This document shows positions 1 to 64,000 of a DNA stretch of 64,000 nt, piece after piece. The translations under genes were made by a program, and so were the position numbers. This DNA is from Clostridium sp. HBUAS56010. Its GTDB lineage: Bacteria; Bacillota; Clostridia; Lachnospirales; Lachnospiraceae. Every line of letters starts with the position of its first letter. Position 1 is the stretch's first letter. The stretch covers positions 806,001 to 870,000 of the forward strand of contig NZ_SULJ01000001.1 of the NCBI RefSeq assembly GCF_007115105.1. The letters are read 5' to 3'. Below the pieces are notes generated by a model that was not told the origin of the DNA, ran no database searches, and saw only the letters and a program-made list of their open reading frames with translations.

Positions 1-135
1 ATCATTACAGGTTTGCCATGGACGGATTAATTTCTCCTGGCAAGCCCTTTTTTTGCCCTTTTACAATCGGACCGAATAAGGACAGGCTAAACATTCATAT
101 ATTAAAACAAACATACATAACGGAGCTTAATAACT

Positions 136-999
136 ATGAAATTTTTCCCCAACGGAAAAATAGCAGAAAAGATCCGGGGAATTCACGTTCCTCCCGAATC
201 AGGGAAACGGGCTGCAAAAATTTTTCTCCTCTTCCTCTGCGCATTTCTTGCTGGACGGTTAGGTGCCATGTTTACAGATAGTCATAACAAAGCAGTGACA
301 ACAGCAGCCGATGGAAACTGGGGACTGAGTTTCCAGCAGGAAGGCCAGCCTCCCGTTGCCAATGCCACTATGGATTACCTGAAACAGTTCGACTCTTATT
401 ATGCCCAGAAAACCCCTGATAAAGTTCTGTACCTGACCTTTGACGCCGGATTTGAAAACGGCAATACACCTGCAATCTTAGATGCACTGAAAAAACACAA
501 TGCACCTGCAACTTTTTTTGTGGTAGGCAATTACATTGAGACTGCACCGGATCTGGTGAAACGTATGGCGGCGGAAGGACACACCGTTGGAAATCACACC
601 TTCCATCATCCGGATATGTCTAAAATGGGCTCAAAGGAAGCATTTGAAAAGGAATTAAAGGATTTGGAAACTCTTTATGAACAGACTACCGGACAGCCCA
701 TGAAGAAATATTACCGCCCACCTCAGGGAAAATACAGCGAAAGCAATTTGCAGATGGCAAAAGACATGGGATATAAGACGTTTTTCTGGAGTCTTGCCTA
801 TGTGGACTGGTACCAGGATAAACAGCCTTCCAAAGAAGAAGCATTTAAAAAACTATTAGGCAGAATCCATCCGGGAGCCATCGTATTATTACATAGCACT
901 TCCACCACCAATGCCCAGATTCTTGACGAACTGTTAACTAAATGGGAAGAAATGGGGTATCAGTTCCACTCCCTTGACGAACTTGTTGCAAAACAATAG
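136..999 (+). CDS. PdaA-like polysaccharide deacetylase
   Basis: A 287-residue membrane-anchored NodB-type de-N-acetylase, closest by eye to PdaA, which makes muramic delta-lactam in spore cortex peptidoglycan. An N-terminal hydrophobic segment lies at about residues 28-48 (FLLFLCAFLAGRLGAMF). The family start WGLSF follows, then metal-site motif 1 as TFDAGFENG, motif 2 as NHTFHH, motif 3 as RPPQGKY, and a late LLHS. The second Asp of the usual TFDDG is Ala, a change also common in PdaA proteins. A GGAG about 9 nt upstream supports the start. The gene stands alone and ends in a strong bidirectional terminator. A sporulation role is inferred from the family only. Confidence 0.85.
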   Translation: MKFFPNGKIAEKIRGIHVPPESGKRAAKIFLLFLCAFLAGRLGAMFTDSHNKAVTTAADGNWGLSFQQEGQPPVANATMDYLKQFDSYYAQKTPDKVLYLTFDAGFENGNTPAILDALKKHNAPATFFVVGNYIETAPDLVKRMAAEGHTVGNHTFHHPDMSKMGSKEAFEKELKDLETLYEQTTGQPMKKYYRPPQGKYSESNLQMAKDMGYKTFFWSLAYVDWYQDKQPSKEEAFKKLLGRIHPGAIVLLHSTSTTNAQILDELLTKWEEMGYQFHSLDELVAKQ

Positions 1000-1002
1000 A
1001 GA

Positions 1003-1034
1003 AACAGCCATTCCTTTATTTTGGAATGGCTGTT
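1003..1034. terminator. Bidirectional intrinsic terminator
   Basis: A perfect 12-bp stem, AACAGCCATTCC pairing with GGAATGGCTGTT around an 8-nt loop, has T-rich flanks on both sides. It separates the convergent deacetylase and CitMHS genes. Confidence 0.85.
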
Positions 1035-1039
1035 TTCTT

Positions 1040-2338
1040 TTATCGGAATACGCCAAGAATAAGACCTGCAGCAATCCATAGAATATTTAAAATCCATAAA
1101 GGCTTAAAAGAAAACTTCACATAATCTGCCAGTTTTTCATCTGCCAGATCACATGCCAGATAAAGCTGGGGCTGTGCCACTGGTGATACCATAGCACCCA
1201 TGTTCATTAATAAGGTGAGTACCACCACATCATTGGGAATTCCATAATTTGCACTGATACCTGCTACTATCGGAATAAAAGCATACTGCCAGATATCATT
1301 GGTAAAAATTAACATCATCGGCATACTGAGCACTGCAATAATCAGATACATCCAAGGTCCAAGAGCAGATGGAATAACACTAACCAGAAAGCTTACCATG
1401 GCATCCATCATTCCGCTTTCTGACAGAACGCCTACAACAACACCAGAAAGAAATACCGCACACGCTACAGGGTACATCTGCTTTCCGTAGGATTTAAGCA
1501 GTTCTCCCTGTTGTTTTAAATCCGGATAATTTACTGCAAGGGCAATTACAAGACCAATGGCAAATACAAAATAATTTTCACATGGTGCAAAAGCAAGTGC
1601 AAGAATAATTCCAAGTGTTAAAAGCAGATTAAAAAGAAACAGCTTTGGTCTTGCCAGTTCCGTATATTCCATTTCTGTATCTTTTTTTTCTCCGGCAATA
1701 CTTGCTAATGCACCTTTTTTCACCTGTATCTTCGCCATGATAACAGCAGCGCCAATACATAATATTATGTAAATAATCATCAGCGGAAGCATCTTTGCAA
1801 ATATATAATTATTGGGATTATCAATTCCAGCAAGTAAAGTAGATGCCCGCAGGTTTCTAGGATTCCATGGTGTTACAAACAAGGCACACATGGAGGCGGA
1901 ACACAGAAACATGAGTAATTTAGGATCCACTTTTAATTTTTTATAAAGCGGAAGCATCATTGGTATGGTAATCAGATAAGTTGCCGTAACACTCCCATCT
2001 ATTTCTGCAATAAGAGATACAAATACGGTAATAACACATATGGTGACCACACTGAGTTTTGTATGCTTTAACAGAATTTCTACAATCCGGTTAAACATAC
2101 CCGCATCTGATACCACAGAAAAATATGGAAGGGAAAAGAATACAATCAGCAAAAGCCCCTTCGTCTTATCTAGCCCTACCTCCACATACTGGCTTACCTC
2201 TTCCACGCTGGCACCAATAAGAAATGCTGCTGCTATTGGTATGATGGTAAATGCAAAAATTGGACTGACCTTTTTCTTTAACAGCAGTGTTGTAATTAAA
2301 ATCATGGTTAAAAAGCCAACAATCGCAGTAAAATTCAT
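1040..2338 (-). CDS. CitMHS-family organic acid transporter
   Basis: A 432-residue integral membrane protein with about 11-12 hydrophobic segments. It fits the CitMHS (citrate-metal:H+ symporter)/ion-transporter superfamily: a hydrophilic central loop at about residues 205-228, the early motif SPIFAFTIIPIAAAFLIG, and the conserved ITPWN-like VTPWNPRNLRAS. The start has a good GGAGGAGG upstream. It sits 36 bp downstream of a glucarate dehydratase in the same direction, so the likely cargo is an aldarate or a related carboxylate rather than citrate. That substrate is inferred from context. Confidence 0.75.
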   Translation of the reverse strand: MNFTAIVGFLTMILITTLLLKKKVSPIFAFTIIPIAAAFLIGASVEEVSQYVEVGLDKTKGLLLIVFFSLPYFSVVSDAGMFNRIVEILLKHTKLSVVTICVITVFVSLIAEIDGSVTATYLITIPMMLPLYKKLKVDPKLLMFLCSASMCALFVTPWNPRNLRASTLLAGIDNPNNYIFAKMLPLMIIYIILCIGAAVIMAKIQVKKGALASIAGEKKDTEMEYTELARPKLFLFNLLLTLGIILALAFAPCENYFVFAIGLVIALAVNYPDLKQQGELLKSYGKQMYPVACAVFLSGVVVGVLSESGMMDAMVSFLVSVIPSALGPWMYLIIAVLSMPMMLIFTNDIWQYAFIPIVAGISANYGIPNDVVVLTLLMNMGAMVSPVAQPQLYLACDLADEKLADYVKFSFKPLWILNILWIAAGLILGVFR

Positions 2339-2374
2339 AATAACCCTCCTCCTTGATTCTTTGTTTCTACCCCA

Positions 2375-3700
2375 TTAACGAATCATACATGGCCTTTTTG
2401 ATTCAAATTTCCAGCCTGGGATCAGATACTGCATTCCCACGGAATCATCTCTTCCCCCCAGACAATGCTTTTTATACCGTTCATTGGCTTTTAAAACCTG
2501 GTCCATATCCACCTCAATTCCAAGTCCCGGTTTTCTCGGCACCTCTATACAGCCATCTTTAATGACCAAAGGTTCTTTGGTCAGCCGTTCCAGTCCCTCC
2601 TGCCAGATCCAGTGGGTATCCAAAGCATTATAATTTCCAGGCGCGGCTGCACCAACCTGCGTAAACATGGCAAGAGAAATGTCAAAGTGATTATTGGAAT
2701 GGGACCCCCAGGTATATCCAAAATCATGACACATCTGTGCGACTCTTACAGATCCGTTCATGGTCCAGAAATGAGGATCAGCCAAGATAATATCCACTGC
2801 CTGAGACTCCAGCGCATGCCCCACTTCTCTCCAGTCTGTGGCAATCATATTGGTGGCAGTAGGAAAACCAGTTCTTCTGCGGAATTCACTCATAATCTCT
2901 CTTCCCGAATAAACCCCTTCCCTGCCGCAGGGATCTTCGCAGTAGGTCAGAATTCCTTCCATTCCCTTTACATACTCAACTGCCTGTAAAAGAGTCCAGC
3001 CTCCATTGGGATCTAAGTCAATGCGGGCATCGGGAAAGGCTTTTTTCAGTTCCCGGACCACTTCCATTTCCTCATTTCCTTCCAATACTCCACCCTTTAA
3101 TTTAAAATCAAGAAATCCGTACTTTTCATGAACTGCCTTTGCCATTGCCACAATCTTATCTGCTGACAACGCTTCTTCATGCCGTAACCGGTACCATTCA
3201 CACTTTGAATCCTTCTCCCGTTCATAAGGAAGATCGGTTTTGTCTGGATCTCCCACAAAGAACAGATATCCCAGCATCCGCACCCGATCCCGCTGCTTTC
3301 CCTCTCCCAGCAGACTGCAGACCGGAACATTTAAATTCTTCCCAAGCAAATCCAGACATGGTGCTTCAATTGCTGTTAATACATGAACTCCAGTCCGCTG
3401 ATCAAAGGTCTGATTGCCACGGACATCGGTATCTCCCTTTGATTCTAACACATGTTTAATCTTTAACAGGGTATTCTTATATTCCGCAACCCGGGTGCCT
3501 TCTACCATGGGAATACACTCATAAAGAGTGTTGGTTATCTTTTCTCCTCCTGGAACCTCTCCTACTCCCGTATTTCCGTCATCCGCATGTAAAACAACTA
3601 CATTTCTGGTAAAGTAGGGGGCATGAGCCCCGCTTAAATTTAATTCCATGCAGTCTTTTCCTGCGACCGGATAAACTTCCATTTTCGTAATCACTGACAT
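2375..3700 (-). CDS. gudD: Glucarate dehydratase
   Basis: A 441-residue enolase-superfamily dehydratase that converts D-glucarate (and L-idarate) to 5-keto-4-deoxyglucarate. Visible landmarks are the KxK catalytic lysine motif (FKLKGG), metal ligands in [15 protein letters not shown] and TNMIATDW, and the His base in [10 protein letters not shown]. Length matches the E. coli enzyme (about 446). The start was moved to the Met of [11 protein letters not shown] at 3700 because GGAGG lies 6-10 nt upstream. The longer upstream frame has no ribosome binding site. It is probably co-transcribed with the CitMHS transporter and controlled by the divergent LysR regulator. Confidence 0.88.
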
Positions 3701-3819
3701 CTGATTCCCTCCATACGTCTTATTTTCCTTAGTTATTTTCAATATAACACTTGATTTTCTAACGCTTTTATTGTACAAAATATATATAAATAAGTCTAAT
3801 TACTTATGATTCTTATATG

Positions 3820-3836
3820 ACTAAGAAAAACTTAGT
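3820..3836. promoter_or_regulatory. Perfect inverted repeat, likely LysR operator
   Basis: ACTAAG-AAAAA-CTTAGT is a perfect 6-5-6 palindrome, 22 bp upstream of the LysR start in the divergent intergenic region. It fits LysR-type autoregulatory sites. Which regulator binds is inferred from position. Confidence 0.5.
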
Positions 3837-3858
3837 ATAAGAGAAGGGGGATTTTTAG

Positions 3859-4764
3859 ATGGATTTACGTCAAATAGAATATATTGTGAAAATAGCAGAT
3901 GAGCGCAGCATCACACGGGCTGCCGAACAGCTTTACATTTCCCAATCCGGTTTAAACCAGCAGCTTTTAAAACTGGAAAAGGAACTGGGACAGCCTCTGT
4001 TTCACCGCAGTAAATATGACATGCGGCTAACAGAGGCTGGAAAAATATATGTTGAATGCGGGAGAAAAATCATACAGCAGAAGAAAGAAGCCTACGATAA
4101 GATTTATGACATTGCAGGCAATAACCAGGGAACTCTGCGCATCGGTCTGACACCAGAACGAGGCACCACCATGCTGATACATATTTACTCTGCTTTTCAT
4201 AAAGCCTTCCCAGGTATTGTGATTGAACCGACTGAAATTCCTGTAAAAAAACAACTGTCCATGCTTACAAAAGATTATCTGGATCTGGGCTTTTCCACTT
4301 TGACAGAAACAGATAAAGTACCAAACATTGAATTTATTCATGTGAAAGATGAAACCATACTCCTTGGAATTCCAAGGGTGCATCCTCTTGCCAGGTATGC
4401 AAACCCTCCATACGAACCTTATGCCACCATGGACCTGTCTTTGCTTAAAAACGAGAGTTTTGTTTTGATGTGGAAAAATTCCACCATGCGTACCATCATT
4501 GACCCATTGTTTCGGAAAGCCGGATTTACTCCTAAGATCTTATTTGAGACAGCCAGCAACCGTACCTTATATACAATGGTAAAAACCAACATTGGCTGTA
4601 CTCTGATTCCTGAATCCTATGCTTTGGAGCAGCAGGATGTGGCTTATTTCCGTCTTCCAGAAAATCCACATTGGGAAATAACCATTGCATACCATAAAGG
4701 GCATTATATTTCAAGACCTACCCAGTGTTTTATGGAACTGATTAAAAAATATTGGTGCGGGTAA
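3859..4764 (+). CDS. LysR-family transcriptional regulator
   Basis: A 301-residue LysR regulator. The N-terminal winged helix-turn-helix covers about residues 1-60 (LRQIEYIVKIADERSITRAA, then the recognition segment YISQSGLNQQLLKLEKELG). An effector-binding type-2 periplasmic-fold domain follows. AAGGGGG upstream supports the start. It is divergent from gudD and convergent with the ABC ATPase, whose stop is only 5 bp from its own, and no hairpin lies between them. The divergent arrangement and the palindrome at 3820 suggest that it controls glucarate use. Regulation of the sulfur operon on its other side is less likely but not excluded. Confidence 0.85.
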   Translation: MDLRQIEYIVKIADERSITRAAEQLYISQSGLNQQLLKLEKELGQPLFHRSKYDMRLTEAGKIYVECGRKIIQQKKEAYDKIYDIAGNNQGTLRIGLTPERGTTMLIHIYSAFHKAFPGIVIEPTEIPVKKQLSMLTKDYLDLGFSTLTETDKVPNIEFIHVKDETILLGIPRVHPLARYANPPYEPYATMDLSLLKNESFVLMWKNSTMRTIIDPLFRKAGFTPKILFETASNRTLYTMVKTNIGCTLIPESYALEQQDVAYFRLPENPHWEITIAYHKGHYISRPTQCFMELIKKYWCG

Positions 4765-4769
4765 CAGGT

Positions 4770-5525
4770 CTAAATGGAATAACTGGGTTCCAGAGATATG
4801 ATTCTGGATAAAAACTGTCTGGTACGTTCTTCTTTGGGATTGGAAAAAATGTCTTTCGGTTTTCCTTCCTCTACCACAACGCCGCCATCCATAAAAATGA
4901 CTTTATCCGCCACATCCTGGGCAAAGGACATCTCATGAGTCACTACGATCATGGTGATTCCTTTTCCTGCTACTTTTTTTATGATTTCAAGCGTCTCCCC
5001 CACCAGTTCGGGATCCAGTGCGGAGGTTGGTTCGTCAAACAATATGACTTCCGGATTTAATACAAAGGCCCTGGCGATTCCCACCCTCTGCTGCTGTCCG
5101 CCGGATAGCTGACAGGGGTAATAATCATACCGGTCCGATAACCCGACCCAGTTTAATGCCTCTTCTCCCCGTTTTCTTGCTTCCGCTTTTGGTACATGCC
5201 TAGCTGTTACCAGTCCCTCCATGACATTTTCTATGGCTGTTTTATTGGCGAAGAGATTATAATTCTGAAATACAAAGGCTGTTTTTCTCCTGATACCCAG
5301 AATTTCCTTTTTGGAGGCTTTCTTTAGATCCACCTGGGACTCTCCAATGGTAAGTCTGCCGCTGTCCGCATTCTCAAGAAAATTGATGCAGCGAAGCAGG
5401 GTGGTTTTCCCGGAACCGCTGGGCCCTAAGATGACCACAACCTGACCGTCCTCCACTTTGACCGAAACATCTTTTAACACCTGATGTCTGCCAAAATCCT
5501 TTTTGATATTTTTAACTTCAATCAT
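4770..5525 (-). CDS. Polar amino acid ABC transporter ATPase
   Basis: A 251-residue ATPase of the polar amino acid uptake (PAAT) family, energising import with the two permeases upstream. Walker A is GPSGSGKTT, the signature is LSGGQQQR, and Walker B plus the following segment is [20 protein letters not shown] precedes the ATG. It overlaps the upstream permease stop by 8 bp, so translation is probably coupled. It is the last gene of the nitrogenase-like operon. B. subtilis cystine transporter ATPases (TcyC/TcyN) are among the nearest family relatives, but ATPases do not identify substrates. Confidence 0.88.
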
Positions 5526-6228
5526 ACAGATTCCTCCTGAATTTTCCGGTATACTGCCTTAATCTCTGGGCCAGGTATTCAATCACTATGGTAAATACCC
5601 AGTATATAATCGCTGCTGCCACATACCCCTCAAAAAAGGAATAGGTTCTGGAACTGGGAATGGTGGCACCTGCTACAATTTCCACAATGCCGATGGCCAT
5701 AACCACAGAAGACCCTTTGATCAGACCTACCACATTGTTGATCAGCATGGGAATGGCCACCGGAACCATCTGAGGAAGAATGATTCTTTTTATGGTCTGG
5801 ATCTTTGTCAGCCCTACGGAATATCCCGCCTCGTTCTGGCCATTATCAATAGAAAGTAACGCTCCCCGGACCGCTTCTGATATGGAACAGACTGCCATCA
5901 GGCTCAAAGCAAAGATGCCCACCCAGATATTATCCACATCTGAAATGCTTTTCTTTAGATGGAGCAGGCTTGCCAGATCGTTGAATTTAAGCATAAAGAC
6001 CAGATTGTAAATCATAAGGGCGACCACAATTGGGACTCCCTGATAAACGGTAACAAACACGGCCAGAAGCTTGCAGATCACAGGTACCTTATACACACGC
6101 ACCAAGGCAATCATCGTTCCCAGAATCAGCCCAAATGCCAATGGAATAAAAACAAGTCTCACCGTATTGGGCAGATATTTAAGTCCATATATAAGACTTT
6201 CATTAAAATGAGCCAGGTTAAAATTCAT
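5518..6228 (-). CDS. Amino acid ABC transporter permease (HisM type)
   Basis: A 236-residue permease with about five membrane spans. It has the family's EAA loop as [20 protein letters not shown] (residues about 132-151). It begins within the stop of the preceding permease (4-bp ATGA overlap) and overlaps the ATPase by 8 bp, so the three genes form one tightly coupled unit. It presumably forms a heterodimer with the 6225-6926 permease. Confidence 0.87.
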
Positions 6229-6926
6229 CCCATTTCCTCTTTTCCATAATTCATTTTGCTATTTAGCCGATAGAACAAAAGCCGGACTGCCAGACTGATG
6301 ATTACATAGATGATGACCACAAACACGTAGGCTTCCAGAACATGTTTTGTGGCAGTTCCGATGGTTTTAGCTCTCCCCATGATATCTGTAACCCCGATAA
6401 GAAAAACAAGAGAGGAGTTTTGAAATAAACCAACCAGATCCGATCCAAAAGGCGGCATGGCGGTCTTGACCATCTGAGGAAGAATGATTCTTCGAAATGT
6501 CTGGAATTCCGTCAGCCCGGCACTTAAGCCTGCCTCCGTCTGCCCATAGGGAATGGAGGTGATGGCACTGTAGAAGATGGCGGAGAGAAATGCACCCTGG
6601 TTGAGCAAAAAGGTCACATACGCAAAACTAACAGCACTCCATTCCCTGTTTAAATTGGTTCCAAAAACCGGATCCAAAAGAGCGGGAATTCCATAATACA
6701 CCAGCATCAGCTGAACCAGCATGGGAGTTCCTCTCATAAAGGATACATAGACTTTAACAAGCGGATACAATACCGGTATTTTCTTTATCTGAACCAGTAC
6801 GATTAAAATCCCAAGAAGTACTCCAAAAATGGTTGCGTAGATCACAATGGAAAAGGTGACGCATAGATACGGAAGAATTTTCGGAATGTTTTCAAAAAAC
6901 CGATCCCAGACAAACAGCTTCTCCAT
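6225..6926 (-). CDS. Amino acid ABC transporter permease (HisM type)
   Basis: A 233-residue permease homologous to its downstream neighbour. It has about five hydrophobic spans and the EAA loop EAGLSAGLTEFQTFRRIILP. The motif MRGTPMLVQL is typical of PAAT permeases. It starts 5 bp after the binding-protein gene. Two separate permeases suggest a heterodimeric channel. Confidence 0.87.
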   Translation of the reverse strand: MEKLFVWDRFFENIPKILPYLCVTFSIVIYATIFGVLLGILIVLVQIKKIPVLYPLVKVYVSFMRGTPMLVQLMLVYYGIPALLDPVFGTNLNREWSAVSFAYVTFLLNQGAFLSAIFYSAITSIPYGQTEAGLSAGLTEFQTFRRIILPQMVKTAMPPFGSDLVGLFQNSSLVFLIGVTDIMGRAKTIGTATKHVLEAYVFVVIIYVIISLAVRLLFYRLNSKMNYGKEEMG

Positions 6927-6931
6927 ATGAA

Positions 6932-7759
6932 TTACTCACTTTCTGTATAATCACCGCCGATGACATCCACTGAAATCTGTGCCAGTTTTCCATTTTCCTT
7001 CAGCTGTTTTAAGGCTCCATCCACAGCCTCCTGTAATTTGGTATTGTCTTTTGCAAATACAAAGTAGGTGGAGGAGGTCTGAATTGGTTCACCGGCTATT
7101 TTAATGGCTTCTTTTCCGTTTCCATAATTCTTATTCAGCTTTTGGGTATCCCGGGAGGTCATAATGGTGGCGTCCCATACTCCGTTTAAAAGGCCGGTTA
7201 CCGTTTCTTCATCGGTGGAATTATTCACATAATCAATTTTGATGGGATTATCCGCATGCTCCTTATTATAGTTTTCCAGAATATAAACGGAATTGGACCC
7301 GGAGGAACTTTTTACCTTTTTTCCTTTCAGATCATCAAGTGTCTTTATATCATCTCTGTCCCCAGCAACCGTAAGGTAGGTGATATACGTGGTATAGGGT
7401 TCTTTTCCAAACAGGTATTTTTCGTCCCGCTCCTTGTTCCATTCATATTGATGGGCTCCGATATCGATTTTCCCTGCGTCAAGTGAAATGAGTACATTGG
7501 CAAAATCAGAGGTCTTGAATTCAAATTCATATTCCGGAAGCAGTTCATCCACTGCCTTTAATACTTCATACTCATACCCGGCAAGGTTTCCTTTGTCATC
7601 CAGATAGCAATAAGGCTCATACGCATTTCCAGTTCCAACCACCACCTTTGTTGCTCCGCTTCCTGCCGCTGCCTCTTTTTTCCCGCATCCGGTTAAAATA
7701 ATTCCCCCATAAGCCGCCAATAATGCGGCTAAAACCAGTCGCCTGATCCCTTTTTTCAT
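6932..7759 (-). CDS. Amino-acid-type ABC substrate-binding lipoprotein
   Basis: A 275-residue type-2 periplasmic-binding-fold lipoprotein. A signal peptide ends in the lipobox LTGC at about residues 23-26, followed by a Ser/Gly/Ala-rich linker. The ligand-binding body opens with VVVGTGNAYEPYCYLDDKGN and has the second-lobe motif KVKSSSGSNSVYILENYN. The start was placed at 7759 because GAGGAG lies 6 nt upstream; the Met five codons earlier has no such site. Cystine/cysteine-derivative binders (TcyJ/TcyK class) are the nearest type I recognise. Because the gene is inside the nitrogenase-like operon, its ligand is probably that enzyme's substrate or precursor. Confidence 0.85.
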   Translation of the reverse strand: MKKGIRRLVLAALLAAYGGIILTGCGKKEAAAGSGATKVVVGTGNAYEPYCYLDDKGNLAGYEYEVLKAVDELLPEYEFEFKTSDFANVLISLDAGKIDIGAHQYEWNKERDEKYLFGKEPYTTYITYLTVAGDRDDIKTLDDLKGKKVKSSSGSNSVYILENYNKEHADNPIKIDYVNNSTDEETVTGLLNGVWDATIMTSRDTQKLNKNYGNGKEAIKIAGEPIQTSSTYFVFAKDNTKLQEAVDGALKQLKENGKLAQISVDVIGGDYTESE

Positions 7760-7777
7760 GTTTTTTCTCCTCATCCT

Positions 7778-8206
7778 TTATATCACCGATCCATTGGCGA
7801 TTCCCCTAAGTGAATGATGATGATCCACCCGGTAAAAATATAACACGATTTTATGTATAGCTTCCTCAATCTCCCCATCCACATCAAAAGAGCTGATTGC
7901 TTTCCGGTCCAGCTGCTTTTGTATGGGATTTCCGGTCTTTTTGCAAAGCAGGCACCTGCAGTCGGATATTAAGTCCACTCTGGGGTTATGAGGGCCGCTG
8001 CCGTGACAGCCGCCTCCTTTGCATTCCCCTTTATCTCCACAGGAGGAACGTTCTCCCTCTTGCAGTGTTTCAGAAATTTCCCTTCTCTCTATCAGTCCAA
8101 ATTCTCCATTTTCCCAGACCTCATAGATCAAAAATTCCGATGCTGCCCCAAAATTTAAATCAATCGTTCTCTGGTCCGAAGATGCAACTGCTATTTTATA
8201 TGACAT
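7778..8206 (-). CDS. NifX/NifB-type cluster-binding protein with a Cys-rich insertion
   Basis: A 142-residue protein of the dinitrogenase iron-molybdenum cofactor (NifX/NifY/NifB C-terminal) family, which binds and ferries NifB-type clusters. The N-terminus (YKIAVASSDQRTIDLNFG) matches the family opening. Residues about 55-90 are replaced by a segment with six cysteines (C56, C62, C67, C83, C85, C88), arranged C-x5-C-x4-C then C-x-C-x2-C. The usual C-terminal end of the domain is poorly kept and finishes in a His-rich stretch. GGAGGGA precedes the ATG. It lies 26 bp after K1. A role in cluster delivery or insertion is inferred. Confidence 0.72.
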   Translation of the reverse strand: MSYKIAVASSDQRTIDLNFGAASEFLIYEVWENGEFGLIERREISETLQEGERSSCGDKGECKGGGCHGSGPHNPRVDLISDCRCLLCKKTGNPIQKQLDRKAISSFDVDGEIEEAIHKIVLYFYRVDHHHSLRGIANGSVI

Positions 8207-8232
8207 GGTATTCCCTCCATGAAACAGATTTC

Positions 8233-9531
8233 TTAATTGAACCTTGTTTTCGCAACGGAGTAAATATCTTCGATCAGCTTTAACCCTCCGTCATAACCTG
8301 CATAGTAACTGTTCATGATCAAACGCTCATTGACCGGCCAGGAAACATTTAAAAAATGGCCGTCGGTCTGCTTTGCCACTTCCTTTTCCCAGTACCCTCC
8401 AAGGATCAGAGGGTATCCATGATAGTCGTGATCCTTGATCTCATTATGAATCTTGTATCCATCGGTTTCAAAACTGACTTCTGCCTCAATTCCAAAATTC
8501 AGATCTTTAAAGTAAGAACGGATGGCTTCCCGGTGTTCTCTCGGCGTATCGTCCACAATAAACTGCTTTGCCGGAAAAAGTCCCAGATCATTGACCAGGA
8601 ATTTGGTAATTCCAAGGGCATAATGCGCATCCGATACTACGGTAAACTGCTTTGACATAACCCGGGTTTCCAAAAACAGATCTGCATAACGCTCTATGTA
8701 ATAGTAGTAATAAGCCTCTTCCTCTGTAATGATTTTTTCCACCTTTTCTTTTGGCACTCCAGCATATTCTCCCACTGTGCGAAGGAATTTACTGGTTTCA
8801 AATGCACCAATGGGCAGTGTGGGGTAATGAAGGTAGGGGATTTTCAGCTTCTGTTCCATTTTCTTCATATTGCCAAGCCCTACCCAGGGAGAGATCAAAA
8901 GATTAAATTCAGCTGCCGGAATCTTTTTCACATTGGCAATCCCCCGGTTATACCCAAAAATAATGTTTGGAATCAGTCCCAGTTTTTCAATCAGCTTTTC
9001 AAGCTCCTTAAAATTTCCATGCCAGAACTCATCCTGATAAGGCACATCTGCCCAGATGTTCACCAGATTTTTTACACGGATATCTGATTTTTCCAGCAGC
9101 TGATCTATGATTGCGTCTACCACCTGTTCATGCCCTTTGTAGTTATTTCCCTTAAAGCCTGCCGTGGAGGCATAGATTACCGGCTTTCTTGCATCCTTAA
9201 AGCCATCTACCACTTCCTCCGTATTATCTCCCACGATTTCAGGTATGCACCCGGTCAAAACCACATATAAATCCGCATCAATTACATCCAAAGAATGCCT
9301 GATGGTGGATTCCAGCTTTTTCACCCCGCCAAATACCACATCCCTTTCATTAATGCTGGTACAGGGATAAATATTGGGAGAAAAATAGCCGGAACTTCCA
9401 GAGGAATTGGAAAGCTTTTGGGCACATCCCGGGCCGGAATGCAGCACCGGAATGGCACGGTCGATTGCCTGAACGGTCTGCATGGCACTCATTGCACATT
9501 TGTATCTTTGTTTGTCTAATATTTTTGCCAT
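8233..9531 (-). CDS. Nitrogenase component-1-like beta subunit (K1)
   Basis: A 432-residue NifK/NifN-type protein. Three cysteines have the spacing of P-cluster ligands: C12, C36 (GPGC) and C95 (VLTGC), corresponding to NifK Cys70, Cys95 and Cys153. The family motifs INERDVVFGG and AGYDGGLKLIEDIY are present. It lacks the long N-terminal extension of NifK. Its ATG overlaps the TAA of D1 (TAATG), as expected for subunits made in equal amounts. It should form an alpha2-beta2 complex with D1. NifK-like versus NifN-like function is not settled by sequence. Confidence 0.82.
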   Translation of the reverse strand: MAKILDKQRYKCAMSAMQTVQAIDRAIPVLHSGPGCAQKLSNSSGSSGYFSPNIYPCTSINERDVVFGGVKKLESTIRHSLDVIDADLYVVLTGCIPEIVGDNTEEVVDGFKDARKPVIYASTAGFKGNNYKGHEQVVDAIIDQLLEKSDIRVKNLVNIWADVPYQDEFWHGNFKELEKLIEKLGLIPNIIFGYNRGIANVKKIPAAEFNLLISPWVGLGNMKKMEQKLKIPYLHYPTLPIGAFETSKFLRTVGEYAGVPKEKVEKIITEEEAYYYYYIERYADLFLETRVMSKQFTVVSDAHYALGITKFLVNDLGLFPAKQFIVDDTPREHREAIRSYFKDLNFGIEAEVSFETDGYKIHNEIKDHDYHGYPLILGGYWEKEVAKQTDGHFLNVSWPVNERLIMNSYYAGYDGGLKLIEDIYSVAKTRFN

Positions 9532-10994
9532 TAACTGATCGCCTCCTCTAAGAAACTTCCTACCTCCTGCTTATACCACCAGTCGGTATAGGGAAGCTTC
9601 ACTCTTTTTGCCAGATTCTGTTCAAAGCTCCGGTTGCGTACCGTATCCAGGACTGTATGAGCGAATTCAAGGGTGTGCTTATAGCCGAATATCATATATT
9701 CATCGGCTACATAAACGGCTGGTATTCCCTGTTTAATTGCCCATACCGTAGAGCCTGGGTGTCTGGAAAGATATAAATCGGGCTGGTATTTATTTAAAAT
9801 ATTCATTACCTCAAAATTCTGCTGATCTGCCACGCTGGCTTCAAAGTTAATGTCATTGTCAAGGAGGTAACTCATGGCTGGGGGAACTTCTCCATTTTCA
9901 TATTTCTTATCGTAATGCCAGGCAAGCGCCCAAACCACTTCAATGCCCAGTTCATCTAAGACTCTGGTCACCTCAAAGGTGTAGCCAGGTCCCATGCCAA
10001 GAACTGCTTTTAACCCTTTCAATTCCTTCTTTACTTCTTCGATCTGCGGTATGTAGATCTTTCTCTGTTCCTCGATATAGCGTTCCACCTGAGAGCACTT
10101 TCCTGCCACTCTTCCGATTTCCCGAAGCCAGGTCTCAAAACCGGTGATTCCAAGAGGGTTTATGGTTCGGATATAAGGCACTCCATAGGTTTCTTCCAAG
10201 CCATTGCCAAGGTAGTTTCCCAAGGTTCCGCAGATACAGGTAGTTGCAACGGATTCTGATAAATGTTCCAGTTCCTCTATGGTGGCGTTTGCATAGAGAA
10301 AAATAGGATCTAAGTCAAAGTTTTTAAAGATCTCTATGATTTCACTTCTGGCGCTTTCATAGAAATTCTTAAAATTAATGGTATTCCTCTTCTCCTTTGG
10401 CGGCTTTACGATTCCGCTGAGCACGGCGTGGTCGGAAATATCAAAGCCAGTGGCCCATATCCGGGATTTAAACCCTTCGCAGTGAACCGGAATGACCGGT
10501 ACGTCGATCTGGTCCTTCACCTCATCCACCACACTGTCAATGTCTTCACCAATGATTCCGGTGGCACAGGAGCTGCTGACAAAGATGGTCTTTGGGTGAT
10601 ATCGTCTGTTCACCTCCAAAATAATATCGGTCAGTGCATCTGTGGAACCAAAGATGGTATCGTTCTCATTCATATCCGTACCGATATAGACCGATTTGTT
10701 CACAACACCTCGTTTGGCAGCGACCTGATTGGTAACGATGTACTGAGAGCTGGCAGTGGCAGAACAACCGGAGGGTCCGTGATGGATGACTGCCACATCC
10801 CGTATGCCTCCCAGCTGGCTTAAGGCACAGCCGGAAAGACAGGTGCTGGACTGGGAAAAACACCGTCCGCAGCCCTTTAAGGTTCCGCATTTGCTCTGGC
10901 TTGCAAGATCGTGCAAATCTCCTACATATCCAGTTATGGAACCAAGACGATTCTCTCTGGTTGCCAGATTAGAACTTGATAAATTAATCCCCAT
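9531..10994 (-). CDS. Nitrogenase component-1-like alpha subunit (D1)
   Basis: A 487-residue NifD/NifE-type protein. P-cluster-type cysteines fall at C52, C77 (GPSGC) and C143 (SSSCATGIIGED), spaced as in NifD. An extra cysteine-rich stretch precedes them (C36, C42, C45, C56). In the region of the FeMo-cofactor cysteine (NifD Cys275) there is TTCICGTLGNYL (C253, C255), but by eye the NifD His442 position reads VYVADEY, with Tyr428 instead of His. GGAGG 6 nt before the ATG supports the start. It pairs with K1. The missing His leaves open whether D1K1 is the scaffold (NifEN-like) or a catalyst with altered cofactor ligation. Confidence 0.82.
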   Translation of the reverse strand: MGINLSSSNLATRENRLGSITGYVGDLHDLASQSKCGTLKGCGRCFSQSSTCLSGCALSQLGGIRDVAVIHHGPSGCSATASSQYIVTNQVAAKRGVVNKSVYIGTDMNENDTIFGSTDALTDIILEVNRRYHPKTIFVSSSCATGIIGEDIDSVVDEVKDQIDVPVIPVHCEGFKSRIWATGFDISDHAVLSGIVKPPKEKRNTINFKNFYESARSEIIEIFKNFDLDPIFLYANATIEELEHLSESVATTCICGTLGNYLGNGLEETYGVPYIRTINPLGITGFETWLREIGRVAGKCSQVERYIEEQRKIYIPQIEEVKKELKGLKAVLGMGPGYTFEVTRVLDELGIEVVWALAWHYDKKYENGEVPPAMSYLLDNDINFEASVADQQNFEVMNILNKYQPDLYLSRHPGSTVWAIKQGIPAVYVADEYMIFGYKHTLEFAHTVLDTVRNRSFEQNLAKRVKLPYTDWWYKQEVGSFLEEAIS

Positions 10995-11014
10995 TTTTAA
11001 CCTCCAAATCTCCT

Positions 11015-12004
11015 TTAAGCTTCTTCAAACAGTTTTGTTGATAAGTACCGAAGGCCGGTATCCGCCAGCACAACCACAATGTTCTTTCCTTTATTCTCCG
11101 GTCTCTTTGCAATCTGGCCTGCCGCATAAATGGCCGCTCCGGAAGAAGTTCCTACAAGGATTCCATCTGATTTTGCAACTTCTCTTGCCGCTTCATATGC
11201 CTGACTGGTTTCTACCTCGATTTTTTCATCGTATATACCCAAATCCATGGTAAGCGGAATCCGTTCAATGGGCACTCCTTCAAAGGGATGAACACCTGTG
11301 ATATCCGGCGGAAGGGGATCTGTCTCATTAGGCAGAGAGCCCGGTCCCGGCTGTATGGCCACGATCTTTATATTTTCATTTTTACTCTTTAAATACTTTC
11401 CGGCTCCCGATACGGTTCCTCCGGTTCCTACACAGGCAACCAGGATATCCACAGTCCCTTCCGTATCTTCCCAAATTTCCGGTCCGGTGGTCCTCTCATG
11501 AATCGCAGGATTTGAGGCGTTTTCAATCTGGTTCACAAAGAAGATGTTCTCTTCTTTTGACAAAACATGCTTCTCCAGCGCTTTTATGGCTGCCACAAAA
11601 TCTCCTCCCGTTTCATCGAGTACTTTTTTCACCTCCGGCACCTGGGGCAGCTTTATAACTTCTCCTCCAAACGCCCGGATATTTTTAAAACGTTCTTCGC
11701 TGACATTCTCCTGAATATATACCCGAAACGGATATCCCTTTGTTGCGGCAATCGCTGCAAGACCTATTCCCGTATTTCCGCTGGTGGTTTCCACAATGGT
11801 ATACCCGGGCTTTAACAGTCCTTTTTTTTCTGCGTCTTCAATCATTGCACTGGCAATCCGGTCTTTTACGCTTTGATTGGGATTAAAATATTCCAGCTTT
11901 GCTATAATTCTCGCTTCCAGACCATGCTTCTTTCCATAGTTTTCAAGCGCAAGCAAGGGTGTCTTACCGATTAATTCGGTAATTGATTGATGTATTCCTG
12001 CCAT
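11015..12004 (-). CDS. Divergent cysteine synthase paralogue in the nitrogenase-like operon
   Basis: A 329-residue PLP enzyme of the O-acetylserine sulfhydrylase family (O-acetylserine + sulfide to cysteine). The PLP lysine is K47 in NQSVKDRIA. Substrate loop TSGNTGIG, phosphate loop GTGGTVSG and GTSSGAA are intact. Unlike the canonical copy at 36875, it has IQENVSEERF in place of [10 protein letters not shown] and an insertion of about 20 residues after the PQVPEV segment. The start was placed at 12004 because AAGGAGG is 7-8 nt upstream; the earlier ATG is too close to it. Its position between nifH and D1 implies that sulfide, or another thiol nucleophile, is a product of the system. Confidence 0.87.
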   Translation of the reverse strand: MAGIHQSITELIGKTPLLALENYGKKHGLEARIIAKLEYFNPNQSVKDRIASAMIEDAEKKGLLKPGYTIVETTSGNTGIGLAAIAATKGYPFRVYIQENVSEERFKNIRAFGGEVIKLPQVPEVKKVLDETGGDFVAAIKALEKHVLSKEENIFFVNQIENASNPAIHERTTGPEIWEDTEGTVDILVACVGTGGTVSGAGKYLKSKNENIKIVAIQPGPGSLPNETDPLPPDITGVHPFEGVPIERIPLTMDLGIYDEKIEVETSQAYEAAREVAKSDGILVGTSSGAAIYAAGQIAKRPENKGKNIVVVLADTGLRYLSTKLFEEA

Positions 12005-12036
12005 CTGCATTCCTCCTTAAACTGGTATCCAGTTGA

Positions 12037-14195
<2,159 letters not shown>

Positions 14196-14196
14196 T

Positions 14197-15642
14197 TCAT
14201 TCACCTCCGATTATGTACTTAAATGCATCTTCCTGATACCAGCTGTCTCTGTAGGGAAGCTTGATATGCTGGGAGAGTTTGACGTTAAATCCCGGATTCT
14301 CCAGCTGATCGGCGATTTTATTTCCAAGGAACAAAAGTCCGTCATACCCCATGGTGGGCCGTTTCATATCCAGAACATGAGTGGTTGGAATCCCCAGCTT
14401 TGCGGCCCATTCCGGGACTCCGATAAACACATCCGGCTTTAGCTTCTTTACCAGATTCACCTGTTCAAAGGGTTGCATGTTGGCAATATCAATCACATAA
14501 TCCGAATGAATGGTATTTAAATATTCAATATCCACCTGTGCATCCTCGTCATAAGTCGGAGTCTCAAGACCTACCAGCTTCATGCCAAAATCGTCAATCA
14601 GGGCTGCGGCTGCAAAGGAACGTCCTGTTCCACCGCAGATAAATACCCGTTTTCCTATGAGCCGTTTTTTTATGGATTCCACCAGTGGAAGGATCCGTTC
14701 ATGTTCCCTTTGAATGATTTCCTCCGCTTCTTTCTCCTTTCCCACCACACCGGCGATTCCCCGAAACCAGATATCCGTATTGCGAACCCCGATAGGCATC
14801 ACCGTATGGGAGTAGGGAATGTCGTAATCTTCATAAAGGGTTTTCATGAATTCGTCTGCAAACACTTTACAGATGGAAGTGGAGGCCTGGGCGGCAGGAA
14901 TCTCTTTTATTTTTTCCAGAGTACTGTAAAAAGGAATATAATTTACATTCAGTCCCAGAAGGGAAAGCATACGTTCCATCTCCACCTGATCCGCATAACT
15001 GATGGAAACGGGTGCGAACAAGTTGATCAGCCCCTCCCTTTTTTCCAGCCGTTCCTGCTTTAATATGTATTTGTTAATGGATATAAAGGCGGCGTCAAAA
15101 CCGGAAGCACAAATTTTTGATTTAAAGCCTTCGCAGTGTATGGGGATAACAAGAGCGTCCGTATCCTGTTGAATATCTTTTACAATTGCGTCAATGTCAT
15201 CTCCAATAATTCCGGAGGCGCAGGAGGCAAATACAAAAATAAGTCTGGGGTGATACCGTTCCACCGCTTCTTCCACCGCTTTTTTAAGCTTGCTTTCACC
15301 ACCGAAAATAACGTTGTTCTGATCCAGATTGGATACGATGATCCGGGGGTTTTTAATATGCTTTACCCCTCTGTGGGCCTGCCCGACCCGGTACTGATCC
15401 ACTGCCAGTGACGTACAGCCTACACAGCCCTGGGGCGAATGGGCGATGAAAACCGAGTCTTCCAGCGACATAAGCGCTGCCATACTGTTGATCTGCTGGC
15501 ACTGCAGCCCCTGTGCAAAACTCCGGTCTGCCTTCTTTAAACAACCATTTTTAAAATCCTCCTCTGCCAAAGCCCCGGTGGATCCCAGATCGTTATACCG
15601 GTTTTGCCGGCTTTCCCTGATTCCCGAATAAGTTTCGCTCAT
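14197..15642 (-). CDS. Nitrogenase component-1-like alpha subunit (D2)
   Basis: A 481-residue NifD/NifE-type protein. P-cluster-type cysteines are C48, C73 (HSPQGC) and C141 (FASCASGIIGDDID). Both FeMo-cofactor ligands of NifD appear to be kept: C258 in STSICKVFADEF (Cys275 position) and H422 in THVLDMKRPTMGYDG (His442 position). That makes D2K2 the better candidate for the catalytic component, by eye. Candidate starts are ATGs at 15651 and 15642; the second was chosen because GGAGAGGA ends 9 nt upstream and the N-terminus then aligns with D1. It overlaps neither neighbour and is 1 nt from K2. Confidence 0.83.
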   Translation of the reverse strand: MSETYSGIRESRQNRYNDLGSTGALAEEDFKNGCLKKADRSFAQGLQCQQINSMAALMSLEDSVFIAHSPQGCVGCTSLAVDQYRVGQAHRGVKHIKNPRIIVSNLDQNNVIFGGESKLKKAVEEAVERYHPRLIFVFASCASGIIGDDIDAIVKDIQQDTDALVIPIHCEGFKSKICASGFDAAFISINKYILKQERLEKREGLINLFAPVSISYADQVEMERMLSLLGLNVNYIPFYSTLEKIKEIPAAQASTSICKVFADEFMKTLYEDYDIPYSHTVMPIGVRNTDIWFRGIAGVVGKEKEAEEIIQREHERILPLVESIKKRLIGKRVFICGGTGRSFAAAALIDDFGMKLVGLETPTYDEDAQVDIEYLNTIHSDYVIDIANMQPFEQVNLVKKLKPDVFIGVPEWAAKLGIPTTHVLDMKRPTMGYDGLLFLGNKIADQLENPGFNVKLSQHIKLPYRDSWYQEDAFKYIIGGE

Positions 15643-15658
15643 GATACTCATTCCTCTC

Positions 15659-16018
15659 CTATCTGTCATTCAATAATTTCTCCACTTCCACATATGAAAG
15701 AAGTCTTTTTACGGAATCCTCAATAAATCCCGGCAATTCAAAGGCCAAGGTACTGTTTCCTGCCAGAGCCGCCCTTGCGCCTTCTCCGATCTTGCTGACC
15801 AGAACATAATCGCAGTCTTTTAAAATATCTGCCAGCGCGAGAAGCTTATCATTGTCATGCTCCTGTCCCTGGCATACGGGGATTGTCTGCCGGCTTTCCC
15901 CGTATCGGAATGTCATATCTTCACTGTCCGCCTCCACAATATAGAAGACATCCGCTCTTCCAAAATGCAGATTTATCACTTTCCCGTCTGATGATGCAAT
16001 TCCGATTTTATATTTCAT
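15659..16018 (-). CDS. NifX-type cluster-binding protein
   Basis: A 119-residue single-domain protein of the dinitrogenase iron-molybdenum cofactor family (NifX/NifY and the NifB C-terminal domain). It opens with KYKIGIASSDGKVINLHFG and keeps the C-terminal part that the 7778-8206 paralogue has lost. GGGAG lies 7-8 nt before the ATG. It sits between nifB and D2, 17 bp after nifB, which lacks its own NifX domain. The two may act as a split version of the fused NifB-NifX found in many diazotrophs. Expected role: carry a NifB-type cluster to the scaffold. Confidence 0.85.
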   Translation of the reverse strand: MKYKIGIASSDGKVINLHFGRADVFYIVEADSEDMTFRYGESRQTIPVCQGQEHDNDKLLALADILKDCDYVLVSKIGEGARAALAGNSTLAFELPGFIEDSVKRLLSYVEVEKLLNDR

Positions 16019-16035
16019 AACAATCTCCCTTTTCC

Positions 16036-16908
16036 TTATCCATGAGAAAAGGTATCACTGCCTGCCACTCTTCTCTCATAGATCATATCTCCATAATCTT
16101 TTCCTCCAAGAAGCCCTACTGCATCTGCACGGCAATGCTGGCAATGTCTGAATACATCAATATGTTTTCCTGCTGCTGTCCTGGCTTCATCAATTTCTGC
16201 GCACACCGGAGCGGCTTCACCGGAAAGGTCGGACTGCGGAATCAGCGGTATGATGTTATAAATACTGGCACCTGCTTCCTTTACCGCTTTTGCAATTGCT
16301 TCAATATGCCCCCCGTTGATGCTGGGAACCAGAACGGAGTTGACCTTTACCGTAATGCCTGCATCTGCAATTTTACGAATCCCTTTCAGTTGATTTTCAA
16401 TTAAAATTGCAGCGCCCTCCATGCCTATGTACACATTCTCATGATAAACAATAAAGCGGTTCAGCTTTGCTTCAATCTCAGGATCAACTGCATTGACGGT
16501 GACTGTTACAGACTCCACCCCAATCTCTATGATTTCCTCCGCCCGTTCATTGAGAAGAAGACCATTGGTGCTCATACATTTGATTAACTGAGGGTAATGC
16601 TCCTTTATGAGGCGGAAGGTCTCAAGTGCATAGTCCGTCGCCAGCGTATCGCCCGGACCTGCAATTCCTGCAACCGTGATTTCCGGGCAAAGCTTTAATG
16701 CTTTTTCCAAAACCTTGAGTGCCTCCTCCGGTGTGAGCACCTTGGAAGTGACTCCAGGCCGATCCTCGTGATCATTGATCTTTCTGTCACAGAACTTGCA
16801 GGATATGTTGCAGCCGGGGCTGACCGGAAGGTGAATTCTGCCTGTGTTGTTACGATTTCCCCCAAAACAGGGGTGGGAGTTTTGAAGTTTTTGATATGTA
16901 TTTGCCAT
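16036..16908 (-). CDS. nifB: NifB-type radical SAM cofactor synthase
   Basis: A 290-residue radical SAM enzyme that fuses two [4Fe-4S] clusters and inserts a carbide to make the [8Fe-9S-C] NifB-co. Seen: HPCF (C14), RIHLPVSPGC, the radical SAM triad C33-x3-C37-x2-C40, RPGVTSKVLTPEEAL, and the diagnostic C-terminal HCQHCRADAVGLLG (C256, C259). It ends there without a NifX domain. It is the first large gene of the operon, just after an attenuator-like hairpin. Its presence says that the system uses a carbide-containing cluster, as nitrogenases and Mar do, unlike the dark-operative protochlorophyllide and Cfb enzymes. Confidence 0.93.
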   Translation of the reverse strand: MANTYQKLQNSHPCFGGNRNNTGRIHLPVSPGCNISCKFCDRKINDHEDRPGVTSKVLTPEEALKVLEKALKLCPEITVAGIAGPGDTLATDYALETFRLIKEHYPQLIKCMSTNGLLLNERAEEIIEIGVESVTVTVNAVDPEIEAKLNRFIVYHENVYIGMEGAAILIENQLKGIRKIADAGITVKVNSVLVPSINGGHIEAIAKAVKEAGASIYNIIPLIPQSDLSGEAAPVCAEIDEARTAAGKHIDVFRHCQHCRADAVGLLGGKDYGDMIYERRVAGSDTFSHG

Positions 16909-16938
16909 TTTTCTCTCACTTTCTTAAATTTGGATAAC

Positions 16939-16995
16939 AAAAAAGACAACCATCGCCTGATATGCTCTTATCGCCTATCAGAACCTCCGGTTGTC
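16939..16995 (-). terminator. Terminator/attenuator-like hairpin before nifB
   Basis: On the minus strand GACAACC (16989-16995) pairs with GGTTGTC (16945-16951), with an inner CTGATA/TATCAG stem, followed by TTTTTT. It sits between the yezD-like gene and nifB, with no other promoter obvious before nifB. Transcription of the operon must therefore read through it. That arrangement fits attenuation but is not proof. Confidence 0.65.
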
Positions 16996-16998
16996 CAG

Positions 16999-17163
16999 TC
17001 AGTCCTTTAATCTGATTTTTTCTATTTTTTCGATCTGTACGATCCTGCCATCCTGAATGGTGATGGTGATGGAACCATACTTTACATCTTTTGCCATCTC
17101 ATCAATGAGCCTGATGTATTCATTCTCAGGTTGGGAAGCATTGGAATAAGATATATGAATCAC
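16999..17163 (-). CDS. YezD-like (DUF2292) small protein
   Basis: A 54-codon gene encoding a small protein of the DUF2292/YezD type. The core KYGSITITIQDGRIVQIEKI fits the family's 'GS-hydrophobic-QDGxIVQIEKxEKxRL' pattern and the family's length of about 55 residues. Such genes are recurrently found in sulfur-assimilation operons. The start is uncertain: GTG at 17163 directly abuts AGAAG, so the ribosome binding site is closer than usual, and an in-frame TGA sits immediately upstream. It follows a 41-codon ORF by 11 bp. Function is unknown. Confidence 0.72.
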   Translation of the reverse strand: MIHISYSNASQPENEYIRLIDEMAKDVKYGSITITIQDGRIVQIEKIEKIRLKD

Positions 17164-17174
17164 CTTCTCTCACA

Positions 17175-17300
17175 TTAAGATTCATTCTCAAACTGATTAT
17201 CTGTAAAAATAACCGTTTTCATTCTAAGGTGGTTCCCTAATGCCATGTATATGGTTCTGGTGTATCCCTGAATGGATTCAGGCAATTCATACACAGTCAT
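17175..17300 (-). CDS. Coupled 41-residue small ORF
   Basis: A 41-residue ORF whose ATG overlaps the TGA of the Cys-rich leader (TGATG), a classic translational-coupling layout. The product begins MTVYELPESIQG and contains the hydrophobic stretch MKTVIFTDNQ. I do not recognise it. There is no independent ribosome binding site, so it would be translated only by ribosomes that finish the leader. It could be a real small protein or an extension of the sensing device. Confidence 0.5.
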   Translation of the reverse strand: MTVYELPESIQGYTRTIYMALGNHLRMKTVIFTDNQFENES

Positions 17301-17404
17301 CAATACGCTTTATTCATACACATGCACACAGTTCCACAACAACCGTTTATCTGATCCGTATGGATACATAAAATCTCTCTGGTTACACAGACTGTGTTTT
17401 TCAT
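17300..17404 (-). CDS. Cys-rich leader peptide of the nitrogenase-like operon
   Basis: A 34-residue ORF with six cysteines, four of them clustered as GCCGTVCMCM near its end. GGAAAGGAAG lies 8 nt before the ATG. It begins about 57 nt downstream of a consensus promoter and is followed by the coupled 41-codon ORF, yezD and a terminator-like hairpin. High cysteine density at this position suggests a ribosome-based sensor of charged Cys-tRNA, as in other amino acid leader peptides. A cysteine-rich thiol/metal peptide is the alternative. Confidence 0.68.
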   Translation of the reverse strand: MKNTVCVTREILCIHTDQINGCCGTVCMCMNKAY

Positions 17405-17419
17405 ATGTAATTCTTCCTT

Positions 17420-17489
17420 TCCCTATTAGCATACTAATTTAATATGTTTATATGTATAGTATTATAGTATCATCTTTTTTCGTTGTCAA
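17420..17489 (-). promoter_or_regulatory. Consensus promoter plus shared regulatory block
   Basis: On the minus strand TTGACA (17484-17489), a 17-nt spacer and TATAAT (17461-17466) form a perfect sigma-A-type promoter. Downstream, 17420-17449 reads AAACATAT-TA-AATTAGTATG-CT-AATAGGGA. This is almost the same as the block at 31649-31676 before the cysteine ABC operon, differing by two substitutions and a 2-nt gap. The block lies in the 5' untranslated leader and includes part of the ribosome binding site, so it may act on DNA (repressor operator) or RNA. Confidence 0.75.
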
Positions 17490-17525
17490 TATTTATTTTC
17501 ATTTTATTGATTATTTTTTACAATA

Positions 17526-17563
17526 CAAAAAAGGCTGACGCAGGATTCCCTTCGCATCAGCCT
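17526..17563 (-). terminator. Intrinsic terminator after the SulP gene
   Basis: On the minus strand AGGCTGATGC pairs with GCGTCAGCCT (one G-T pair), followed by a run of T. It ends SulP transcription just before the nitrogenase-like operon's promoter. Confidence 0.8.
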
Positions 17564-17576
17564 ATTTTGTTTCGCT

Positions 17577-19214
17577 TTATAACCCTTCTGCATGAATCAA
17601 TGCTTCATCAATACAGTCTGCAATATTCTCTCTCCCGATGATATCTGCAAATCCTGCCTTTTCCATAATGGACATCGGCTGTTCATTCACGTGGGATAAA
17701 ACCAGAGTAACCTTTTTCTTATTGAGGCTATGATAAAGTTGCTGAAGCGTTCTCAGCGCGGTGGCATCCATCGCCGGCACACTGCGCATCCGGAGAATGA
17801 GCACTCTTTTTCCTTCTTCCAGAACAACCTTGGATATCTTATGCGCCGCTCCGAAAAATAAAGGACCATCGACCTCAAACACAGCCACATGTTTTGGAAC
17901 AGGCTTTAGGTCAAGAGCACTTTCTTCTCCTTCTTCATGATCCTCTAAATACTTCCAGCCGCTCACATCCGTCACATCAGCCATTCGTTTCATGAAAAGC
18001 AGGCAGGCTAATGCCAGCCCAACGCCAATGGCAACTACAAGATCAAATACCACGGTCAGACCAAAGGTAATCAGAAGAACAAACCAGTCACTTTTTGGTG
18101 CGGTTTTTACAATTGATACAAATTCCCGCCATTCGCTCATATTATAAGCAACCATAAAGAGAATGGCTGCAATCGCAGGCATGGGGATTAATGCTGCATA
18201 AGGCATGAGAAGAATCAGAACCAAAAATAAAAGCACTGCATGAACCATACCGGAAACAGGGGTTTTTCCGCCATTTTTAATGTTGGCAGCGGTTCGGGCA
18301 ATCGCTCCCGTCGCTGGAATTCCTCCAAATAATGCGGAACATGTATTTCCCACACCCTGAGCAACCAGTTCCATATTAGAATTATGCCTGGTTCCTGCCA
18401 TTCCATCTGCAACCACACAGGAGAGCAAAGATTCTACGGCGGCAAGCACAGCGATGGTCATTGCATCTGGAAATACATTCTTCATCATGTCAATAGAAAA
18501 GACCGGAAGGTGAAACACTGGAGGTTTGGGAGATATGGTGTAGAGATCTCCAATTGTGTTCACAGGCAGATCCAGTATCTTCACAGCCAGAGCCGTTACG
18601 ATAACCGCAATGAGAGACGGCGGAATCTTTTTGAAAAATTTCGGCCAGATAATGAGAATCAGAAGTGCTGTCATACCCACAACAAAAGCCATGGGATTCA
18701 AGGTTCCAAAACTGTGGAAGACTTCTTTTAACTTGTCCATTGTCTCTACCGGTGACTCCTGAAATGTAAGCCCAAGGAAATCCTTAATCTGACCGATTAA
18801 TATGGTCACTGCAATTCCGGTGGTAAAGCCGGTGGTAAGCGTGTAAGGAATAAAACGAATCAGACTGCCCAGACGAAGCAGTCCCATAATGATTAAAATC
18901 ACTCCTGCCATGATTGTAGCCATCGCCAGCCCGTCCATGCCGTTTCTTATGACAATTCCTGCCACAATGGAGGCAAAAGCCGCTGTTGGTCCTGCAATCT
19001 GTACTTTACTGCCTCCCAGAAAGGAAATCACAAAACCTGCTACAATTGCAGTATAAAGTCCCTGTTCCGGAGTAACTCCCGAAGCCAGCGCAAGAGCGAT
19101 GGAAAGGGGAAGGGCAATGATTGCCACGATGATCCCGGATATGAGATCTTTCACAAACTGGTCTTTGGTGTAATGCTTCATTGATAAAAAAAACTGGGGT
19201 ACCATATCTTTCAT
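17577..19214 (-). CDS. SulP-family anion transporter with STAS domain
   Basis: A 545-residue SLC26/SulP transporter. It has about 12-14 membrane spans (signature VAIIALPLSIALALASGVTPEQGLYTAIVAGF, quoted here only in part: ALPLSIALALASGVTPEQ) and a cytoplasmic C-terminal STAS domain from about residue 430 (VFEVDGPLFFGAAHKISKV). Substrates in the family include sulfate, bicarbonate and other anions. Sulfate is attractive because of the sulfur neighbours, but no sulfate-reduction genes lie in the window. The start was set at 19214 on GGATCGGA spacing; the longer frame has no such site. The promoter TTGCAT-17-TATATT is flanked by a 10-bp inverted repeat. Confidence 0.85.
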   Translation of the reverse strand: MKDMVPQFFLSMKHYTKDQFVKDLISGIIVAIIALPLSIALALASGVTPEQGLYTAIVAGFVISFLGGSKVQIAGPTAAFASIVAGIVIRNGMDGLAMATIMAGVILIIMGLLRLGSLIRFIPYTLTTGFTTGIAVTILIGQIKDFLGLTFQESPVETMDKLKEVFHSFGTLNPMAFVVGMTALLILIIWPKFFKKIPPSLIAVIVTALAVKILDLPVNTIGDLYTISPKPPVFHLPVFSIDMMKNVFPDAMTIAVLAAVESLLSCVVADGMAGTRHNSNMELVAQGVGNTCSALFGGIPATGAIARTAANIKNGGKTPVSGMVHAVLLFLVLILLMPYAALIPMPAIAAILFMVAYNMSEWREFVSIVKTAPKSDWFVLLITFGLTVVFDLVVAIGVGLALACLLFMKRMADVTDVSGWKYLEDHEEGEESALDLKPVPKHVAVFEVDGPLFFGAAHKISKVVLEEGKRVLILRMRSVPAMDATALRTLQQLYHSLNKKKVTLVLSHVNEQPMSIMEKAGFADIIGRENIADCIDEALIHAEGL

Positions 19215-19249
19215 TTTTTCCGATCCTTTGTATAATATAAAATTTTCAT

Positions 19250-19306
19250 AAACATGTAACAATATAATCAGCCTGGGCATAGAATGCAAGCGTTTTTTAC
19301 ATGTTT
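19250..19306. promoter_or_regulatory. Promoter flanked by AAACATGTAA/TTACATGTTT repeat
   Basis: AAACATGTAA (19250-19259) and its exact reverse complement TTACATGTTT (19297-19306) flank a minus-strand promoter (TTGCAT, 17-nt spacer, TATATT) for the SulP gene. Two distant half sites around a promoter suggest looping or cooperative repressor binding. Confidence 0.5.
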
Positions 19307-19311
19307 CTTAA

Positions 19312-21036
19312 TTAGAACAATCCCTCTGGTAAACCCGGACAGGAAATCTCATCGTTGCAATCAAACAAAAGGAAGAAGTCTTCGTACTTTAATCTTCCGG
19401 ATTTCAACTCTTCCGCAAGCAAAAGGAGAGTCACAGAACTGACTGCCGCCCCTTTCAATCCATTTCGGACGGATATCAGATTGAGCCTGTCCCGGAATCC
19501 TCCGATAAATGCGCCTGAAAGAAATGCAAACCGGAAATGAGTGACGGATTCATCAAAAATCTCCCACCACCGGTTGGGATTTAACAAATCGCTTCTTTCC
19601 CTGTTCTCTTCCAGGTAGCGGTTCATCTCATCCGCCTGTTTAATCGGGAGGGAGTACCCCTTTCCATATGCCTTATTGTCAATAATCAGTCCTTTGTCTC
19701 CGTAGAACACACAGACATCAGGCTTTCTGGTGTCCCCAAGTCTGGCACCCTGAAAGGAAAGCTCTTTTGTCAAAAGTTCCGCGGTCTGAATCTCGTAATC
19801 CCGGTCAGAGTTCCCGTCAAATCCCAGATCAACTAAAATCAGATACCTGTGATCAATCCTTGTAAGCCGGCTTCTTAGATAATCCTTATAGACAGAAACT
19901 TCCGACTTGACAGGAATTGCAAACTCTTGCTGGTCCGGCAGTTCCAGACCATGAATCTCATCCATGATCCGGTAAGTGTCCCCGGTCTTTTTCACCTGCA
20001 ATCCAATATTTTCGAAACTCCGGATATCATCGAGAATTGTCTCCGGCTCTTCATAAAGCCCTTTCCGGATTAGATATTCCCTGATCTGATAGAGACTGCG
20101 GTAACTGCCTTCCAGATGCTTGATAATATGGGTTCTTCTGTTTCTTAGATAATCCCGGTCCGCCGCTTTTGTTGCCAGCATGTCCCACATGACCCGCTTA
20201 GATATCTTAAAAGCTCTGGAAACACCTGTAATATGCTTGATCACCGTTCTGCCCCTGAGCGTAAGCTTATAGGACTGGGGAATTACCGCGTCTGATATGG
20301 TTTTTGGTTCCCGGATAATCCAGCCTGTCTGTAAAAGCCAGCTGCATATGGTGCGGACATATTTGTCACTGGTGCCCTCCGTATCCTGCAATAGTTTTGT
20401 TCGCTCTTCCTTTGTATCCGCCTCCATAAGCCCTTGTAAAATCATAGACTGGGGAATGGAGGTGAAACCGGCTTCTCCTATAAATCCAAGCCTTGCCCCG
20501 ATTTCAAACTTCGTTAAATGCCCTTCCTTTTCCAGAAGAGACAAGACTCTGCAAACAGGGGGATAAGATAACAATGCAGTTTTGAGCACCTCTGCTTCTT
20601 CCTGGCTTCCTTCTTCTGAACCGGCATAGAGACTGCCCAGTTCGGAAAGAGAACAGACATCGTCTCTCCTGTCATAATTGAGAAATCCCACACTCACTGC
20701 CCAGCGTAAAAAGGAATCGGCAGGCCAGTCACTCTGGTATTCCTTCCTCTGCCCGGGAAGAACCGCCTGAATAATTCCGGAACAAGGTGCATTGCTTCTG
20801 CTGTAACCGGCAGGAGTTCCCTTTCCTTTCAGGTGGGTATAGGGAATACAGACAGGTTTTGCCTCCAGCTCTTTGATGAACGTATCTCTTCCATCTTTTT
20901 CCAATATCAGTCTGGGAATCTTGTCTGTGCGAAGGATTCGATTAATGGGAGATCCTGGTACAAAAACGGATACCACATTTTTCAAATTCTTCAGGGTATA
21001 TGCCTCCTGTACCCAGCCAAATGTTCTGTCTGCCAC
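19312..21036 (-). CDS. FokI-like type IIS restriction endonuclease
   Basis: A 574-residue protein matching R.FokI (583 residues) over its whole length from memory. The N-terminal recognition part has TFGWVQ, SNAPCSGIIQA, DWPADSFLRWA, HLTKFEIG and SDKYVRT, each with an obvious FokI counterpart. The C-terminal PD-(D/E)XK nuclease has GDTRKPD (D440) and IIDNKAYGKGYSLPI (D453, K455), matching FokI D450, D467 and K469. Then come QADEMNRYLEENRER and NPNRWWEIF. The start is GTG at 21036, 7 nt after GGGAAG; the earlier ATG overlaps a -10-like TATACT. No methyltransferase gene is adjacent or anywhere in the window. Confidence 0.92.
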   Translation of the reverse strand: MADRTFGWVQEAYTLKNLKNVVSVFVPGSPINRILRTDKIPRLILEKDGRDTFIKELEAKPVCIPYTHLKGKGTPAGYSRSNAPCSGIIQAVLPGQRKEYQSDWPADSFLRWAVSVGFLNYDRRDDVCSLSELGSLYAGSEEGSQEEAEVLKTALLSYPPVCRVLSLLEKEGHLTKFEIGARLGFIGEAGFTSIPQSMILQGLMEADTKEERTKLLQDTEGTSDKYVRTICSWLLQTGWIIREPKTISDAVIPQSYKLTLRGRTVIKHITGVSRAFKISKRVMWDMLATKAADRDYLRNRRTHIIKHLEGSYRSLYQIREYLIRKGLYEEPETILDDIRSFENIGLQVKKTGDTYRIMDEIHGLELPDQQEFAIPVKSEVSVYKDYLRSRLTRIDHRYLILVDLGFDGNSDRDYEIQTAELLTKELSFQGARLGDTRKPDVCVFYGDKGLIIDNKAYGKGYSLPIKQADEMNRYLEENRERSDLLNPNRWWEIFDESVTHFRFAFLSGAFIGGFRDRLNLISVRNGLKGAAVSSVTLLLLAEELKSGRLKYEDFFLLFDCNDEISCPGLPEGLF

Positions 21037-21170
21037 GTTTTTTCTTCCCTTTCTTTTTTTTAGTATAGCATACATTGGAGGTTTCGCAAAATGATTTGCT
21101 TTGTTCTCTTTGTTCTCCTGTGATATAATAACAAAGATCGGGAACCTCCAGGAGAAAGGAACAAAGGATA

Positions 21171-22316
21171 ATGGGAAAACTACAGCTTATGATTCTGTTT
21201 TTTATTGCTTTTTCCCTCTGCCTTCACATAAAAAAAGGGCGGGGAGACAAGGCGTATTTGAAAAAACTTATTATGGGAAATGTCAACAGCAAAAACAGAA
21301 TTGTCTATCTGGATTATATCCGGCTCATTGCAACTCTTTTCGTTTTGCTGGTTCATTGTCTGGATGGAACAGGCACCATCTCCCCAACAGATCGAACTGC
21401 ATTCATCGTCCGTCAGTCACTGATCAGCATTTTATTTGTCTGCAACACCCTGTTCATTATGAACAGCGGTGCTTTGATTCTCAATCAGACAGCAGACTCC
21501 CTTAAAACGTTTTACTATAAACGCTTTTTTCATGTTGCCATCCCTTTTTTCTGTTACTACGGTATTTATATTCTTTTAGCTTCCCGGTATTTTACTTCCG
21601 GTTTCTTTAAAGGACTTCTTCACGCAGCCAGAGATATGGCGGCTGGTCCCATCGACTGGACCCCTCATCTGTGGGTGATCTATGTGATTTTGTCTCTGTA
21701 TATTCTTGCGCCCTTTTTTTCTATTTTGCTGAAACATCTGTCCCCTGCCATGCTCCATGGACTTGCAGTACTCATTCTGCTCTTCCAGTGTGTTGCCGTT
21801 TACCTGCCTGTCTTTGGTCTGCCTGTTAATGTTCAGCTCATGATAAGCCCCTGGCTGGGTGTATTTTTGCTTGGATATTACTTTTCCCATCCGGTGTCAT
21901 TATCCAGGCGACGCCTGTACGGAATCCTTGGTCTGGTTTCACTGGCAGGAACTGTGCTTTGCGTGGCTTACCGCCAGGACTATAGCGCCATCCTGCTGGC
22001 AGAAGGAGCGCCCATGATGATTCTTATTGCAGGAGCCATCTTCCTGCTGCTTCGTTCCATAGAAACGATTCTTCCAAAGCCTAAAACCCTGATGAGGATT
22101 GTTGTCCGTTACAGTTATTCCATCCTGCTGGTCCACTGGGCAGTCCTTTATTTTGTCCGTGAACCCATGGGAATGGGACAAAATCCATGGCTGGCTTTTG
22201 TTCTGGTTCTGGTATTTTCAACGGCTGCTGCCATCTTATTCGACCAGACTGTGGTTTTTTGTATCCAAAGTCTGGTTAAAATTCCTGCCCGGCTTCTTCG
22301 AAACAAGAACACTTAA
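21171..22316 (+). CDS. Acyltransferase family 3 membrane protein
   Basis: A 381-residue integral membrane O-acyltransferase (OafA/YrhL/WecH family) with about ten membrane spans. The family's first catalytic block appears as RIVYLDYIRLIATLFVLLVH with the conserved His. The start at 21171 has AAAGG 4-5 nt upstream. An internal Met (21273) directly before the conserved block lacks a ribosome binding site, though the N-terminal 34 residues include an extra hydrophobic segment. Expected role: acetylation of a cell-surface polysaccharide. It is divergent from the FokI-like gene and unrelated in function. Confidence 0.82.
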   Translation: MGKLQLMILFFIAFSLCLHIKKGRGDKAYLKKLIMGNVNSKNRIVYLDYIRLIATLFVLLVHCLDGTGTISPTDRTAFIVRQSLISILFVCNTLFIMNSGALILNQTADSLKTFYYKRFFHVAIPFFCYYGIYILLASRYFTSGFFKGLLHAARDMAAGPIDWTPHLWVIYVILSLYILAPFFSILLKHLSPAMLHGLAVLILLFQCVAVYLPVFGLPVNVQLMISPWLGVFLLGYYFSHPVSLSRRRLYGILGLVSLAGTVLCVAYRQDYSAILLAEGAPMMILIAGAIFLLLRSIETILPKPKTLMRIVVRYSYSILLVHWAVLYFVREPMGMGQNPWLAFVLVLVFSTAAAILFDQTVVFCIQSLVKIPARLLRNKNT

Positions 22317-23464
22317 TCTTCTTCCGGCTGTTCTGCTGCAATGGGGCGGACCGTGATTCCATTGATCTCCACATGCTCGCTGATTCCGATCACAATACAG
22401 GGACGGCCGTCGATCATCCGGTTTTCCACCAGATAAGTCTTATCAGGAGCCACTTTAATACTTACATCGGTAGTCTTTATCTCAAAGCTTCTGGTATTGA
22501 CCACATTGGAAGCGATAAATTCCGGGCCTTTTCCTTCCTCGCCAGCATCAAATCTCTGTTCAAACTCTTCCAGCTTCTCCTGACTTGCACCGTTATTTTC
22601 AAGCAGCTTTTTCATCTGATACTTGTCCAGAGTAAATGGTGCCGGTTCATCCTTTGTATCTTCCAAAATTTCATGAATGCTCTCATGAATATTCTTTACC
22701 GTCTCAAAATCACAATTCTCCCCTAAGGTTTCTTCCACAATTGCCTGAAAGGTCTCTTTCTGATCTTTGGCGGTCAAAGGAATCACACAGCCTAATAATT
22801 CATCAATCAGACGTTCTGGTATCTGCTCCGGATTCTTTGAATAGTACAGCAGTCCATGAATATCCGTATTGCGGTCTGTAAATGCAGGAAAGAGAAAACC
22901 GGTATCAGGGGCTTCCACAATCCAGTCCCTGCTTCTGTTTTCAATCACATTGGCTTCTGAGTTATAGCAAAGTCCCGCTTTGGAAAGCTTGACCGGACAG
23001 ATGCAGCACTGAATAAATTCATAGACAAAATCAGAAGCATCGTACATCTCCAGTCCATCTGAAGATTTTGCCGGAATATCATAGGCACAATGAATGAGGA
23101 TTATGTAATAGTTTTCACCGTAATCATAACTTGCAATTACTTTGTCATAGAACTCTTCTAAAAGCCCATCATCTTTTAACTGGCTGTCCCGAAGTTTTAA
23201 AAGGAAGTTCTGGGTCCCTCCCTCCTCTTCCGTCTGGAGAGGGAATTCCATGTTCACCAGATTTTTACCGACGGAACCGGAAAGTCCTCCTTTAAATATG
23301 GTAAAATACTTAAACGCTTCTTCCTCCGGCAAAGATAAAAATGCTTCTTTTAATTCTGTTCTTTTATTTTTTTCCGCATCTACATAGCAGCCGCAGATTC
23401 TGCTGATTGCACAGTTTGCCGGGGTGAACAGCTTCTTGATTTCATTGGTTTCCTTTTTGTTCAT
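22313..23464 (-). CDS. DUF4317 protein
   Basis: A 383-residue soluble protein that I recognise as the DUF4317 family of clostridia (opening KKETNEIKKLFTPANCAISRICGCYVD, quoted in part: LFTPANCAISRICGCYVD). No membrane segment, signal peptide or catalytic motif is visible. The middle is rich in acidic residues. The start was placed at 23464, 7 nt after AGGAGAG. It overlaps the acyltransferase stop by 4 bp on the opposite strand. Function unknown. Confidence 0.75.
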   Translation of the reverse strand: MNKKETNEIKKLFTPANCAISRICGCYVDAEKNKRTELKEAFLSLPEEEAFKYFTIFKGGLSGSVGKNLVNMEFPLQTEEEGGTQNFLLKLRDSQLKDDGLLEEFYDKVIASYDYGENYYIILIHCAYDIPAKSSDGLEMYDASDFVYEFIQCCICPVKLSKAGLCYNSEANVIENRSRDWIVEAPDTGFLFPAFTDRNTDIHGLLYYSKNPEQIPERLIDELLGCVIPLTAKDQKETFQAIVEETLGENCDFETVKNIHESIHEILEDTKDEPAPFTLDKYQMKKLLENNGASQEKLEEFEQRFDAGEEGKGPEFIASNVVNTRSFEIKTTDVSIKVAPDKTYLVENRMIDGRPCIVIGISEHVEINGITVRPIAAEQPEED

Positions 23465-23531
23465 ATATGCGATCTCTCCTGTCTGAATGGGAGGCAAAAA
23501 GCCTTAGTACCCAAAACCTGCCTCTCAAAAA

Positions 23532-23560
23532 AAGCCCACAGACCATGGGTCAGTGAGCTT
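23532..23560 (-). terminator. Intrinsic terminator after desulfoferrodoxin
   Basis: On the minus strand AAGCTCACTGACC pairs with GGTCTGTGGGCTT (a few mismatches) and is followed by TTTTT. Confidence 0.75.
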
Positions 23561-23573
23561 TTCACTCGTTTCG

Positions 23574-23948
23574 TTATTTTTCTGCTTTCCATAAACCATG
23601 AAGGTTACAGTATTCATATGCTGCGATCACCTCATCGCCTTCTGTCAAGACAAATTGAGCAACTGGTTTCTCTCCTGGACTTAATGTCTTTTGCTGGCTG
23701 CCCTGTCTGGTCTCTAATACAATAAAACTGATGAAATGTTCAGGAAGCATGGGATGTTCTACGGAACCTACCGTAACTTTCACATTCTGTCCATCAATCT
23801 CAATAACTGGAACATGTTTTTCTGTTGCCGCATCTGTGGTATTGGCTTTTAACTCCTGCATCTTATCTCCACAGCAGGTGATGGTGCCGCCTCTTTTTTC
23901 AACTACAGCTACAATGTTTCCGCAATGATTACACTTTAAAAACTCCAT
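23574..23948 (-). CDS. Desulfoferrodoxin (superoxide reductase)
   Basis: A 124-residue two-iron superoxide reductase, reducing superoxide to peroxide without making oxygen. Center I is a rubredoxin-like Fe(Cys)4 site: C6, C9 and the adjacent pair C25-C26. Center II ligands are all visible: H45 (EKHVP, with E43/K44), H65, H71, C114 and H117 (YCNLHGLW). The start was moved to 23948 (GGAGGA upstream); the longer frame adds an unrelated N-terminus. It stands alone with its own terminator and fits a strict anaerobe. Confidence 0.93.
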   Translation of the reverse strand: MEFLKCNHCGNIVAVVEKRGGTITCCGDKMQELKANTTDAATEKHVPVIEIDGQNVKVTVGSVEHPMLPEHFISFIVLETRQGSQQKTLSPGEKPVAQFVLTEGDEVIAAYEYCNLHGLWKAEK

Positions 23949-24084
23949 GTGAATATCCTCCTCTATATGTACTGGCTCCCTAAAATCAACAAAGCCAGTA
24001 TACCATAATTTTGACACTTTTACAATATATGCCATGGTGCAAAAATCAGACCTTTATTCCCTTTTATAAGCCCCTGAAATGCAG

Positions 24085-25830
24085 TTACGGCAAAGTCCAG
24101 TTCTGACTCTGATTCTGTAACTCCACCATATGGCGGTAAATGCCGTCATTTTCATAAAGAGCGGAAGGGCTTCCCTGTTCTGCTACCAGTCCATCCTTTA
24201 ATACCACAATCCAGTCCGCCTTTGCAACCGTTCTCATGCGGTGAGCAATAATCAGTACCGTCTTATTCTTCACCAGACTTGAGATGGCTGCCTGCACCAT
24301 GGATTCATTCTCCACATCGAGGGAAGCGGTCGCTTCATCCAGTAAGATAACAGGTGCATCCTTTAAAAGTGCTCTTGCAATGGATAACCGCTGCCGTTCC
24401 CCTCCGGAAAGCACCGAACCATTTTCACCGATTCTGGTTTGAAACCCATCAGGAAGGCGGTTAATAAAATCCATACACCGGGCAGCTTTTGCAGCTTCCA
24501 TTACTTCCTGATCCGTGGCATCTTTTCTTCCAAGGCGGATATTCTCCATAATGGTATTATTAAACAGCACTACATCCTGGAAAACAACAGCGAAATTCTC
24601 AAGTAGCCGCTCCGGGTCCACCTTAGACACATCAACGCCTCCAATGGTAATTCTTCCCTTATCCCCATCCCAGAAACGGGCGGCAAGTTTTGCAGCGGTG
24701 CTCTTTCCTCCCCCGGAAGGGCCAACAAGTGCAGTTACTTTTCCCTGTTTTGCCACAAATGACACATCCTTTAAGACCGGTTCCCCGTGATCATAGGAAA
24801 ATCCCACATGGCTAAACTCTACGTCATACCCATCATAGGTGACCTGCTCTTCCCCCTTCTGAATGGGCTGTTCTTCAATGTTCTTCATGCGCTCCACCCG
24901 GAGTACGGTGGAAAATACTGCCGACAGATTCATAAGACAACCGCTTAAAGGACCATAGATTCGGGTTGCCGCAATCATAAAGATTAAGAAAACCATAAAA
25001 TCTATTTTATTTTGTGATAACAGCACTGCACCGCAAAGAACGGTACTTGCCATTCCTATCTTTAAAATCATCTGGGACGCAGTCACAAGCATTCCATTGA
25101 TTACCTCAATCCTGGCAGTAATATTTTCGATGTCTACTAATTTGCTGCTGAGCGCATATAGATAGCTTTCCCGTTGGTTATTTGCTTTAATATCCTGAAT
25201 ATTTTCAATACATTCCTGAATCCCGTCTGAAGCCGCCAGAATCTTTTTTCTCTGCTTTTCCTCCATCCGGTCAATCACTGGTCTGACTCCTGCAGAGAGA
25301 AGAAATGCAGCCGGAACCACCCACAGTATGGAGATTCCCATCTTCCAGTTGAGAGATAGCAAACCAATCCCAATCAGGCAGGTAGAAAGAACAGCACCAA
25401 TCAGTTCCGGGATAAAATGAGACAGCGCCGTTTCCATCCAGGCACAGTCCCCCATAATGGTAGTTGTCAGATCAGCAAGATCCCTTTTTCCAAAGAAGGA
25501 CAGCGGAATCTTACGCAGCTTCTCCGCCAGTTGAATTCTCAGATTAGCACTTTCTTCATAAGAGGAAAGAAAAGTGGCATTGTATTGGCGGTATTCAAAA
25601 ATAAAAATAAGAATAAGGAACAAAATACTAAATCCTATATAGGCCGGAAGTCCCATACCCGATCCTTCTCTCCCCAAATAAGGAGAAAGGATCTGTTCCA
25701 GATACAGTGCAAGAAGCCCCATGGGCAGCATAATTCCTATGTTCGTCAGCCCGCAGGCAACCACTGCTTTTTGTAAATCTTTTGCCCCCTGATCGCTTAA
25801 TGCAAAAATTCTCTTCAAGTAACTAGTCAT
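24085..25830 (-). CDS. ABC exporter half-transporter B
   Basis: A 581-residue type IV ABC half-transporter: a membrane domain with six spans (about residues 20-310) fused to an ATPase with Walker A GPSGGGKST, signature LSGGERQR and Walker B VILLDEATASLD. The start was set at 25830, overlapping the stop of the upstream half-transporter by 8 bp. That coupling implies a heterodimer. The pair is behind a TetR regulator, which suggests drug, peptide or siderophore-type cargo; the sequence does not say which. Confidence 0.85.
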   Translation of the reverse strand: MTSYLKRIFALSDQGAKDLQKAVVACGLTNIGIMLPMGLLALYLEQILSPYLGREGSGMGLPAYIGFSILFLILIFIFEYRQYNATFLSSYEESANLRIQLAEKLRKIPLSFFGKRDLADLTTTIMGDCAWMETALSHFIPELIGAVLSTCLIGIGLLSLNWKMGISILWVVPAAFLLSAGVRPVIDRMEEKQRKKILAASDGIQECIENIQDIKANNQRESYLYALSSKLVDIENITARIEVINGMLVTASQMILKIGMASTVLCGAVLLSQNKIDFMVFLIFMIAATRIYGPLSGCLMNLSAVFSTVLRVERMKNIEEQPIQKGEEQVTYDGYDVEFSHVGFSYDHGEPVLKDVSFVAKQGKVTALVGPSGGGKSTAAKLAARFWDGDKGRITIGGVDVSKVDPERLLENFAVVFQDVVLFNNTIMENIRLGRKDATDQEVMEAAKAARCMDFINRLPDGFQTRIGENGSVLSGGERQRLSIARALLKDAPVILLDEATASLDVENESMVQAAISSLVKNKTVLIIAHRMRTVAKADWIVVLKDGLVAEQGSPSALYENDGIYRHMVELQNQSQNWTLP

Positions 25831-27637
25831 GCTTTTCACCAACTTTCCAGGAAACTGATCTCTTGTAATCTTCCCACATTGCCGCATATAGTCCATGATT
25901 TTGGACCAGCTCATCATGGGTACCGCTTTCTTTGATCTCACCATGATTCATTACCAGAATCTTATCCGCTCCGGCAACCGTTGACAGGCGGTGTGCAATC
26001 ATGAGAACGGTCTTTCCCTTTACCAGGATTTCAAAGGCTTTCTGAATCTGGTGTTCGTTATCCGGATCTGCAAATGCAGTTGCCTCATCAAGCACGATTA
26101 TGGGAGAATCTTTTAAAATCGCCCTTGCCAGTGCAATTCTCTGGCATTCCCCTCCAGATAAGTAAACCCCGTTTGTGCCTACTACGGTGTGAATTCCTTC
26201 CGGAAATTTCTCTATAATATCCTCACAGCACGCAGCTTTTAATGCGTTACCAACTTCTATTTCGGTTGCTTCGGGTCTTGCTGCTCTTACATTGTCCAAA
26301 AGGCTGGCTTTAAACAGCCGGCTATCCTGAAATACAAAGCTGACCTGACGCATTAATTCTTCGGTTCCAATCTCTCTTACATCTACGCCGCCAACCAGTA
26401 TAGCTCCCTCATCCACGTCATAAAATCTGGAGATTAAATTGGCTACGGTTGTCTTTCCGCCACCCGATGGACCCACAATTGCAAAAGTTTTTCCTTCCGG
26501 AATACAGAAAGAAACGTTAGAAACTGCAGGTTTCTTATTCTTTTCATAAGAAAACGTTACTCCTTTTAGTTCTACGGAACTGTTATCTGGAACTTTTTTA
26601 TGCTCCGGCTCTGTAAAAGGCTTCTGATTCATGATTTCCATAATTCTTGCCAACGCTTCCTTTGCCTGTAACGTATTTTCACTGGTCCACATAATCTTAT
26701 CCATCATGGACACACAGACAGGAGTAAAAAGCACATAAAAGATGAAATCAAGAATTATGTTCATACCAGAAGCTCCTGTTGCTGCATTTCCTATAAGTAA
26801 AATTCCTGCCGGAATTAAAAAAGCAAAGATTCCGTTAATGCTCATAGTGTAACCACACATGGGAATCCGAAGGGACAAGGCATACTTGACTGCCCAGTCT
26901 CTGTAACGGAGAATGGACCCATGAAAATTTTTAAAGGAAAAAATACTCTGCTGAAATGTTTTTACAACCGGAATCCCCCTTATATACTCTACCGCCTCAT
27001 TATTCATATCCTCAAGTGCATCCTGGTACTGTCTCATAGACTCTGCCATTCCCGGTCCCATCATACGGAACAAAAAAATCACTCCAACTGCCATAGGCAA
27101 AAGACTGATCAGACCAAAACGCCAGTCAAAGAAGAACAAAAGAAACAACACCGCAACCGGTGTCACCAGTGCCCCGGAAAGATCCGGAAGCTGATGGGCA
27201 AGAAATGTCTCTGTCTGTCCTGCTCCGTCATCAATGATTCTCCGTATCTTTCCGCTTCCCAATCCCTTGATATACCCAACTGGAAGTTTTGCCAGGTGGT
27301 ATAGGGCAACGGTTTTCAAATTCCTTGCCGTGCGGAATGCGGATAAATGGGTGCAAAGTAAGGCAACAAGGTAAATTGCCATAGAAAGAACCGAGGTTCC
27401 TACTGCCATAATTCCATACCAGACCAGTTTCTCTGTCTGGTTTCCAGCCGTCCATACAAGAAGGGCTTCTTTTACTGCCAGCCACATAAAAATATAAGGC
27501 AGCAGTCCCACAACTGCACTGACTCCTGATAAGATACAGCCAATTACAGTCATATGCCTGTAATTTCCTGCAAAAGTCATCAGTGTGACCTTTTTGTTAT
27601 CCGGCAGCACTTTCATAATTTTTCTTTTTTCGTTCAC
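25823..27637 (-). CDS. ABC exporter half-transporter A
   Basis: A 604-residue partner of the downstream half-transporter: six membrane spans, then an ATPase with Walker A GPSGGGKTT, signature LSGGECQR and Walker B IIVLDEATAFADPD. The signature and the post-Walker-B segment (AFADPD rather than ASLD) are the IrtB-like/lipid-type variant and differ from the partner, so the two ATP sites are not equivalent. GTG start at 27637, 6 nt after AGGAGG. First gene of the pair, 46 bp after the TetR gene. Confidence 0.84.
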   Translation of the reverse strand: MNEKRKIMKVLPDNKKVTLMTFAGNYRHMTVIGCILSGVSAVVGLLPYIFMWLAVKEALLVWTAGNQTEKLVWYGIMAVGTSVLSMAIYLVALLCTHLSAFRTARNLKTVALYHLAKLPVGYIKGLGSGKIRRIIDDGAGQTETFLAHQLPDLSGALVTPVAVLFLLFFFDWRFGLISLLPMAVGVIFLFRMMGPGMAESMRQYQDALEDMNNEAVEYIRGIPVVKTFQQSIFSFKNFHGSILRYRDWAVKYALSLRIPMCGYTMSINGIFAFLIPAGILLIGNAATGASGMNIILDFIFYVLFTPVCVSMMDKIMWTSENTLQAKEALARIMEIMNQKPFTEPEHKKVPDNSSVELKGVTFSYEKNKKPAVSNVSFCIPEGKTFAIVGPSGGGKTTVANLISRFYDVDEGAILVGGVDVREIGTEELMRQVSFVFQDSRLFKASLLDNVRAARPEATEIEVGNALKAACCEDIIEKFPEGIHTVVGTNGVYLSGGECQRIALARAILKDSPIIVLDEATAFADPDNEHQIQKAFEILVKGKTVLMIAHRLSTVAGADKILVMNHGEIKESGTHDELVQNHGLYAAMWEDYKRSVSWKVGEKHD

Positions 27638-27683
27638 CTTTTTCCTCCTCTATGTTGATAATCCGCTTTTCTGTTACCTTTTC

Positions 27684-28301
27684 TTAGATCCCCATGATCT
27701 TTTTCCAGCCCGCATGCTGGAACTGTCCTAATACCAGGGAGTAAGAGACTGCCTTTTCCCTTGGAACCTGATGTTCCACAAACTCCCATAGCTGTCTTAA
27801 AAAAGAACGGGAAATAATGTGAATAAGGGTCTCATCAACATCCATCACTTCATGCCCCAGTCCCTTCATGGCATTAATAAACTCCCAACTGGACTGCTCC
27901 TCTATCTCTGTTAACTGATTCAGAAAATCGTCACAGTACCCGGGACCGCTTTTCAAAAACAGAAGCTGGAACAGATCAAACCGGTCGTAAACATAATCAA
28001 CCATTTCCGGAACCGACTCATCGGTAATCCATTCCAGTGCTTCTGCCTGTTTTTCGGGAGAAAGTTCTGCAAATTCTGAATGAACCCTCCGGTACATATC
28101 CAGAAGTCCGTCAGCCGCATCACCCACCAGGGCATCAAATAACGCCTCCTTCCCTGGAAAATATCCGTAGATGGCTCCCGTAGTCACAGAAGCTTCTTTT
28201 GCAATTCTCCGCAGAGAAGCTCCCTCATAGCCATATTTCATAAACTCATTCTTTCCCGCATCTAAAATAGCCTGTCGGGTCCCATTGACCTGTGTGTTCA
28301 T
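27684..28301 (-). CDS. TetR-family repressor of the ABC exporter
   Basis: A 205-residue TetR regulator. The N-terminal helix-turn-helix (residues about 8-55, SLRRIAKEASVTTGAIYGYF) is intact, and a helical ligand domain follows. It is upstream of, and in line with, the two ABC half-transporters. A palindrome of TetR type lies directly before its start, so it probably represses itself and the transporter. Confidence 0.87.
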   Translation of the reverse strand: MNTQVNGTRQAILDAGKNEFMKYGYEGASLRRIAKEASVTTGAIYGYFPGKEALFDALVGDAADGLLDMYRRVHSEFAELSPEKQAEALEWITDESVPEMVDYVYDRFDLFQLLFLKSGPGYCDDFLNQLTEIEEQSSWEFINAMKGLGHEVMDVDETLIHIISRSFLRQLWEFVEHQVPREKAVSYSLVLGQFQHAGWKKIMGI

Positions 28302-28316
28302 ATTCTCTCCTCATAA

Positions 28317-28346
28317 TTATAACAGCGTTATATAACACTGTTATAA
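28317..28346. promoter_or_regulatory. TetR operator palindrome
   Basis: A 30-bp near-perfect palindrome with arms TTATAACAG and CTGTTATAA around GTTATATAAC, 16 bp upstream of the TetR start. Only a C/A pair breaks symmetry. Confidence 0.75.
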
Positions 28347-28354
28347 TAAGACAA

Positions 28355-28381
28355 AAAAAGCAGGACGTCAACACGTCCTGC
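28355..28381 (-). terminator. Terminator of the cysteine ABC operon
   Basis: On the minus strand GCAGGACGT-GTTG-ACGTCCTGC is a perfect 9-bp stem followed by seven T residues, placed after the binding-protein gene. Confidence 0.88.
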
Positions 28382-28416
28382 CAATGATTTTTTCTCAATT
28401 ATTCTCTTTTTCTGGA

Positions 28417-29295
28417 TTATTCTACTTTTCCGCCTTCTACAACCAGATTCTCCGGATGAATCTCGTCTCCATAAACAGGTTTTAAAGTCTCTTCAAAATC
28501 TTTATGGAAGAACTGTTCTTCCCCAAGTGTCTCGATCTCTGTATTAATCCATTCCAGCAGTTCTGTATTGCCCTTCTGAACAGCCGGTGCGATGGTATCT
28601 GTGTTACCAATGGATTCAATTCCAACAGTAAAGCCTTTGTTCTGAAGTGCCCATGCAAGAACTTCGGTATTATCTGTAGAGAACGCATCCCCTCTTCCGT
28701 CTAACAGTGCATCATATGCCTCCTGGTACTCGTCAAACTTTAACAGCTTGATCTCTGGGTGTTCTTTGGAGAAATAAGTCTCTGCTGTGGTTCCCTTTAC
28801 CACGATTAATGTCTTGCCATTTAAATCTGCCGGATCTGTAATCAGTTTGTCATCAGGAGAAACAACTCCAAGTGCCACTTTCATATAAGGCAGTGCAAAA
28901 TCCACCTGCTCTTTTCTGTCATCTGTTACTGTGAAGTTTGCTAAAATCACATCAACTTTTGCAGATTTTAAGTATTCCACACGGCTGGCTGCTTCTACAT
29001 ATACAAACTCTACTTTATCTTCGCTGCCTAATAAATCCTTTGCAAGACGTTTTGCAAAATAAATATCATATCCCTGAACTTCTCCGTTGGAATCTACATA
29101 ACCAAATGGATTCTTGTCGCTGAATACACCGATTTTAATAGTTCCTGATTCCTTAATCTCGGAAAGAGTTCTTGCTGTCGCTGTTGCTCCCTGTTTTGGG
29201 CCTTCAGCCTGATCCTTTGCTGGAGAACCGCAGCCTGTAAGCAGACCTGCTGCCATGGAAATCCCTAATAATGCACCTAATAACTTCTTTTTCAT
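28417..29295 (-). CDS. Cysteine-type ABC substrate-binding lipoprotein
   Basis: A 292-residue lipoprotein (lipobox LLTGC, about residues 18-22) of the amino-acid binding family. It resembles the Campylobacter cysteine-binding protein Cj0982 closely from memory: IKIGVFSDKNPFGYVD, VEAASRVEYLKS, VDVILANFTVT, VDFALPYMKVALGV, GTTAETYF, GDAFSTDNT and EQFFHKDFEETLKPVYGD are all mirrored. Cysteine is therefore the best-supported ligand. Here the binding protein is the last gene of its operon. The Cys-rich leader peptide at the operon's head agrees with this assignment. Confidence 0.85.
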   Translation of the reverse strand: MKKKLLGALLGISMAAGLLTGCGSPAKDQAEGPKQGATATARTLSEIKESGTIKIGVFSDKNPFGYVDSNGEVQGYDIYFAKRLAKDLLGSEDKVEFVYVEAASRVEYLKSAKVDVILANFTVTDDRKEQVDFALPYMKVALGVVSPDDKLITDPADLNGKTLIVVKGTTAETYFSKEHPEIKLLKFDEYQEAYDALLDGRGDAFSTDNTEVLAWALQNKGFTVGIESIGNTDTIAPAVQKGNTELLEWINTEIETLGEEQFFHKDFEETLKPVYGDEIHPENLVVEGGKVE

Positions 29296-29312
29296 AATAA
29301 TGCCTCCTTTAT

Positions 29313-30065
29313 TTAGATCGCTTCATAATGAAACGTATTTAAAAACTGTTTTGCTCGGTCAGTCTTAGGAGAAGAGAAGAACTCCTCCGGCTGGCTTTCT
29401 TCTACCACCAGCCCCTGATCCATGAACAGGACCCGGTCGGATACCGCTTTGGCAAATTCCATCTCATGGGTTACAATCACCATGGTCATTCCATCCTTTG
29501 CCAGTTCCAGCACTACCTGTAAAACCTCTCTTACCATCTCCGGGTCTAATGCCGCTGTGATCTCATCAAGCAGTAAAATCTCCGGATGCATGATTAAGGC
29601 TCTTACAATGGCTACCCTCTGCTTCTGACCGCCAGAGAGCTGTCTTGGATATGCATCCCGCTTATCCAGCAGACCAACCCTTTCTAATAACTGTTCCGCC
29701 TCTTTTATAACTTCCTGTTTTTCTCTTTTCTGAACCTTACAGGGTGCTAAAAGAATATTGCCTAATATGGTCATATGGGGAAACAGATCATAACTCTGGA
29801 AGACCATACCGATCTTCTGTCTGATTTCATAAGCATCTTTTCTATCTCGCTCAATCACCTGGTCTTTAAACCGTATGGTTCCGGAATCAATAGGCTCCAG
29901 CATATTAAGACATCGTAAAAAGGTACTTTTTCCACAACCGGAGGGACCAACAATAACAACAACTTCGCCTTTTTCCAATGTGAACGAAATATCTTTTAAA
30001 ACCAAATGCCCGTTTTCATAGGATTTCTTTAAATTTTCTGTTTTTAGAATGATTTCCTGCTTCAT
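29313..30065 (-). CDS. Cysteine ABC transporter ATPase
   Basis: A 250-residue PAAT-family ATPase with Walker [10 protein letters not shown], signature LSGGQKQR and Walker [15 protein letters not shown] (Ile replacing the common Pro of DEPT). The ATG at 30065 lies 9 nt after AAAGGA; an in-frame TTG three codons earlier is less likely. It follows the permease pair by 5 bp. Confidence 0.87.
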
Positions 30066-30070
30066 TTTTC

Positions 30071-30748
30071 TCAATCCTTTAATTTTTTATCTAGCAGAGC
30101 GGCTGCTCTGGAAAACGGAAAACAGATTGCAAAATACAAGATAAATATAACCCCATATACCCAAAGGGCAGCATCCGGAACCGTATATCTGGATGCATCA
30201 ATCACCTGTTTTCCCACCTTAACAACTTCAATGACACCAATAAGCACAACCAGAGAGGTTGTTTTAATCATTCTCGTTAAAAGGTTCATCACCGAGGGAA
30301 GAAGTCTCCGCACAGTCTGGGGAATGATAATATACCGGTACACCTGTATCTTTGTCATTCCCAGCCCGAAACCGCTTTGATACTGGTGGACCGGAATGGA
30401 TTGAAGCGCACTTCGTACCAGATCCCCCATCTCTGCAGTTCCCCAGAAAGTGAAGACAATGACAGCGGCGGCTGAGCCGGAAAGATTCACATTCCAATGC
30501 TTGGCAACACCAAAATACACCAAAAACAACAGTACCAGCTGAGGCATAATCCGGACTACCTCCAGATAGATGCGGCAGATGAAACGAATGGGTTTTTTGG
30601 GACTTGTCATGACCATTCCCATAAGGAGTCCTAATAGAATGGATAAGACCATGGAAATCACTGCAATCCGGAGAGACACCCACAGTCCCCCAAGAAGCCG
30701 GAGAAAGTTATTTCCCTGGAACAGCACTTGAATTCCCAAATTCTGCAT
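30071..30748 (-). CDS. Cysteine ABC transporter permease
   Basis: A 225-residue HisM-type permease with about five spans and an EAA-loop variant [28 protein letters not shown] lies 6 nt before the ATG. It overlaps the upstream permease by 41 bp, more than the usual few bases. Confidence 0.85.
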
Positions 30749-31388
30749 AACGGACCCTCCTTTCTATCCAGGAACAAAGCAACGAAATAGGAAGCAAAAT
30801 AATCAAATATGCAGTTACCAGCATAAAGAGGGCTTCATCTGTCTTATAATAAATTCCAATCAGATCCTTTGCCACAAACATTAAATCCGCCAACGCTACA
30901 GCGCTGAATACGGAAGTTTCTTTGATAAGAAAAATGATATTGGCGCAAAATACAGGCACCGAAGTTCCGATTGCCTGAGGCAGTATAATATGCCAGAACA
31001 CCTGCCCATTGGTAAGACCCAGACTCAGTCCGGTTTCTGACTGAATGGAAGGCACCTGGTCAATTCCCGTCCGGAAAGCTTCTGCCATATAGCTTCCTCC
31101 CAAAAATGCCAGACCTGTTATGGCACAGCCTTCTGAGCTTAAAACAATTCCAAGCTTGGGAAGACCAAAATACAAAAAAAACAACTGGATCAGCAGCGGG
31201 GTGTTCCTTGATATCTCTATGTAAACACTTACCACATGCTTGAGTACCGGAACTTTAAATACTTTAATCAGACTGCATAAAAGTCCGATTACGGTTGAAA
31301 GCACAATTCCAAATAAAGAGATGCGAAGTGTAATGCCTGCTGCTTCCACATAAAGCGGCGCATTCTCACGAATAAATTCAAAATCCAT
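30708..31388 (-). CDS. Cysteine ABC transporter permease
   Basis: A 226-residue HisM-type permease, EAA loop ETGLSLGLTNGQVFWHIILP, with SRNTPLLIQLFFLYFGLP typical of PAAT permeases. The start was placed at 31388, 5 nt after GGGGAAG. It is the first structural gene, 73 bp after the attenuator hairpin. Confidence 0.86.
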   Translation of the reverse strand: MDFEFIRENAPLYVEAAGITLRISLFGIVLSTVIGLLCSLIKVFKVPVLKHVVSVYIEISRNTPLLIQLFFLYFGLPKLGIVLSSEGCAITGLAFLGGSYMAEAFRTGIDQVPSIQSETGLSLGLTNGQVFWHIILPQAIGTSVPVFCANIIFLIKETSVFSAVALADLMFVAKDLIGIYYKTDEALFMLVTAYLIILLPISLLCSWIERRVRYAEFGNSSAVPGK

Positions 31389-31454
31389 GATTTCTTCCCC
31401 TCTCCCCTTCCTTAACATTCTGACTCATAAAACCATTCCTCCCTCGGTATTCAT

Positions 31455-31488
31455 AGAAAAGAAGCAGGTAAACGAACATACCTGCTTC
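31455..31488 (-). terminator. Leader terminator (putative attenuator)
   Basis: On the minus strand GAAGCAGGTA pairs perfectly with TACCTGCTTC across an 8-nt loop, followed by TTTTCT. It lies between the Cys-rich leader ORF (stop 40 bp upstream) and the first permease. With no second promoter seen, it would block the transporter unless antitermination occurs. Confidence 0.8.
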
Positions 31489-31527
31489 TTCCATTGATTC
31501 TCTCTATTACAAGATAAAGTCTGGATC

Positions 31528-31638
31528 TCAGATATTAGAACGCGTACATAAATAAGCTGTATTTCTTCCATGGAAGCATCTACAGCAGCAACAGCACTTC
31601 ATGATAAGATTCATGTCTTGCATGCAGCTCGTCTTCAT
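31528..31638 (-). CDS. Cys-rich leader peptide of the cysteine ABC operon
   Basis: A 36-residue ORF with eight cysteines, including CCCCCRC at residues 15-21 (five consecutive Cys codons). GGGAG lies 9 nt before the ATG. It begins about 39 nt downstream of a good promoter and ends 40 bp before a perfect intrinsic terminator that precedes the transporter genes. The layout matches amino-acid leader peptides such as TrpL or HisL, with cysteine as the sensed residue. This is inference from architecture. Competing stem structures would have to be shown. Confidence 0.78.
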   Translation of the reverse strand: MKTSCMQDMNLIMKCCCCCRCFHGRNTAYLCTRSNI

Positions 31639-31648
31639 ATCTTTAATC

Positions 31649-31705
31649 TCCCTATTCATACTAATTATATATGTTTACTATACTGTGACCTCATTCATTT
31701 GTCAA
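31649..31705 (-). promoter_or_regulatory. Promoter plus shared regulatory block
   Basis: Minus-strand promoter TTGACA (31700-31705), 17-nt spacer, TATAGT (31677-31682). Directly adjoining it, 31649-31676 reads AAACATAT-AT-AATTAGTATG-AATAGGGA, nearly identical to 17420-17449 before the nitrogenase-like operon. Confidence 0.75.
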
Positions 31706-31715
31706 TGCTTTTTTA

Positions 31716-33674
31716 TCAAACTCCCTGTTCCTCTCCAGACTCTTCCATGTGAAATTCCATGATCAGATCTTTTAAATTCTGCATCTGATTTAATAAATCT
31801 TCGCTGGTTGCCGCACTTTCCTCCGCTGTAGCTGAGTTTGCCTGAGTGACCATGGATATCTTTTCCATTCCCTGTTCCACTTCCTCCACACTGCGGGACT
31901 GGCTTTCCAGAGAGCTGGAAATTTTTGACACAAGATCATTGATGGAATTGGTCTGCGCTACAATCGTCTGGAATACGGCTGCTGTCTGTTCCGTATTCTG
32001 CTTGCCCTGTGCTACAGATTCTATGGTACTGTGAATTAAATCTGTGGTCTGTTTTGCTGCATCTGCACTCTTTGATGCCAACTGGCGCACTTCATCTGCA
32101 ACGACTGAGAATCCTTTTCCGGCATCTCCTGCACGTGCCGCTTCTACTGCCGCATTCAGTGCCAGGATGTTAGTCTGGAATGCAATATCATCAATTATTT
32201 TCACAATGCTCTGAATCTTCTTGGAGAACTCATCAATGCTTGCCATGGATTCAAGCAGACGCTCCATCTCTTCATTGCCCCGCCGGGTCTCCAAAAGCGC
32301 TGCTTCTGTCATATCTTTCATGGAAAGAGAATGATCCGCATTCTCCTTAATGTATCCGGAAACCTTATCAAGGGAACTGGTTAAAGCTTCTGTTGTTGAT
32401 GCCTGCTCAGAGGAATTCTCTGCCAGATTCCGTCCGGTTACAGCCACTTGTTCGGAACTTAAACGGACCTGATCTGTGGATTGGGCAATATGAAGCAGTG
32501 TGCCGTTTAATGATGCAAGTATCTGTTCTAAAGCCGTCTGGATCGGAAGAAAATCTCCCTTATACTCTACAGAACTCTTTACAGACAGATCCTTTGATGC
32601 AACTTTGCTCAGCACCCTGGAAATGTCGGAAATATAAGTCCGCAGCCCATAGATGGTATTCTCCAGAGCCATGATAAGCCGGGCACCCTCATCTTTTCCT
32701 TTCGTCTGCTGAATCTCGCCAAGAATATCCCCCTCTGCCAGCCGTTCAATCCGCCTGGTAGCCGTTATAATCGGCTGTGTAACCCTGAGAGCAAATATAC
32801 GGGTCACACCAATCGCTGCCGCCAGAAGCAATATTCCTGTCACAGCACACATGGCAATGGTAAATCTCACGGCACTTTCAATCTGAGTCAGAGGCGTTGT
32901 AACTGCAACGGACCAGCCTTCCGGTCCGGCAAGGGGAGTAAATCCCACCAGACGCCGGTGTCCATTGTAAAAACTGAATCCCGTTCCTGTCTCCCCAGTC
33001 ATCATCCTCTGGAATATCCTGGCTGTAGGAGCATAAGAAGAATTCTCTTTTGCAAGCTTCACATAATCTTTGGGATTAGAAACGTTCTCCGGATCCGGAT
33101 GAATCACGGTAATTCCATTTCCATTCACCACAAAGGCATAACCGCTTTCCCCAATCTTAATCTTTGTCAGATCATCGCTGATGGTCTGATAAGGCAAAAC
33201 TCCATATAACACGTTACCAGTACTGCCAATAGGAGCACCTACATAAAAGGCAAGCTGCTTGTCCCGGTTTAAAAATGGATCTGAAATACTGGCTTTGCCG
33301 CTTTTTGCTGTCTGAAAGAATGTAAGATCTGCGATCTGATCTCCCCTGTCATTCCCTCCCTGGGCATCCGCTACGGTTATGTAAGCAAAACCTGATGCAG
33401 TGGCTTGTTCCTGCAGCAGCAAAGACCGCTCAGACGGTGTTGTTTTGTTGGTAAGGAAACTCCCTGATGCCGTAATACTCAATTGGTTCCGGTAAATGTT
33501 GAGAACAGAATCTATTCCCTGTTGATATGCCGCAGCAAGATAAGAGGAATTCTTTTTTGATTCCTTCATAGAGCTGTTATAATAAAGAATGGAAGAAATT
33601 GTTGTTAAGAAAATCACAGTAAATCCCAACAGCAATGAGACAAATAGTAATAATTTGTTTTTCAAATATTTCAT
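31716..33674 (-). CDS. Methyl-accepting chemotaxis protein
   Basis: A 652-residue chemoreceptor: first membrane span at about residues 8-30, an extracellular double-Cache-type sensor, a second span ([20 protein letters not shown]) at roughly 280-305, HAMP, then the signalling domain. The highly conserved tip is intact ([33 protein letters not shown]). The start was chosen at 33674 for AGGAGG 9 nt upstream. It is a paralogue of the next gene. The ligand is unknown. The gene is immediately upstream of the cysteine ABC leader but on its own transcript. Confidence 0.9.
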
Positions 33675-33819
33675 GGCTCTGCGCCTCCTGATTATAATCA
33701 CTGAGAATTTGTATATTATACCATATATGGGTAAAACCGACAACTCTTCTTTTCTATAATTCGACAATTTTCTCCTGTGTATTTGTGCCTGTTGACAAAA
33801 AAATTATATTACAAAAGAA

Positions 33820-33848
33820 AAGCACCTGTTTTTTTATCACAGGTGCTT
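33820..33848. terminator. Bidirectional terminator between chemoreceptor genes
   Basis: AAGCACCTGT pairs with ACAGGTGCTT around a T-rich loop, with T and A runs on both sides. It ends the 33886-35910 transcript. Confidence 0.85.
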
Positions 33849-33885
33849 TTCTTGATCTTCTCATGATTTCCTTATGGCTGCTCCA

Positions 33886-35910
33886 TTACTTTTTTTCTTC
33901 CTTTAAAGTGAATCTGCCGGCTTCTTCCTGTAAGGTCTGTGCCTGAGCTGCAAGTTCCTCACTGGAGGCAGAACTTTCTTCTGCTGTGGCAGCATTGGTC
34001 TGAACCACAGAAGAAACCTGGAACAGCCCCTGATTAATCTGTTCTATGGATTGTGCCTGTTCATAAGAGGCTGCTTCAATCCTGCGGATAGACTGTTCTG
34101 CCAGCCTTGCCTTTTCTGTTACATCTTTTAAAATCTGGTCTGCTTCTATTGCCAGTTTTTCCCCATTAGAAACAGTCTCCACCGAATGTCCAATCAGCTC
34201 TGCTGTCTGCTTGGCAGCCTCTGCAGACTTTGCCGCGAGATTACGCACTTCGTCGGCTACAACTGCAAAACCTTTTCCCACATCTCCTGCCCGGGCTGCC
34301 TCAATTGCCGCATTCAATGCAAGAATATTAGTCTGAAAAGCAATATCTTCAATTACCTTTGTAATGGAAGATATCTTCTCAGAGGACTGGCTGATCTCCC
34401 CCATCGCCTGGTTTAAGTTCTTCATATGACTGTTACTTTCTTTGATTCCTGCATCTGCCTGTGCCACATATTCGGTCGCCTTCTTTACATTGGCAACATT
34501 CTCTTCTGCCTGTTGTGTAACTCCCGTAACTGCAGCGTTCAGTTCTTCGATTGTAGATGCCTGTTCTGTAGCTCCCGATGCCAGTGCCTGAGCTGCACTG
34601 GATACCTGGTCCGCCCCACCTGCAACCTGGTCAGAAGCATCTTTTATATTGGAAAAAACAGAATTTAAGTTCCATATAATCTTGTCCAGAGCCACTTTTA
34701 TGGCTGTAAAGTCCCCTTTATACTGCCTGGCAGTCTCCACTGTACAGTTTCCCTGCTCCAGACTGCTAAGAACCAGCGTTATCTCTTCAATATATTCTTT
34801 CAGCCCTTCCACTGTAATGGTAAAGGCTCTTGACAGATTACCAATCTCATCACCGGACTGAACCTGAGGCACCTGGGAATGTAAATCTCCTTCGGAAAGA
34901 TCCTCGATTCTCTTCACCAGGGCAATGATGGGATTCACAATAGGATTGGCTATCCGGAAAGCAACAAACACCGAAAACAGAACAAAGATGAACATAAGCA
35001 GCAAGGTTACTCCTACAGAAGTATAAAAACTTCCCAGCATCTCAGAGGTTTTGGCAGTCACTGCAATGGACCAGCCATCAGTATCCGGAATGCTCATATA
35101 GCTGACAACCTGCTTTGCTCCCTTATATAAAACTGTTTCTGTTCCGGTCTTCCCCTCCGTCATATTCTTTATCATCGCTGCCAAATGGGCAAAGGATGAA
35201 TCCTCTTTTGCCTTTTCTATATAATTCAGTTCCTTGGTTACGCTGGAGGAATCCGGATGAGCAAGATACTTTCCATCTTTGTCCACAACGAAACCATATC
35301 CGGATGCACCGATTGCCACATCTTCAATCAACTCAGTAAATGTATCACTGTCCAGCTTTGCATAAACAATGCCTTCTCCTTTACCGCTGTTAACTGGTGT
35401 GGCTACAACCATAATAATTTTATTATCAATAGAACTGGCAAATGTAGAACTGAGATAGGTCTTACCGGACATGGATTCCTTAAAATAATCTCTCTGGCTT
35501 ATCTGCGCCCCTGTAGTGGTTGATCCATTGGAATCAGCAACCGCCACCTCCATAAATCCATTCTTTTGAGCCAGATCTGCCATAATCCTGTTCCGGTCTT
35601 CCAGCGGTCTGGATGGATCAGTGATAAATTCATTCTGAGCCAGCAGCTCAATCTTACTATAGTATCCGTCTATCGCATTCCTGATTGCCAGACAATAAGC
35701 GTTCCTGTTCTCAATCAACCGGGTTTCCATATGAGTCCCTGCATCATTGTAGAGAACAATGCCATTGGCAATTCCATAGAATACAGAAATCAGAACTGCC
35801 AGACCAATAATTTTTCCCAGGAGTGTTTTTTTAATTGATTGTTCTCCCTTATGTAGTTTCAGGCTGTATAAAAATCCCGATGTGCTTCCTTGCTTTTTTT
35901 GCTTTTTCAC
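33886..35910 (-). CDS. Methyl-accepting chemotaxis protein
   Basis: A 674-residue chemoreceptor with first span at about residues 30-52, a double-Cache-type extracellular region, second span ([20 protein letters not shown]), HAMP ([16 protein letters not shown]) and signalling domain with [20 protein letters not shown] and [13 protein letters not shown]. The start is GTG at 35910, preceded by a GGGGGC stretch at about 9 nt. Compared with its paralogue it has a longer, basic N-terminal tail before the first span. Confidence 0.9.
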
Positions 35911-36096
35911 TTCTGTATGCCCCCATTATTCTTCCAAAATGGAGCATAAGCATGCAGGGGTTGACTTTGTAAAGTAGAATACGGGATCACGCTTATACTC
36001 CATATATGGATAATACTTTTTTAATATAGCATTAAACCTGGAACAAGTCAACATGGTCAGGAAAATTATTTTTATCTGCACAAAACTGCCATGAAA

Positions 36097-36134
36097 CAAA
36101 AAATACCACAGTCTCAATAAAGAAACTGTGGTAT
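36097..36134 (-). terminator. Terminator after FMN reductase gene
   Basis: On the minus strand ATACCACAGTTTC pairs with AGACTGTGGTAT (small offset) and is followed by TTTTTTG. Confidence 0.8.
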
Positions 36135-36160
36135 GACAGGCGTTTTCTTTTCTGTTCTGA

Positions 36161-36724
36161 TTAAGAAGCAGAAACTCGGTTCACCCACTGGGAGAACGCT
36201 TCCATATATTCTTTCAGATGACCAAGCTTTCTCTCATTTACAAATGTACCCTTTTCATCAACGTAATCTGCTACATCGCTGATATACGCTTCTGGCTGCT
36301 GCATCATGAAAACATTTAAGAAAGCCATAGGCTGGCGCAGATGGTGATTGGCTCCGAACGCTCCAAGACCTCCTGGTGTCACACTGATAATGCCGCCCGC
36401 TTTGGAATCCCATACATTGCTTCCATAAGGTCTTGAAGCAACATCAATTGCATTTTTTAAAACAGCAGGAACCGAACGGTTATATTCCGGTGTAATAAAA
36501 ATAACTCCATCCAGTTCTTTAATTTCATTTCTGAATCTGGTCCATGATTCAGGAGCATTCCCGTCATCGTCATAATCCTGATTAAACATAGGTAAATCAC
36601 CGATCTCAATCACACGCAGGGATAAATCCTGGGGAGCCACTGAGATAACTGCATTTGCAACGGAACGGCAGAAAGAATCTCTTCGAAGGCTGCCAACAAT
36701 AACACCAATTTGCTTTGTACTCAT
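36161..36724 (-). CDS. NADPH-dependent FMN reductase
   Basis: A 187-residue flavodoxin-fold reductase. FMN phosphate loop GSLRRDSFCRSVA, the family motif PEYNRSVPAVLKNAIDVASRP (quoted in part: PEYNRSVPAVLKNAID) and TPGGLGAFGA are present. Length matches chromate reductase/azoreductase-like enzymes of this family. It is monocistronic with its own terminator. FMN reductases supply reduced flavin to monooxygenases such as desulfonating SsuD, but no such partner is here. Confidence 0.88.
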   Translation of the reverse strand: MSTKQIGVIVGSLRRDSFCRSVANAVISVAPQDLSLRVIEIGDLPMFNQDYDDDGNAPESWTRFRNEIKELDGVIFITPEYNRSVPAVLKNAIDVASRPYGSNVWDSKAGGIISVTPGGLGAFGANHHLRQPMAFLNVFMMQQPEAYISDVADYVDEKGTFVNERKLGHLKEYMEAFSQWVNRVSAS

Positions 36725-36874
36725 AATAACATCTCCTATTCTTCATTTTCTATTTATTTAAAACACTGAATATAAAACCGGATACACAACCTTTTACTGC
36801 TAAAGGTGTTGTAACCATTATAAGAATTCTATTCTAATCTTGTCAAGTATCCTGTTTGATCGTAGGCAGATACA

Positions 36875-37807
36875 TTAGTCGGTAAAGAGGTTCGTGGACA
36901 AATACCGGTCACCCGTATCCGGCAAAAGAACCACAATGGTCTTGCCTTCATATTCCGGTCTTTTTGCAAGCTCAATGGCAGCCCATACGGCAGCACCGGA
37001 AGAGATTCCTACCAGGACTCCTTCCATCTTACTGATCTTTTTACCGGTTTCGAAAGCATCTGCATCCTGAACAGAAATTACCTCATCATAAATCTTCGTA
37101 TTCAGCACATTGGGCACAAAACCGGCTCCCAGTCCCTGAATCTTATGAGGTCCTGCCGTTCCCCTGGATAATACAGGAGAAGACGCAGGCTCTACTGCCA
37201 CTATTTTAATATCCGGATTTTTAGATTTTAAATACTCTCCTGTTCCCGTCACAGTTCCGCCTGTTCCAACACCAGCTACAAACACGTCCACATTCCCATC
37301 CGTGTCTTCGTAAATCTCCGGACCAGTGGTTTCTCTGTGAACTTTTGGATTGGAAGCATTGTTAAACTGGCTTGGAATAAAACTGCCCGGAATCTCTTTC
37401 GATAATTCCTCTGCCTTTGCGATAGCACCTTTCATGCCCTTCGCCCCTTCTGTAAGAACCAGTTCTGCTCCATATGCCTTCATTAGGGTTCTACGCTCTA
37501 AAGACATGGTCTCCGGCATCACAATCATGACCCGGTATCCTCTGGCTGCTGCCACGGAAGAAAGCCCTATACCAGTATTTCCCGATGTAGGCTCAATAAT
37601 CACAGAATCCGGTTTCAATATTCCTGCCGCTTCTGCGTCATCAATCATCGCTTTGGCAATTCTGTCTTTCACAGATCCTGCCGGATTGAAATACTCAAGT
37701 TTGCCTAAAATCCTGGCTTTTAACCCCATTGCTTTTTCTATATTTGATAATTCAAGAAGAGGTGTTCTTCCAATAAGCTGATCGGCTGATGTATATATTT
37801 TTCCCAT
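36875..37807 (-). CDS. cysK: Cysteine synthase A (housekeeping type)
   Basis: A 310-residue O-acetylserine sulfhydrylase making cysteine from O-acetylserine and sulfide with PLP. K47 in [44 protein letters not shown] and GISSGAA are all canonical. The start is ATG at 37807 with AAAAGGAG upstream. A longer frame reaching 37876 runs through the gene's own promoter (TTGACA, 17-nt spacer, TAATAT at 37858-37886) and is rejected. It is monocistronic and lacks the shared block seen at the other two sulfur operons. Confidence 0.93.
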
Positions 37808-37857
37808 ATGTTTATCTCCTTTTCCAGACTTCATTCGGTCTTGCATGTGGTACTTTA

Positions 37858-37886
37858 ATATTACTTTGTAAAACATACTTTGTCAA
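37858..37886 (-). promoter_or_regulatory. cysK promoter
   Basis: TTGACA (37881-37886), 17-nt spacer, TAATAT (37858-37863) on the minus strand, about 45 bp before the cysK start. Confidence 0.7.
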
Positions 37887-37923
37887 CGGGTTAATATGCA
37901 CACACCATTTCTACAATGCAGAA

Positions 37924-37960
37924 AATCCCGGATTCACTGCCTGTGCACTGAACCGGGATT
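37924..37960 (-). terminator. Terminator after the CAP-domain gene
   Basis: AATCCCGG pairs with CCGGGATT, and the interior TTCAGTG/CAGTGAA extends the stem. The T tract is modest (TTTTCT). Confidence 0.75.
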
Positions 37961-37986
37961 AAGCTTTTATAAATTTTATATGTATA

Positions 37987-38736
37987 TTAATATGTGAATA
38001 ACTGTACCCAGTACTGTGTTCCGCTGCCGTTCTGAGTGTTGCCTACTCCGATATGTGTAAAGTTTCTGTTCATGATGTTTGCACGGTGTCCGGCACTGTT
38101 CATCCAGGCATTTACCACTTCCTGAGGACTTCTCTGACCCCAGGCAATGTTCTCTCCTGCTCCCCGGTAATTCACTCCCTGCTCTTTTAAAGCACTTGAA
38201 AATGAACTTCCGTTTGGACGTGTATGGTCAAACTGGGTCTGAATTTCATTAGCTCTTACAGTTGCAGCCTTTTCAACACTTGGATCAATGGTAAGAGGGG
38301 ACAGACCTTCTTTGGCTCTCTCTGTATTTACCAGATCAACCACCTGCTGTGTATAGGTCTTATTCGAAGTGTCGGTTCCGGTATTGTTATTGTCGTTGTT
38401 ATTATTATTACCGTTGTTGTTATTGCCATTGTTATTATTGTTGCCGTTGTTATTATTGTTATTGCCCTTATTATTACCATTATTGTAATAATTATTGCCG
38501 CCCTGGTTTTTACAGTTGTTTAAAAACTGGTTCAGATCAGAAATATTTGCAAAATTACCATTTACACCATACTGCTTCATTTTTGCTAATAAATCATCAG
38601 GGTTACCATATCCGCTGATTGTTACTACATTTCCGCCGAAGGACGGGGTATTGCACCTTACTGCTGCATTTGCCGTTAAGGGAATCATACTTGTTAAAGT
38701 CAGTGTCATTAAGCCCAGTGCTGTTAATTTTCTCAA
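37987..38736 (-). CDS. Secreted CAP-domain (YkwD-like) protein with Asn-rich linker
   Basis: A 249-residue exported protein: signal peptide (residues 1-24, ending TANA), a region of about 50 residues with two cysteines, an Asn/Gly repeat at about residues 78-118 made of NNNNG-type units, and a C-terminal CAP/SCP domain with AGENIAWG and NAWMNSAGHRANIMN. Domain and secretion match the SafA-associated/YkwD type. The start is TTG at 38736, 8 nt after AAGGAGG. The Asn tract is encoded mostly by AAT/AAC repeats and could vary in length. Confidence 0.87.
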   Translation of the reverse strand: MRKLTALGLMTLTLTSMIPLTANAAVRCNTPSFGGNVVTISGYGNPDDLLAKMKQYGVNGNFANISDLNQFLNNCKNQGGNNYYNNGNNKGNNNNNNGNNNNNGNNNNGNNNNNDNNNTGTDTSNKTYTQQVVDLVNTERAKEGLSPLTIDPSVEKAATVRANEIQTQFDHTRPNGSSFSSALKEQGVNYRGAGENIAWGQRSPQEVVNAWMNSAGHRANIMNRNFTHIGVGNTQNGSGTQYWVQLFTY

Positions 38737-39058
38737 TTCATTTTCCTCCTTGGAATTATTACGTTAATGTTAATTTTGTGTTTCTTTTGTATTTCTTTTT
38801 TGTTACATTTATATGATAGCACCCTTATTCCCATTTTACCAGTGGAAAGAAATGGAATTTTCCTTTTCAGTCAAATTCTTCTAAGTTTCTGGTAAAAACA
38901 AGGCTTGCTTCTGTAATTTAACATTTTCTTACCGTAATTCTCCAAAAAACAAACAATTAATTAAAACTATACCACTAAATACCAGTCAGGACGCATCCAT
39001 TTTCTTACATTGTTCTCAAAACCGGGAAATTATCCTGGAAATACATTTGTAACATAAA
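38737..39058. other. Intergenic region upstream of the CAP-domain gene
   Basis: About 320 bp, AT-rich. Minus-strand promoter-like sequences occur near 38810-38880 (TTGACT and ATATAAAT-like elements), and the ribosome binding site is at its end. No open frame, RNA motif or long hairpin was recognised. Confidence 0.4.
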
Positions 39059-39090
39059 AACAGGACCGGCTAATATCATCCGATCCTGTT
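39059..39090 (-). terminator. Terminator after the Rrf2 gene
   Basis: On the minus strand AACAGGATCGG pairs with CCGGTCCTGTT (one mismatch), then TTTTTA. Confidence 0.8.
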
Positions 39091-39109
39091 TTGCTTTCAC
39101 ATTCCCATT

Positions 39110-39541
39110 TTATATGATGTAATTGTCAGCGTAACCACTTTTTTGAACCAGATCAGCAATGGTGATCCCGTCAAAGTAATCATTAATCAGTTTGTTTAAA
39201 CCTTCCCACATCTCAAGTGTCTGGCACTGGGATGCCCGGTTGCAGCTATTGTTTTCTCCTTCGACACAGACAACAGGAGCAAGAGATCCTTCTGTCAGCC
39301 GTAAAATACTGCCCACGGTATAGAGTTCGGGAGCTTTCGCCAGCTTATACCCGCCTCCTTTTCCCCTAAGGGAATTTAACAGACCGTTCTTACTGAGAAT
39401 GGAAACAATGGATTCCAGATACTTCTCTGAAATCTCCTGTCTCTCTGCAATGTCCATCAAAGTAATATATTCCCCATTATTGTGTTCTGCAAGGTCTATC
39501 ATTAGTCTGATCGCATAGCGTCCTTTGGTTGAAATTTTCAT
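39110..39541 (-). CDS. Rrf2/IscR-family regulator
   Basis: A 143-residue Rrf2 regulator. The N-terminal MKISTKGRYAIRLMIDLAEH and wing RGKGGGYKLAK are canonical. Three cysteines, C92, C100 and C106, sit where IscR has its [2Fe-2S] ligands (92, 98, 104) but with wider spacing, so a cluster- or thiol-sensing role is likely. CymR, the B. subtilis cysteine-metabolism repressor, is in the same family but lacks this Cys pattern as I recall it. An imperfect palindrome covers its promoter. It is a candidate regulator of the sulfur genes here; no direct evidence. Confidence 0.87.
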   Translation of the reverse strand: MKISTKGRYAIRLMIDLAEHNNGEYITLMDIAERQEISEKYLESIVSILSKNGLLNSLRGKGGGYKLAKAPELYTVGSILRLTEGSLAPVVCVEGENNSCNRASQCQTLEMWEGLNKLINDYFDGITIADLVQKSGYADNYII

Positions 39542-39560
39542 AAGACATAACCTCCATAAT

Positions 39561-39585
39561 CATACTTTACCACAAGGTTAGTATG
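39561..39585. promoter_or_regulatory. Putative Rrf2 autoregulatory operator
   Basis: CATACT and AGTATG form a 6-bp inverted repeat 13 bp apart, with ACC/GGT inside, 20 bp upstream of the Rrf2 start. The AGTATG half recurs in the shared block of the two cysteine operons (AATTAGTATG). Confidence 0.45.
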
Positions 39586-39620
39586 TATATCAAGGGTAAA
39601 TTACAGGAACTTCCTGCTAA

Positions 39621-40799
39621 TTACCTGTTTAAATCATATTCATCAAGAAAATGATGAGTAATCCCATCCTTTTTATACGCGATGACCGTATTTAAATTTA
39701 CATTTTCTACACTTTTAAATAAATTTCCTTCAATATAAGGGTTGACCTCTTTTAGCTGTTTTATCAGATCTTTTATCTCTACCCGCTTTGATCCGGTGCT
39801 GCCATCGGTTCTGCAGGTGGTACAGGTATCGGTAAACCGGCAGGCACACTGAATAAAACGAAGCTGGTTATAATCTCTCCACGCCTTAATATCATCTTCC
39901 CGGATCAGATACATGGGACGAATCAGTTCCATACCTTCAAAGTTGGTGCTGTGAAGCTTTGGCATCATGGTCTGAATCTGTCCTCCGTACATCATTCCCA
40001 TCAAAATGGTCTCAATCACATCGTCATAATGATGTCCAAGCGCAATCTTATTACAGCCAAGTTCTTTTGCCTTACTGTACAAATACCCTCTCCGCATTCT
40101 GGCACACAAATAGCAGGGAGACTTTTCCACGTCATAAACCGCATCAAAAATCTCCGTCTCAAATACGGTAATTGGAATGTTAAGAAGTCTGGCATTGCTC
40201 TCAATGACCTGCCGGTTCATCTCATTGTAACCAGGGTCCATGACAAGAAAGACCAGTTCAAAGGGAAACTTGTTGTGCCGTCTCAGTTCCTGAAACAGCT
40301 TCGCCATGAGCATGGAATCCTTTCCGCCTGAAATACAGACCGCAATCTTATCATTTTCCTTTACGAGCTGGTATTGGTTGACCGCCTTTGCAAAACGGCT
40401 GAAAATATTCTTATGGAATTTCTTACGAAGGCTTTTTTCAATCTCAGCAAGCCGCTGGTCATTGCCCGCTTTCTTCTCTTCTTCCATGGAATGAATCAGC
40501 CATGCTCCATAACCGCCTTCCAGACTGTATGCAGAAAATCCCTGCTCTGTCAGGTATCTGGCCGCATCCACGCTGACAATCCCTTTTAAACAGTATAAAA
40601 CCACAGTCTGGCCTTCTGCGGGAGTATAATCTCCTTTTAATATGGAATCCATATCTACCCGGATAGCACCTGGAATGAATCCGTGGTTATAAGAAGTCTG
40701 ATCCCTGACATCAATGAGTACATACTGAGTCTTGTCCAACTGGTTCAGCCGATCCAGGGACAGGATTACATCGTTGTTCTCTGTATTCTCATAAGGCAT
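39621..40799 (-). CDS. Rhodanese-TtcA-like fusion (tRNA thiolation)
   Basis: A 392-residue fusion. Residues about 10-105 form a rhodanese domain with the active-site Cys in LYCLKGIVS. From about residue 130 a PP-loop ATPase of TtcA/TtuA type begins: SGGKDS, the CxxC in SPCYLCARMRRG, GHHYDDVIETILMGMMYGG, and further cysteines in ACRFTDTCTTC. TtcA enzymes thiolate tRNA C32 (2-thiocytidine). The rhodanese would pass persulfide sulfur to the thiolase. AGGAGG precedes the ATG. It overlaps the upstream TcdA gene by 11 bp. Confidence 0.85.
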   Translation of the reverse strand: MPYENTENNDVILSLDRLNQLDKTQYVLIDVRDQTSYNHGFIPGAIRVDMDSILKGDYTPAEGQTVVLYCLKGIVSVDAARYLTEQGFSAYSLEGGYGAWLIHSMEEEKKAGNDQRLAEIEKSLRKKFHKNIFSRFAKAVNQYQLVKENDKIAVCISGGKDSMLMAKLFQELRRHNKFPFELVFLVMDPGYNEMNRQVIESNARLLNIPITVFETEIFDAVYDVEKSPCYLCARMRRGYLYSKAKELGCNKIALGHHYDDVIETILMGMMYGGQIQTMMPKLHSTNFEGMELIRPMYLIREDDIKAWRDYNQLRFIQCACRFTDTCTTCRTDGSTGSKRVEIKDLIKQLKEVNPYIEGNLFKSVENVNLNTVIAYKKDGITHHFLDEYDLNR

Positions 40800-41580
40800 G
40801 GGATGTCCTCCTGTTAAGACCGTTGTCTTCCCTCGCCAGATCTTTAATTACCTCTCCTGCAATAATAAGTCCTGCCACAGAAGGAACGAATGCCACACTG
40901 CCGGGAATATCCCTTCGTTCTGTACACTTATGCTTTGCCCCTGGCGGACAGATACAGTTGGTCCTGCAGCTAATTGACATATCCTCAATCGGCCTTGTAG
41001 GCTTTTCCTTGGAATACACCACTTTCAGCTTTTTGACCCCTCTTTTTTTCAGTTCTCTTCTCATCACTTTTGCAAGAGGACACATGGTCGTCTTATAAAT
41101 ATCGGCAACTTCAAAACTGGCAGGGTCCAGCTTATTACCTGCTCCCATACAACTGATAACAGGAACACCGGCTTCTTTTGCCCTCATGATCAGTTCCAGT
41201 TTTGCCGTTACGGTATCTACCGCATCTACCACATAATCATATTCTTTAAAATCAAAATCACCGGCATTCTCCGGCAGATAAAAGCACTTGTGCATCTCCA
41301 CCTGTGCATCCGGGTTAATCTCTAAAATTCTGTCTCTCATGACTTCTACTTTATATTTACCCACTGTCTTTCTTGTGGCGATGATCTGGCGGTTAATGTT
41401 GGTTAAACATACCTTATCGTCATCAACAAGCACAAAGGAGTGGATTCCGCTTCTTACCAGCGCCTCCACCACATATCCGCCAACTCCCCCAATACCAAAG
41501 ACAGCAACTTTTGCCCCCATCAATTGACCCATGGCGTCTTCACCAAGAAGAAGTTGGGTTCTTGAAAACTGATTCAACAA
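40789..41580 (-). CDS. tcdA: tRNA threonylcarbamoyladenosine dehydratase
   Basis: A 263-residue E1-like ThiF/MoeB-family enzyme that cyclises t6A to ct6A with ATP. Nucleotide motif GIGGVGGYV, catalytic region DDDKVCLTNINRQ, VDAVDTVTAKL and the C-terminal CPPGAKHKC segment match TcdA (CsdL). TTG start, 8 nt after GAGG. Both genes of this two-gene unit act on tRNA. Confidence 0.87.
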   Translation of the reverse strand: MLNQFSRTQLLLGEDAMGQLMGAKVAVFGIGGVGGYVVEALVRSGIHSFVLVDDDKVCLTNINRQIIATRKTVGKYKVEVMRDRILEINPDAQVEMHKCFYLPENAGDFDFKEYDYVVDAVDTVTAKLELIMRAKEAGVPVISCMGAGNKLDPASFEVADIYKTTMCPLAKVMRRELKKRGVKKLKVVYSKEKPTRPIEDMSISCRTNCICPPGAKHKCTERRDIPGSVAFVPSVAGLIIAGEVIKDLAREDNGLNRRTSHAL

Positions 41581-41680
41581 TTGATTTACCTCTTTCTTAA
41601 AATATTATATCTTTTTAGCAGGAATAAAAAACACACTTCGAATAATTATACTTCGAAATACAAATTTGGGCAATTGGTTT

Positions 41681-42025
41681 TTATTTCATAAAACGGTCAA
41701 TCGCCCGGTTCAAGTCTTCAATTGCCTTCTTATCGCCGGATTCAACCGCATCCACAATACAATTTTCAATGTGATCCTTTATAATAACCTTGCCCGTGTT
41801 GTTAAGAGCTGATATGACGGCTGACAATTGTATCAGCACTTCGCTGCAGTCCCTTCCGTCATCTACCATCCGCTTTACCGATTCCAAGTGTCCGATGGCA
41901 CGGGACAGCCGGTTTAACACAACCTTTGTATTCTTATGTGTATGGGCATGTCCATCTCCATGACGATGGGAAAGTTCTGTGCCATCTGCCGATATATGGG
42001 TATGATATCCTTCTTCTTTCTTCAT
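41681..42025 (-). CDS. csoR: CsoR-family metal sensor with His-rich tail
   Basis: A 114-residue CsoR/RcnR-family repressor. The Cu(I) ligand set C60, H85 and C89 (DCSEVL; KDHIENC) is complete, which argues for copper sensing over persulfide sensing (CstR lacks the His). Residues 1-31 form an unusual tail with nine histidines (SHRHGDGHAHTH). Copper export genes lie about 6-9 kb away. No target gene is adjacent, so it presumably acts at a distance. Confidence 0.85.
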   Translation of the reverse strand: MKKEEGYHTHISADGTELSHRHGDGHAHTHKNTKVVLNRLSRAIGHLESVKRMVDDGRDCSEVLIQLSAVISALNNTGKVIIKDHIENCIVDAVESGDKKAIEDLNRAIDRFMK

Positions 42026-42102
42026 ATTCTTCCCTCACTCCTGTCCTTTTTCTATTGTACTCTACTTCTTGTTTTTACACAAGAACAGGTAGGAAGAAAC
42101 GG

Positions 42103-42127
42103 AAAAAAAGCCCCTGCAAAGGGACTT
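42103..42127 (-). terminator. Terminator after hemerythrin-like gene
   Basis: On the minus strand AAGTCCCT pairs with AGGGGCTT, followed by TTTTT. Confidence 0.75.
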
Positions 42128-42145
42128 TCCTTCATGTCAACACCT

Positions 42146-42553
42146 TTATTTCACCTGACGGTACAGCCCGCTTTCTTCTTTTTGCATGCGGGTTTCAATA
42201 CTGCGGATGATTACCTCTATTCTCCCATGAAAGGTGCCTTTCTCAGACAAAATCTTTCCTTTGGTATTGTACTTTTCCTTAAATTCCGTAAATACAGTCA
42301 TTAAGCCACCCATTTCTTTCTGGTAATCATTTGCCATTGTCGTAAGTTTTATATCACCAGACCGACGAAAAAAGGGGTAAAGGTATTGGTCTTCCGAAGA
42401 CAGATGAATCTTTAGCTTTCCAGCCAGACTGTTGATATGAAAAGCAAGATCAGATGCCTCCTGCTCCAGTTCTGGTTTTCTTAAAAGCAGTTTCAACTGC
42501 TCCAGTTCTTCTTTGATTCTTTCGTGCTGTTCCATATAATGTTTCAGTTCCAT
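42146..42553 (-). CDS. Hemerythrin-like four-helix protein
   Basis: A 135-residue all-helical protein with hemerythrin-type ligands spread as HYMEQHERIKEE and KLKIHLSSEDQYLYPFF, and a late His/Glu helix that is poorly kept. It is shorter than the neighbouring hemerythrin and may bind a reduced or altered iron site. It is last in a minus-strand series of six genes that look like an iron/nitrosative-stress group. Confidence 0.72.
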   Translation of the reverse strand: MELKHYMEQHERIKEELEQLKLLLRKPELEQEASDLAFHINSLAGKLKIHLSSEDQYLYPFFRRSGDIKLTTMANDYQKEMGGLMTVFTEFKEKYNTKGKILSEKGTFHGRIEVIIRSIETRMQKEESGLYRQVK

Positions 42554-42603
42554 ATTCCCGGCTTCCTTCTTTCGTATGATCCTGGGATGTATCTAAGATC
42601 CTG

Positions 42604-43152
42604 TTATTTTACCTTTTCCTGTAACCAGGACAGATAATGATCCTGAACCCCTTGTTCTGTTGCCTGCCGTTCAAAAGATTCGGTTTCCGCATTCACTGCC
42701 TTTTTATGGTCTTCGGTTAAGGCACGCTCTGCAAAGGTATATACAACTTCATCTTCTTTCTCAATATGACGCTTTAACAAAGCACCATATCCAACTCCGT
42801 TGGCAATAATATCCAGCTTATGATCATCAATGGGATCTTTTTCATATTCTTCTACTGCCTTTTCCAGATCAGAAAGATATAATCTGCCAAGATCATGTTC
42901 CACAAGCATGCCGTTTCGGATCAGCTTTTCTGCTACAGGTCCCATATTATCAAGCATAAACTGAAACAGAATCTTTTCTTCTTTGCCATGATGATGTTTA
43001 TCCGCATAATTTCTTCCGAATTCCACACATTCCCTCAAAAGCTTTCCATCTACAGGTTCTCCGTTTAAAATACCGGAACAGATCTTTCTTAAAAAAGCGG
43101 TAAATGTCAGTATATTTTCATGCTCTTTCATTAACAGTTCAATTCCGAACAT
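42604..43152 (-). CDS. Hemerythrin-family protein
   Basis: A 182-residue hemerythrin. Diiron-ligand segments are MKEHENIL, DKHHHGKEEKILF, LVEHDLGRLY and KRHIEKEDEVVY. Such proteins bind oxygen or NO, and in the RIC (YtfE/ScdA) family release iron to repair damaged Fe-S clusters. AAGGAGA lies upstream. It begins 4 bp after the 43157-43762 gene. Confidence 0.85.
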   Translation of the reverse strand: MFGIELLMKEHENILTFTAFLRKICSGILNGEPVDGKLLRECVEFGRNYADKHHHGKEEKILFQFMLDNMGPVAEKLIRNGMLVEHDLGRLYLSDLEKAVEEYEKDPIDDHKLDIIANGVGYGALLKRHIEKEDEVVYTFAERALTEDHKKAVNAETESFERQATEQGVQDHYLSWLQEKVK

Positions 43153-43156
43153 ACGC

Positions 43157-43762
43157 TCATCTCCTTATTTCGTATACCTGATCCTCAATCTGATTAAATT
43201 CTATTCCGGAACCATCAAGCATTCCCTTAATCATTGATTCACGTAAGGTATTATAGTGATTCACGTCTCCGTGAATGATGGACCAGTAAGCTTCATGAAT
43301 ATCCTGCGCCTGTCTGTATACAAGCCGTTCTTCTGTATTCTCAATTACTTCATTCACATGATCGCAAGGCATTCCGTTTAACAGCTTACTGTCTAAAAAT
43401 TCAAAAGCCGCCTTGGCTGTGGTAATATTTTCAATTGAATTTTCTTTTCCAAGCTGATAGACAGCTTCTTCCATAAGATCAAGACTGCCGGGATCAGACT
43501 CCAAAAGACTTGTCACCACATAGGCAAGCCGATTCTCCACCAGACTTACCCGTTCCTGAAGCCAGCCGTGAATGTTGCCGGTATCCACAAGATCCTCTAA
43601 ATTACCTTCCGGCAATGTGCCATACCTGCTGTCAGTCTTCTGTCTTAATCCTTCTCCAATGCCTTTTTCCTGTGCCAAATCAAGAATCACATCAACCATG
43701 GCATCCTGAAATTTAATTTTATTATATAACCAAACGTGAATGGGTCCTAAAAACGCGCTCAT
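43157..43762 (-). CDS. Conserved protein of unknown function
   Basis: A 201-residue soluble protein, not assigned to a named family. It opens MSAFLGPIHVWLYNKIKFQD and has a later patch MPCDHVNEVIENTEERLVYR, then HEAYWSIIHGDVNHYNTLR. The histidines, one conserved-looking Cys and aromatic residues suggest a cofactor- or metal-binding helical protein. It sits between a DUF1858 protein and a hemerythrin, with small gaps, which ties it to the same stress group. Confidence 0.6.
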   Translation of the reverse strand: MSAFLGPIHVWLYNKIKFQDAMVDVILDLAQEKGIGEGLRQKTDSRYGTLPEGNLEDLVDTGNIHGWLQERVSLVENRLAYVVTSLLESDPGSLDLMEEAVYQLGKENSIENITTAKAAFEFLDSKLLNGMPCDHVNEVIENTEERLVYRQAQDIHEAYWSIIHGDVNHYNTLRESMIKGMLDGSGIEFNQIEDQVYEIRR

Positions 43763-43788
43763 GCTGTTCCTCTTTTCTGTTGTTTTTA

Positions 43789-43971
43789 TTACTGATTTAA
43801 CTGCTCAAGAATTCCTGTCACATCAATTCCATGTACCATACATGCCTCTTCTAAGGATTCCATCTGAGAAGACGGACAGCCAAGGCAGTGCATACCACTT
43901 GCCATTAAAATCTCTGCGTATGCAGGGTTTATTCTTAAAATCTCTCCAATATACATTTCTTTCGTTATCAT
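43789..43971 (-). CDS. DUF1858 small disulfide/metal protein
   Basis: A 60-residue DUF1858 protein with the diagnostic [19 protein letters not shown] (CxxC plus a later Cys). The domain resembles the N-terminal part of RIC proteins. The start was set at 43971 on GGAG spacing; a second ATG lies one codon upstream. Together with the hemerythrins it looks like a RIC protein split over separate genes. Confidence 0.8.
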
Positions 43972-44015
43972 CATTCATTCTCCTTTTCTTTGTTTGCCGT
44001 TACTATGTTTTCCTA

Positions 44016-44543
44016 TTATAAAGCTGGTGCTTTCTCAGTATCTGCCTTATGATACAGCTCCATGCACTTTAAATACAATTCGTCTGCTTCCTCACAAACC
44101 GGGGCAAGCTGTGACGGGGTTAAGTCAAAACTGATGATGGACAGAGCCTTGTAAAAAAAGTAATTCAAGTCCTCATCTTCATAGCCAAGGTTCATGGCAT
44201 GATATACATAGGCTGCCATACTTCTGGCTCCAGACAAAATCTTTGACTTTAAGGAACGAATCTCCTCATCCGCCTCCCAGATCTCCCGCATATCAAAATC
44301 AGAAGTGTTCCCGCAGACGGAGAGACAGGAACTGCAGCCTGGCGCAACCCGACTTTTTTCTTCCTGTACCTTTTTGATCATTTGATGGATAGACTCCTCA
44401 TCGAAATTTTCATTGGGTATGGTGGTAAATAATCCTTCCACAATTACTTTTGTGGTGGTTGGAAGTTTGGGATGAGTACTGCAGGTCCTTGCAAGGCCAA
44501 TCAGCACTCCCGTCAGTTCATCCTGTAACTTTTTGCTGGTCAT
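44016..44543 (-). CDS. Hcp-like helical-domain protein
   Basis: A 175-residue protein that resembles the helical N-terminal region of hybrid cluster protein (Hcp, hydroxylamine reductase): LFTTIPNENFDEESI is close to Hcp's LFTTxTNxNFD, and ARSMAAYVYHAMNLGYEDED is close to its helix before the cluster domain. A Cys motif GCSSCLSVCGN is present, but the hybrid-cluster domains are absent. In Hcp the cysteine motif comes before these helices; here the NENFD segment comes first. It may be a stand-alone regulator or cluster carrier. Confidence 0.6.
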   Translation of the reverse strand: MTSKKLQDELTGVLIGLARTCSTHPKLPTTTKVIVEGLFTTIPNENFDEESIHQMIKKVQEEKSRVAPGCSSCLSVCGNTSDFDMREIWEADEEIRSLKSKILSGARSMAAYVYHAMNLGYEDEDLNYFFYKALSIISFDLTPSQLAPVCEEADELYLKCMELYHKADTEKAPAL

Positions 44544-44585
44544 CTTTTTCGAACCTTTCTTTACTTTTTAATGATTCCGACCCCA

Positions 44586-44921
44586 TTAAAAAGCCACAAC
44601 CAATAACATCTTAAAACATTCTTCTGCGTATACTGCATGTGGTTTTTTCGCAGGCATAACAAGGGTCTCTCCTTTATTTAAAAGGTATTCTTTTCCGTCT
44701 ACGGTAAATTTCCCTTTCCCTTCCAGGACAGATACCATGGCATCGCCATTGGATTCGTGGGTACTGATCTCTTCTCCCTTATCAAAGGCAAAAAGAGTGA
44801 TGCTTACATAACTGTTCTGAGAAAGAGTTTTACTTACAATCTGCCCTTCCTGAACACTGACTAAATCAGATAATGTCACTACTTCTTCATGAGCGATATT
44901 TTTTAATATTTTCTCTGCCAT
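44586..44921 (-). CDS. Small cupin protein
   Basis: A 111-residue single-domain cupin. Motif 1 is partly kept (STHESNGDAMVSVLEGKGKF) and motif 2 appears as LNKGETLVMPAKKPHAV. One metal-binding His pair is weak. It is the first gene of the minus-strand series opposite the Crp/Fnr regulator. Its substrate is unknown. Confidence 0.82.
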   Translation of the reverse strand: MAEKILKNIAHEEVVTLSDLVSVQEGQIVSKTLSQNSYVSITLFAFDKGEEISTHESNGDAMVSVLEGKGKFTVDGKEYLLNKGETLVMPAKKPHAVYAEECFKMLLVVAF

Positions 44922-44988
44922 CTGTCTTCCTCCTTATCTTTCCCTTGCTTTTGTATGTTGATTATAATATAATATTTACATCAATTCA

Positions 44989-45002
44989 GTTGTTATTACA
45001 AC
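44989..45002. promoter_or_regulatory. Crp/Fnr-type operator in divergent region
   Basis: GTTGT-TATT-ACAAC is a perfect 5-4-5 palindrome, the geometry of FNR-family sites (TTGAT-N4-ATCAA). It lies 32 bp before the Crp/Fnr start and about 68 bp before the cupin start. Confidence 0.6.
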
Positions 45003-45034
45003 ATTTTCAAAAATAATTAAAAGGGGTGGAACCA

Positions 45035-45712
45035 ATGAAGGAGTATCTTCCAATTTTAAAAAAATCAAATTTGTTTCAAGGGGTAACGCCTGAAGAAATC
45101 GAATCCATGTTAAAATGCCTGTCCGCCCATATGAAACATTATAAAAAAGATGAATTTGTCATTCGAAGCGGTGATTACATTCGTTCAGTAGGAATGCTTG
45201 TTTCTGGTGCCGCACTGATTATACAGGAAGATTTCTGGGGAAAGAGAAGCATTATATCCGAAGTTCTTCCTGGCAATCTCTTTGCTGAAACCTATGCCTG
45301 TATCTCCTCTCTTCCGATTGAGATGAGCGTAATATGCGATTCAGAATGTGACGTGATCTTTTTGGATTTTAACAAGATCATGACCGTATGCAGCTCCGCC
45401 TGTTCCTTTCACACCCGGCTGATCCAGAACTTTTTATCTTCCATTGCCAGAAAAAACATGGTTTTAACAAAAAAGATGCAGCATATGTCTAAAAAAACCA
45501 TCCGGGAAAAACTTCTGTCTTATTTGTCCGCAGAATCTTTAAAAAGTAATTCTTCCACTTTTTATATTCCATTTAACAGACAGCAGCTTGCTGATTACCT
45601 TTCCATTGACCGGAGCGCTCTTTCTAATGAATTAAGCAAATTACAGGTGGAAGGAATCCTTACATATAATAAAAGCAAGTTTACTTTGATTGATAACGTT
45701 CCCAATCATTAG
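45035..45712 (+). CDS. Crp/Fnr-family regulator
   Basis: A 225-residue regulator: cyclic-nucleotide-type beta-roll (residues about 10-125) and a C-terminal winged helix with the recognition segment RQQLADYLSIDRSALSNELSKL. It lacks the N-terminal cysteine cluster of FNR, so it is not a [4Fe-4S] oxygen sensor of that type. Cysteines C39, C110, C126 and C131 could serve another sensor. The ATG at 45035 follows AAAGGGG by 8 nt. Divergent from the hemerythrin/Hcp-like/cupin set, it resembles HcpR-type regulators of nitrosative stress by context. Confidence 0.85.
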   Translation: MKEYLPILKKSNLFQGVTPEEIESMLKCLSAHMKHYKKDEFVIRSGDYIRSVGMLVSGAALIIQEDFWGKRSIISEVLPGNLFAETYACISSLPIEMSVICDSECDVIFLDFNKIMTVCSSACSFHTRLIQNFLSSIARKNMVLTKKMQHMSKKTIREKLLSYLSAESLKSNSSTFYIPFNRQQLADYLSIDRSALSNELSKLQVEGILTYNKSKFTLIDNVPNH

Positions 45713-45760
45713 GATATGCAGATGAAAGCAATGAACGTTCAGACACGCTACAGACCAAAG

Positions 45761-45797
45761 AAAGAGGCAGGGGATTCGCTCCCGCCTCTTTTTTTAA
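45761..45797. terminator. Bidirectional terminator
   Basis: AAGAGGCAGGG pairs with CCCGCCTCTT (one bulge), then TTTTTTT. It separates the convergent Crp/Fnr and histidine-kinase genes and overlaps the kinase stop. Confidence 0.82.
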
Positions 45798-47182
45798 TGG
45801 TCTCCTTTCGGAATCTTAACCGTAAAACAGCTTCCCTTATCTCCTCCGCTTTTGGCTTCTACCGTTCCTCCATGGGCCGTTACAATGGATTTGACAATGG
45901 CAAGTCCGATTCCCGCACCGCCGGTCTTACGGTCTCTGGATTTATCAGAACGGTAAAACCGCTCAAATACAAGGGGTAATTCTCTTTCTGGAATACCGAT
46001 TCCAGTATCTATTACTTCAATCACTCCAAATCCACCTTGTTCTGACACATGAACAATTACATCTCCTCTAACGGGTGTGTATTTCACGGCATTGGATAAA
46101 AGGTTGGTAACCACCTGACTGATTCTGGCTCCATCCGCTTCCACAAAAGCAGATGTTCCCTCCATCTGAAATGTAAGGTCTTTTTTTCGAATCTCTCCAT
46201 TCATGGTTTCTGACACGATCTGGACAATCTCTAACAGATCAATTCTGGATTTTTTCAGAACCAGATTCTCACTTTCCATTCTGGCAAGCTGTTCCAGATC
46301 TGCCACTAAAGTTCCCAGCCGTTTTACTTCTTCAAAACAACTGTGCAGACGTTTTGGAGTCGGTTCCCACAGCCCTTCCATCATGGCTTCTAAATGGGAA
46401 CTTAAAGAGGTTAAAGGCGTACGAAGTTCATGTGCCACATCAGCGGTCAGCCGCTTTCTGAGACTCTCCTGTTTGCCCAGAGCATCGGAAAGCTGGTTGA
46501 TGGCTGTTGCAAGATCGTCCAGTTCCCTGATTCTGGTCCCCGGTTCAAACCGGATATCATAATTCCCCTCTGAAATCTGCTTGGCAATATAAACGGTCTT
46601 TGTCACAGGTCTTGAAATCCTCCGTGCAAGAAAACATCCCACAATCACAGAACAGATTCCAGAAAATACTCCAATTACAGCAAGGACCTTGTTCATTACG
46701 TTAATAAAATCAAAATCTGCTTCATTCATAAAGAAGGGACCATAATATTTGATGGATACCGTACCTGTCTTTTTCCCGCTCTGACTGAGATCATAACGGT
46801 TATCAACAAAACCGCCCCTTGATCCTCTTTCTTCCATACGGATGGAGATTTCATTCATAATCTGTCCGCAAAGACTCATATCGTGATTTTCTGCATCCCA
46901 GACCACATTTCCGCCCAGATCATAAAGTTTTATAATATAGCCGTCATATAAGGCATTCATACCGATTGCATGAACATAATCAAGCTTCCAGTTTCTTTTT
47001 AAGCTATCATACTGCCTGCCCAATTCTTCCACCACATTTTCCCTTCGTTCCTTACCAAGCTGGGTCATATACTTTTCAAATTCCCGGTTGATAAACCAGT
47101 TTGATAAAATACCGATTAATGTGATTGTGAGAAAAAGAACCAAAAATATGGTAAGTGATAACTGCTTTCTCAGACTTTTCAA
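45794..47182 (-). CDS. Sensor histidine kinase
   Basis: A 462-residue membrane kinase with spans at about residues 7-29 and 163-187, an extracytoplasmic loop, HAMP (ISRPVTKTVYIAKQISEGNY), H box DVAHELRTPLTSL, N box NLLSNAVKYTP, and G boxes DTGIGIPE and GGAGIGLAIVKS. TTG at 47182 was taken as the start because GGAGG lies 7 nt upstream, directly after the response regulator stop. A TTG nine codons earlier overlaps that gene without such a site. Copper genes lie upstream in the same direction, which hints at metal or envelope stress. Confidence 0.87.
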   Translation of the reverse strand: MKSLRKQLSLTIFLVLFLTITLIGILSNWFINREFEKYMTQLGKERRENVVEELGRQYDSLKRNWKLDYVHAIGMNALYDGYIIKLYDLGGNVVWDAENHDMSLCGQIMNEISIRMEERGSRGGFVDNRYDLSQSGKKTGTVSIKYYGPFFMNEADFDFINVMNKVLAVIGVFSGICSVIVGCFLARRISRPVTKTVYIAKQISEGNYDIRFEPGTRIRELDDLATAINQLSDALGKQESLRKRLTADVAHELRTPLTSLSSHLEAMMEGLWEPTPKRLHSCFEEVKRLGTLVADLEQLARMESENLVLKKSRIDLLEIVQIVSETMNGEIRKKDLTFQMEGTSAFVEADGARISQVVTNLLSNAVKYTPVRGDVIVHVSEQGGFGVIEVIDTGIGIPERELPLVFERFYRSDKSRDRKTGGAGIGLAIVKSIVTAHGGTVEAKSGGDKGSCFTVKIPKGDH

Positions 47183-47186
47183 AGGG

Positions 47187-47885
47187 TTATCCTCCAAACT
47201 TATAGCCAAGCCCTGGAATTGTAAGAATATAGACAGGAGACTTTGGATCGTCTTCCACCTTTTTTCTGATATTTTTTATGTGGCTGTCAATGGCTCTGTC
47301 ATACCCTGCAAATCCTTTGTCAAGAGCTGCTTCAATGAGTTCTTCTCTGGTAAATACTTTTCCAGGATATTTGATAAGAGCAGATAAGATATTGCGCTCA
47401 CTTGGGGTTAAGGTTACTGCAAGCCCTTTTTTGCGTACTTCATTCTTCTCAAAATCAACCACAAGATCTCCTTCTCTCCACGAGTTACGCCTGGTAAGGG
47501 GCACCAGATCCGGTTCTGTACGTCGCAGAACTGCTTCTACCCTTGCGTAAAGCTCTTTTAATCCAAAGGGTTTCATCACATAATCATCGGCCCCCAGTTC
47601 CAGACCTTCCACCACATCATTTTCCTCTACTTTGGCGGTCAGCATGATAATGGGAACCCTGGATTTCTGGCGGATGGCGGTGCATACCTCTTCTCCTGAA
47701 AGATCGGGAAGCATCAGGTCCAGCAAAACCAGGGAAATATTCTCTGCATCAAATATCTCCAAAGCCCTTTTTCCATTCTCTGCAGGAATCGGATGAAGTC
47801 CTCTGCTTTCCAGGAGAGCACAGACTACCTCCATAATCTTTGGTTCGTCATCTACAACCAGTATATTCTTTTTATTCTTACTCAT
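47187..47885 (-). CDS. OmpR-type response regulator
   Basis: A 232-residue response regulator. Receiver phosphoacceptor Asp is in VLLDLMLPDLSGEE, with LTAK and DDYVMKPF. The C-terminal winged helix ends in the family motif YDRAIDSHIKNIRKKVEDD. It is directly upstream of its kinase. Confidence 0.92.
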   Translation of the reverse strand: MSKNKKNILVVDDEPKIMEVVCALLESRGLHPIPAENGKRALEIFDAENISLVLLDLMLPDLSGEEVCTAIRQKSRVPIIMLTAKVEENDVVEGLELGADDYVMKPFGLKELYARVEAVLRRTEPDLVPLTRRNSWREGDLVVDFEKNEVRKKGLAVTLTPSERNILSALIKYPGKVFTREELIEAALDKGFAGYDRAIDSHIKNIRKKVEDDPKSPVYILTIPGLGYKFGG

Positions 47886-47916
47886 CCTGACACCTCAATT
47901 TCTTTCAAAATAAACA

Positions 47917-47949
47917 GGAAAAGCGGGAACCGCCAAAAGGCAGTTCCCG
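47917..47949 (-). terminator. Hairpin after copZ
   Basis: On the minus strand CGGGAACTGCC pairs with GGCGGTTCCCG (one mismatch), followed by CTTTTCC. The weak T tract suggests partial termination before the two-component genes. Confidence 0.65.
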
Positions 47950-47955
47950 ATCTTT

Positions 47956-48165
47956 TTATTCCACTACATCATAGCCCTGATCTTCAATTTCAAACTTGAT
48001 CTTTTCTACCGGTGCTTTCTCCGGGTCATGATCAACGGCTACTGTCTTTGCCCCTAAATCAACGGATACATTTGATACACCGTCTACGGCTCCTACTGCA
48101 TTTGTAATTGCTTTAACACAATGTTCACAGGACATTCCTTCTACTTTAATAATTGTCTTTGACAT
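47956..48165 (-). CDS. copZ: CopZ-like copper chaperone
   Basis: A 69-residue heavy-metal-associated domain protein with the Cu(I) site GMSCEHC. The start is ATG at 48165, 8 nt after GGAGG. It lies in line with copA two genes upstream, and would hand Cu(I) to it. Confidence 0.88.
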   Translation of the reverse strand: MSKTIIKVEGMSCEHCVKAITNAVGAVDGVSNVSVDLGAKTVAVDHDPEKAPVEKIKFEIEDQGYDVVE

Positions 48166-48189
48166 CTGTATTACCTCCATTATCATATT

Positions 48190-48909
48190 TTATTTTAAAT
48201 CAAAGGGTTTTAAAAATTTATATACATCCACATTTTTTCCGTCTTCTTCAACTGGAACTGTGGCATACACCCAGCCATCTACTTTTTCAGGGTCAGCCCC
48301 TGCCTCTATCAGAGGCTCTGGATTGAGAACAAAAACAATGTCCTTATCCTGGTTTTCACTTGTTACTGTATTCTTCTCCATATTCTTTGCCCACTCAAAC
48401 ATATTGCCGTCTCCCAGCTTTACGCCGTAATGATCCATGGCAGTATGATAGTTAATGGAACTGCGGGCTTTCTTTACGATCTTTTCATATGCCAGCAATG
48501 GAGAAAGTTCTTCTTTCTCTGCTGCCGGTTTATTGGAAAGTCTGGTTCCTACGGTAATCAGTCCATCGGAGAACTGATAGTTTTCGGGAAGCTTTTCTGT
48601 ATCCAGACCCGCTTCCAGGAACGGAGCGGCATCAAACTCAAGCATTACGTCATAGACCGGGCTGCGGCTGTAATCCTCACTCCAGATAAAACGTACGGCT
48701 TTGTCTGGCGCATTCAAAGCCCAGCCTGCATGATCCTCCTCTGCTTCTACAAGCTCTGGATCTGCATCTAAAACAGCTCCAAAGGCAGAAGCAGAATCTT
48801 TGCCCACCACATCAAGACCTCCTGCTTTATTAATGGCTGCTGTGGCAATACCGGCTACCACGATTACGGCTATGGCTGCGGCTGCAATTAACTGTCCATT
48901 CTTCTTCAT
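48190..48909 (-). CDS. Membrane-anchored protein in the copper operon
   Basis: A 239-residue protein with an N-terminal membrane anchor (residues 7-25, LIAAAAIAVIVVAGIATAA) and an acidic extracytoplasmic domain rich in Trp and Tyr. The only histidines are HAGW and INYHTAMDHYG. I do not recognise the family. It sits 6 bp after copA and 24 bp before copZ, so a role in copper handling at the cell surface is likely by context. Confidence 0.6.
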   Translation of the reverse strand: MKKNGQLIAAAAIAVIVVAGIATAAINKAGGLDVVGKDSASAFGAVLDADPELVEAEEDHAGWALNAPDKAVRFIWSEDYSRSPVYDVMLEFDAAPFLEAGLDTEKLPENYQFSDGLITVGTRLSNKPAAEKEELSPLLAYEKIVKKARSSINYHTAMDHYGVKLGDGNMFEWAKNMEKNTVTSENQDKDIVFVLNPEPLIEAGADPEKVDGWVYATVPVEEDGKNVDVYKFLKPFDLK

Positions 48910-48915
48910 GCCTGA

Positions 48916-51396
48916 TCACCTCTTTCCTGTTACTGGTTTGAATCTCTTAAGTCTCAAGGCATTGGTCAGCACAGAAACAGAGCTTAAACTCATGGCTGCC
49001 GCTGCGAAAATCGGGTTTAACAGCGGACCGTTAAAGAGAAGATGTAAAAGACCTGCTGCAATGGGAATGCCAATTACGTTATAGCCAAATGCCCAGAAAA
49101 GATTCTGTTTGATATTTCGAATAGTCTGTTTACTCAAATGTATGGCCGTAGGCACATCCATTAAATCAGACCGCATCAGTACAATGTCAGCGGATTCCAT
49201 GGCAACATCTGTTCCTGAACCAATGGCAATTCCGATATCTGCCTGGGCAAGTGCCGGAGCATCGTTGATTCCGTCTCCTACCATGGCAACTTTTCTTCCA
49301 TCGTTTTGCAGCTTCTTCACTTCACTGGATTTGTCCTGGGGAAGAACTTCTGAGAGAACACGGTCAATTCCAACCTGTTTTGCAATGGCTGCGGCTGTCT
49401 TTTTATTATCACCTGTAATCATGGCTACTTCAATGCCCATCTGATGAAGGCTTTCAATGGCTGCACGGCTGGATTCTTTCACAACGTCCGCCACGGCAAC
49501 AATACCAGCCAGTTTCCCGTTAAGAGCTACATACATTGGAGTCTTTCCTTCTTCTGCCAGCCGGTCGGAACTTTCCTCCATTCCTGCTAAAGAAATCTCT
49601 CTTTCATCCATCAGTTTCCGGTTCCCTGCAAGAACAGTTTCTCCGTTTATTATGGCTTCAATTCCTCTTCCTGTCAGAGATTCAAACTGCTCTGTGGCAA
49701 GAATCTCAAGTCCCGCTTCTCCAGCACCCCTTACAATTGCCTGACCCAGAGGGTGTTCTGAACCTTTTTCTGCGGAAGCAGTGAGCTTAAGCAGATGATC
49801 TTTTGATATGCCTTCGGTCGGGAGAACATCTGTTACCGTTGGTTTTCCTTCTGTAATGGTTCCTGTCTTATCAAATACAATGGTATTAATCCTGTGGGCG
49901 GTCTCAAGTGCTTCTCCGCCTTTAATTAAAATTCCGTTCTCTGCTCCTTTTCCCGTTCCTACCATAATCGCAGTAGGTGTTGCAAGACCAAGAGCACAGG
50001 GACAGGCAATCACTAATACCGAGATAAAAATAGTCAGTGCAAACTTTAAATCTCCTCCGGTACCAAAGTACCATGCAATTCCGGCTACGAGTGCAATCGC
50101 ACAAACCACCGGAACAAAATACCCGGATACAATATCTGCCATCTGGGCAATGGGGGCTTTGGATCCCTGGGCATCCTCCACCAGCTTGATGATCTGAGCC
50201 AGTGCAGTATCGCTGCCGATCTTCTCTGCCTTAAACTGCACCGCACCTGTGGTATTTAAGGAAGCCGCATAAACCGGATCTCCGTCTTTTTTGTCCACCG
50301 GCATACTCTCTCCAGTCAGCATGGATTCATCAATGGCAGTATGACCGCTGATTACGGTTCCGTCAACAGGAATCTTTTCTCCTGGCTTTACTAAAATTAT
50401 ATCTCCGATTTCCACTTCGTCAATAGGAATTTCTTTTTCTGTTCCATCGACCAGAATGGTAGCCGTCTTCGGAGCCAGACCCATAAGTTTTTTAATGGCT
50501 TCACTGGTTCTTCCTTTGGAAACAGCTTCTAAAGATTTCCCAAGAAGAATCAGGGTGATAATCACGCCTGCCGTTTCAAAATACAGGGAATCCACTGCCA
50601 TAAAATGACCGTCTGCAATCTGAAATGTATTATAAATACTATATAGAACTGCTGCGGTTGTTCCCACCGCAATTAATGAGTCCATGTTAGGGCTTCTCTG
50701 AATCAGTGCCTTAAATCCAACGGTATAAAACCGATATCCCACTGCAAGAACCGGAACCACAAGAAACAGTTCAATTAATGCGTAAAGAAGAGGAAACTGC
50801 ATGGGATCAATTCCTGCCGGGAAAGGCAGACGAACGATCTTAATCATGGGCACCATGGCGATATAGAGAAGGGGAATTGAAAATACGGCTGAAACAATAA
50901 ACTTTGTCCAGAGAATCTTAATCTCCCGCTGTTTTCTCGCCCGGTCTTCATCTGCTGCATCTGCCTTATTGGCTTCCAGCGCTTCATAACCTGCCTTTTC
51001 AATGGCTCCACGGATTGCAGAAAGTCTTACTGACTGTGGATCGTAAGTAACCACTGCTTTTTCTGTTGCAAAATTGACGGAAGTCTCTTCTACCCCTTCC
51101 AGTTTTCCAATCGCCTTTTCCACTCTTCTTGCACAGGCGGCACAGGTCATGCCTCCGATGGGAATGGTAACCTTGGAGTTGGGGGATTTTTCCGCTACTT
51201 CATATCCGATTTTTGTGACTGCTGCTTTGATCGCAGACAGTTCAAGCTGATTACTGTCGTATTCTACAAACAGCTTCTCACTTGCCAGATTGACTGTTGC
51301 CTGGTTGATTCCTGACAATTTGCGCACCGTTTTTTCAATTCTCTGTGCACAGGCGGCACAGGTCATGCCCCTTATATTTAACATTTCACTTGTCAC
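48916..51396 (-). CDS. copA: Copper-exporting P1B-type ATPase
   Basis: An 826-residue Cu(I) exporter. Two N-terminal HMA domains each carry GMTCAAC. Then come TGES (MLTGESMPV), the membrane metal site [10 protein letters not shown], phosphorylation site [17 protein letters not shown] and [12 protein letters not shown]. The final spans have [11 protein letters not shown] and [15 protein letters not shown], the P1B-1 signature. GTG at 51396 was preferred as the start (GAGGTGG 6-8 nt upstream). It heads copA - unknown - copZ and is divergent from an HxlR regulator. Confidence 0.94.
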
Positions 51397-51506
51397 TTTT
51401 ATCCACCTCACCTTTTTTTATAAGTTTCGCCTTGAAGTTTCTCATTACTCATGCTATTATTATGACAGTTATTGTGATATTTGCAAGTATGCACTTTATT
51501 GTAATA

Positions 51507-51526
51507 TAGTACCCAAAAAGATACTA
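51507..51526. promoter_or_regulatory. Inverted repeat before HxlR gene
   Basis: TAGTA (51507-51511) and TACTA (51522-51526) flank a 10-bp centre just upstream of the HxlR ribosome binding site, in the copA-HxlR divergent region. It is a plausible HxlR operator. Confidence 0.45.
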
Positions 51527-51541
51527 AAGGAGGTTCTATCT

Positions 51542-51901
51542 ATGGATTGTAATTGTACTACTTATCATTGCCCAGTTGACACCACTTTAACAATGATCGG
51601 CGGAAAATATAAGGCACTCATTCTGTGGCATCTGATTGACAAGACCTTACGTTTTGGTGAACTGCGCAAACTCATTCCTCAGGCAACCCCTAAGATGCTG
51701 ACCCAGCAGCTTAGAGAGCTGGAAGAGGATCATCTGATTAACCGGACGGTATATCCTGTGGTTCCTCCTAAAGTGGAATATTCTCTCTCTGAATTAGGAA
51801 CCAGCATTCGCCCTATTCTTGGGTCCATCTATACCTGGGGAACCGAATATCTGGAAAAGAACGGCATGGCAGCAAGCTGTTCCATGAAATTCCCCATATA
51901 A
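51542..51901 (+). CDS. HxlR-family regulator with N-terminal cysteines
   Basis: A 119-residue HxlR (DUF24) winged-helix regulator: GGKYKALILWHL, LRFGELRKLIPQATPKMLTQ and PPKVEYSLSELG are canonical. The N-terminus MDCNCTTYHCPVD carries three cysteines, as in thiol- or electrophile-sensing HxlR proteins such as HypR. GGAGG precedes the ATG at 51542. It is divergent from copA, so it may sense copper or thiol stress; inference only. Confidence 0.87.
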   Translation: MDCNCTTYHCPVDTTLTMIGGKYKALILWHLIDKTLRFGELRKLIPQATPKMLTQQLRELEEDHLINRTVYPVVPPKVEYSLSELGTSIRPILGSIYTWGTEYLEKNGMAASCSMKFPI

Positions 51902-51916
51902 TGGTGCATCCGTATA

Positions 51917-51954
51917 AAAAAAGTGTGCTTTCTTTCCCGGAAAACACACTTTTT
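51917..51954. terminator. Bidirectional terminator
   Basis: AAAAAGTGTG pairs with CACACTTTTT around an 18-nt loop, between the convergent HxlR gene and the 51987-52721 gene. Confidence 0.8.
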
Positions 51955-51986
51955 TGCTGCTATGATATAATTTAAGAAGGAATTTC

Positions 51987-52721
51987 TTACTCTTCCATCC
52001 CTTCCACCAGTTCTTTTGCCTCTCCAAGAGAAAGATCCGTATGATTGCGCACCAGTTTTATTGCTTTGATCAGTTCCTGATTTCTCTTTAACGTCAGCAC
52101 AGATGCTCTGACCTCCTCAGGAAGGATGTGCCGCTGTTCAAGTGCTTGTGCTCTTCTCCTTTTTTCCGCCTCTATCTTTTCCGTCATCTCAAAGGATAAC
52201 TCTTCTTTTTTTACTGGCAGCGTGACCTGCCGGCCGGACAATAATTTTACAACAGGCTGAAATAAAACAGATACCGCCGAATAAAATATGAGATACTGGA
52301 AAAAACGGTACAGGTATAAAAATACCGTATGAAGCTCCATAATCTTTCCGTCACTTTTTATAATTCTCAGTTGATCCGTAATGCTGTATTCCCCAGGAGC
52401 ATAATTATAAACACTGGTATTAATCTGCATCTGTCCGACAGAGGATACAAGCCACTCCAAAGGCTTATTAAAAAATGGATTGCCTGCAGAATCCATAAAG
52501 GTTCCTATAATTGTAACAACCGCAATGGGAATCATAATATAGTTGTTCCAGGTAAACCGCCCCCGGAAAACCACAATGGCAAAAATGACAAAAAGCACAA
52601 TACTCTTAACATAAGGCTCATATAAAAAGGCTTTTATCAGAATCGGAAACACAAATCCGGCTAAAAGAATGATTCCTGCAAGAATAAATAACACAAATAA
52701 GATAGTCAGATTTTTCTTCAA
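51987..52721 (-). CDS. Membrane protein with L7/L12-type C-terminal domain
   Basis: A 244-residue protein with three to four hydrophobic spans in residues 5-95 and one at about 140-165, then a charged helix and a C-terminal segment (residues about 212-244, LIKAIKLVRNHTDLSLGEAK) that mimics the C-terminal domain of ribosomal protein L7/L12. In L7/L12 this domain recruits translation factors. The start was set at TTG 52721, since AAGGAGG lies 9 nt upstream; the long upstream extension is AT-rich and without a site. Function unknown. Confidence 0.68.
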   Translation of the reverse strand: MKKNLTILFVLFILAGIILLAGFVFPILIKAFLYEPYVKSIVLFVIFAIVVFRGRFTWNNYIMIPIAVVTIIGTFMDSAGNPFFNKPLEWLVSSVGQMQINTSVYNYAPGEYSITDQLRIIKSDGKIMELHTVFLYLYRFFQYLIFYSAVSVLFQPVVKLLSGRQVTLPVKKEELSFEMTEKIEAEKRRRAQALEQRHILPEEVRASVLTLKRNQELIKAIKLVRNHTDLSLGEAKELVEGMEE

Positions 52722-52937
52722 TGTTTCTTTCCTCCTTTCCCAGAGTCTCTTTCTATTATAACGCATATTGGAAAAGATTGTCACCCCCTGCTTTTTATGT
52801 TTCATAAAAAATATTTTTACAAAAAGGTAAAATATAGCTGAATCATGTAAGATTCTGTGATAAAATGAGAGGAGTTTTGCAAATACTGATAGAATCATAA
52901 GAAAGAAATTCTATTGAAGAAAAAGGACGTTTTAACG

Positions 52938-54290
52938 ATGGAACCAAAATTAGAAAAAAAATATGGACTTTTTACAGCCATTGCAATGGTTGTAGGCATT
53001 GTAATCGGAAGCGGTGTGTTTTTTAAAGCGGAAAAGATTTTGACCGCCACGGGTGGGAATCTGAAACAGGGAATTCTTGCATGGGTGATCGGAGGAATTA
53101 TTATGATCTCCTGCGCTTATACATTTTCCGTGATGGCTACAAAATACCAGTATGTAAACGGAGTTGTGGATTATGCGGAATCCACCATGGGCAGTACCTA
53201 TGCTTATTATGTAGGCTGGTTTATGGCAATTATTTATTATCCCACCATTACCTCAGTACTAGCATGGGTTTCTGCCCGTTACACCAGCGTTGTCTTCGGT
53301 TTTTCCATTACCGGAGGAGAATGTATGACCATTGCCTGCCTGTATCTGGTGGCAAGTTTTGCGCTGAATGCGTTATCGCCTGTATTTGCAGGTAAATTTC
53401 AGGTGAGTACCACCATTATTAAACTGATCCCTCTTTTTTTGATGGCAGTTGTAGGAACCATTACCGGAATCCGCAACGGGATGACTGTTTATAATTTTAC
53501 CCATTATGTATCCCAAAGCACCTCCCGCGGGCTTTTCACTGCCATTGTTGCGGCATGTTTTGCCTACGAAGGCTGGATTATTGCCACCAGCATCAATGCG
53601 GAACTGAAAAATGCAAAAAAGAATCTTCCGCTGGCTTTGATTGCAGGTACTTTTATTACCATGTCCGTATATATTCTTTATTATATCGGGCTGGCAGGAA
53701 CGATTAAAAATGAAGTCATGATGGCAGGCGGCGAGACTGGAGCAAAACTTGCATTTGAAACAATATTTTCTTCTGCCGGAGGTTCCCTGCTGTTTATCTT
53801 TGTCATTATTTCCTGTCTTGGCACTTTAAACGGGCTGATGTTAGGATGTACCAGAGGAATCTATTCCCTTGCAGCAAGAGGACTCGGTCCCAAACCCCAG
53901 ATTTTCAGCCAGGTTGACCCAGTTACCAATATGCCTGTGAACTCTGCGGTCTTAGGAGTCCTTTTATGCGGCATCTGGCTGGTGTATTTTTACGGGGCAA
54001 ACCTGACCGCCAACTGGTTTGGATTCTTTAGTTTTGACTCTTCGGAGCTGCCGATTGTTACAATCTATGCCCTTTATATTCCGATTTTTCTTATGTTCAT
54101 GGTAAAGGGGAAAGAACTTGGCTTCTTTAACAGATTCCTGATGCCCTCCCTCTCTCTTTTGGGCTGTGTTTTTATGATGATTGCCGCATGGTTTGCACAT
54201 GGAACTGCAGTAATTGCATATCTGATTGTGTTTTTTGTCATTATGATATTAGGCGGTCTGCTTTTAAAAAGATCAAAAAAGGTTATATAA
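52938..54290 (+). CDS. APC-family amino acid permease
   Basis: A 450-residue amino acid permease with about 12 spans. Span 1 has the substrate-site motif GIVIGSGVFFK, and ACFAYEGWIIATSINAELKNAKKNLP is typical of the LAT/SteT-like branch. AAAGGACG lies 8 nt before ATG 52938. It is monocistronic and ends at a strong bidirectional terminator. The substrate is not identifiable. Confidence 0.87.
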   Translation: MEPKLEKKYGLFTAIAMVVGIVIGSGVFFKAEKILTATGGNLKQGILAWVIGGIIMISCAYTFSVMATKYQYVNGVVDYAESTMGSTYAYYVGWFMAIIYYPTITSVLAWVSARYTSVVFGFSITGGECMTIACLYLVASFALNALSPVFAGKFQVSTTIIKLIPLFLMAVVGTITGIRNGMTVYNFTHYVSQSTSRGLFTAIVAACFAYEGWIIATSINAELKNAKKNLPLALIAGTFITMSVYILYYIGLAGTIKNEVMMAGGETGAKLAFETIFSSAGGSLLFIFVIISCLGTLNGLMLGCTRGIYSLAARGLGPKPQIFSQVDPVTNMPVNSAVLGVLLCGIWLVYFYGANLTANWFGFFSFDSSELPIVTIYALYIPIFLMFMVKGKELGFFNRFLMPSLSLLGCVFMMIAAWFAHGTAVIAYLIVFFVIMILGGLLLKRSKKVI

Positions 54291-54297
54291 ATATAAA

Positions 54298-54342
54298 AAC
54301 AGGAATCTCAAAAGCTTGTTAGAGCCTTTGAGATTCCTGTTT
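54298..54342. terminator. Bidirectional terminator
   Basis: AACAGGAATCTCAAA pairs perfectly with TTTGAGATTCCTGTT around a 14-nt loop. It separates the convergent permease and lactate dehydrogenase genes. Confidence 0.88.
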
Positions 54343-54354
54343 TATTTATACGGA

Positions 54355-55764
54355 TTATACCTGACAAACCTTATGAGGATTCAAGATATTTTTCGGATCA
54401 AATGCTTTTTTGATTCCTTTCATAATTTCTACCGTAGCAGGGTCCAATGCCTTCATCAAATAAGATTTCTTGGCATAGCCGATTCCATGTTCTCCGGATA
54501 CCTGGCCACTTAGTTCCCTTGCTTTGCCATAAATCTTATCCATGGCTGCTTTCATCTTTTCTTCCCACTCTTTTTCACTTAAATCATCTTTCAGAATATA
54601 GGCATGTAAATTGCCATCTCCTGCATGACCAAAGCTTTTAATTCTCACATCAACTTCTTTATATAGGCTGTGAATATACTCTACCATTTCATTGACAGAA
54701 CTCCTTGGGACGACAACATCCACTTCATCCATATAAGAAGTAGAGCCTTTGATTGCCTCTAAAAATGCTCCGCGGGCTTTCCAGATGGACTCTTCCCTTT
54801 CATTGGTATCAGAAATCAGAATATCAACAGCCCCCTGTTCCAGGCAGATACGGGCTACACTTTCATAATCTTTTTCAATCTCTTCTGAGGAATTCCCATC
54901 GAATTTCAAAAGAAGATATGCGTCTGCGCTGCTGTCAGGGAATTTTTTACCCAGATACTGCTCTGCATCTATAATAACTTCTCTCTGCATAAATTCAATG
55001 GCTGTTGGAATGGCTCTGGATTTAATAATGAGAGGAACTGTTCCGATGGCTTTCTCCAGAGTTTTAAACGGCACCAGAAGGCTGATGGCTTTCTTTGGCA
55101 GAGGAAGGACTTTTAAGATTGCCTTTGTAATAATCCCAAGGGTTCCTTCGGAGCCGACCATTAAGTCTTTCATGGCATATCCAGTACTGTTTTTTACTAC
55201 CTTTCCGCCAAACTCCACCACTTTTCCATCAGGAAGGACCACTTCCAGACCTCTGACATAATCTCTGGTAACACCATATTTTACGGCACGCATTCCACCT
55301 GCATTGGTGCTGATATTTCCTCCTATCGTAGCAGACTTTTCTCCCGGATCAGGAGGATAGAACAGCCCCCGTTCTTCTACATAGGCAGAAAGTTCCATGA
55401 GAAGCACTCCTGGCTCCACCGTTATGGTTAAGTTATCCTCATCCAGTTCAAGAACATGATTCATGAGACTGGTATCCAGCAAAATACCATGCTCTATGGC
55501 GACGGAAGAACCTACCAGACCGGTTCCTGCTCCTCTTGGAGTTACTGGTATTGCCTTTTCAAACGCATATTTCATAATAGAAGAGACTTCATCCGTAGAT
55601 GTGACTTTTATCACCACATCCGGATAACTGACCGTATCCCCTAATTCATCATGGCTGTATTCTTCGTTGATCTCCGATCCGCATAAGATCCGTTCCTTAT
55701 CTTTTATCACACTCTGTATGTAATTCATATCCTCTGCATCCAGCTTCTTATATTCCATATTCAC
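54355..55764 (-). CDS. lctD: FAD-linked lactate dehydrogenase subunit (LctD/GlcD-like)
   Basis: A 469-residue PCMH-type flavoprotein of the GlcD/LctD family, oxidising a 2-hydroxy acid. FAD-binding stretch [14 protein letters not shown] and [19 protein letters not shown] are present. The C-terminal [10 protein letters not shown] and [10 protein letters not shown] are typical catalytic-domain motifs. With the EtfB and ferredoxin-type EtfA genes just upstream it matches the electron-bifurcating lactate dehydrogenase of Acetobacterium, which couples lactate oxidation by NAD+ to flow of electrons from ferredoxin. The substrate could also be glycolate or another 2-hydroxy acid. Confidence 0.85.
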
Positions 55765-55823
55765 TCACTCCTGTCTGTGTGGTTTGACCTGCTAATAAAT
55801 TCCTTCAGCTTTACTCATTTTCC

Positions 55824-57020
55824 TTATGCGCTTACTGTTTTTCCCTGTTTGATCTGATTAATCAGGCCGGGAATAATCTCATATAAGTCTCCCACAAGGC
55901 AGTAGTTAGCAGTTTTAAATATGGGAGCTGTCTCATCTTTGTTAATGGCAATGATGTGATCTGAATGATTCATGCCGGCAGTAAACTGAACTGTACCGGA
56001 TACGCCGCAGGCAATCATAAGCTTTGGTCTTACGGTCCGCCCGCTCAGTCCTACCTGACACTTGGCGTCCATCCAGCCGGCTTCCACAACGGGTCTGGTG
56101 CAGGCAATCTGACCTCCCAACAGGTCAGCCAGCTCTTTTAACAGACTTAAATCCTCCTGCTTTTTCACGCCTCTTCCTGCTACCACAAGAACTTCTGCGC
56201 CTTCAATAAACTGCTCTTTTTCCTTTGGAATAATATCACGTACGGTTACCTGGCTTTCCAGCTTTTCCCTGCCTAGTTTACAGGATATCACCTCTCCATG
56301 TGTGGTCTTTAAACGCTCAGGTGCATCCATAACTTTATAGCGGACGGTTGCCATCTGAGGTCTGTGATTGGGAGTGAGAATCTGTGCCATGATATTTCCA
56401 CCAAATGCAGGTCTGATCTGCACCAGATCCGTATTCTCATTCATATCAAGGATGGTGCAGTCAGCCGTCAGACCCGTCTTTAACCTGGCCGCAAGTCTTG
56501 GTGCAAGCTGTCTGCCTACAGGAGTTGCGCCCATTAAGATGGCAGAAGGTTTCTGGTTCTTAACGAAATCTTCAAAGGCATTGGTGTAAGGCTCCATCTT
56601 AAAACGATCCAGTTCTTTTTCATCATAGGCAAATACTTTATCCACATCGTAATGAAGAAGTTCTTCACACTGTGCCTGTATGTTATGACCTATCATCACA
56701 GCATAAACCGGGTGATGAACCTTTCCAGCCAGTTGTTTTGCCTTTCCAATCAGTTCAAATGTAACGGGGTGAATCACTCCGTCAATATGATCCACATAGA
56801 CCGCAATTCCCTTCCACTGGGACTTATCTATGGATTCCACCGCTTCTTCTATGTATTCCACTGCTCCTTTGGGACCTTTTTTTACACAAAGCTTACACAT
56901 CTTGCAGGCTGCGTTGATCTGGAGACGGTTATTTTCTTCCTCCAGTGCTCCAAACGGGCAGATACTGATCAGCTTTTTGATGTCTCCTACCTTATCCTGA
57001 TTAATGACTAATTTCCCCAT
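55824..57020 (-). CDS. lctC: Electron transfer flavoprotein alpha with ferredoxin-like N-terminus
   Basis: A 398-residue EtfA. Residues 1-60 add a cluster domain with C21 (ICPFGAL), C39, C42 and C45 (ACKMCKLC), enough for one [4Fe-4S]. The C-terminal FAD domain has GRGVKKQEDL, SGRTVRPKL and GVSGTVQFTAGM. This N-terminal addition is the mark of LctC/CarE-type EtfA in bifurcating complexes. It follows EtfB by 13 bp. Confidence 0.9.
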   Translation of the reverse strand: MGKLVINQDKVGDIKKLISICPFGALEEENNRLQINAACKMCKLCVKKGPKGAVEYIEEAVESIDKSQWKGIAVYVDHIDGVIHPVTFELIGKAKQLAGKVHHPVYAVMIGHNIQAQCEELLHYDVDKVFAYDEKELDRFKMEPYTNAFEDFVKNQKPSAILMGATPVGRQLAPRLAARLKTGLTADCTILDMNENTDLVQIRPAFGGNIMAQILTPNHRPQMATVRYKVMDAPERLKTTHGEVISCKLGREKLESQVTVRDIIPKEKEQFIEGAEVLVVAGRGVKKQEDLSLLKELADLLGGQIACTRPVVEAGWMDAKCQVGLSGRTVRPKLMIACGVSGTVQFTAGMNHSDHIIAINKDETAPIFKTANYCLVGDLYEIIPGLINQIKQGKTVSA

Positions 57021-57033
57021 GTTTTTTCCCTCC

Positions 57034-57822
57034 TCAGGCGAATTTCAGTTCTTTTAGTTTGTGAAATAACCGGTCTGTCAGTTCTTTTCCATCTCCACTC
57101 CATGTCTCCTGTTCTAAGTTGACCTGGGGCGGGAAAATTCTTTCTACCTGGGTGGGAGAACCATTTAAACCGTAATGCTTTTCTTCCTGATCTTCCATAT
57201 CAGAAAGAGTAATCACCTGAATGTCACGGTCTTTTGTCTCCTGCTTTTTCACATAAGAGGGGAGTCTTGGAACAAAAATATCTTTATCCACGGACAGTAC
57301 ACAGGGATACTTAATCTCTGCCACTTCAAGATCATGAGTCATATCCATCTCCACAACAAGGGAATGAGGATTCATCTCCACAATCTTTGACACATTAGAA
57401 AGGCTTGGAAGCTGAAGCCATTCTGCAACCTCTGGTCCCACCTGCGCAGTATCACCATCAGTTGTCTGCTTTCCGCAAAGGATCAGGTCAAAGTTCCCGG
57501 ATTTTTTAATTCCCTGAGATATGGTATAGCTGGTTGCAAGAACATCTGCCCCGCCAAATTTACGGTCTGAGATTAAAACACCTCTGTCTGCACCCATGGC
57601 ATATGCCTCTTTGATTACTCCTGCTGCCTGACCAGGACCCATGGTTAATGCAGTGATGGTACCTCCGCATTTTTCCCTGATTCGCAGTGCCGCTTCAAGA
57701 GCAAATAAATCGTATGGATTCATCTTGGATTCCACACCATTTCTTTTTAATACTCCTGTTACCGGGTCCACTTCTACTTTATTGCTGTCCGGCACCTGCT
57801 TTAAGCATACTAAAATATTCAT
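57034..57822 (-). CDS. lctB: Electron transfer flavoprotein beta
   Basis: A 262-residue EtfB. MNILVCLKQVPDSNKVEVDP, NPYDLFALEAALRI, ALTMGPGQA and GKQTTDGDTAQVGPEVAEWL are diagnostic, and the last includes the site that binds bifurcating FAD in such Etfs. It is the first structural gene, downstream of two GntR-type operators. Confidence 0.92.
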   Translation of the reverse strand: MNILVCLKQVPDSNKVEVDPVTGVLKRNGVESKMNPYDLFALEAALRIREKCGGTITALTMGPGQAAGVIKEAYAMGADRGVLISDRKFGGADVLATSYTISQGIKKSGNFDLILCGKQTTDGDTAQVGPEVAEWLQLPSLSNVSKIVEMNPHSLVVEMDMTHDLEVAEIKYPCVLSVDKDIFVPRLPSYVKKQETKDRDIQVITLSDMEDQEEKHYGLNGSPTQVERIFPPQVNLEQETWSGDGKELTDRLFHKLKELKFA

Positions 57823-57898
57823 GTCACGACTCCCTTTCTTCCTTTACTCAGGATAACGGTATGAACATCATACCTGTCATTGATGAAACTTTACATGT

Positions 57899-57985
57899 AA
57901 TTGGTAGTACCACTTTGAGGAAAAGAATGGCTGCGAAATTCTTTTTCACAGCTCTTTTCCTACCGCAGCTAATTGGTACTACCAC
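57899..57985. promoter_or_regulatory. Two LldR/GntR-type operators
   Basis: AATTGGTAGTACCAC (57899-57913) and AATTGGTACTACCAC (57971-57985) are near-identical TGGT-N3-ACCA palindromes, 72 bp apart, between the GntR gene and etfB. The form matches lactate-responsive FadR-subfamily sites (TGGT-N-ACCA type). Confidence 0.75.
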
Positions 57986-58069
57986 TTTTCTATGTCATTA
58001 TACTTCTTTGTATCACATCTGTCAATAAATGTCATTTTTTTAACATACCATTTGTATACTATTGCCAAA

Positions 58070-58786
58070 TCACTGGATCTGATGTATGTTTCTTCCCTCT
58101 CCTCTCAGTTTTTCATCAATAATATCAAAATGTTTATTGACGGCTTCATAAGCCAGACGCTTATCTTTGGTAATGAGGCTCTTTATCATCTCATTATGTG
58201 CCTCCATCATTCCTCTTTTGCTGTCTTCCTGACTTAATATTTCCCGTCTTAAATCCACAATAAATTTATCCAGAACCTCGGAAAGTGCCTGTAGTATGCT
58301 GACAATCAACGTATTTTTTGATGCCAGGGCAATGGTATAGTGAAGTTTTTTATCCAGAATCACATTATTGGCTTCTGTATCCGTTTCTAATTGGCATATA
58401 ATCTGGTTTAAAATGCCGATCTCCTCTTCTCCAATATTTTCAATTGCCAGAACCAGCGCCTCCATCTCCAAGGCTCTTCGCAGCTGGCTGATCTGATTAT
58501 AATCAATCTGATTGAGCAAAAACAGCATGGACAGGGATTCCACCAGGCTGTTTTCCAGTCTTCCTGTGAGAAAATTGCCAGCTCCGTGCTGGCTTTCAAT
58601 AATTCCCATATTATCTAAGGTACGGATGGCTTCCCTTACGGAGTTCCTGCTGATTCCCAGGATCTCCGACAATTCCCGTTCAGCCGGAAGTTTTCCGCCT
58701 ATTGATAATTCCCCATTACGGATCTGCATTTTGATATAGTTTATAACCTTCATATAGGATTTTTCCTGATTCCCAAGTTCTTCCAT
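58070..58786 (-). CDS. lctA: GntR/FadR-family regulator (LctA/LldR-like)
   Basis: A 238-residue FadR-subfamily GntR regulator. Its N-terminal winged helix has GGKLPAERELSEILGISRNSVREAIRTL (quoted in part: LPAERELSEILGISRNSV). The C-terminal FCD helical effector domain follows. The start was set at 58786 (AAGGGG 6 nt upstream). It precedes the lct genes in the same direction as LctA does in Acetobacterium, and the twin operators before etfB are the likely targets. A lactate-type effector is inferred. Confidence 0.87.
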   Translation of the reverse strand: MEELGNQEKSYMKVINYIKMQIRNGELSIGGKLPAERELSEILGISRNSVREAIRTLDNMGIIESQHGAGNFLTGRLENSLVESLSMLFLLNQIDYNQISQLRRALEMEALVLAIENIGEEEIGILNQIICQLETDTEANNVILDKKLHYTIALASKNTLIVSILQALSEVLDKFIVDLRREILSQEDSKRGMMEAHNEMIKSLITKDKRLAYEAVNKHFDIIDEKLRGEGRNIHQIQ

Positions 58787-58802
58787 GATTTTCCCCTTTT
58801 CT

Positions 58803-59021
58803 TTAAGAGCTTTTTGTATCCAGATAAAACTTAACAAATCCATCTATGGTAAAATCCTTAACATGAGATGTATCATCAGCAATCAGATGAAAAAAACAGC
58901 CTGGAATCTCTCCTTTGTTTAAGTTTTTCCGTATACATGGGTCACAGCCTGAATCGTGATTGCATGGATTTAATTTACAGGTGGTCTGGGTGCAGGTACA
59001 AAAATGCTTTTCATTGGTCAT
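58803..59021 (-). CDS. DUF6485 Cys-rich small protein
   Basis: A 72-residue protein with eight cysteines (FCTCTQTTC, PCNHDSGCDPCIRKNL, then GCFF) that I recognise as the DUF6485 pattern of clostridia. The arrangement suggests a metal- or cluster-binding fold. It ends 16 bp before the GntR start and may be co-transcribed with it. Function unknown. Confidence 0.75.
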   Translation of the reverse strand: MTNEKHFCTCTQTTCKLNPCNHDSGCDPCIRKNLNKGEIPGCFFHLIADDTSHVKDFTIDGFVKFYLDTKSS

Positions 59022-59240
59022 GTCTTTTTCCTCCGGACTGCTTTGCAGTTATTTGATAAATAATTCTTTAACGGATATTATAACAGGCTTATGAAATGAT
59101 GTAAATCAACTTGTAAAGGGACATTTAATCCTTATATAAAGTGTATGGAAAACCATAGCCGCATATGGTATGATAAGAATCTAGCGAAATCAAAAAATCG
59201 TCCCCCATACCCCCTTATAACTTTGAAGGAGATCAATCAT

Positions 59241-59741
59241 ATGGAAAATAAACTAAGCAGCTACATTTCTGTTTATAAAGAGCATTTAGAAACCGGATAC
59301 ATCCAGACCGCTTATGAGGCACTGCTTAAATACGTCATGTCTTTAAAGGCTCATTTTGAAAAAGTACTTTCCTCTCAGTATTCTTTTGGAAATGTGTCTC
59401 CTGGATATATGGATTTTACCTATTTTCCTTTTTTTAATGACTATTTACGCAGTAAAAAACTGCGGTTTGGTATTGTGCTGAATCATAGAGAAATGCGGTT
59501 TGAACTTTGGCTCATGGGGCAGAATGCAGAAACCCAAAAGAAATATTGGGAATTACTAAAAAACAGCCAATGGAACAGGAATCGAACCACTATGCCAAAA
59601 TATTCAGTACTTGAAGCCGTATTGATTGAGTTTCCTGATTTTGATGATTTAAAAGATTTAACTGTAAAAATCGAGCAGGCATCATCTTCTGTTTCAAATA
59701 AAATTTTAGAATATATCAAAACGATGGAACCTCTTGCATAG
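59241..59741 (+). CDS. DUF7000-type hypothetical protein
   Basis: A 166-residue soluble protein beginning ENKLSSYISVYKEHLETGYI with VSPGYMDFTYFPF and FGIVLNHREMRFELWLMGQ in the middle, a pattern I associate with the DUF7000 family. AAGGAG lies 9 nt before the ATG at 59241. The longer upstream frame lacks a site. It stands alone. Function unknown. Confidence 0.68.
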   Translation: MENKLSSYISVYKEHLETGYIQTAYEALLKYVMSLKAHFEKVLSSQYSFGNVSPGYMDFTYFPFFNDYLRSKKLRFGIVLNHREMRFELWLMGQNAETQKKYWELLKNSQWNRNRTTMPKYSVLEAVLIEFPDFDDLKDLTVKIEQASSSVSNKILEYIKTMEPLA

Positions 59742-59781
59742 CAAAGCGTTTGTTGGACTTACCGTCAACTTACATCCCAAA

Positions 59782-59818
59782 AGAACGGGCGAAGCCTCTA
59801 CTGATCTCCGCCCGTTCT
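59782..59818 (+). terminator. Hairpin after DUF7000 gene
   Basis: AGAACGGGCG pairs with CGCCCGTTCT around a 17-nt loop. A short T-containing tail follows. Confidence 0.65.
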
Positions 59819-59874
59819 ACATTTATTCTTCTATACCAGCCAGTTTTTTCCAAAAAAGTGCAGATATCCATCAC

Positions 59875-60444
59875 CTATTGCCATCTCTGAAATTCTGGCA
59901 GATCAATGCCCATCTGATCCAGTATCTTACCGGCAATATGAACATTAATGTCCTCGATGGACTGAGGGTTGTTGTAATAAGAGATCACAGGAGGCAGTAT
60001 TACCACATTGGAAAGTGTGGACAAATACTCCATATTCCTTAAGTGAATGGGACTAAAGGGGGTCTCGCGCGCTACCAGAATCAGCTTGCGCCTCTCCTTA
60101 ATGGTCACATCGGCTGCCCGCAGAAGGAGGTTGTCGGAATAACCGCTGTGGATTCCCGCCACGGTTTTCATGCTGCAGGGGACTACAATCATTCCCTCGG
60201 TCCGAAAGGTTCCGCTTGCTATGCTGGCTCCAATGTTGTGAATGTCATAACAGACGTGAGCCAGTTTCTTAAATTCTTCTACATCCAGGCCGGTTTCCTG
60301 CTGTATGGTTAATTCTCCGCCTTTGCTTATTACCAGATGAATCTCATATTCCGGAAGCTGGCGGAGCTGCTTTAAACAGGTTTGAGCTAAAGGTGCTCCG
60401 CTGGCTCCGCTTACAGCCACTATAATTCTCTTTTTTTCCATCAT
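59875..60444 (-). CDS. ubiX: UbiX-type flavin prenyltransferase
   Basis: A 189-residue UbiX/Pad1 protein that prenylates FMN to supply the cofactor of UbiD decarboxylases. Seen: VAVSGASGAPLA, the FMN/substrate region VVPCSMKTVAGIHSGYSDNLLLRAADV (quoted in part: VVPCSMKTVAGIHSGYSDN), RRKLILVARETPFSPIHL and the late PPVISYYN. No UbiD gene is in the window, so its partner is elsewhere. Confidence 0.92.
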   Translation of the reverse strand: MMEKKRIIVAVSGASGAPLAQTCLKQLRQLPEYEIHLVISKGGELTIQQETGLDVEEFKKLAHVCYDIHNIGASIASGTFRTEGMIVVPCSMKTVAGIHSGYSDNLLLRAADVTIKERRKLILVARETPFSPIHLRNMEYLSTLSNVVILPPVISYYNNPQSIEDINVHIAGKILDQMGIDLPEFQRWQ

Positions 60445-60539
60445 TTGTTATAAACTCCATATATTTATCGAATTTCTATCTTTCATACTACTACAAATAG
60501 AGGAGTATTTCTATAAAGGAGTCTAAAAATATACAAAAA

Positions 60540-61052
60540 TTAATATGTGGTCTTCCAGTTAGCAAATATCTGCTCCGATTCTTTTAAGAAATCAGAAGGG
60601 ATGGTAATGGATTCATCGGTTGCTGTTTTGTCCTTATCAAAGATCGGCCATGGATTACAGCCACCGGATTCCACTTCTACCAGATCCATGGAGAAACGAT
60701 TGCCGCAGTTTTGACATACCAGAAGATCTCCCTGCTGTTTATAGTATCCTCTGCCTGATGAATAACAGATCTGGCAGGTATTAAATGCCGTCCGGATGGT
60801 TCCGTCGGGAGCCTTTACTGCAAGCACTTCCATATCCTTTCCGTCTACATTTACGGGATAAAAATTTGCTGTCTCACTGATTTCACTAACCGGAATAACA
60901 AGGTCACCTGCTTCATTCAGATTTTTGCTGGTCTGATTGTCTGTTTTAGACTCTGTCTTCTTGGAACAGGCAGTCAGTGCTGCTGATATTCCAATGATAA
61001 CAACAGCGGATAACAGAATTCTGTACGCTTTTTTCTTTAATTGCTGATTCAT
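60540..61052 (-). CDS. DUF2318 lipoprotein with two CxxC motifs
   Basis: A 170-residue lipoprotein (signal with lipobox LTAC) carrying a DUF2318 domain: FNTCQICYSSGRGYY and VCQNCGNRFSMDLV place two CxxC pairs that can bind an Fe-S cluster or metal, followed by GGCNPWPI. DUF2318 proteins often accompany iron or copper transport genes. AGGAGG precedes the ATG. Two genes upstream is an HMA-TauE/SafE membrane protein. Confidence 0.82.
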   Translation of the reverse strand: MNQQLKKKAYRILLSAVVIIGISAALTACSKKTESKTDNQTSKNLNEAGDLVIPVSEISETANFYPVNVDGKDMEVLAVKAPDGTIRTAFNTCQICYSSGRGYYKQQGDLLVCQNCGNRFSMDLVEVESGGCNPWPIFDKDKTATDESITIPSDFLKESEQIFANWKTTY

Positions 61053-61075
61053 CTAAAATCCTCCTGAATATAACT

Positions 61076-61174
61076 TTATTTTTCGTTCTTTGATTTATCC
61101 CGCATAAAAAACATGGCTGCTCCAATGAAGACTGCCGGGAGAATGCAATGCCAGTGGCTTAACAACAATTCCAT
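61076..61174 (-). CDS. 32-residue membrane peptide
   Basis: A 32-codon gene with AAAGGAG 7 nt before its ATG. The product (MELLLSHWHCILPAVFIGAA, then a basic RDKSKNEK tail) is one membrane helix with a HWHC motif at its start. It sits between the HMA-TauE/SafE gene (37 bp away) and the DUF2318 gene (23 bp away). It is probably a small subunit or metal-related membrane peptide of the same operon. Confidence 0.65.
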   Translation of the reverse strand: MELLLSHWHCILPAVFIGAAMFFMRDKSKNEK

Positions 61175-61211
61175 TATCAAACTCCTTTCCTGTCCGTTTC
61201 AAGAAGACTCT

Positions 61212-63074
61212 TTACTGACAGCAGGAACCGCCTGCTCCCTGGAAGGTATCTTCCGGCCAGATCTGTGTCTTAAAATTCTTTACTTCTTCTTTTACTGCAT
61301 TTAAATCCATGCTTTCCAGATTATCCACAACTTTAATATAACCGTAGAATGAATTGTCTCCTGTAGAAAAATCAAAACTATCTGCTGGTGTAAAGTAAAG
61401 AGGATTCTCTCCTTTTTCAAGAGGAAGCTGGGTTGCAAAATCAGGCACAAGAAGTGTGGTTCCATAACTGTCTTCCGAAGTCTGATCCACAATGGTCCAT
61501 TGTACATCCATTCCGGATTCTACCGCTGCCACTGCAGGCTGAAACCCTTTATCCGTCAGTGTCATGGTTATCTTCTGAATAGGACTGCCATATTCATCCG
61601 TGGATTTTTCTGCAACGGCAATGTCATCCGTAGGAATCTCATAGCCGGCAGGAACCGGTTTATCCGTCGGATCTTTTAATAAGCCATCAGAACCAGAATC
61701 TCCTAAATCCCCTTCTATTGGTTCATCAGTAATGGAAATGGTTCCCCGGATCATCCCCATCCAACAGGTATAGGATACTTTTCCGGTCTTTTCCGGTGTA
61801 AATTCGATGATATTTTCTCCCGTCTGAAAGGTATGTTCCATTCCAAAATCCCGTATGATCATCCGGTTATTGCAGCCGTTTATGCTGCCCTTTGGTGCAT
61901 CAATAATCCATTTTACCGGAATTCCCGCCTGTACTTTAATGTTGGGATATCTGCCGGGAGTCAGGGTGCTTTTCACCACCTGAACCCCATCCTCCATCTT
62001 CCTCTCTGTGCCGGCTCCCTGTCCTGCATTCCCACTTTCCTCATTGGAAACCAGATCAGGAACAGAAACACCCGAAAGGCTGAGGCCTTGTGAAACCATT
62101 GACATTCCAAGTACCACAACCAAAACTGCTCCTGCCGTCATGATTTTTCCTGCAAACTTCTTCCCAAGAACGGTTGAAATAGCACCAAGTCCAAACATAA
62201 GCGGAACGGTTCCCAGACTGAATATAAACATGGATAGTGCACCTGAAAATGGATTTCCGGTTGACAGAGCATAGATCTGCATTGCCTGGAGAGGGCCACA
62301 CGGCATGAAACCATTTAACAATCCTACAATCAAGGGGCTGTTGCTTTTTGATTTCTGTTTTTGAATCCCTCTGGCAAAAATGGCAGGCATCCTTGGATTA
62401 AATCTGCGAAGCCATGGAAATATTCCAAGCATATTAACGCCCATAATGACCATGAAAAAACCCGCTGCCAGTTTTAAAATGCCCTGGAGAGTCGTGGAGA
62501 AGGTGATGGCGGAACCAAGGGCACCTACCAGAAAGCCTACGGCTGTGTAAGAAATCACCCTGCCAAGATTATAGAGAAAAGTGGGCCGAAGGGAAGAAAA
62601 ACGTCCTCCTTCGCCAGGTTCACTTCCAGGTTTAATACACTGAGACAGGTTAATTCCGCCGCACATTGCCACACAGTGAACCGACGTAACAAGACCGATT
62701 ACAAAAAGCATTCCATAGCTCATATTTTCGTCTGCCAACTGTTTTGGAGACAAAAGATTCAATAATCCTGTCTGCTGGAGAATGATATAAAGCGCCGCAA
62801 TGATCAGAAGGATGCCGGTGATCCGGCTGCCATCCAATCCCTGCTTTTCCTGATCCGTAAGAACTTTGTAATCTAAATGTTCTATGATTCCTGTAATCGC
62901 CTGGTACGAAATAATATCCGTATCGTAAGTAATGCTGGCTGTTCCTTTGTTATAGCTTACTTCTGCGTTTACTATGCCAGCCGTATTCCGCAGTTTTTTT
63001 TCAATTTTATTCTGGCAGCTAATACAGGTCATGCCGCCGATACGCAATACCCTGGTTTTCACCGTAGATCCCAT
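61212..63074 (-). CDS. HMA-TauE/SafE-cupredoxin-like membrane fusion
   Basis: A 620-residue fusion. Residues 1-70 are a heavy-metal-associated domain with GMTCISC. Six to seven spans follow with the CcdA/SafE-like motifs HCVAMCGGINLSQC and GFMPCGPLQAMQ. After about residue 345 come two cupredoxin-like beta domains: the first has ending GKVSYTCWMGMIRGTISI with NNRMIIRDFGMEH; the second is an incomplete repeat. The tail is GSCCQ. This architecture suits copper import or delivery across the membrane. The ATG at 63074 follows AGGAGG by 7 nt. Confidence 0.82.
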   Translation of the reverse strand: MGSTVKTRVLRIGGMTCISCQNKIEKKLRNTAGIVNAEVSYNKGTASITYDTDIISYQAITGIIEHLDYKVLTDQEKQGLDGSRITGILLIIAALYIILQQTGLLNLLSPKQLADENMSYGMLFVIGLVTSVHCVAMCGGINLSQCIKPGSEPGEGGRFSSLRPTFLYNLGRVISYTAVGFLVGALGSAITFSTTLQGILKLAAGFFMVIMGVNMLGIFPWLRRFNPRMPAIFARGIQKQKSKSNSPLIVGLLNGFMPCGPLQAMQIYALSTGNPFSGALSMFIFSLGTVPLMFGLGAISTVLGKKFAGKIMTAGAVLVVVLGMSMVSQGLSLSGVSVPDLVSNEESGNAGQGAGTERKMEDGVQVVKSTLTPGRYPNIKVQAGIPVKWIIDAPKGSINGCNNRMIIRDFGMEHTFQTGENIIEFTPEKTGKVSYTCWMGMIRGTISITDEPIEGDLGDSGSDGLLKDPTDKPVPAGYEIPTDDIAVAEKSTDEYGSPIQKITMTLTDKGFQPAVAAVESGMDVQWTIVDQTSEDSYGTTLLVPDFATQLPLEKGENPLYFTPADSFDFSTGDNSFYGYIKVVDNLESMDLNAVKEEVKNFKTQIWPEDTFQGAGGSCCQ

Positions 63075-63158
63075 CACGCATCCTCCTTTTTCATTTCTGA
63101 TAAAAAGAATAGCAGGAGAATTTGTAGAAGTTGTGTAGATGAGATTTTTTTTCAGTGC

Positions 63159-63187
63159 AAAAAAAGAAGGACCATTCTCGTCCTTCT
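63159..63187 (-). terminator. Terminator after shikimate kinase gene
   Basis: On the minus strand AGAAGGAC pairs with GTCCTTCT, followed by seven T residues, just beyond the stop codon. Confidence 0.8.
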
Positions 63188-63188
63188 C

Positions 63189-63737
63189 TTATGCTTTCTT
63201 ATTCTGTTGTTTCAGTGCCCCGATCAGTTCTTCCCCGATCTGCTCCACCGATTTACCATCCGTCTCTATAATCAGATCAGCAGCCTTTCGGTAAATATCT
63301 GACCGCTTCTTCATCAGCTCTCTGATGAATTCCACATTCATATTGCCGTTTAAAATGGGACGTTCATCACTGTCCTTAACCCGTTCCAGCACTGTCTCCG
63401 GTGATGCAGTTAATAAAACAATACGGCTGGTCTTTTTTAAATTCTTCACATTCTCTTCCTTGACCACAGCCCCGCCGCCGCAGGAGATAATGATCTGTCT
63501 GCGGGATTGGAGATCCACAATAGCTTTGCTTTCGCAACTGCGGAAATATGCTTCCCCGTGCTTTTCAAAAATATCCTTAATCGCCATTCCCTGCTGCTCA
63601 ACAATGAGAGCATCTATATCCACTTCCTCCATAGAAAGCCTGTCCCTTAAAAAGTGGGATATTGTGCTTTTGCCTGCTCCCATAAAACCGATTAAAGCAA
63701 TATTAAAGTCAAAAAGATTCTCATATCCTTGTCTCAT
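63189..63737 (-). CDS. aroK: Shikimate kinase
   Basis: A 182-residue P-loop kinase phosphorylating shikimate in aromatic amino acid synthesis. Walker A GFMGAGKST, the shikimate-binding DIDALIVEQQGMAIKDIFEKHGEAYFR (quoted in part: IFEKHGEAYFR), GGGAVV and the lid region DERPIL are all present. Length is typical. It follows the partial HxlR gene in the same direction with a 17-bp gap. Confidence 0.92.
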   Translation of the reverse strand: MRQGYENLFDFNIALIGFMGAGKSTISHFLRDRLSMEEVDIDALIVEQQGMAIKDIFEKHGEAYFRSCESKAIVDLQSRRQIIISCGGGAVVKEENVKNLKKTSRIVLLTASPETVLERVKDSDERPILNGNMNVEFIRELMKKRSDIYRKAADLIIETDGKSVEQIGEELIGALKQQNKKA

Positions 63738-63754
63738 CTGATCTCTCCGTTATC

Positions 63755-64000
63755 TTATGCCATCTTATTCTTGTTTTTCACAAAATCAATGTACTCATTC
63801 CCCCACTCGCCCAGAGCCTCTAAGACCGTTTCAAACTTCATTCCGATCTCACTAAGGGAATATTCTACTTTTGGAGGAATCTGAGAGTATTGGTGACGGA
63901 TGATCAGACCTTCCTCTTCCAGAGTCTTTAACTGTCTTGATAAGGTGGTGTGGGTAATGTCTTCCGGCATCTTGCGCTGTAACTCATTAAAACGGACAGG
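63755..64000 (-). CDS. HxlR-family regulator (partial, 5' end outside window)
   Basis: The C-terminal 81 residues of an HxlR regulator. The open frame runs to the window edge (RFNELQRKMPEDITHTTLSR), so the true start is past 64000. RFNEL, SRQLKTLEEEGLI and PPKVEYSLSEIG are canonical. The visible part has no cysteine. Confidence 0.85.
   Translation of the reverse strand, partial: PVRFNELQRKMPEDITHTTLSRQLKTLEEEGLIIRHQYSQIPPKVEYSLSEIGMKFETVLEALGEWGNEYIDFVKNKNKMA

Follow-up and report, generated by a model that had tools for sequence, protein, structure and literature searches.

Organisation of the locus

In the window, the whole stretch of 64,000 nucleotides that was analysed, thirteen ORFs were identified in one direction on the minus strand (4770-16908), overlapping by 1-11 nt or separated by gaps of 3-26 nt. 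They are preceded by a leader region (17489-16999) that had not been reported previously (Table 1). The ORFs and their family matches bear out the original prediction of a unidirectional nitrogenase-like operon of 13 genes, as well as the absence from it of nifV, nifU and nifS; a PII gene was also not found among the 13. Two Nitro_FeMo-Co (NifX-type) proteins are encoded according to Pfam, and the match of B to TIGR01290 covers profile positions 10-279 of 441, with a score of 271 bits against a cut-off of 344. In profile searches, both component-1 pairs (D-K and E'-N') scored far below all Nif, Vnf, Anf and Bch cut-offs. The same gene set was found to be syntenic in five close relatives (L061, L062, L063, L089 and L115), so the operon is not a chance arrangement.

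Table 1. Features of the operon and its leader region, in order of transcription (positions in the window)
Feature	Position	Strand	Evidence
Promoter-like site, TTGACA-17-TATAAT, 12/12	17461..17489	-	pattern match only
Leader ORF, 34 aa, six Cys (cluster CCGTVCMC), purine-rich site upstream	17300..17404	-	translation
DUF2292 small protein, OscA/YezD-like, 54 aa	16999..17163	-	Pfam PF10055 6.8e-16
B, NifB-type radical SAM core, no NifX domain	16036..16908	-	TIGR01290 271 bits
X1, NifX-type cofactor carrier	15659..16018	-	PF02579 1.7e-15
E', component-1 alpha; cofactor Cys retained, His/Arg of loop I absent, Cys at the Trp195 position	14197..15669	-	alignments, tree
N', component-1 beta paired with E'	12909..14204	-	best solved match MarK 8e-67
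H, Fe protein, NifH-type	12037..12885	-	best solved match C. pasteurianum NifH 3e-138
CysK-like paralogue	11015..12010	-	TIGR01136 322 bits, cysKM cut-off 344
D, Mar-type alpha subunit, Mar ligands C255, R411-H412, W180	9531..10994	-	MarD 9fmg_A 2e-91
K, Mar-type beta subunit	8233..9531	-	best solved match MarK 1e-113
X2, NifX-type protein with Cys-rich insert	7778..8206	-	PF02579 3.6e-10; insert read from translation
Substrate-binding lipoprotein, TcyK-like	6932..7774	-	B. subtilis YtmK 3.1e-47, Lmo2349 3.4e-47 (best solved relatives)
Permease 1, cystine-permease-like	6225..6926	-	best NCBIfam model cystine permease, below cut-off
Permease 2, cystine-permease-like	5518..6228	-	best NCBIfam model cystine permease, below cut-off
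ATPase, TcyN-like	4770..5525	-	TcyN best of 193 NCBIfam models, 320.5 bits, cut-off 406

Leader region and predicted regulation

The segment originally singled out ended at 17404, the start codon of the six-Cys ORF, which was left undescribed there. The YezD-like DUF2292 product of the first gene matched the NCBIfam model for OscA (9.6e-10, 38 bits, under the cut-off of 85) and is weakly akin in sequence to this sulfur-starvation protein. A 12/12 promoter-like site was also present at the corresponding place in L061, with none detected by pattern matching in L083.

In relatives, 11 of 28 operon-start regions contained a Cys-rich leader, as did 4 of 519 other upstream regions, under a criterion that was fixed after the first six leaders were known; counted once per lineage, the figure was 4/21 (p 1e-4). 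The remaining 17 of the 28 had no such leader under the same criterion. An intrinsic terminator, with its T-run 50-66 nt past the leader stop, was found in 10 of 12 leader regions (the window and 11 loci). A standard terminator scan gave one in L061 (mean of 0.6 in shuffles) and none in L083, the terminator of the latter being found by an energy-based script alone. The leader, Cys-rich in four lineages, is thus likely to be a cysteine attenuator. Attenuation may have been lost in the present genome, as the window has no intrinsic terminator between its leader and first gene. A riboswitch or T-box ahead of the operon was considered and rejected, with an Rfam scan of the window returning no element.

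Among the titles from a literature search on Cys leader peptides in clostridia, none describes a case like the present one. Short ORFs with runs of Cys codons do precede cysteine genes in the cys operons of Actinobacteria, in which a conserved terminator was not found (PMC1262725), in contrast to the leaders described here.

The D-K pair and methylthio-alkane reductase

MarD and MarK of methylthio-alkane reductase (Mar) were the closest solved structures by sequence for all four component-1 subunits. In an alignment of 32 D sequences (the window and 31 from named loci), the equivalent of MarD Cys270 was kept in all, and those of Arg428, His429 and Trp195 were each kept in 31; D also retains the equivalent of F199. 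Roles described for MarD residues include those of Cys270 and His429, with Arg428, as cluster ligands (PMC12552129, in part). At the positions of nitrogenase Gln191 and His195, D has Trp and Phe, as does MarD. In the component-1 tree, which covers alpha subunits, the D lineage was placed as sister to the MarD clade and not inside it (100/96 vs 99/95). From its sequence, D-K belongs to a lineage sister to Mar and retains the Mar cofactor ligands.

Comparison with MarBHDK of Rhodospirillum rubrum showed that a NifB-type maturase, an Fe protein and a DK pair are shared. The operon differs in having two component-1 pairs, an importer, NifX proteins and a Cys leader, in an E' subunit without R428/H429 and W195, and in an Fe protein of NifH type. 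D-K could nevertheless be an ordinary methylthio-alkane reductase acting on volatile sulfur compounds (2-methylthioethanol, dimethyl sulfide) for methionine or cysteine synthesis, the importer serving separate cystine uptake and sharing regulation only. While this would agree with the Mar ligands of D, the MarD/MarK matches and the many loci in which the importer was not seen, it is made unlikely by the position of D beside the MarD clade, by an Fe protein that is not MarH-type, and by importer genes just upstream of E' also in genomes that lack a D orthologue (loci L129 of G424 and L133 of G418).

Isethionate reductase IsrBHDK of Rhodobacter capsulatus is likewise a nitrogenase-like system for acquiring sulfur, and it too has an ABC importer and a radical SAM partner. 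A single P-cluster Cys is described for IsrD, which lacks an equivalent of Cys275 (PMC11423573), whereas D and E' carry three P-cluster Cys residues and the Cys275 equivalent; B of the operon is, moreover, NifB-like.

The E'-N' pair

Relatives of E' were taken as the best 80 of 588 in named genomes, giving 81 rows with the window. The cofactor Cys was kept in 81/81 rows. Loop I was found to be shortened to FIGVPxWAxxLG, with no counterpart of Mar His429/Arg428, and a loop-I ligand His was absent from all readable rows except the outlier L140 (81 rows; L132 unreadable); in L113 a His lies some residues beyond this place. As E' is without Mar's histidine ligand, its cofactor may differ from that of Mar. 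Three P-cluster Cys positions of N' align with MarK. In the alpha-subunit tree E' formed a separate clade, with NifE grouping with NifD apart from it (100/100). The structural comparison of E' was limited to Foldseek's own matches. No title among these best 80 relatives names Endomicrobium proavitum or Paenibacillus. The two component-1 pairs are not equivalent: D is Mar-like, and E' forms a clade of its own in which the loop histidine is missing.

In retaining the cysteine but not the axial histidine, E' resembles NifE, and as in NifEN a second component-1 pair stands beside the first. E'N' might accordingly be a scaffold on which the D-K cofactor is matured, with D-K as the only enzyme. The presence of both pairs within one operon, the similar order (by eye) of the D and E' subtrees and the D orthologue in 29/40 genomes with E' would fit such a role, and scaffold roles for four linked genes were proposed by Dos Santos et al. 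2012 (PMC3464626, in part). It is weakened, to the point that we consider it improbable, by the separate clade of E' and by the 11/40 genomes with E'N' in which a DK orthologue was absent, several of these being MAGs. Given these 11 genomes, the sequence comparison suggests that E'N' is probably an enzyme and not only a scaffold.

Importer and CysK-like paralogue

The best models for all four importer subunits were those of cystine transporters, with every score below the curated cut-off. The closest system by sequence is the cystine importer TcyJKLMN, and the importer is a candidate transporter of cystine or cysteine thioethers. A TcyN-like ATPase (at least 55% identity) was present in 26 of the best 80 of 588 E' loci and was not seen at this identity in the other 54, although many of the loci are short; among the 31 E' loci having both flanks of 9 kb, it was present in 13. 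In ten loci, from clostridia, a Treponema MAG and a Chloroflexota MAG, it lies no more than 1.5 kb upstream of E'. It was found in 0/20 other nitrogenase-like loci, even at 45%. Recurrent neighbours included an Rrf2 regulator (17 loci), a Cys/Met PLP enzyme (9) and a class I/II aminotransferase (9), each family being named from one Pfam-assigned member.

Paralogues of the CysK-like protein occur elsewhere in the genome at 52% and 50%. Its gene was missing from 3/5 of the otherwise syntenic close relatives (L061, L062 and L115), and CysK as an obligatory partner was rejected on this ground. A homologue was present in 21 of the best 80 of 588 E' loci and in 10/20 other nitrogenase-like loci; CysK is at least as common in the latter. 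Co-occurrence in other genomes, proposed at the outset as a check, thus held for the importer, also in distant taxa, and less regularly for CysK. The pairing with CysK had further been regarded as undescribed, yet an association of Cys275-type nitrogenase-like genes with cysteine synthase or O-acetylhomoserine sulfhydrylase was already reported as common in the portion available of Dos Santos et al. 2012 (PMC3464626). The earlier reading of the operon as sulfur-acquiring stands in part: a relative of Mar rather than a nitrogenase is supported by the Mar ligands of D, the trees, the Cys leader and the Tcy-type importer, while sulfide passing to CysK did not hold as a general route.

Relation to nitrogen fixation

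A clostridial nif cluster (L009) was identified on another contig of the same genome, that of a gut-type anaerobe, making the operon additional to the genome's nitrogenase. In this cluster nifH (458 bits), nifE (580) and nifB (421) scored over their cut-offs and nifD (638), nifK (413) and nifN (305) just below; the alpha chain is over the component-I cut-off, and N and B are fused. Canonical N2 fixation by the operon was rejected on residues, trees and this separate cluster; D has neither Gln191 nor His195, and the scores lie far below the equivalog cut-offs of NifDK, Vnf and Anf. As to the trees suggested originally, the alpha subunits of both pairs lay outside NifD/NifE, while H fell inside the NifH clade. 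A close NifD (E <= 1e-100) was absent from 29/40 genomes with E', and anything NifD-like (E <= 1e-35) from 27/40.

A nitrogenase of group IV-A (Nfa) type would be another way to read a nifB-X-E'N'-H-DK gene content that mimics a nif operon and includes a NifH-type H. E. proavitum, by published description, likewise has a NifD without the usual histidine and reportedly fixes N2 through a group IV enzyme (as cited in PMC9147875, PMC4995403 and PMC11257099), and Igai et al. saw no ground to exclude N2 fixation by such gut bacteria (PMC4995403). We regard this as very improbable for the present operon: the residues held essential for N2 reduction are replaced in D as in MarD, Mar does not reduce N2 (PMC12552129, in part), nifV and PII genes are lacking among the 13, the host has its own nif cluster, and the leader and neighbours are of sulfur type.

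Proposed role of the operon

Gene content, subunit families, ligand conservation, trees, importer family, the leader and terminator architecture of relatives and the independence from NifDK are consistent with a cysteine-starvation operon whose enzymes would reductively split C-S bonds in cysteine thioethers taken up by the cell, the putative substrates. We give this reading about an even chance (roughly 0.5). When charging of Cys-tRNA falls short, ribosomes would stall at the leader Cys codons, allowing read-through into the operon; relatives retain an intact attenuator terminator, which this genome lacks. The TcyJKLMN-type importer would take up an organosulfur compound resembling cysteine. 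The NifB-type enzyme would build an [Fe8S9C] cluster, which the X proteins may deliver to the two component-1 complexes, Mar-like D-K and E'-N'. Supplied by the NifH-type Fe protein and ATP, these would cleave C-S bonds reductively. With S-alkylcysteine as substrate the products would be cysteine and a hydrocarbon, and other cleavages could yield a thiol or sulfide for conversion to cysteine via CysK-type enzymes.

In Bacillus subtilis, tcyJKLMN is repressed by CymR and lies in one operon with snaA, cmoOIJ and sndA (PMC11487621, in part), and CmoO/CmoJ dealkylate S-alkylcysteine (PMC10863075, in part). That operon likewise links a Tcy importer for cysteine-derived compounds to cysteine shortage. 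It uses oxygen-dependent flavoenzymes for dealkylation, in whose place nitrogenase-like reductases may act here, making the present operon a possible oxygen-free counterpart. In a search of open-licence literature (titles and abstract openings), no paper was found that combines a nitrogenase-like operon other than nitrogenase with two component-1 pairs, a Cys leader or an importer of Tcy type, the four-gene arrays of PMC3464626 excepted. If the proposal is correct, nitrogenase-type chemistry, known for tetrapyrroles, methylthio-alkanes and isethionate, would extend to amino acids, and rumen and gut anaerobes would have an oxygen-free route to cysteine that may release hydrocarbons.

The Fe protein and nifH surveys

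The proposal also bears on the practical question of nifH-based counting of nitrogen fixers in the gut. H matched MarH (1.4e-85) more weakly than C. pasteurianum NifH. It scored 455.6 bits, above the TIGR01287 cut-off of 394, which a MarH-type protein also passed (405.8). In the tree H lay inside the NifH clade, apart from MarH (98/94), and is by sequence NifH-type, not MarH-type.

According to Igai et al. 2016, cluster III nifH genes of Lachnospira/Butyrivibrio type occur in human stool; the histidine is missing from some partner NifDs but present in others of the clade, and all such nifH genes were retained as possible fixers (PMC4995403). We infer that these Lachnospira/Butyrivibrio-type genes belong to the operon type described here. 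More tentatively, and on balance doubtfully, E'N' could represent an undescribed nitrogenase-like enzyme family with a cluster without Mar's histidine and a NifH-type Fe protein, dealkylating imported S-alkylcysteines to cysteine and hydrocarbon, whose Fe-protein genes would account for much of the 'cluster III nifH' from gut and rumen that surveys count as fixers. The NifH-type gene of the operon could be mistaken for a nitrogen-fixation marker. An H gene sharing 76-89% identity with that of the window occurs in 22 of the 29 E'-carrying genomes that lack a close NifD, and in none of these 22 was anything NifD-like matched at E <= 1e-35. The nifH cut-off was passed by all eight operon H proteins tested from such genomes.

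Organisation and phylogenetic placement of the operon

The thirteen-gene operon is real and recurs in other genomes; it represents a variant, linked to sulfur, of the nitrogenase-like systems of the methylthio-alkane reductase (Mar) type, and several of its features were not found in the published literature. It encodes two component-1 pairs, DK and E'N' (D and E' being alpha subunits, K and N' beta subunits), with an Fe protein (H), NifB-type (B) and NifX-type (X1, X2) proteins, a cysteine synthase-like protein (CysK) and an importer. Dos Santos et al. 2012 (PMC3464626) place nitrogenase-like genes beside cysteine synthase, a link that a 2026 paper makes again for a termite spirochete (PMC13067680). 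The statement of Lago-Maciel et al. (PMC12552129) that operons of non-nitrogenase relatives hold DK paralogues only is contradicted by this operon and its relatives. Isethionate reductase is described as a second sulfur role of nitrogenase-like systems (PMC11423573), and nifHDK-like genes of Paenibacillus sabinae were judged to have no role in N2 fixation (PMC4246453).

In the alpha-subunit tree (64 rows), NifD and NifE from the same genome, used as the outgroup, were separate from the other alpha subunits (100/100). D was found within an 18-row lineage (100/96) beside a 12-row clade of MarD (99/95), the two being joined at 100/100. E' formed its own clade of 18 rows (100/100), with loci L138 and L140 outside it and its closest neighbour unsure (84/67). 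A separate component-1 clade of ten rows (100/98) carries a Gly-His pair in loop I; homologues of B and H were present at 6 of its 10 loci, and CysK at 6 of 10.

Two neighbours of the operon are conserved in five Lacrimispora-type relatives: the gene for a FokI-type restriction enzyme, whose product has each of the four FokI Pfam domains, and, directly downstream of it, that for a SulP-family transporter. At one related locus (L062), the genes for K, X2, the binding protein and permease 1 are present twice in succession, through tandem duplication or through a fault in the assembly.

Features of the operon, its surroundings and related loci
Feature	Location	Position	Strand	Remark
Thirteen-gene operon	window	16908 down to 4770	-	order B, X1, E', N', H, CysK, D, K, X2, substrate-binding protein, permease, permease, ATPase
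Predicted sigma-70-like promoter	window	17489-17461		12/12 consensus positions, upstream of B
Leader ORF, 34 aa	window	start 17404		six Cys, upstream of B
DUF2292 protein, 54 aa	window			upstream of B; weak match to OscA (sulfur starvation protein), under OscA cut-off
SulP-family transporter	window	17577-19289
FokI-type restriction enzyme	window	19312-21075	-
Second CysK	window	36875-37876	-	454.6 bits, over CysK cut-off
ORF near second CysK	window	39110-39541		start resembles Rrf2 regulator
Genes present twice in succession	L062	15101-21458
Third nifH-like gene region	L010 (same genome)	6865-14037
Gly-His component-1	L041	2453-4030
Gly-His component-1	L043	4546-6111
Gly-His component-1	L044	5875-7374
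Gly-His component-1	L052, L055, L056, L057, L058, L059, L060

Distribution among relatives

A search with D of 398 genomes of the phylum, scoring up to three candidates per genome and counting true NifD, gave a match at E <= 1e-20 in 61. The distribution of E' is patchy: of 391 genomes in the window's class, 4 gave a match at E <= 1e-120 (own genome counted), and at this threshold it was not found in a genome of the window's own genus. A scan of named genomes with an alignment headed by E' gave, as the best 80 of 588 relatives, loci from Lacrimispora, from Lachnospiraceae of the rumen (Butyrivibrio hungatei among them), from metagenome-assembled genomes (MAGs) of Ruminococcus, and from Treponema of the rumen and elsewhere, Propionispira arboris, Clostridium puniceum, C. 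acidisoli, Anaerocolumna and a Dehalococcoidia MAG. Three further loci have 40-41% identity; L138 and L140 are archaeal, and L139 is from an Oscillospiraceae MAG.

Counted within what each of these best 80 loci holds, N' was present in 77, D in 33, K in 34, H in 29, B in 28, an X protein in 42, a CysK homologue in 21, the substrate-binding protein in 24 and an Rrf2 regulator in 17, while a TcyN-like ATPase (at least 55%) was present in 26, ten of them at most 1.5 kb upstream of E'. At 20 loci with nitrogenase-like genes of other kinds (two of these loci overlap), CysK was present in 10, and neither the ATPase (at least 45%) nor the binding protein was found in any. On these counts, CysK often accompanies the wider group, and the importer is associated with the E' group. 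One 3.0 Mb Bacillota MAG (G427, locus L106) gave 17 matches to D at E <= 1e-30; provided that the bin is uncontaminated, nitrogenase-like genes have expanded unusually in this genome.

Relation to nitrogen fixation and the role of E'N'

Using NifD of the window's genome as query, a match was absent from 29 of 40 genomes with E' at E <= 1e-100 and from 27 at E <= 1e-35, the two added being matches of 35% (G419) and 33% (G430). Butyrivibrio hungatei is an example of an operon holder that lacks NifDK. Twenty-two of the 29 carry H at 76-89% identity. H proteins of that kind were over the nifH cut-off in 8 of 8 tested, as was the MarH-type control L055, so this cut-off cannot separate NifH-type from MarH-type proteins. 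The Fe-protein tree, its bootstrap incompletely settled and some of its rows long, does separate them (98/94, 100/98). It places the window's H on the NifH side. Of 27 H genes from E' loci, 23 are likewise NifH-type and four are MarH-type (L098, L109, L123, L129); the Fe protein was probably exchanged between operons.

Searching the genomes behind 40 of the best 80 loci, a D orthologue (at least 48% identity) was found in 29, where a scaffold role for E'N' is possible; four-gene arrays with possible scaffold pairs were noted by Dos Santos et al. 2012 (PMC3464626). The orthologue was absent from 11, several of which are MAGs, making absence there weaker as evidence; Anaerocolumna, one of the 11, has a D fragment. 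Close NifD was absent too from 10 of these 11, and H was not found at E <= 1e-70 in three (G428, G429, G430). E' was the sole alpha subunit found (query D, E <= 1e-30) in Lachnospiraceae MC2017 (G412) and G418. Their loci (L111 and L133) combine E' and N' with H and B, and L133, of G418, has the full importer upstream. The retention of E' features in genomes lacking D argues that E'N' acts on its own.

Cysteine-rich leaders and terminators

Using a criterion of at least four Cys with a CC pair, fixed after the first leaders had been seen, Cys-rich leader ORFs were identified in 11 of 28 operon-start regions versus 4 of 519 upstream regions of other genes (Fisher 9e-13), with 17 of the 28 lacking one by that criterion. 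As the leader sequences are related, the counts were repeated with fewer loci, giving 6 of 23 without five Lacrimispora-type loci (p 6e-7) and 4 of 21 with one count per lineage (p 1e-4). Ten of 12 leaders are followed by an intrinsic terminator of -12.0 to -17.3 kcal/mol with five or more T; its T-run lies 50-66 nt past the leader stop, and in each case at most 1 of 200 shuffles was as good. At L134 a similar hairpin precedes a run of four T, and no terminator was found for the window leader. A consensus terminator scan found the terminator of L061 and missed that of L083. Cys leaders have reportedly been treated as attenuators in mycobacteria. Actinobacteria cys operons are preceded by Cys leaders with no conserved terminator (PMC1262725).

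Importer and possible sulfur salvage

All four importer subunits had a cystine-transporter model as best NCBIfam match, below cut-offs, and the best solved relatives of the binding protein were Listeria Lmo2349 and B. subtilis YtmK, which we take to be TcyK. In B. subtilis, TcyJKLMN is encoded together with snaA, cmoOIJ and sndA in an operon repressed by CymR, whose co-repressor is CysK (PMC11487621), and S-alkylcysteines are dealkylated with oxygen by CmoO and CmoJ (PMC10863075). Because the same importer type here adjoins Mar-like reductases, in anaerobes, this analogy suggests that the operon may be an oxygen-free version of B. subtilis S-alkylcysteine salvage.

Other CysK and nitrogenase-like genes of the genome

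The second CysK of the window is probably the housekeeping cysteine synthase, and the operon CysK would therefore be a divergent paralogue. A clostridial nif cluster was identified on a separate contig (L009); it comprises nifH, nifD, nifK and nifE together with a gene in which N and B are fused. A further locus (L010) holds a third nifH-like gene, scoring 327 bits, under the nifH cut-off, and 341 with the CfbC model, along with two short component-1-like genes; by gene context, its neighbours resemble an iron-siderophore importer.
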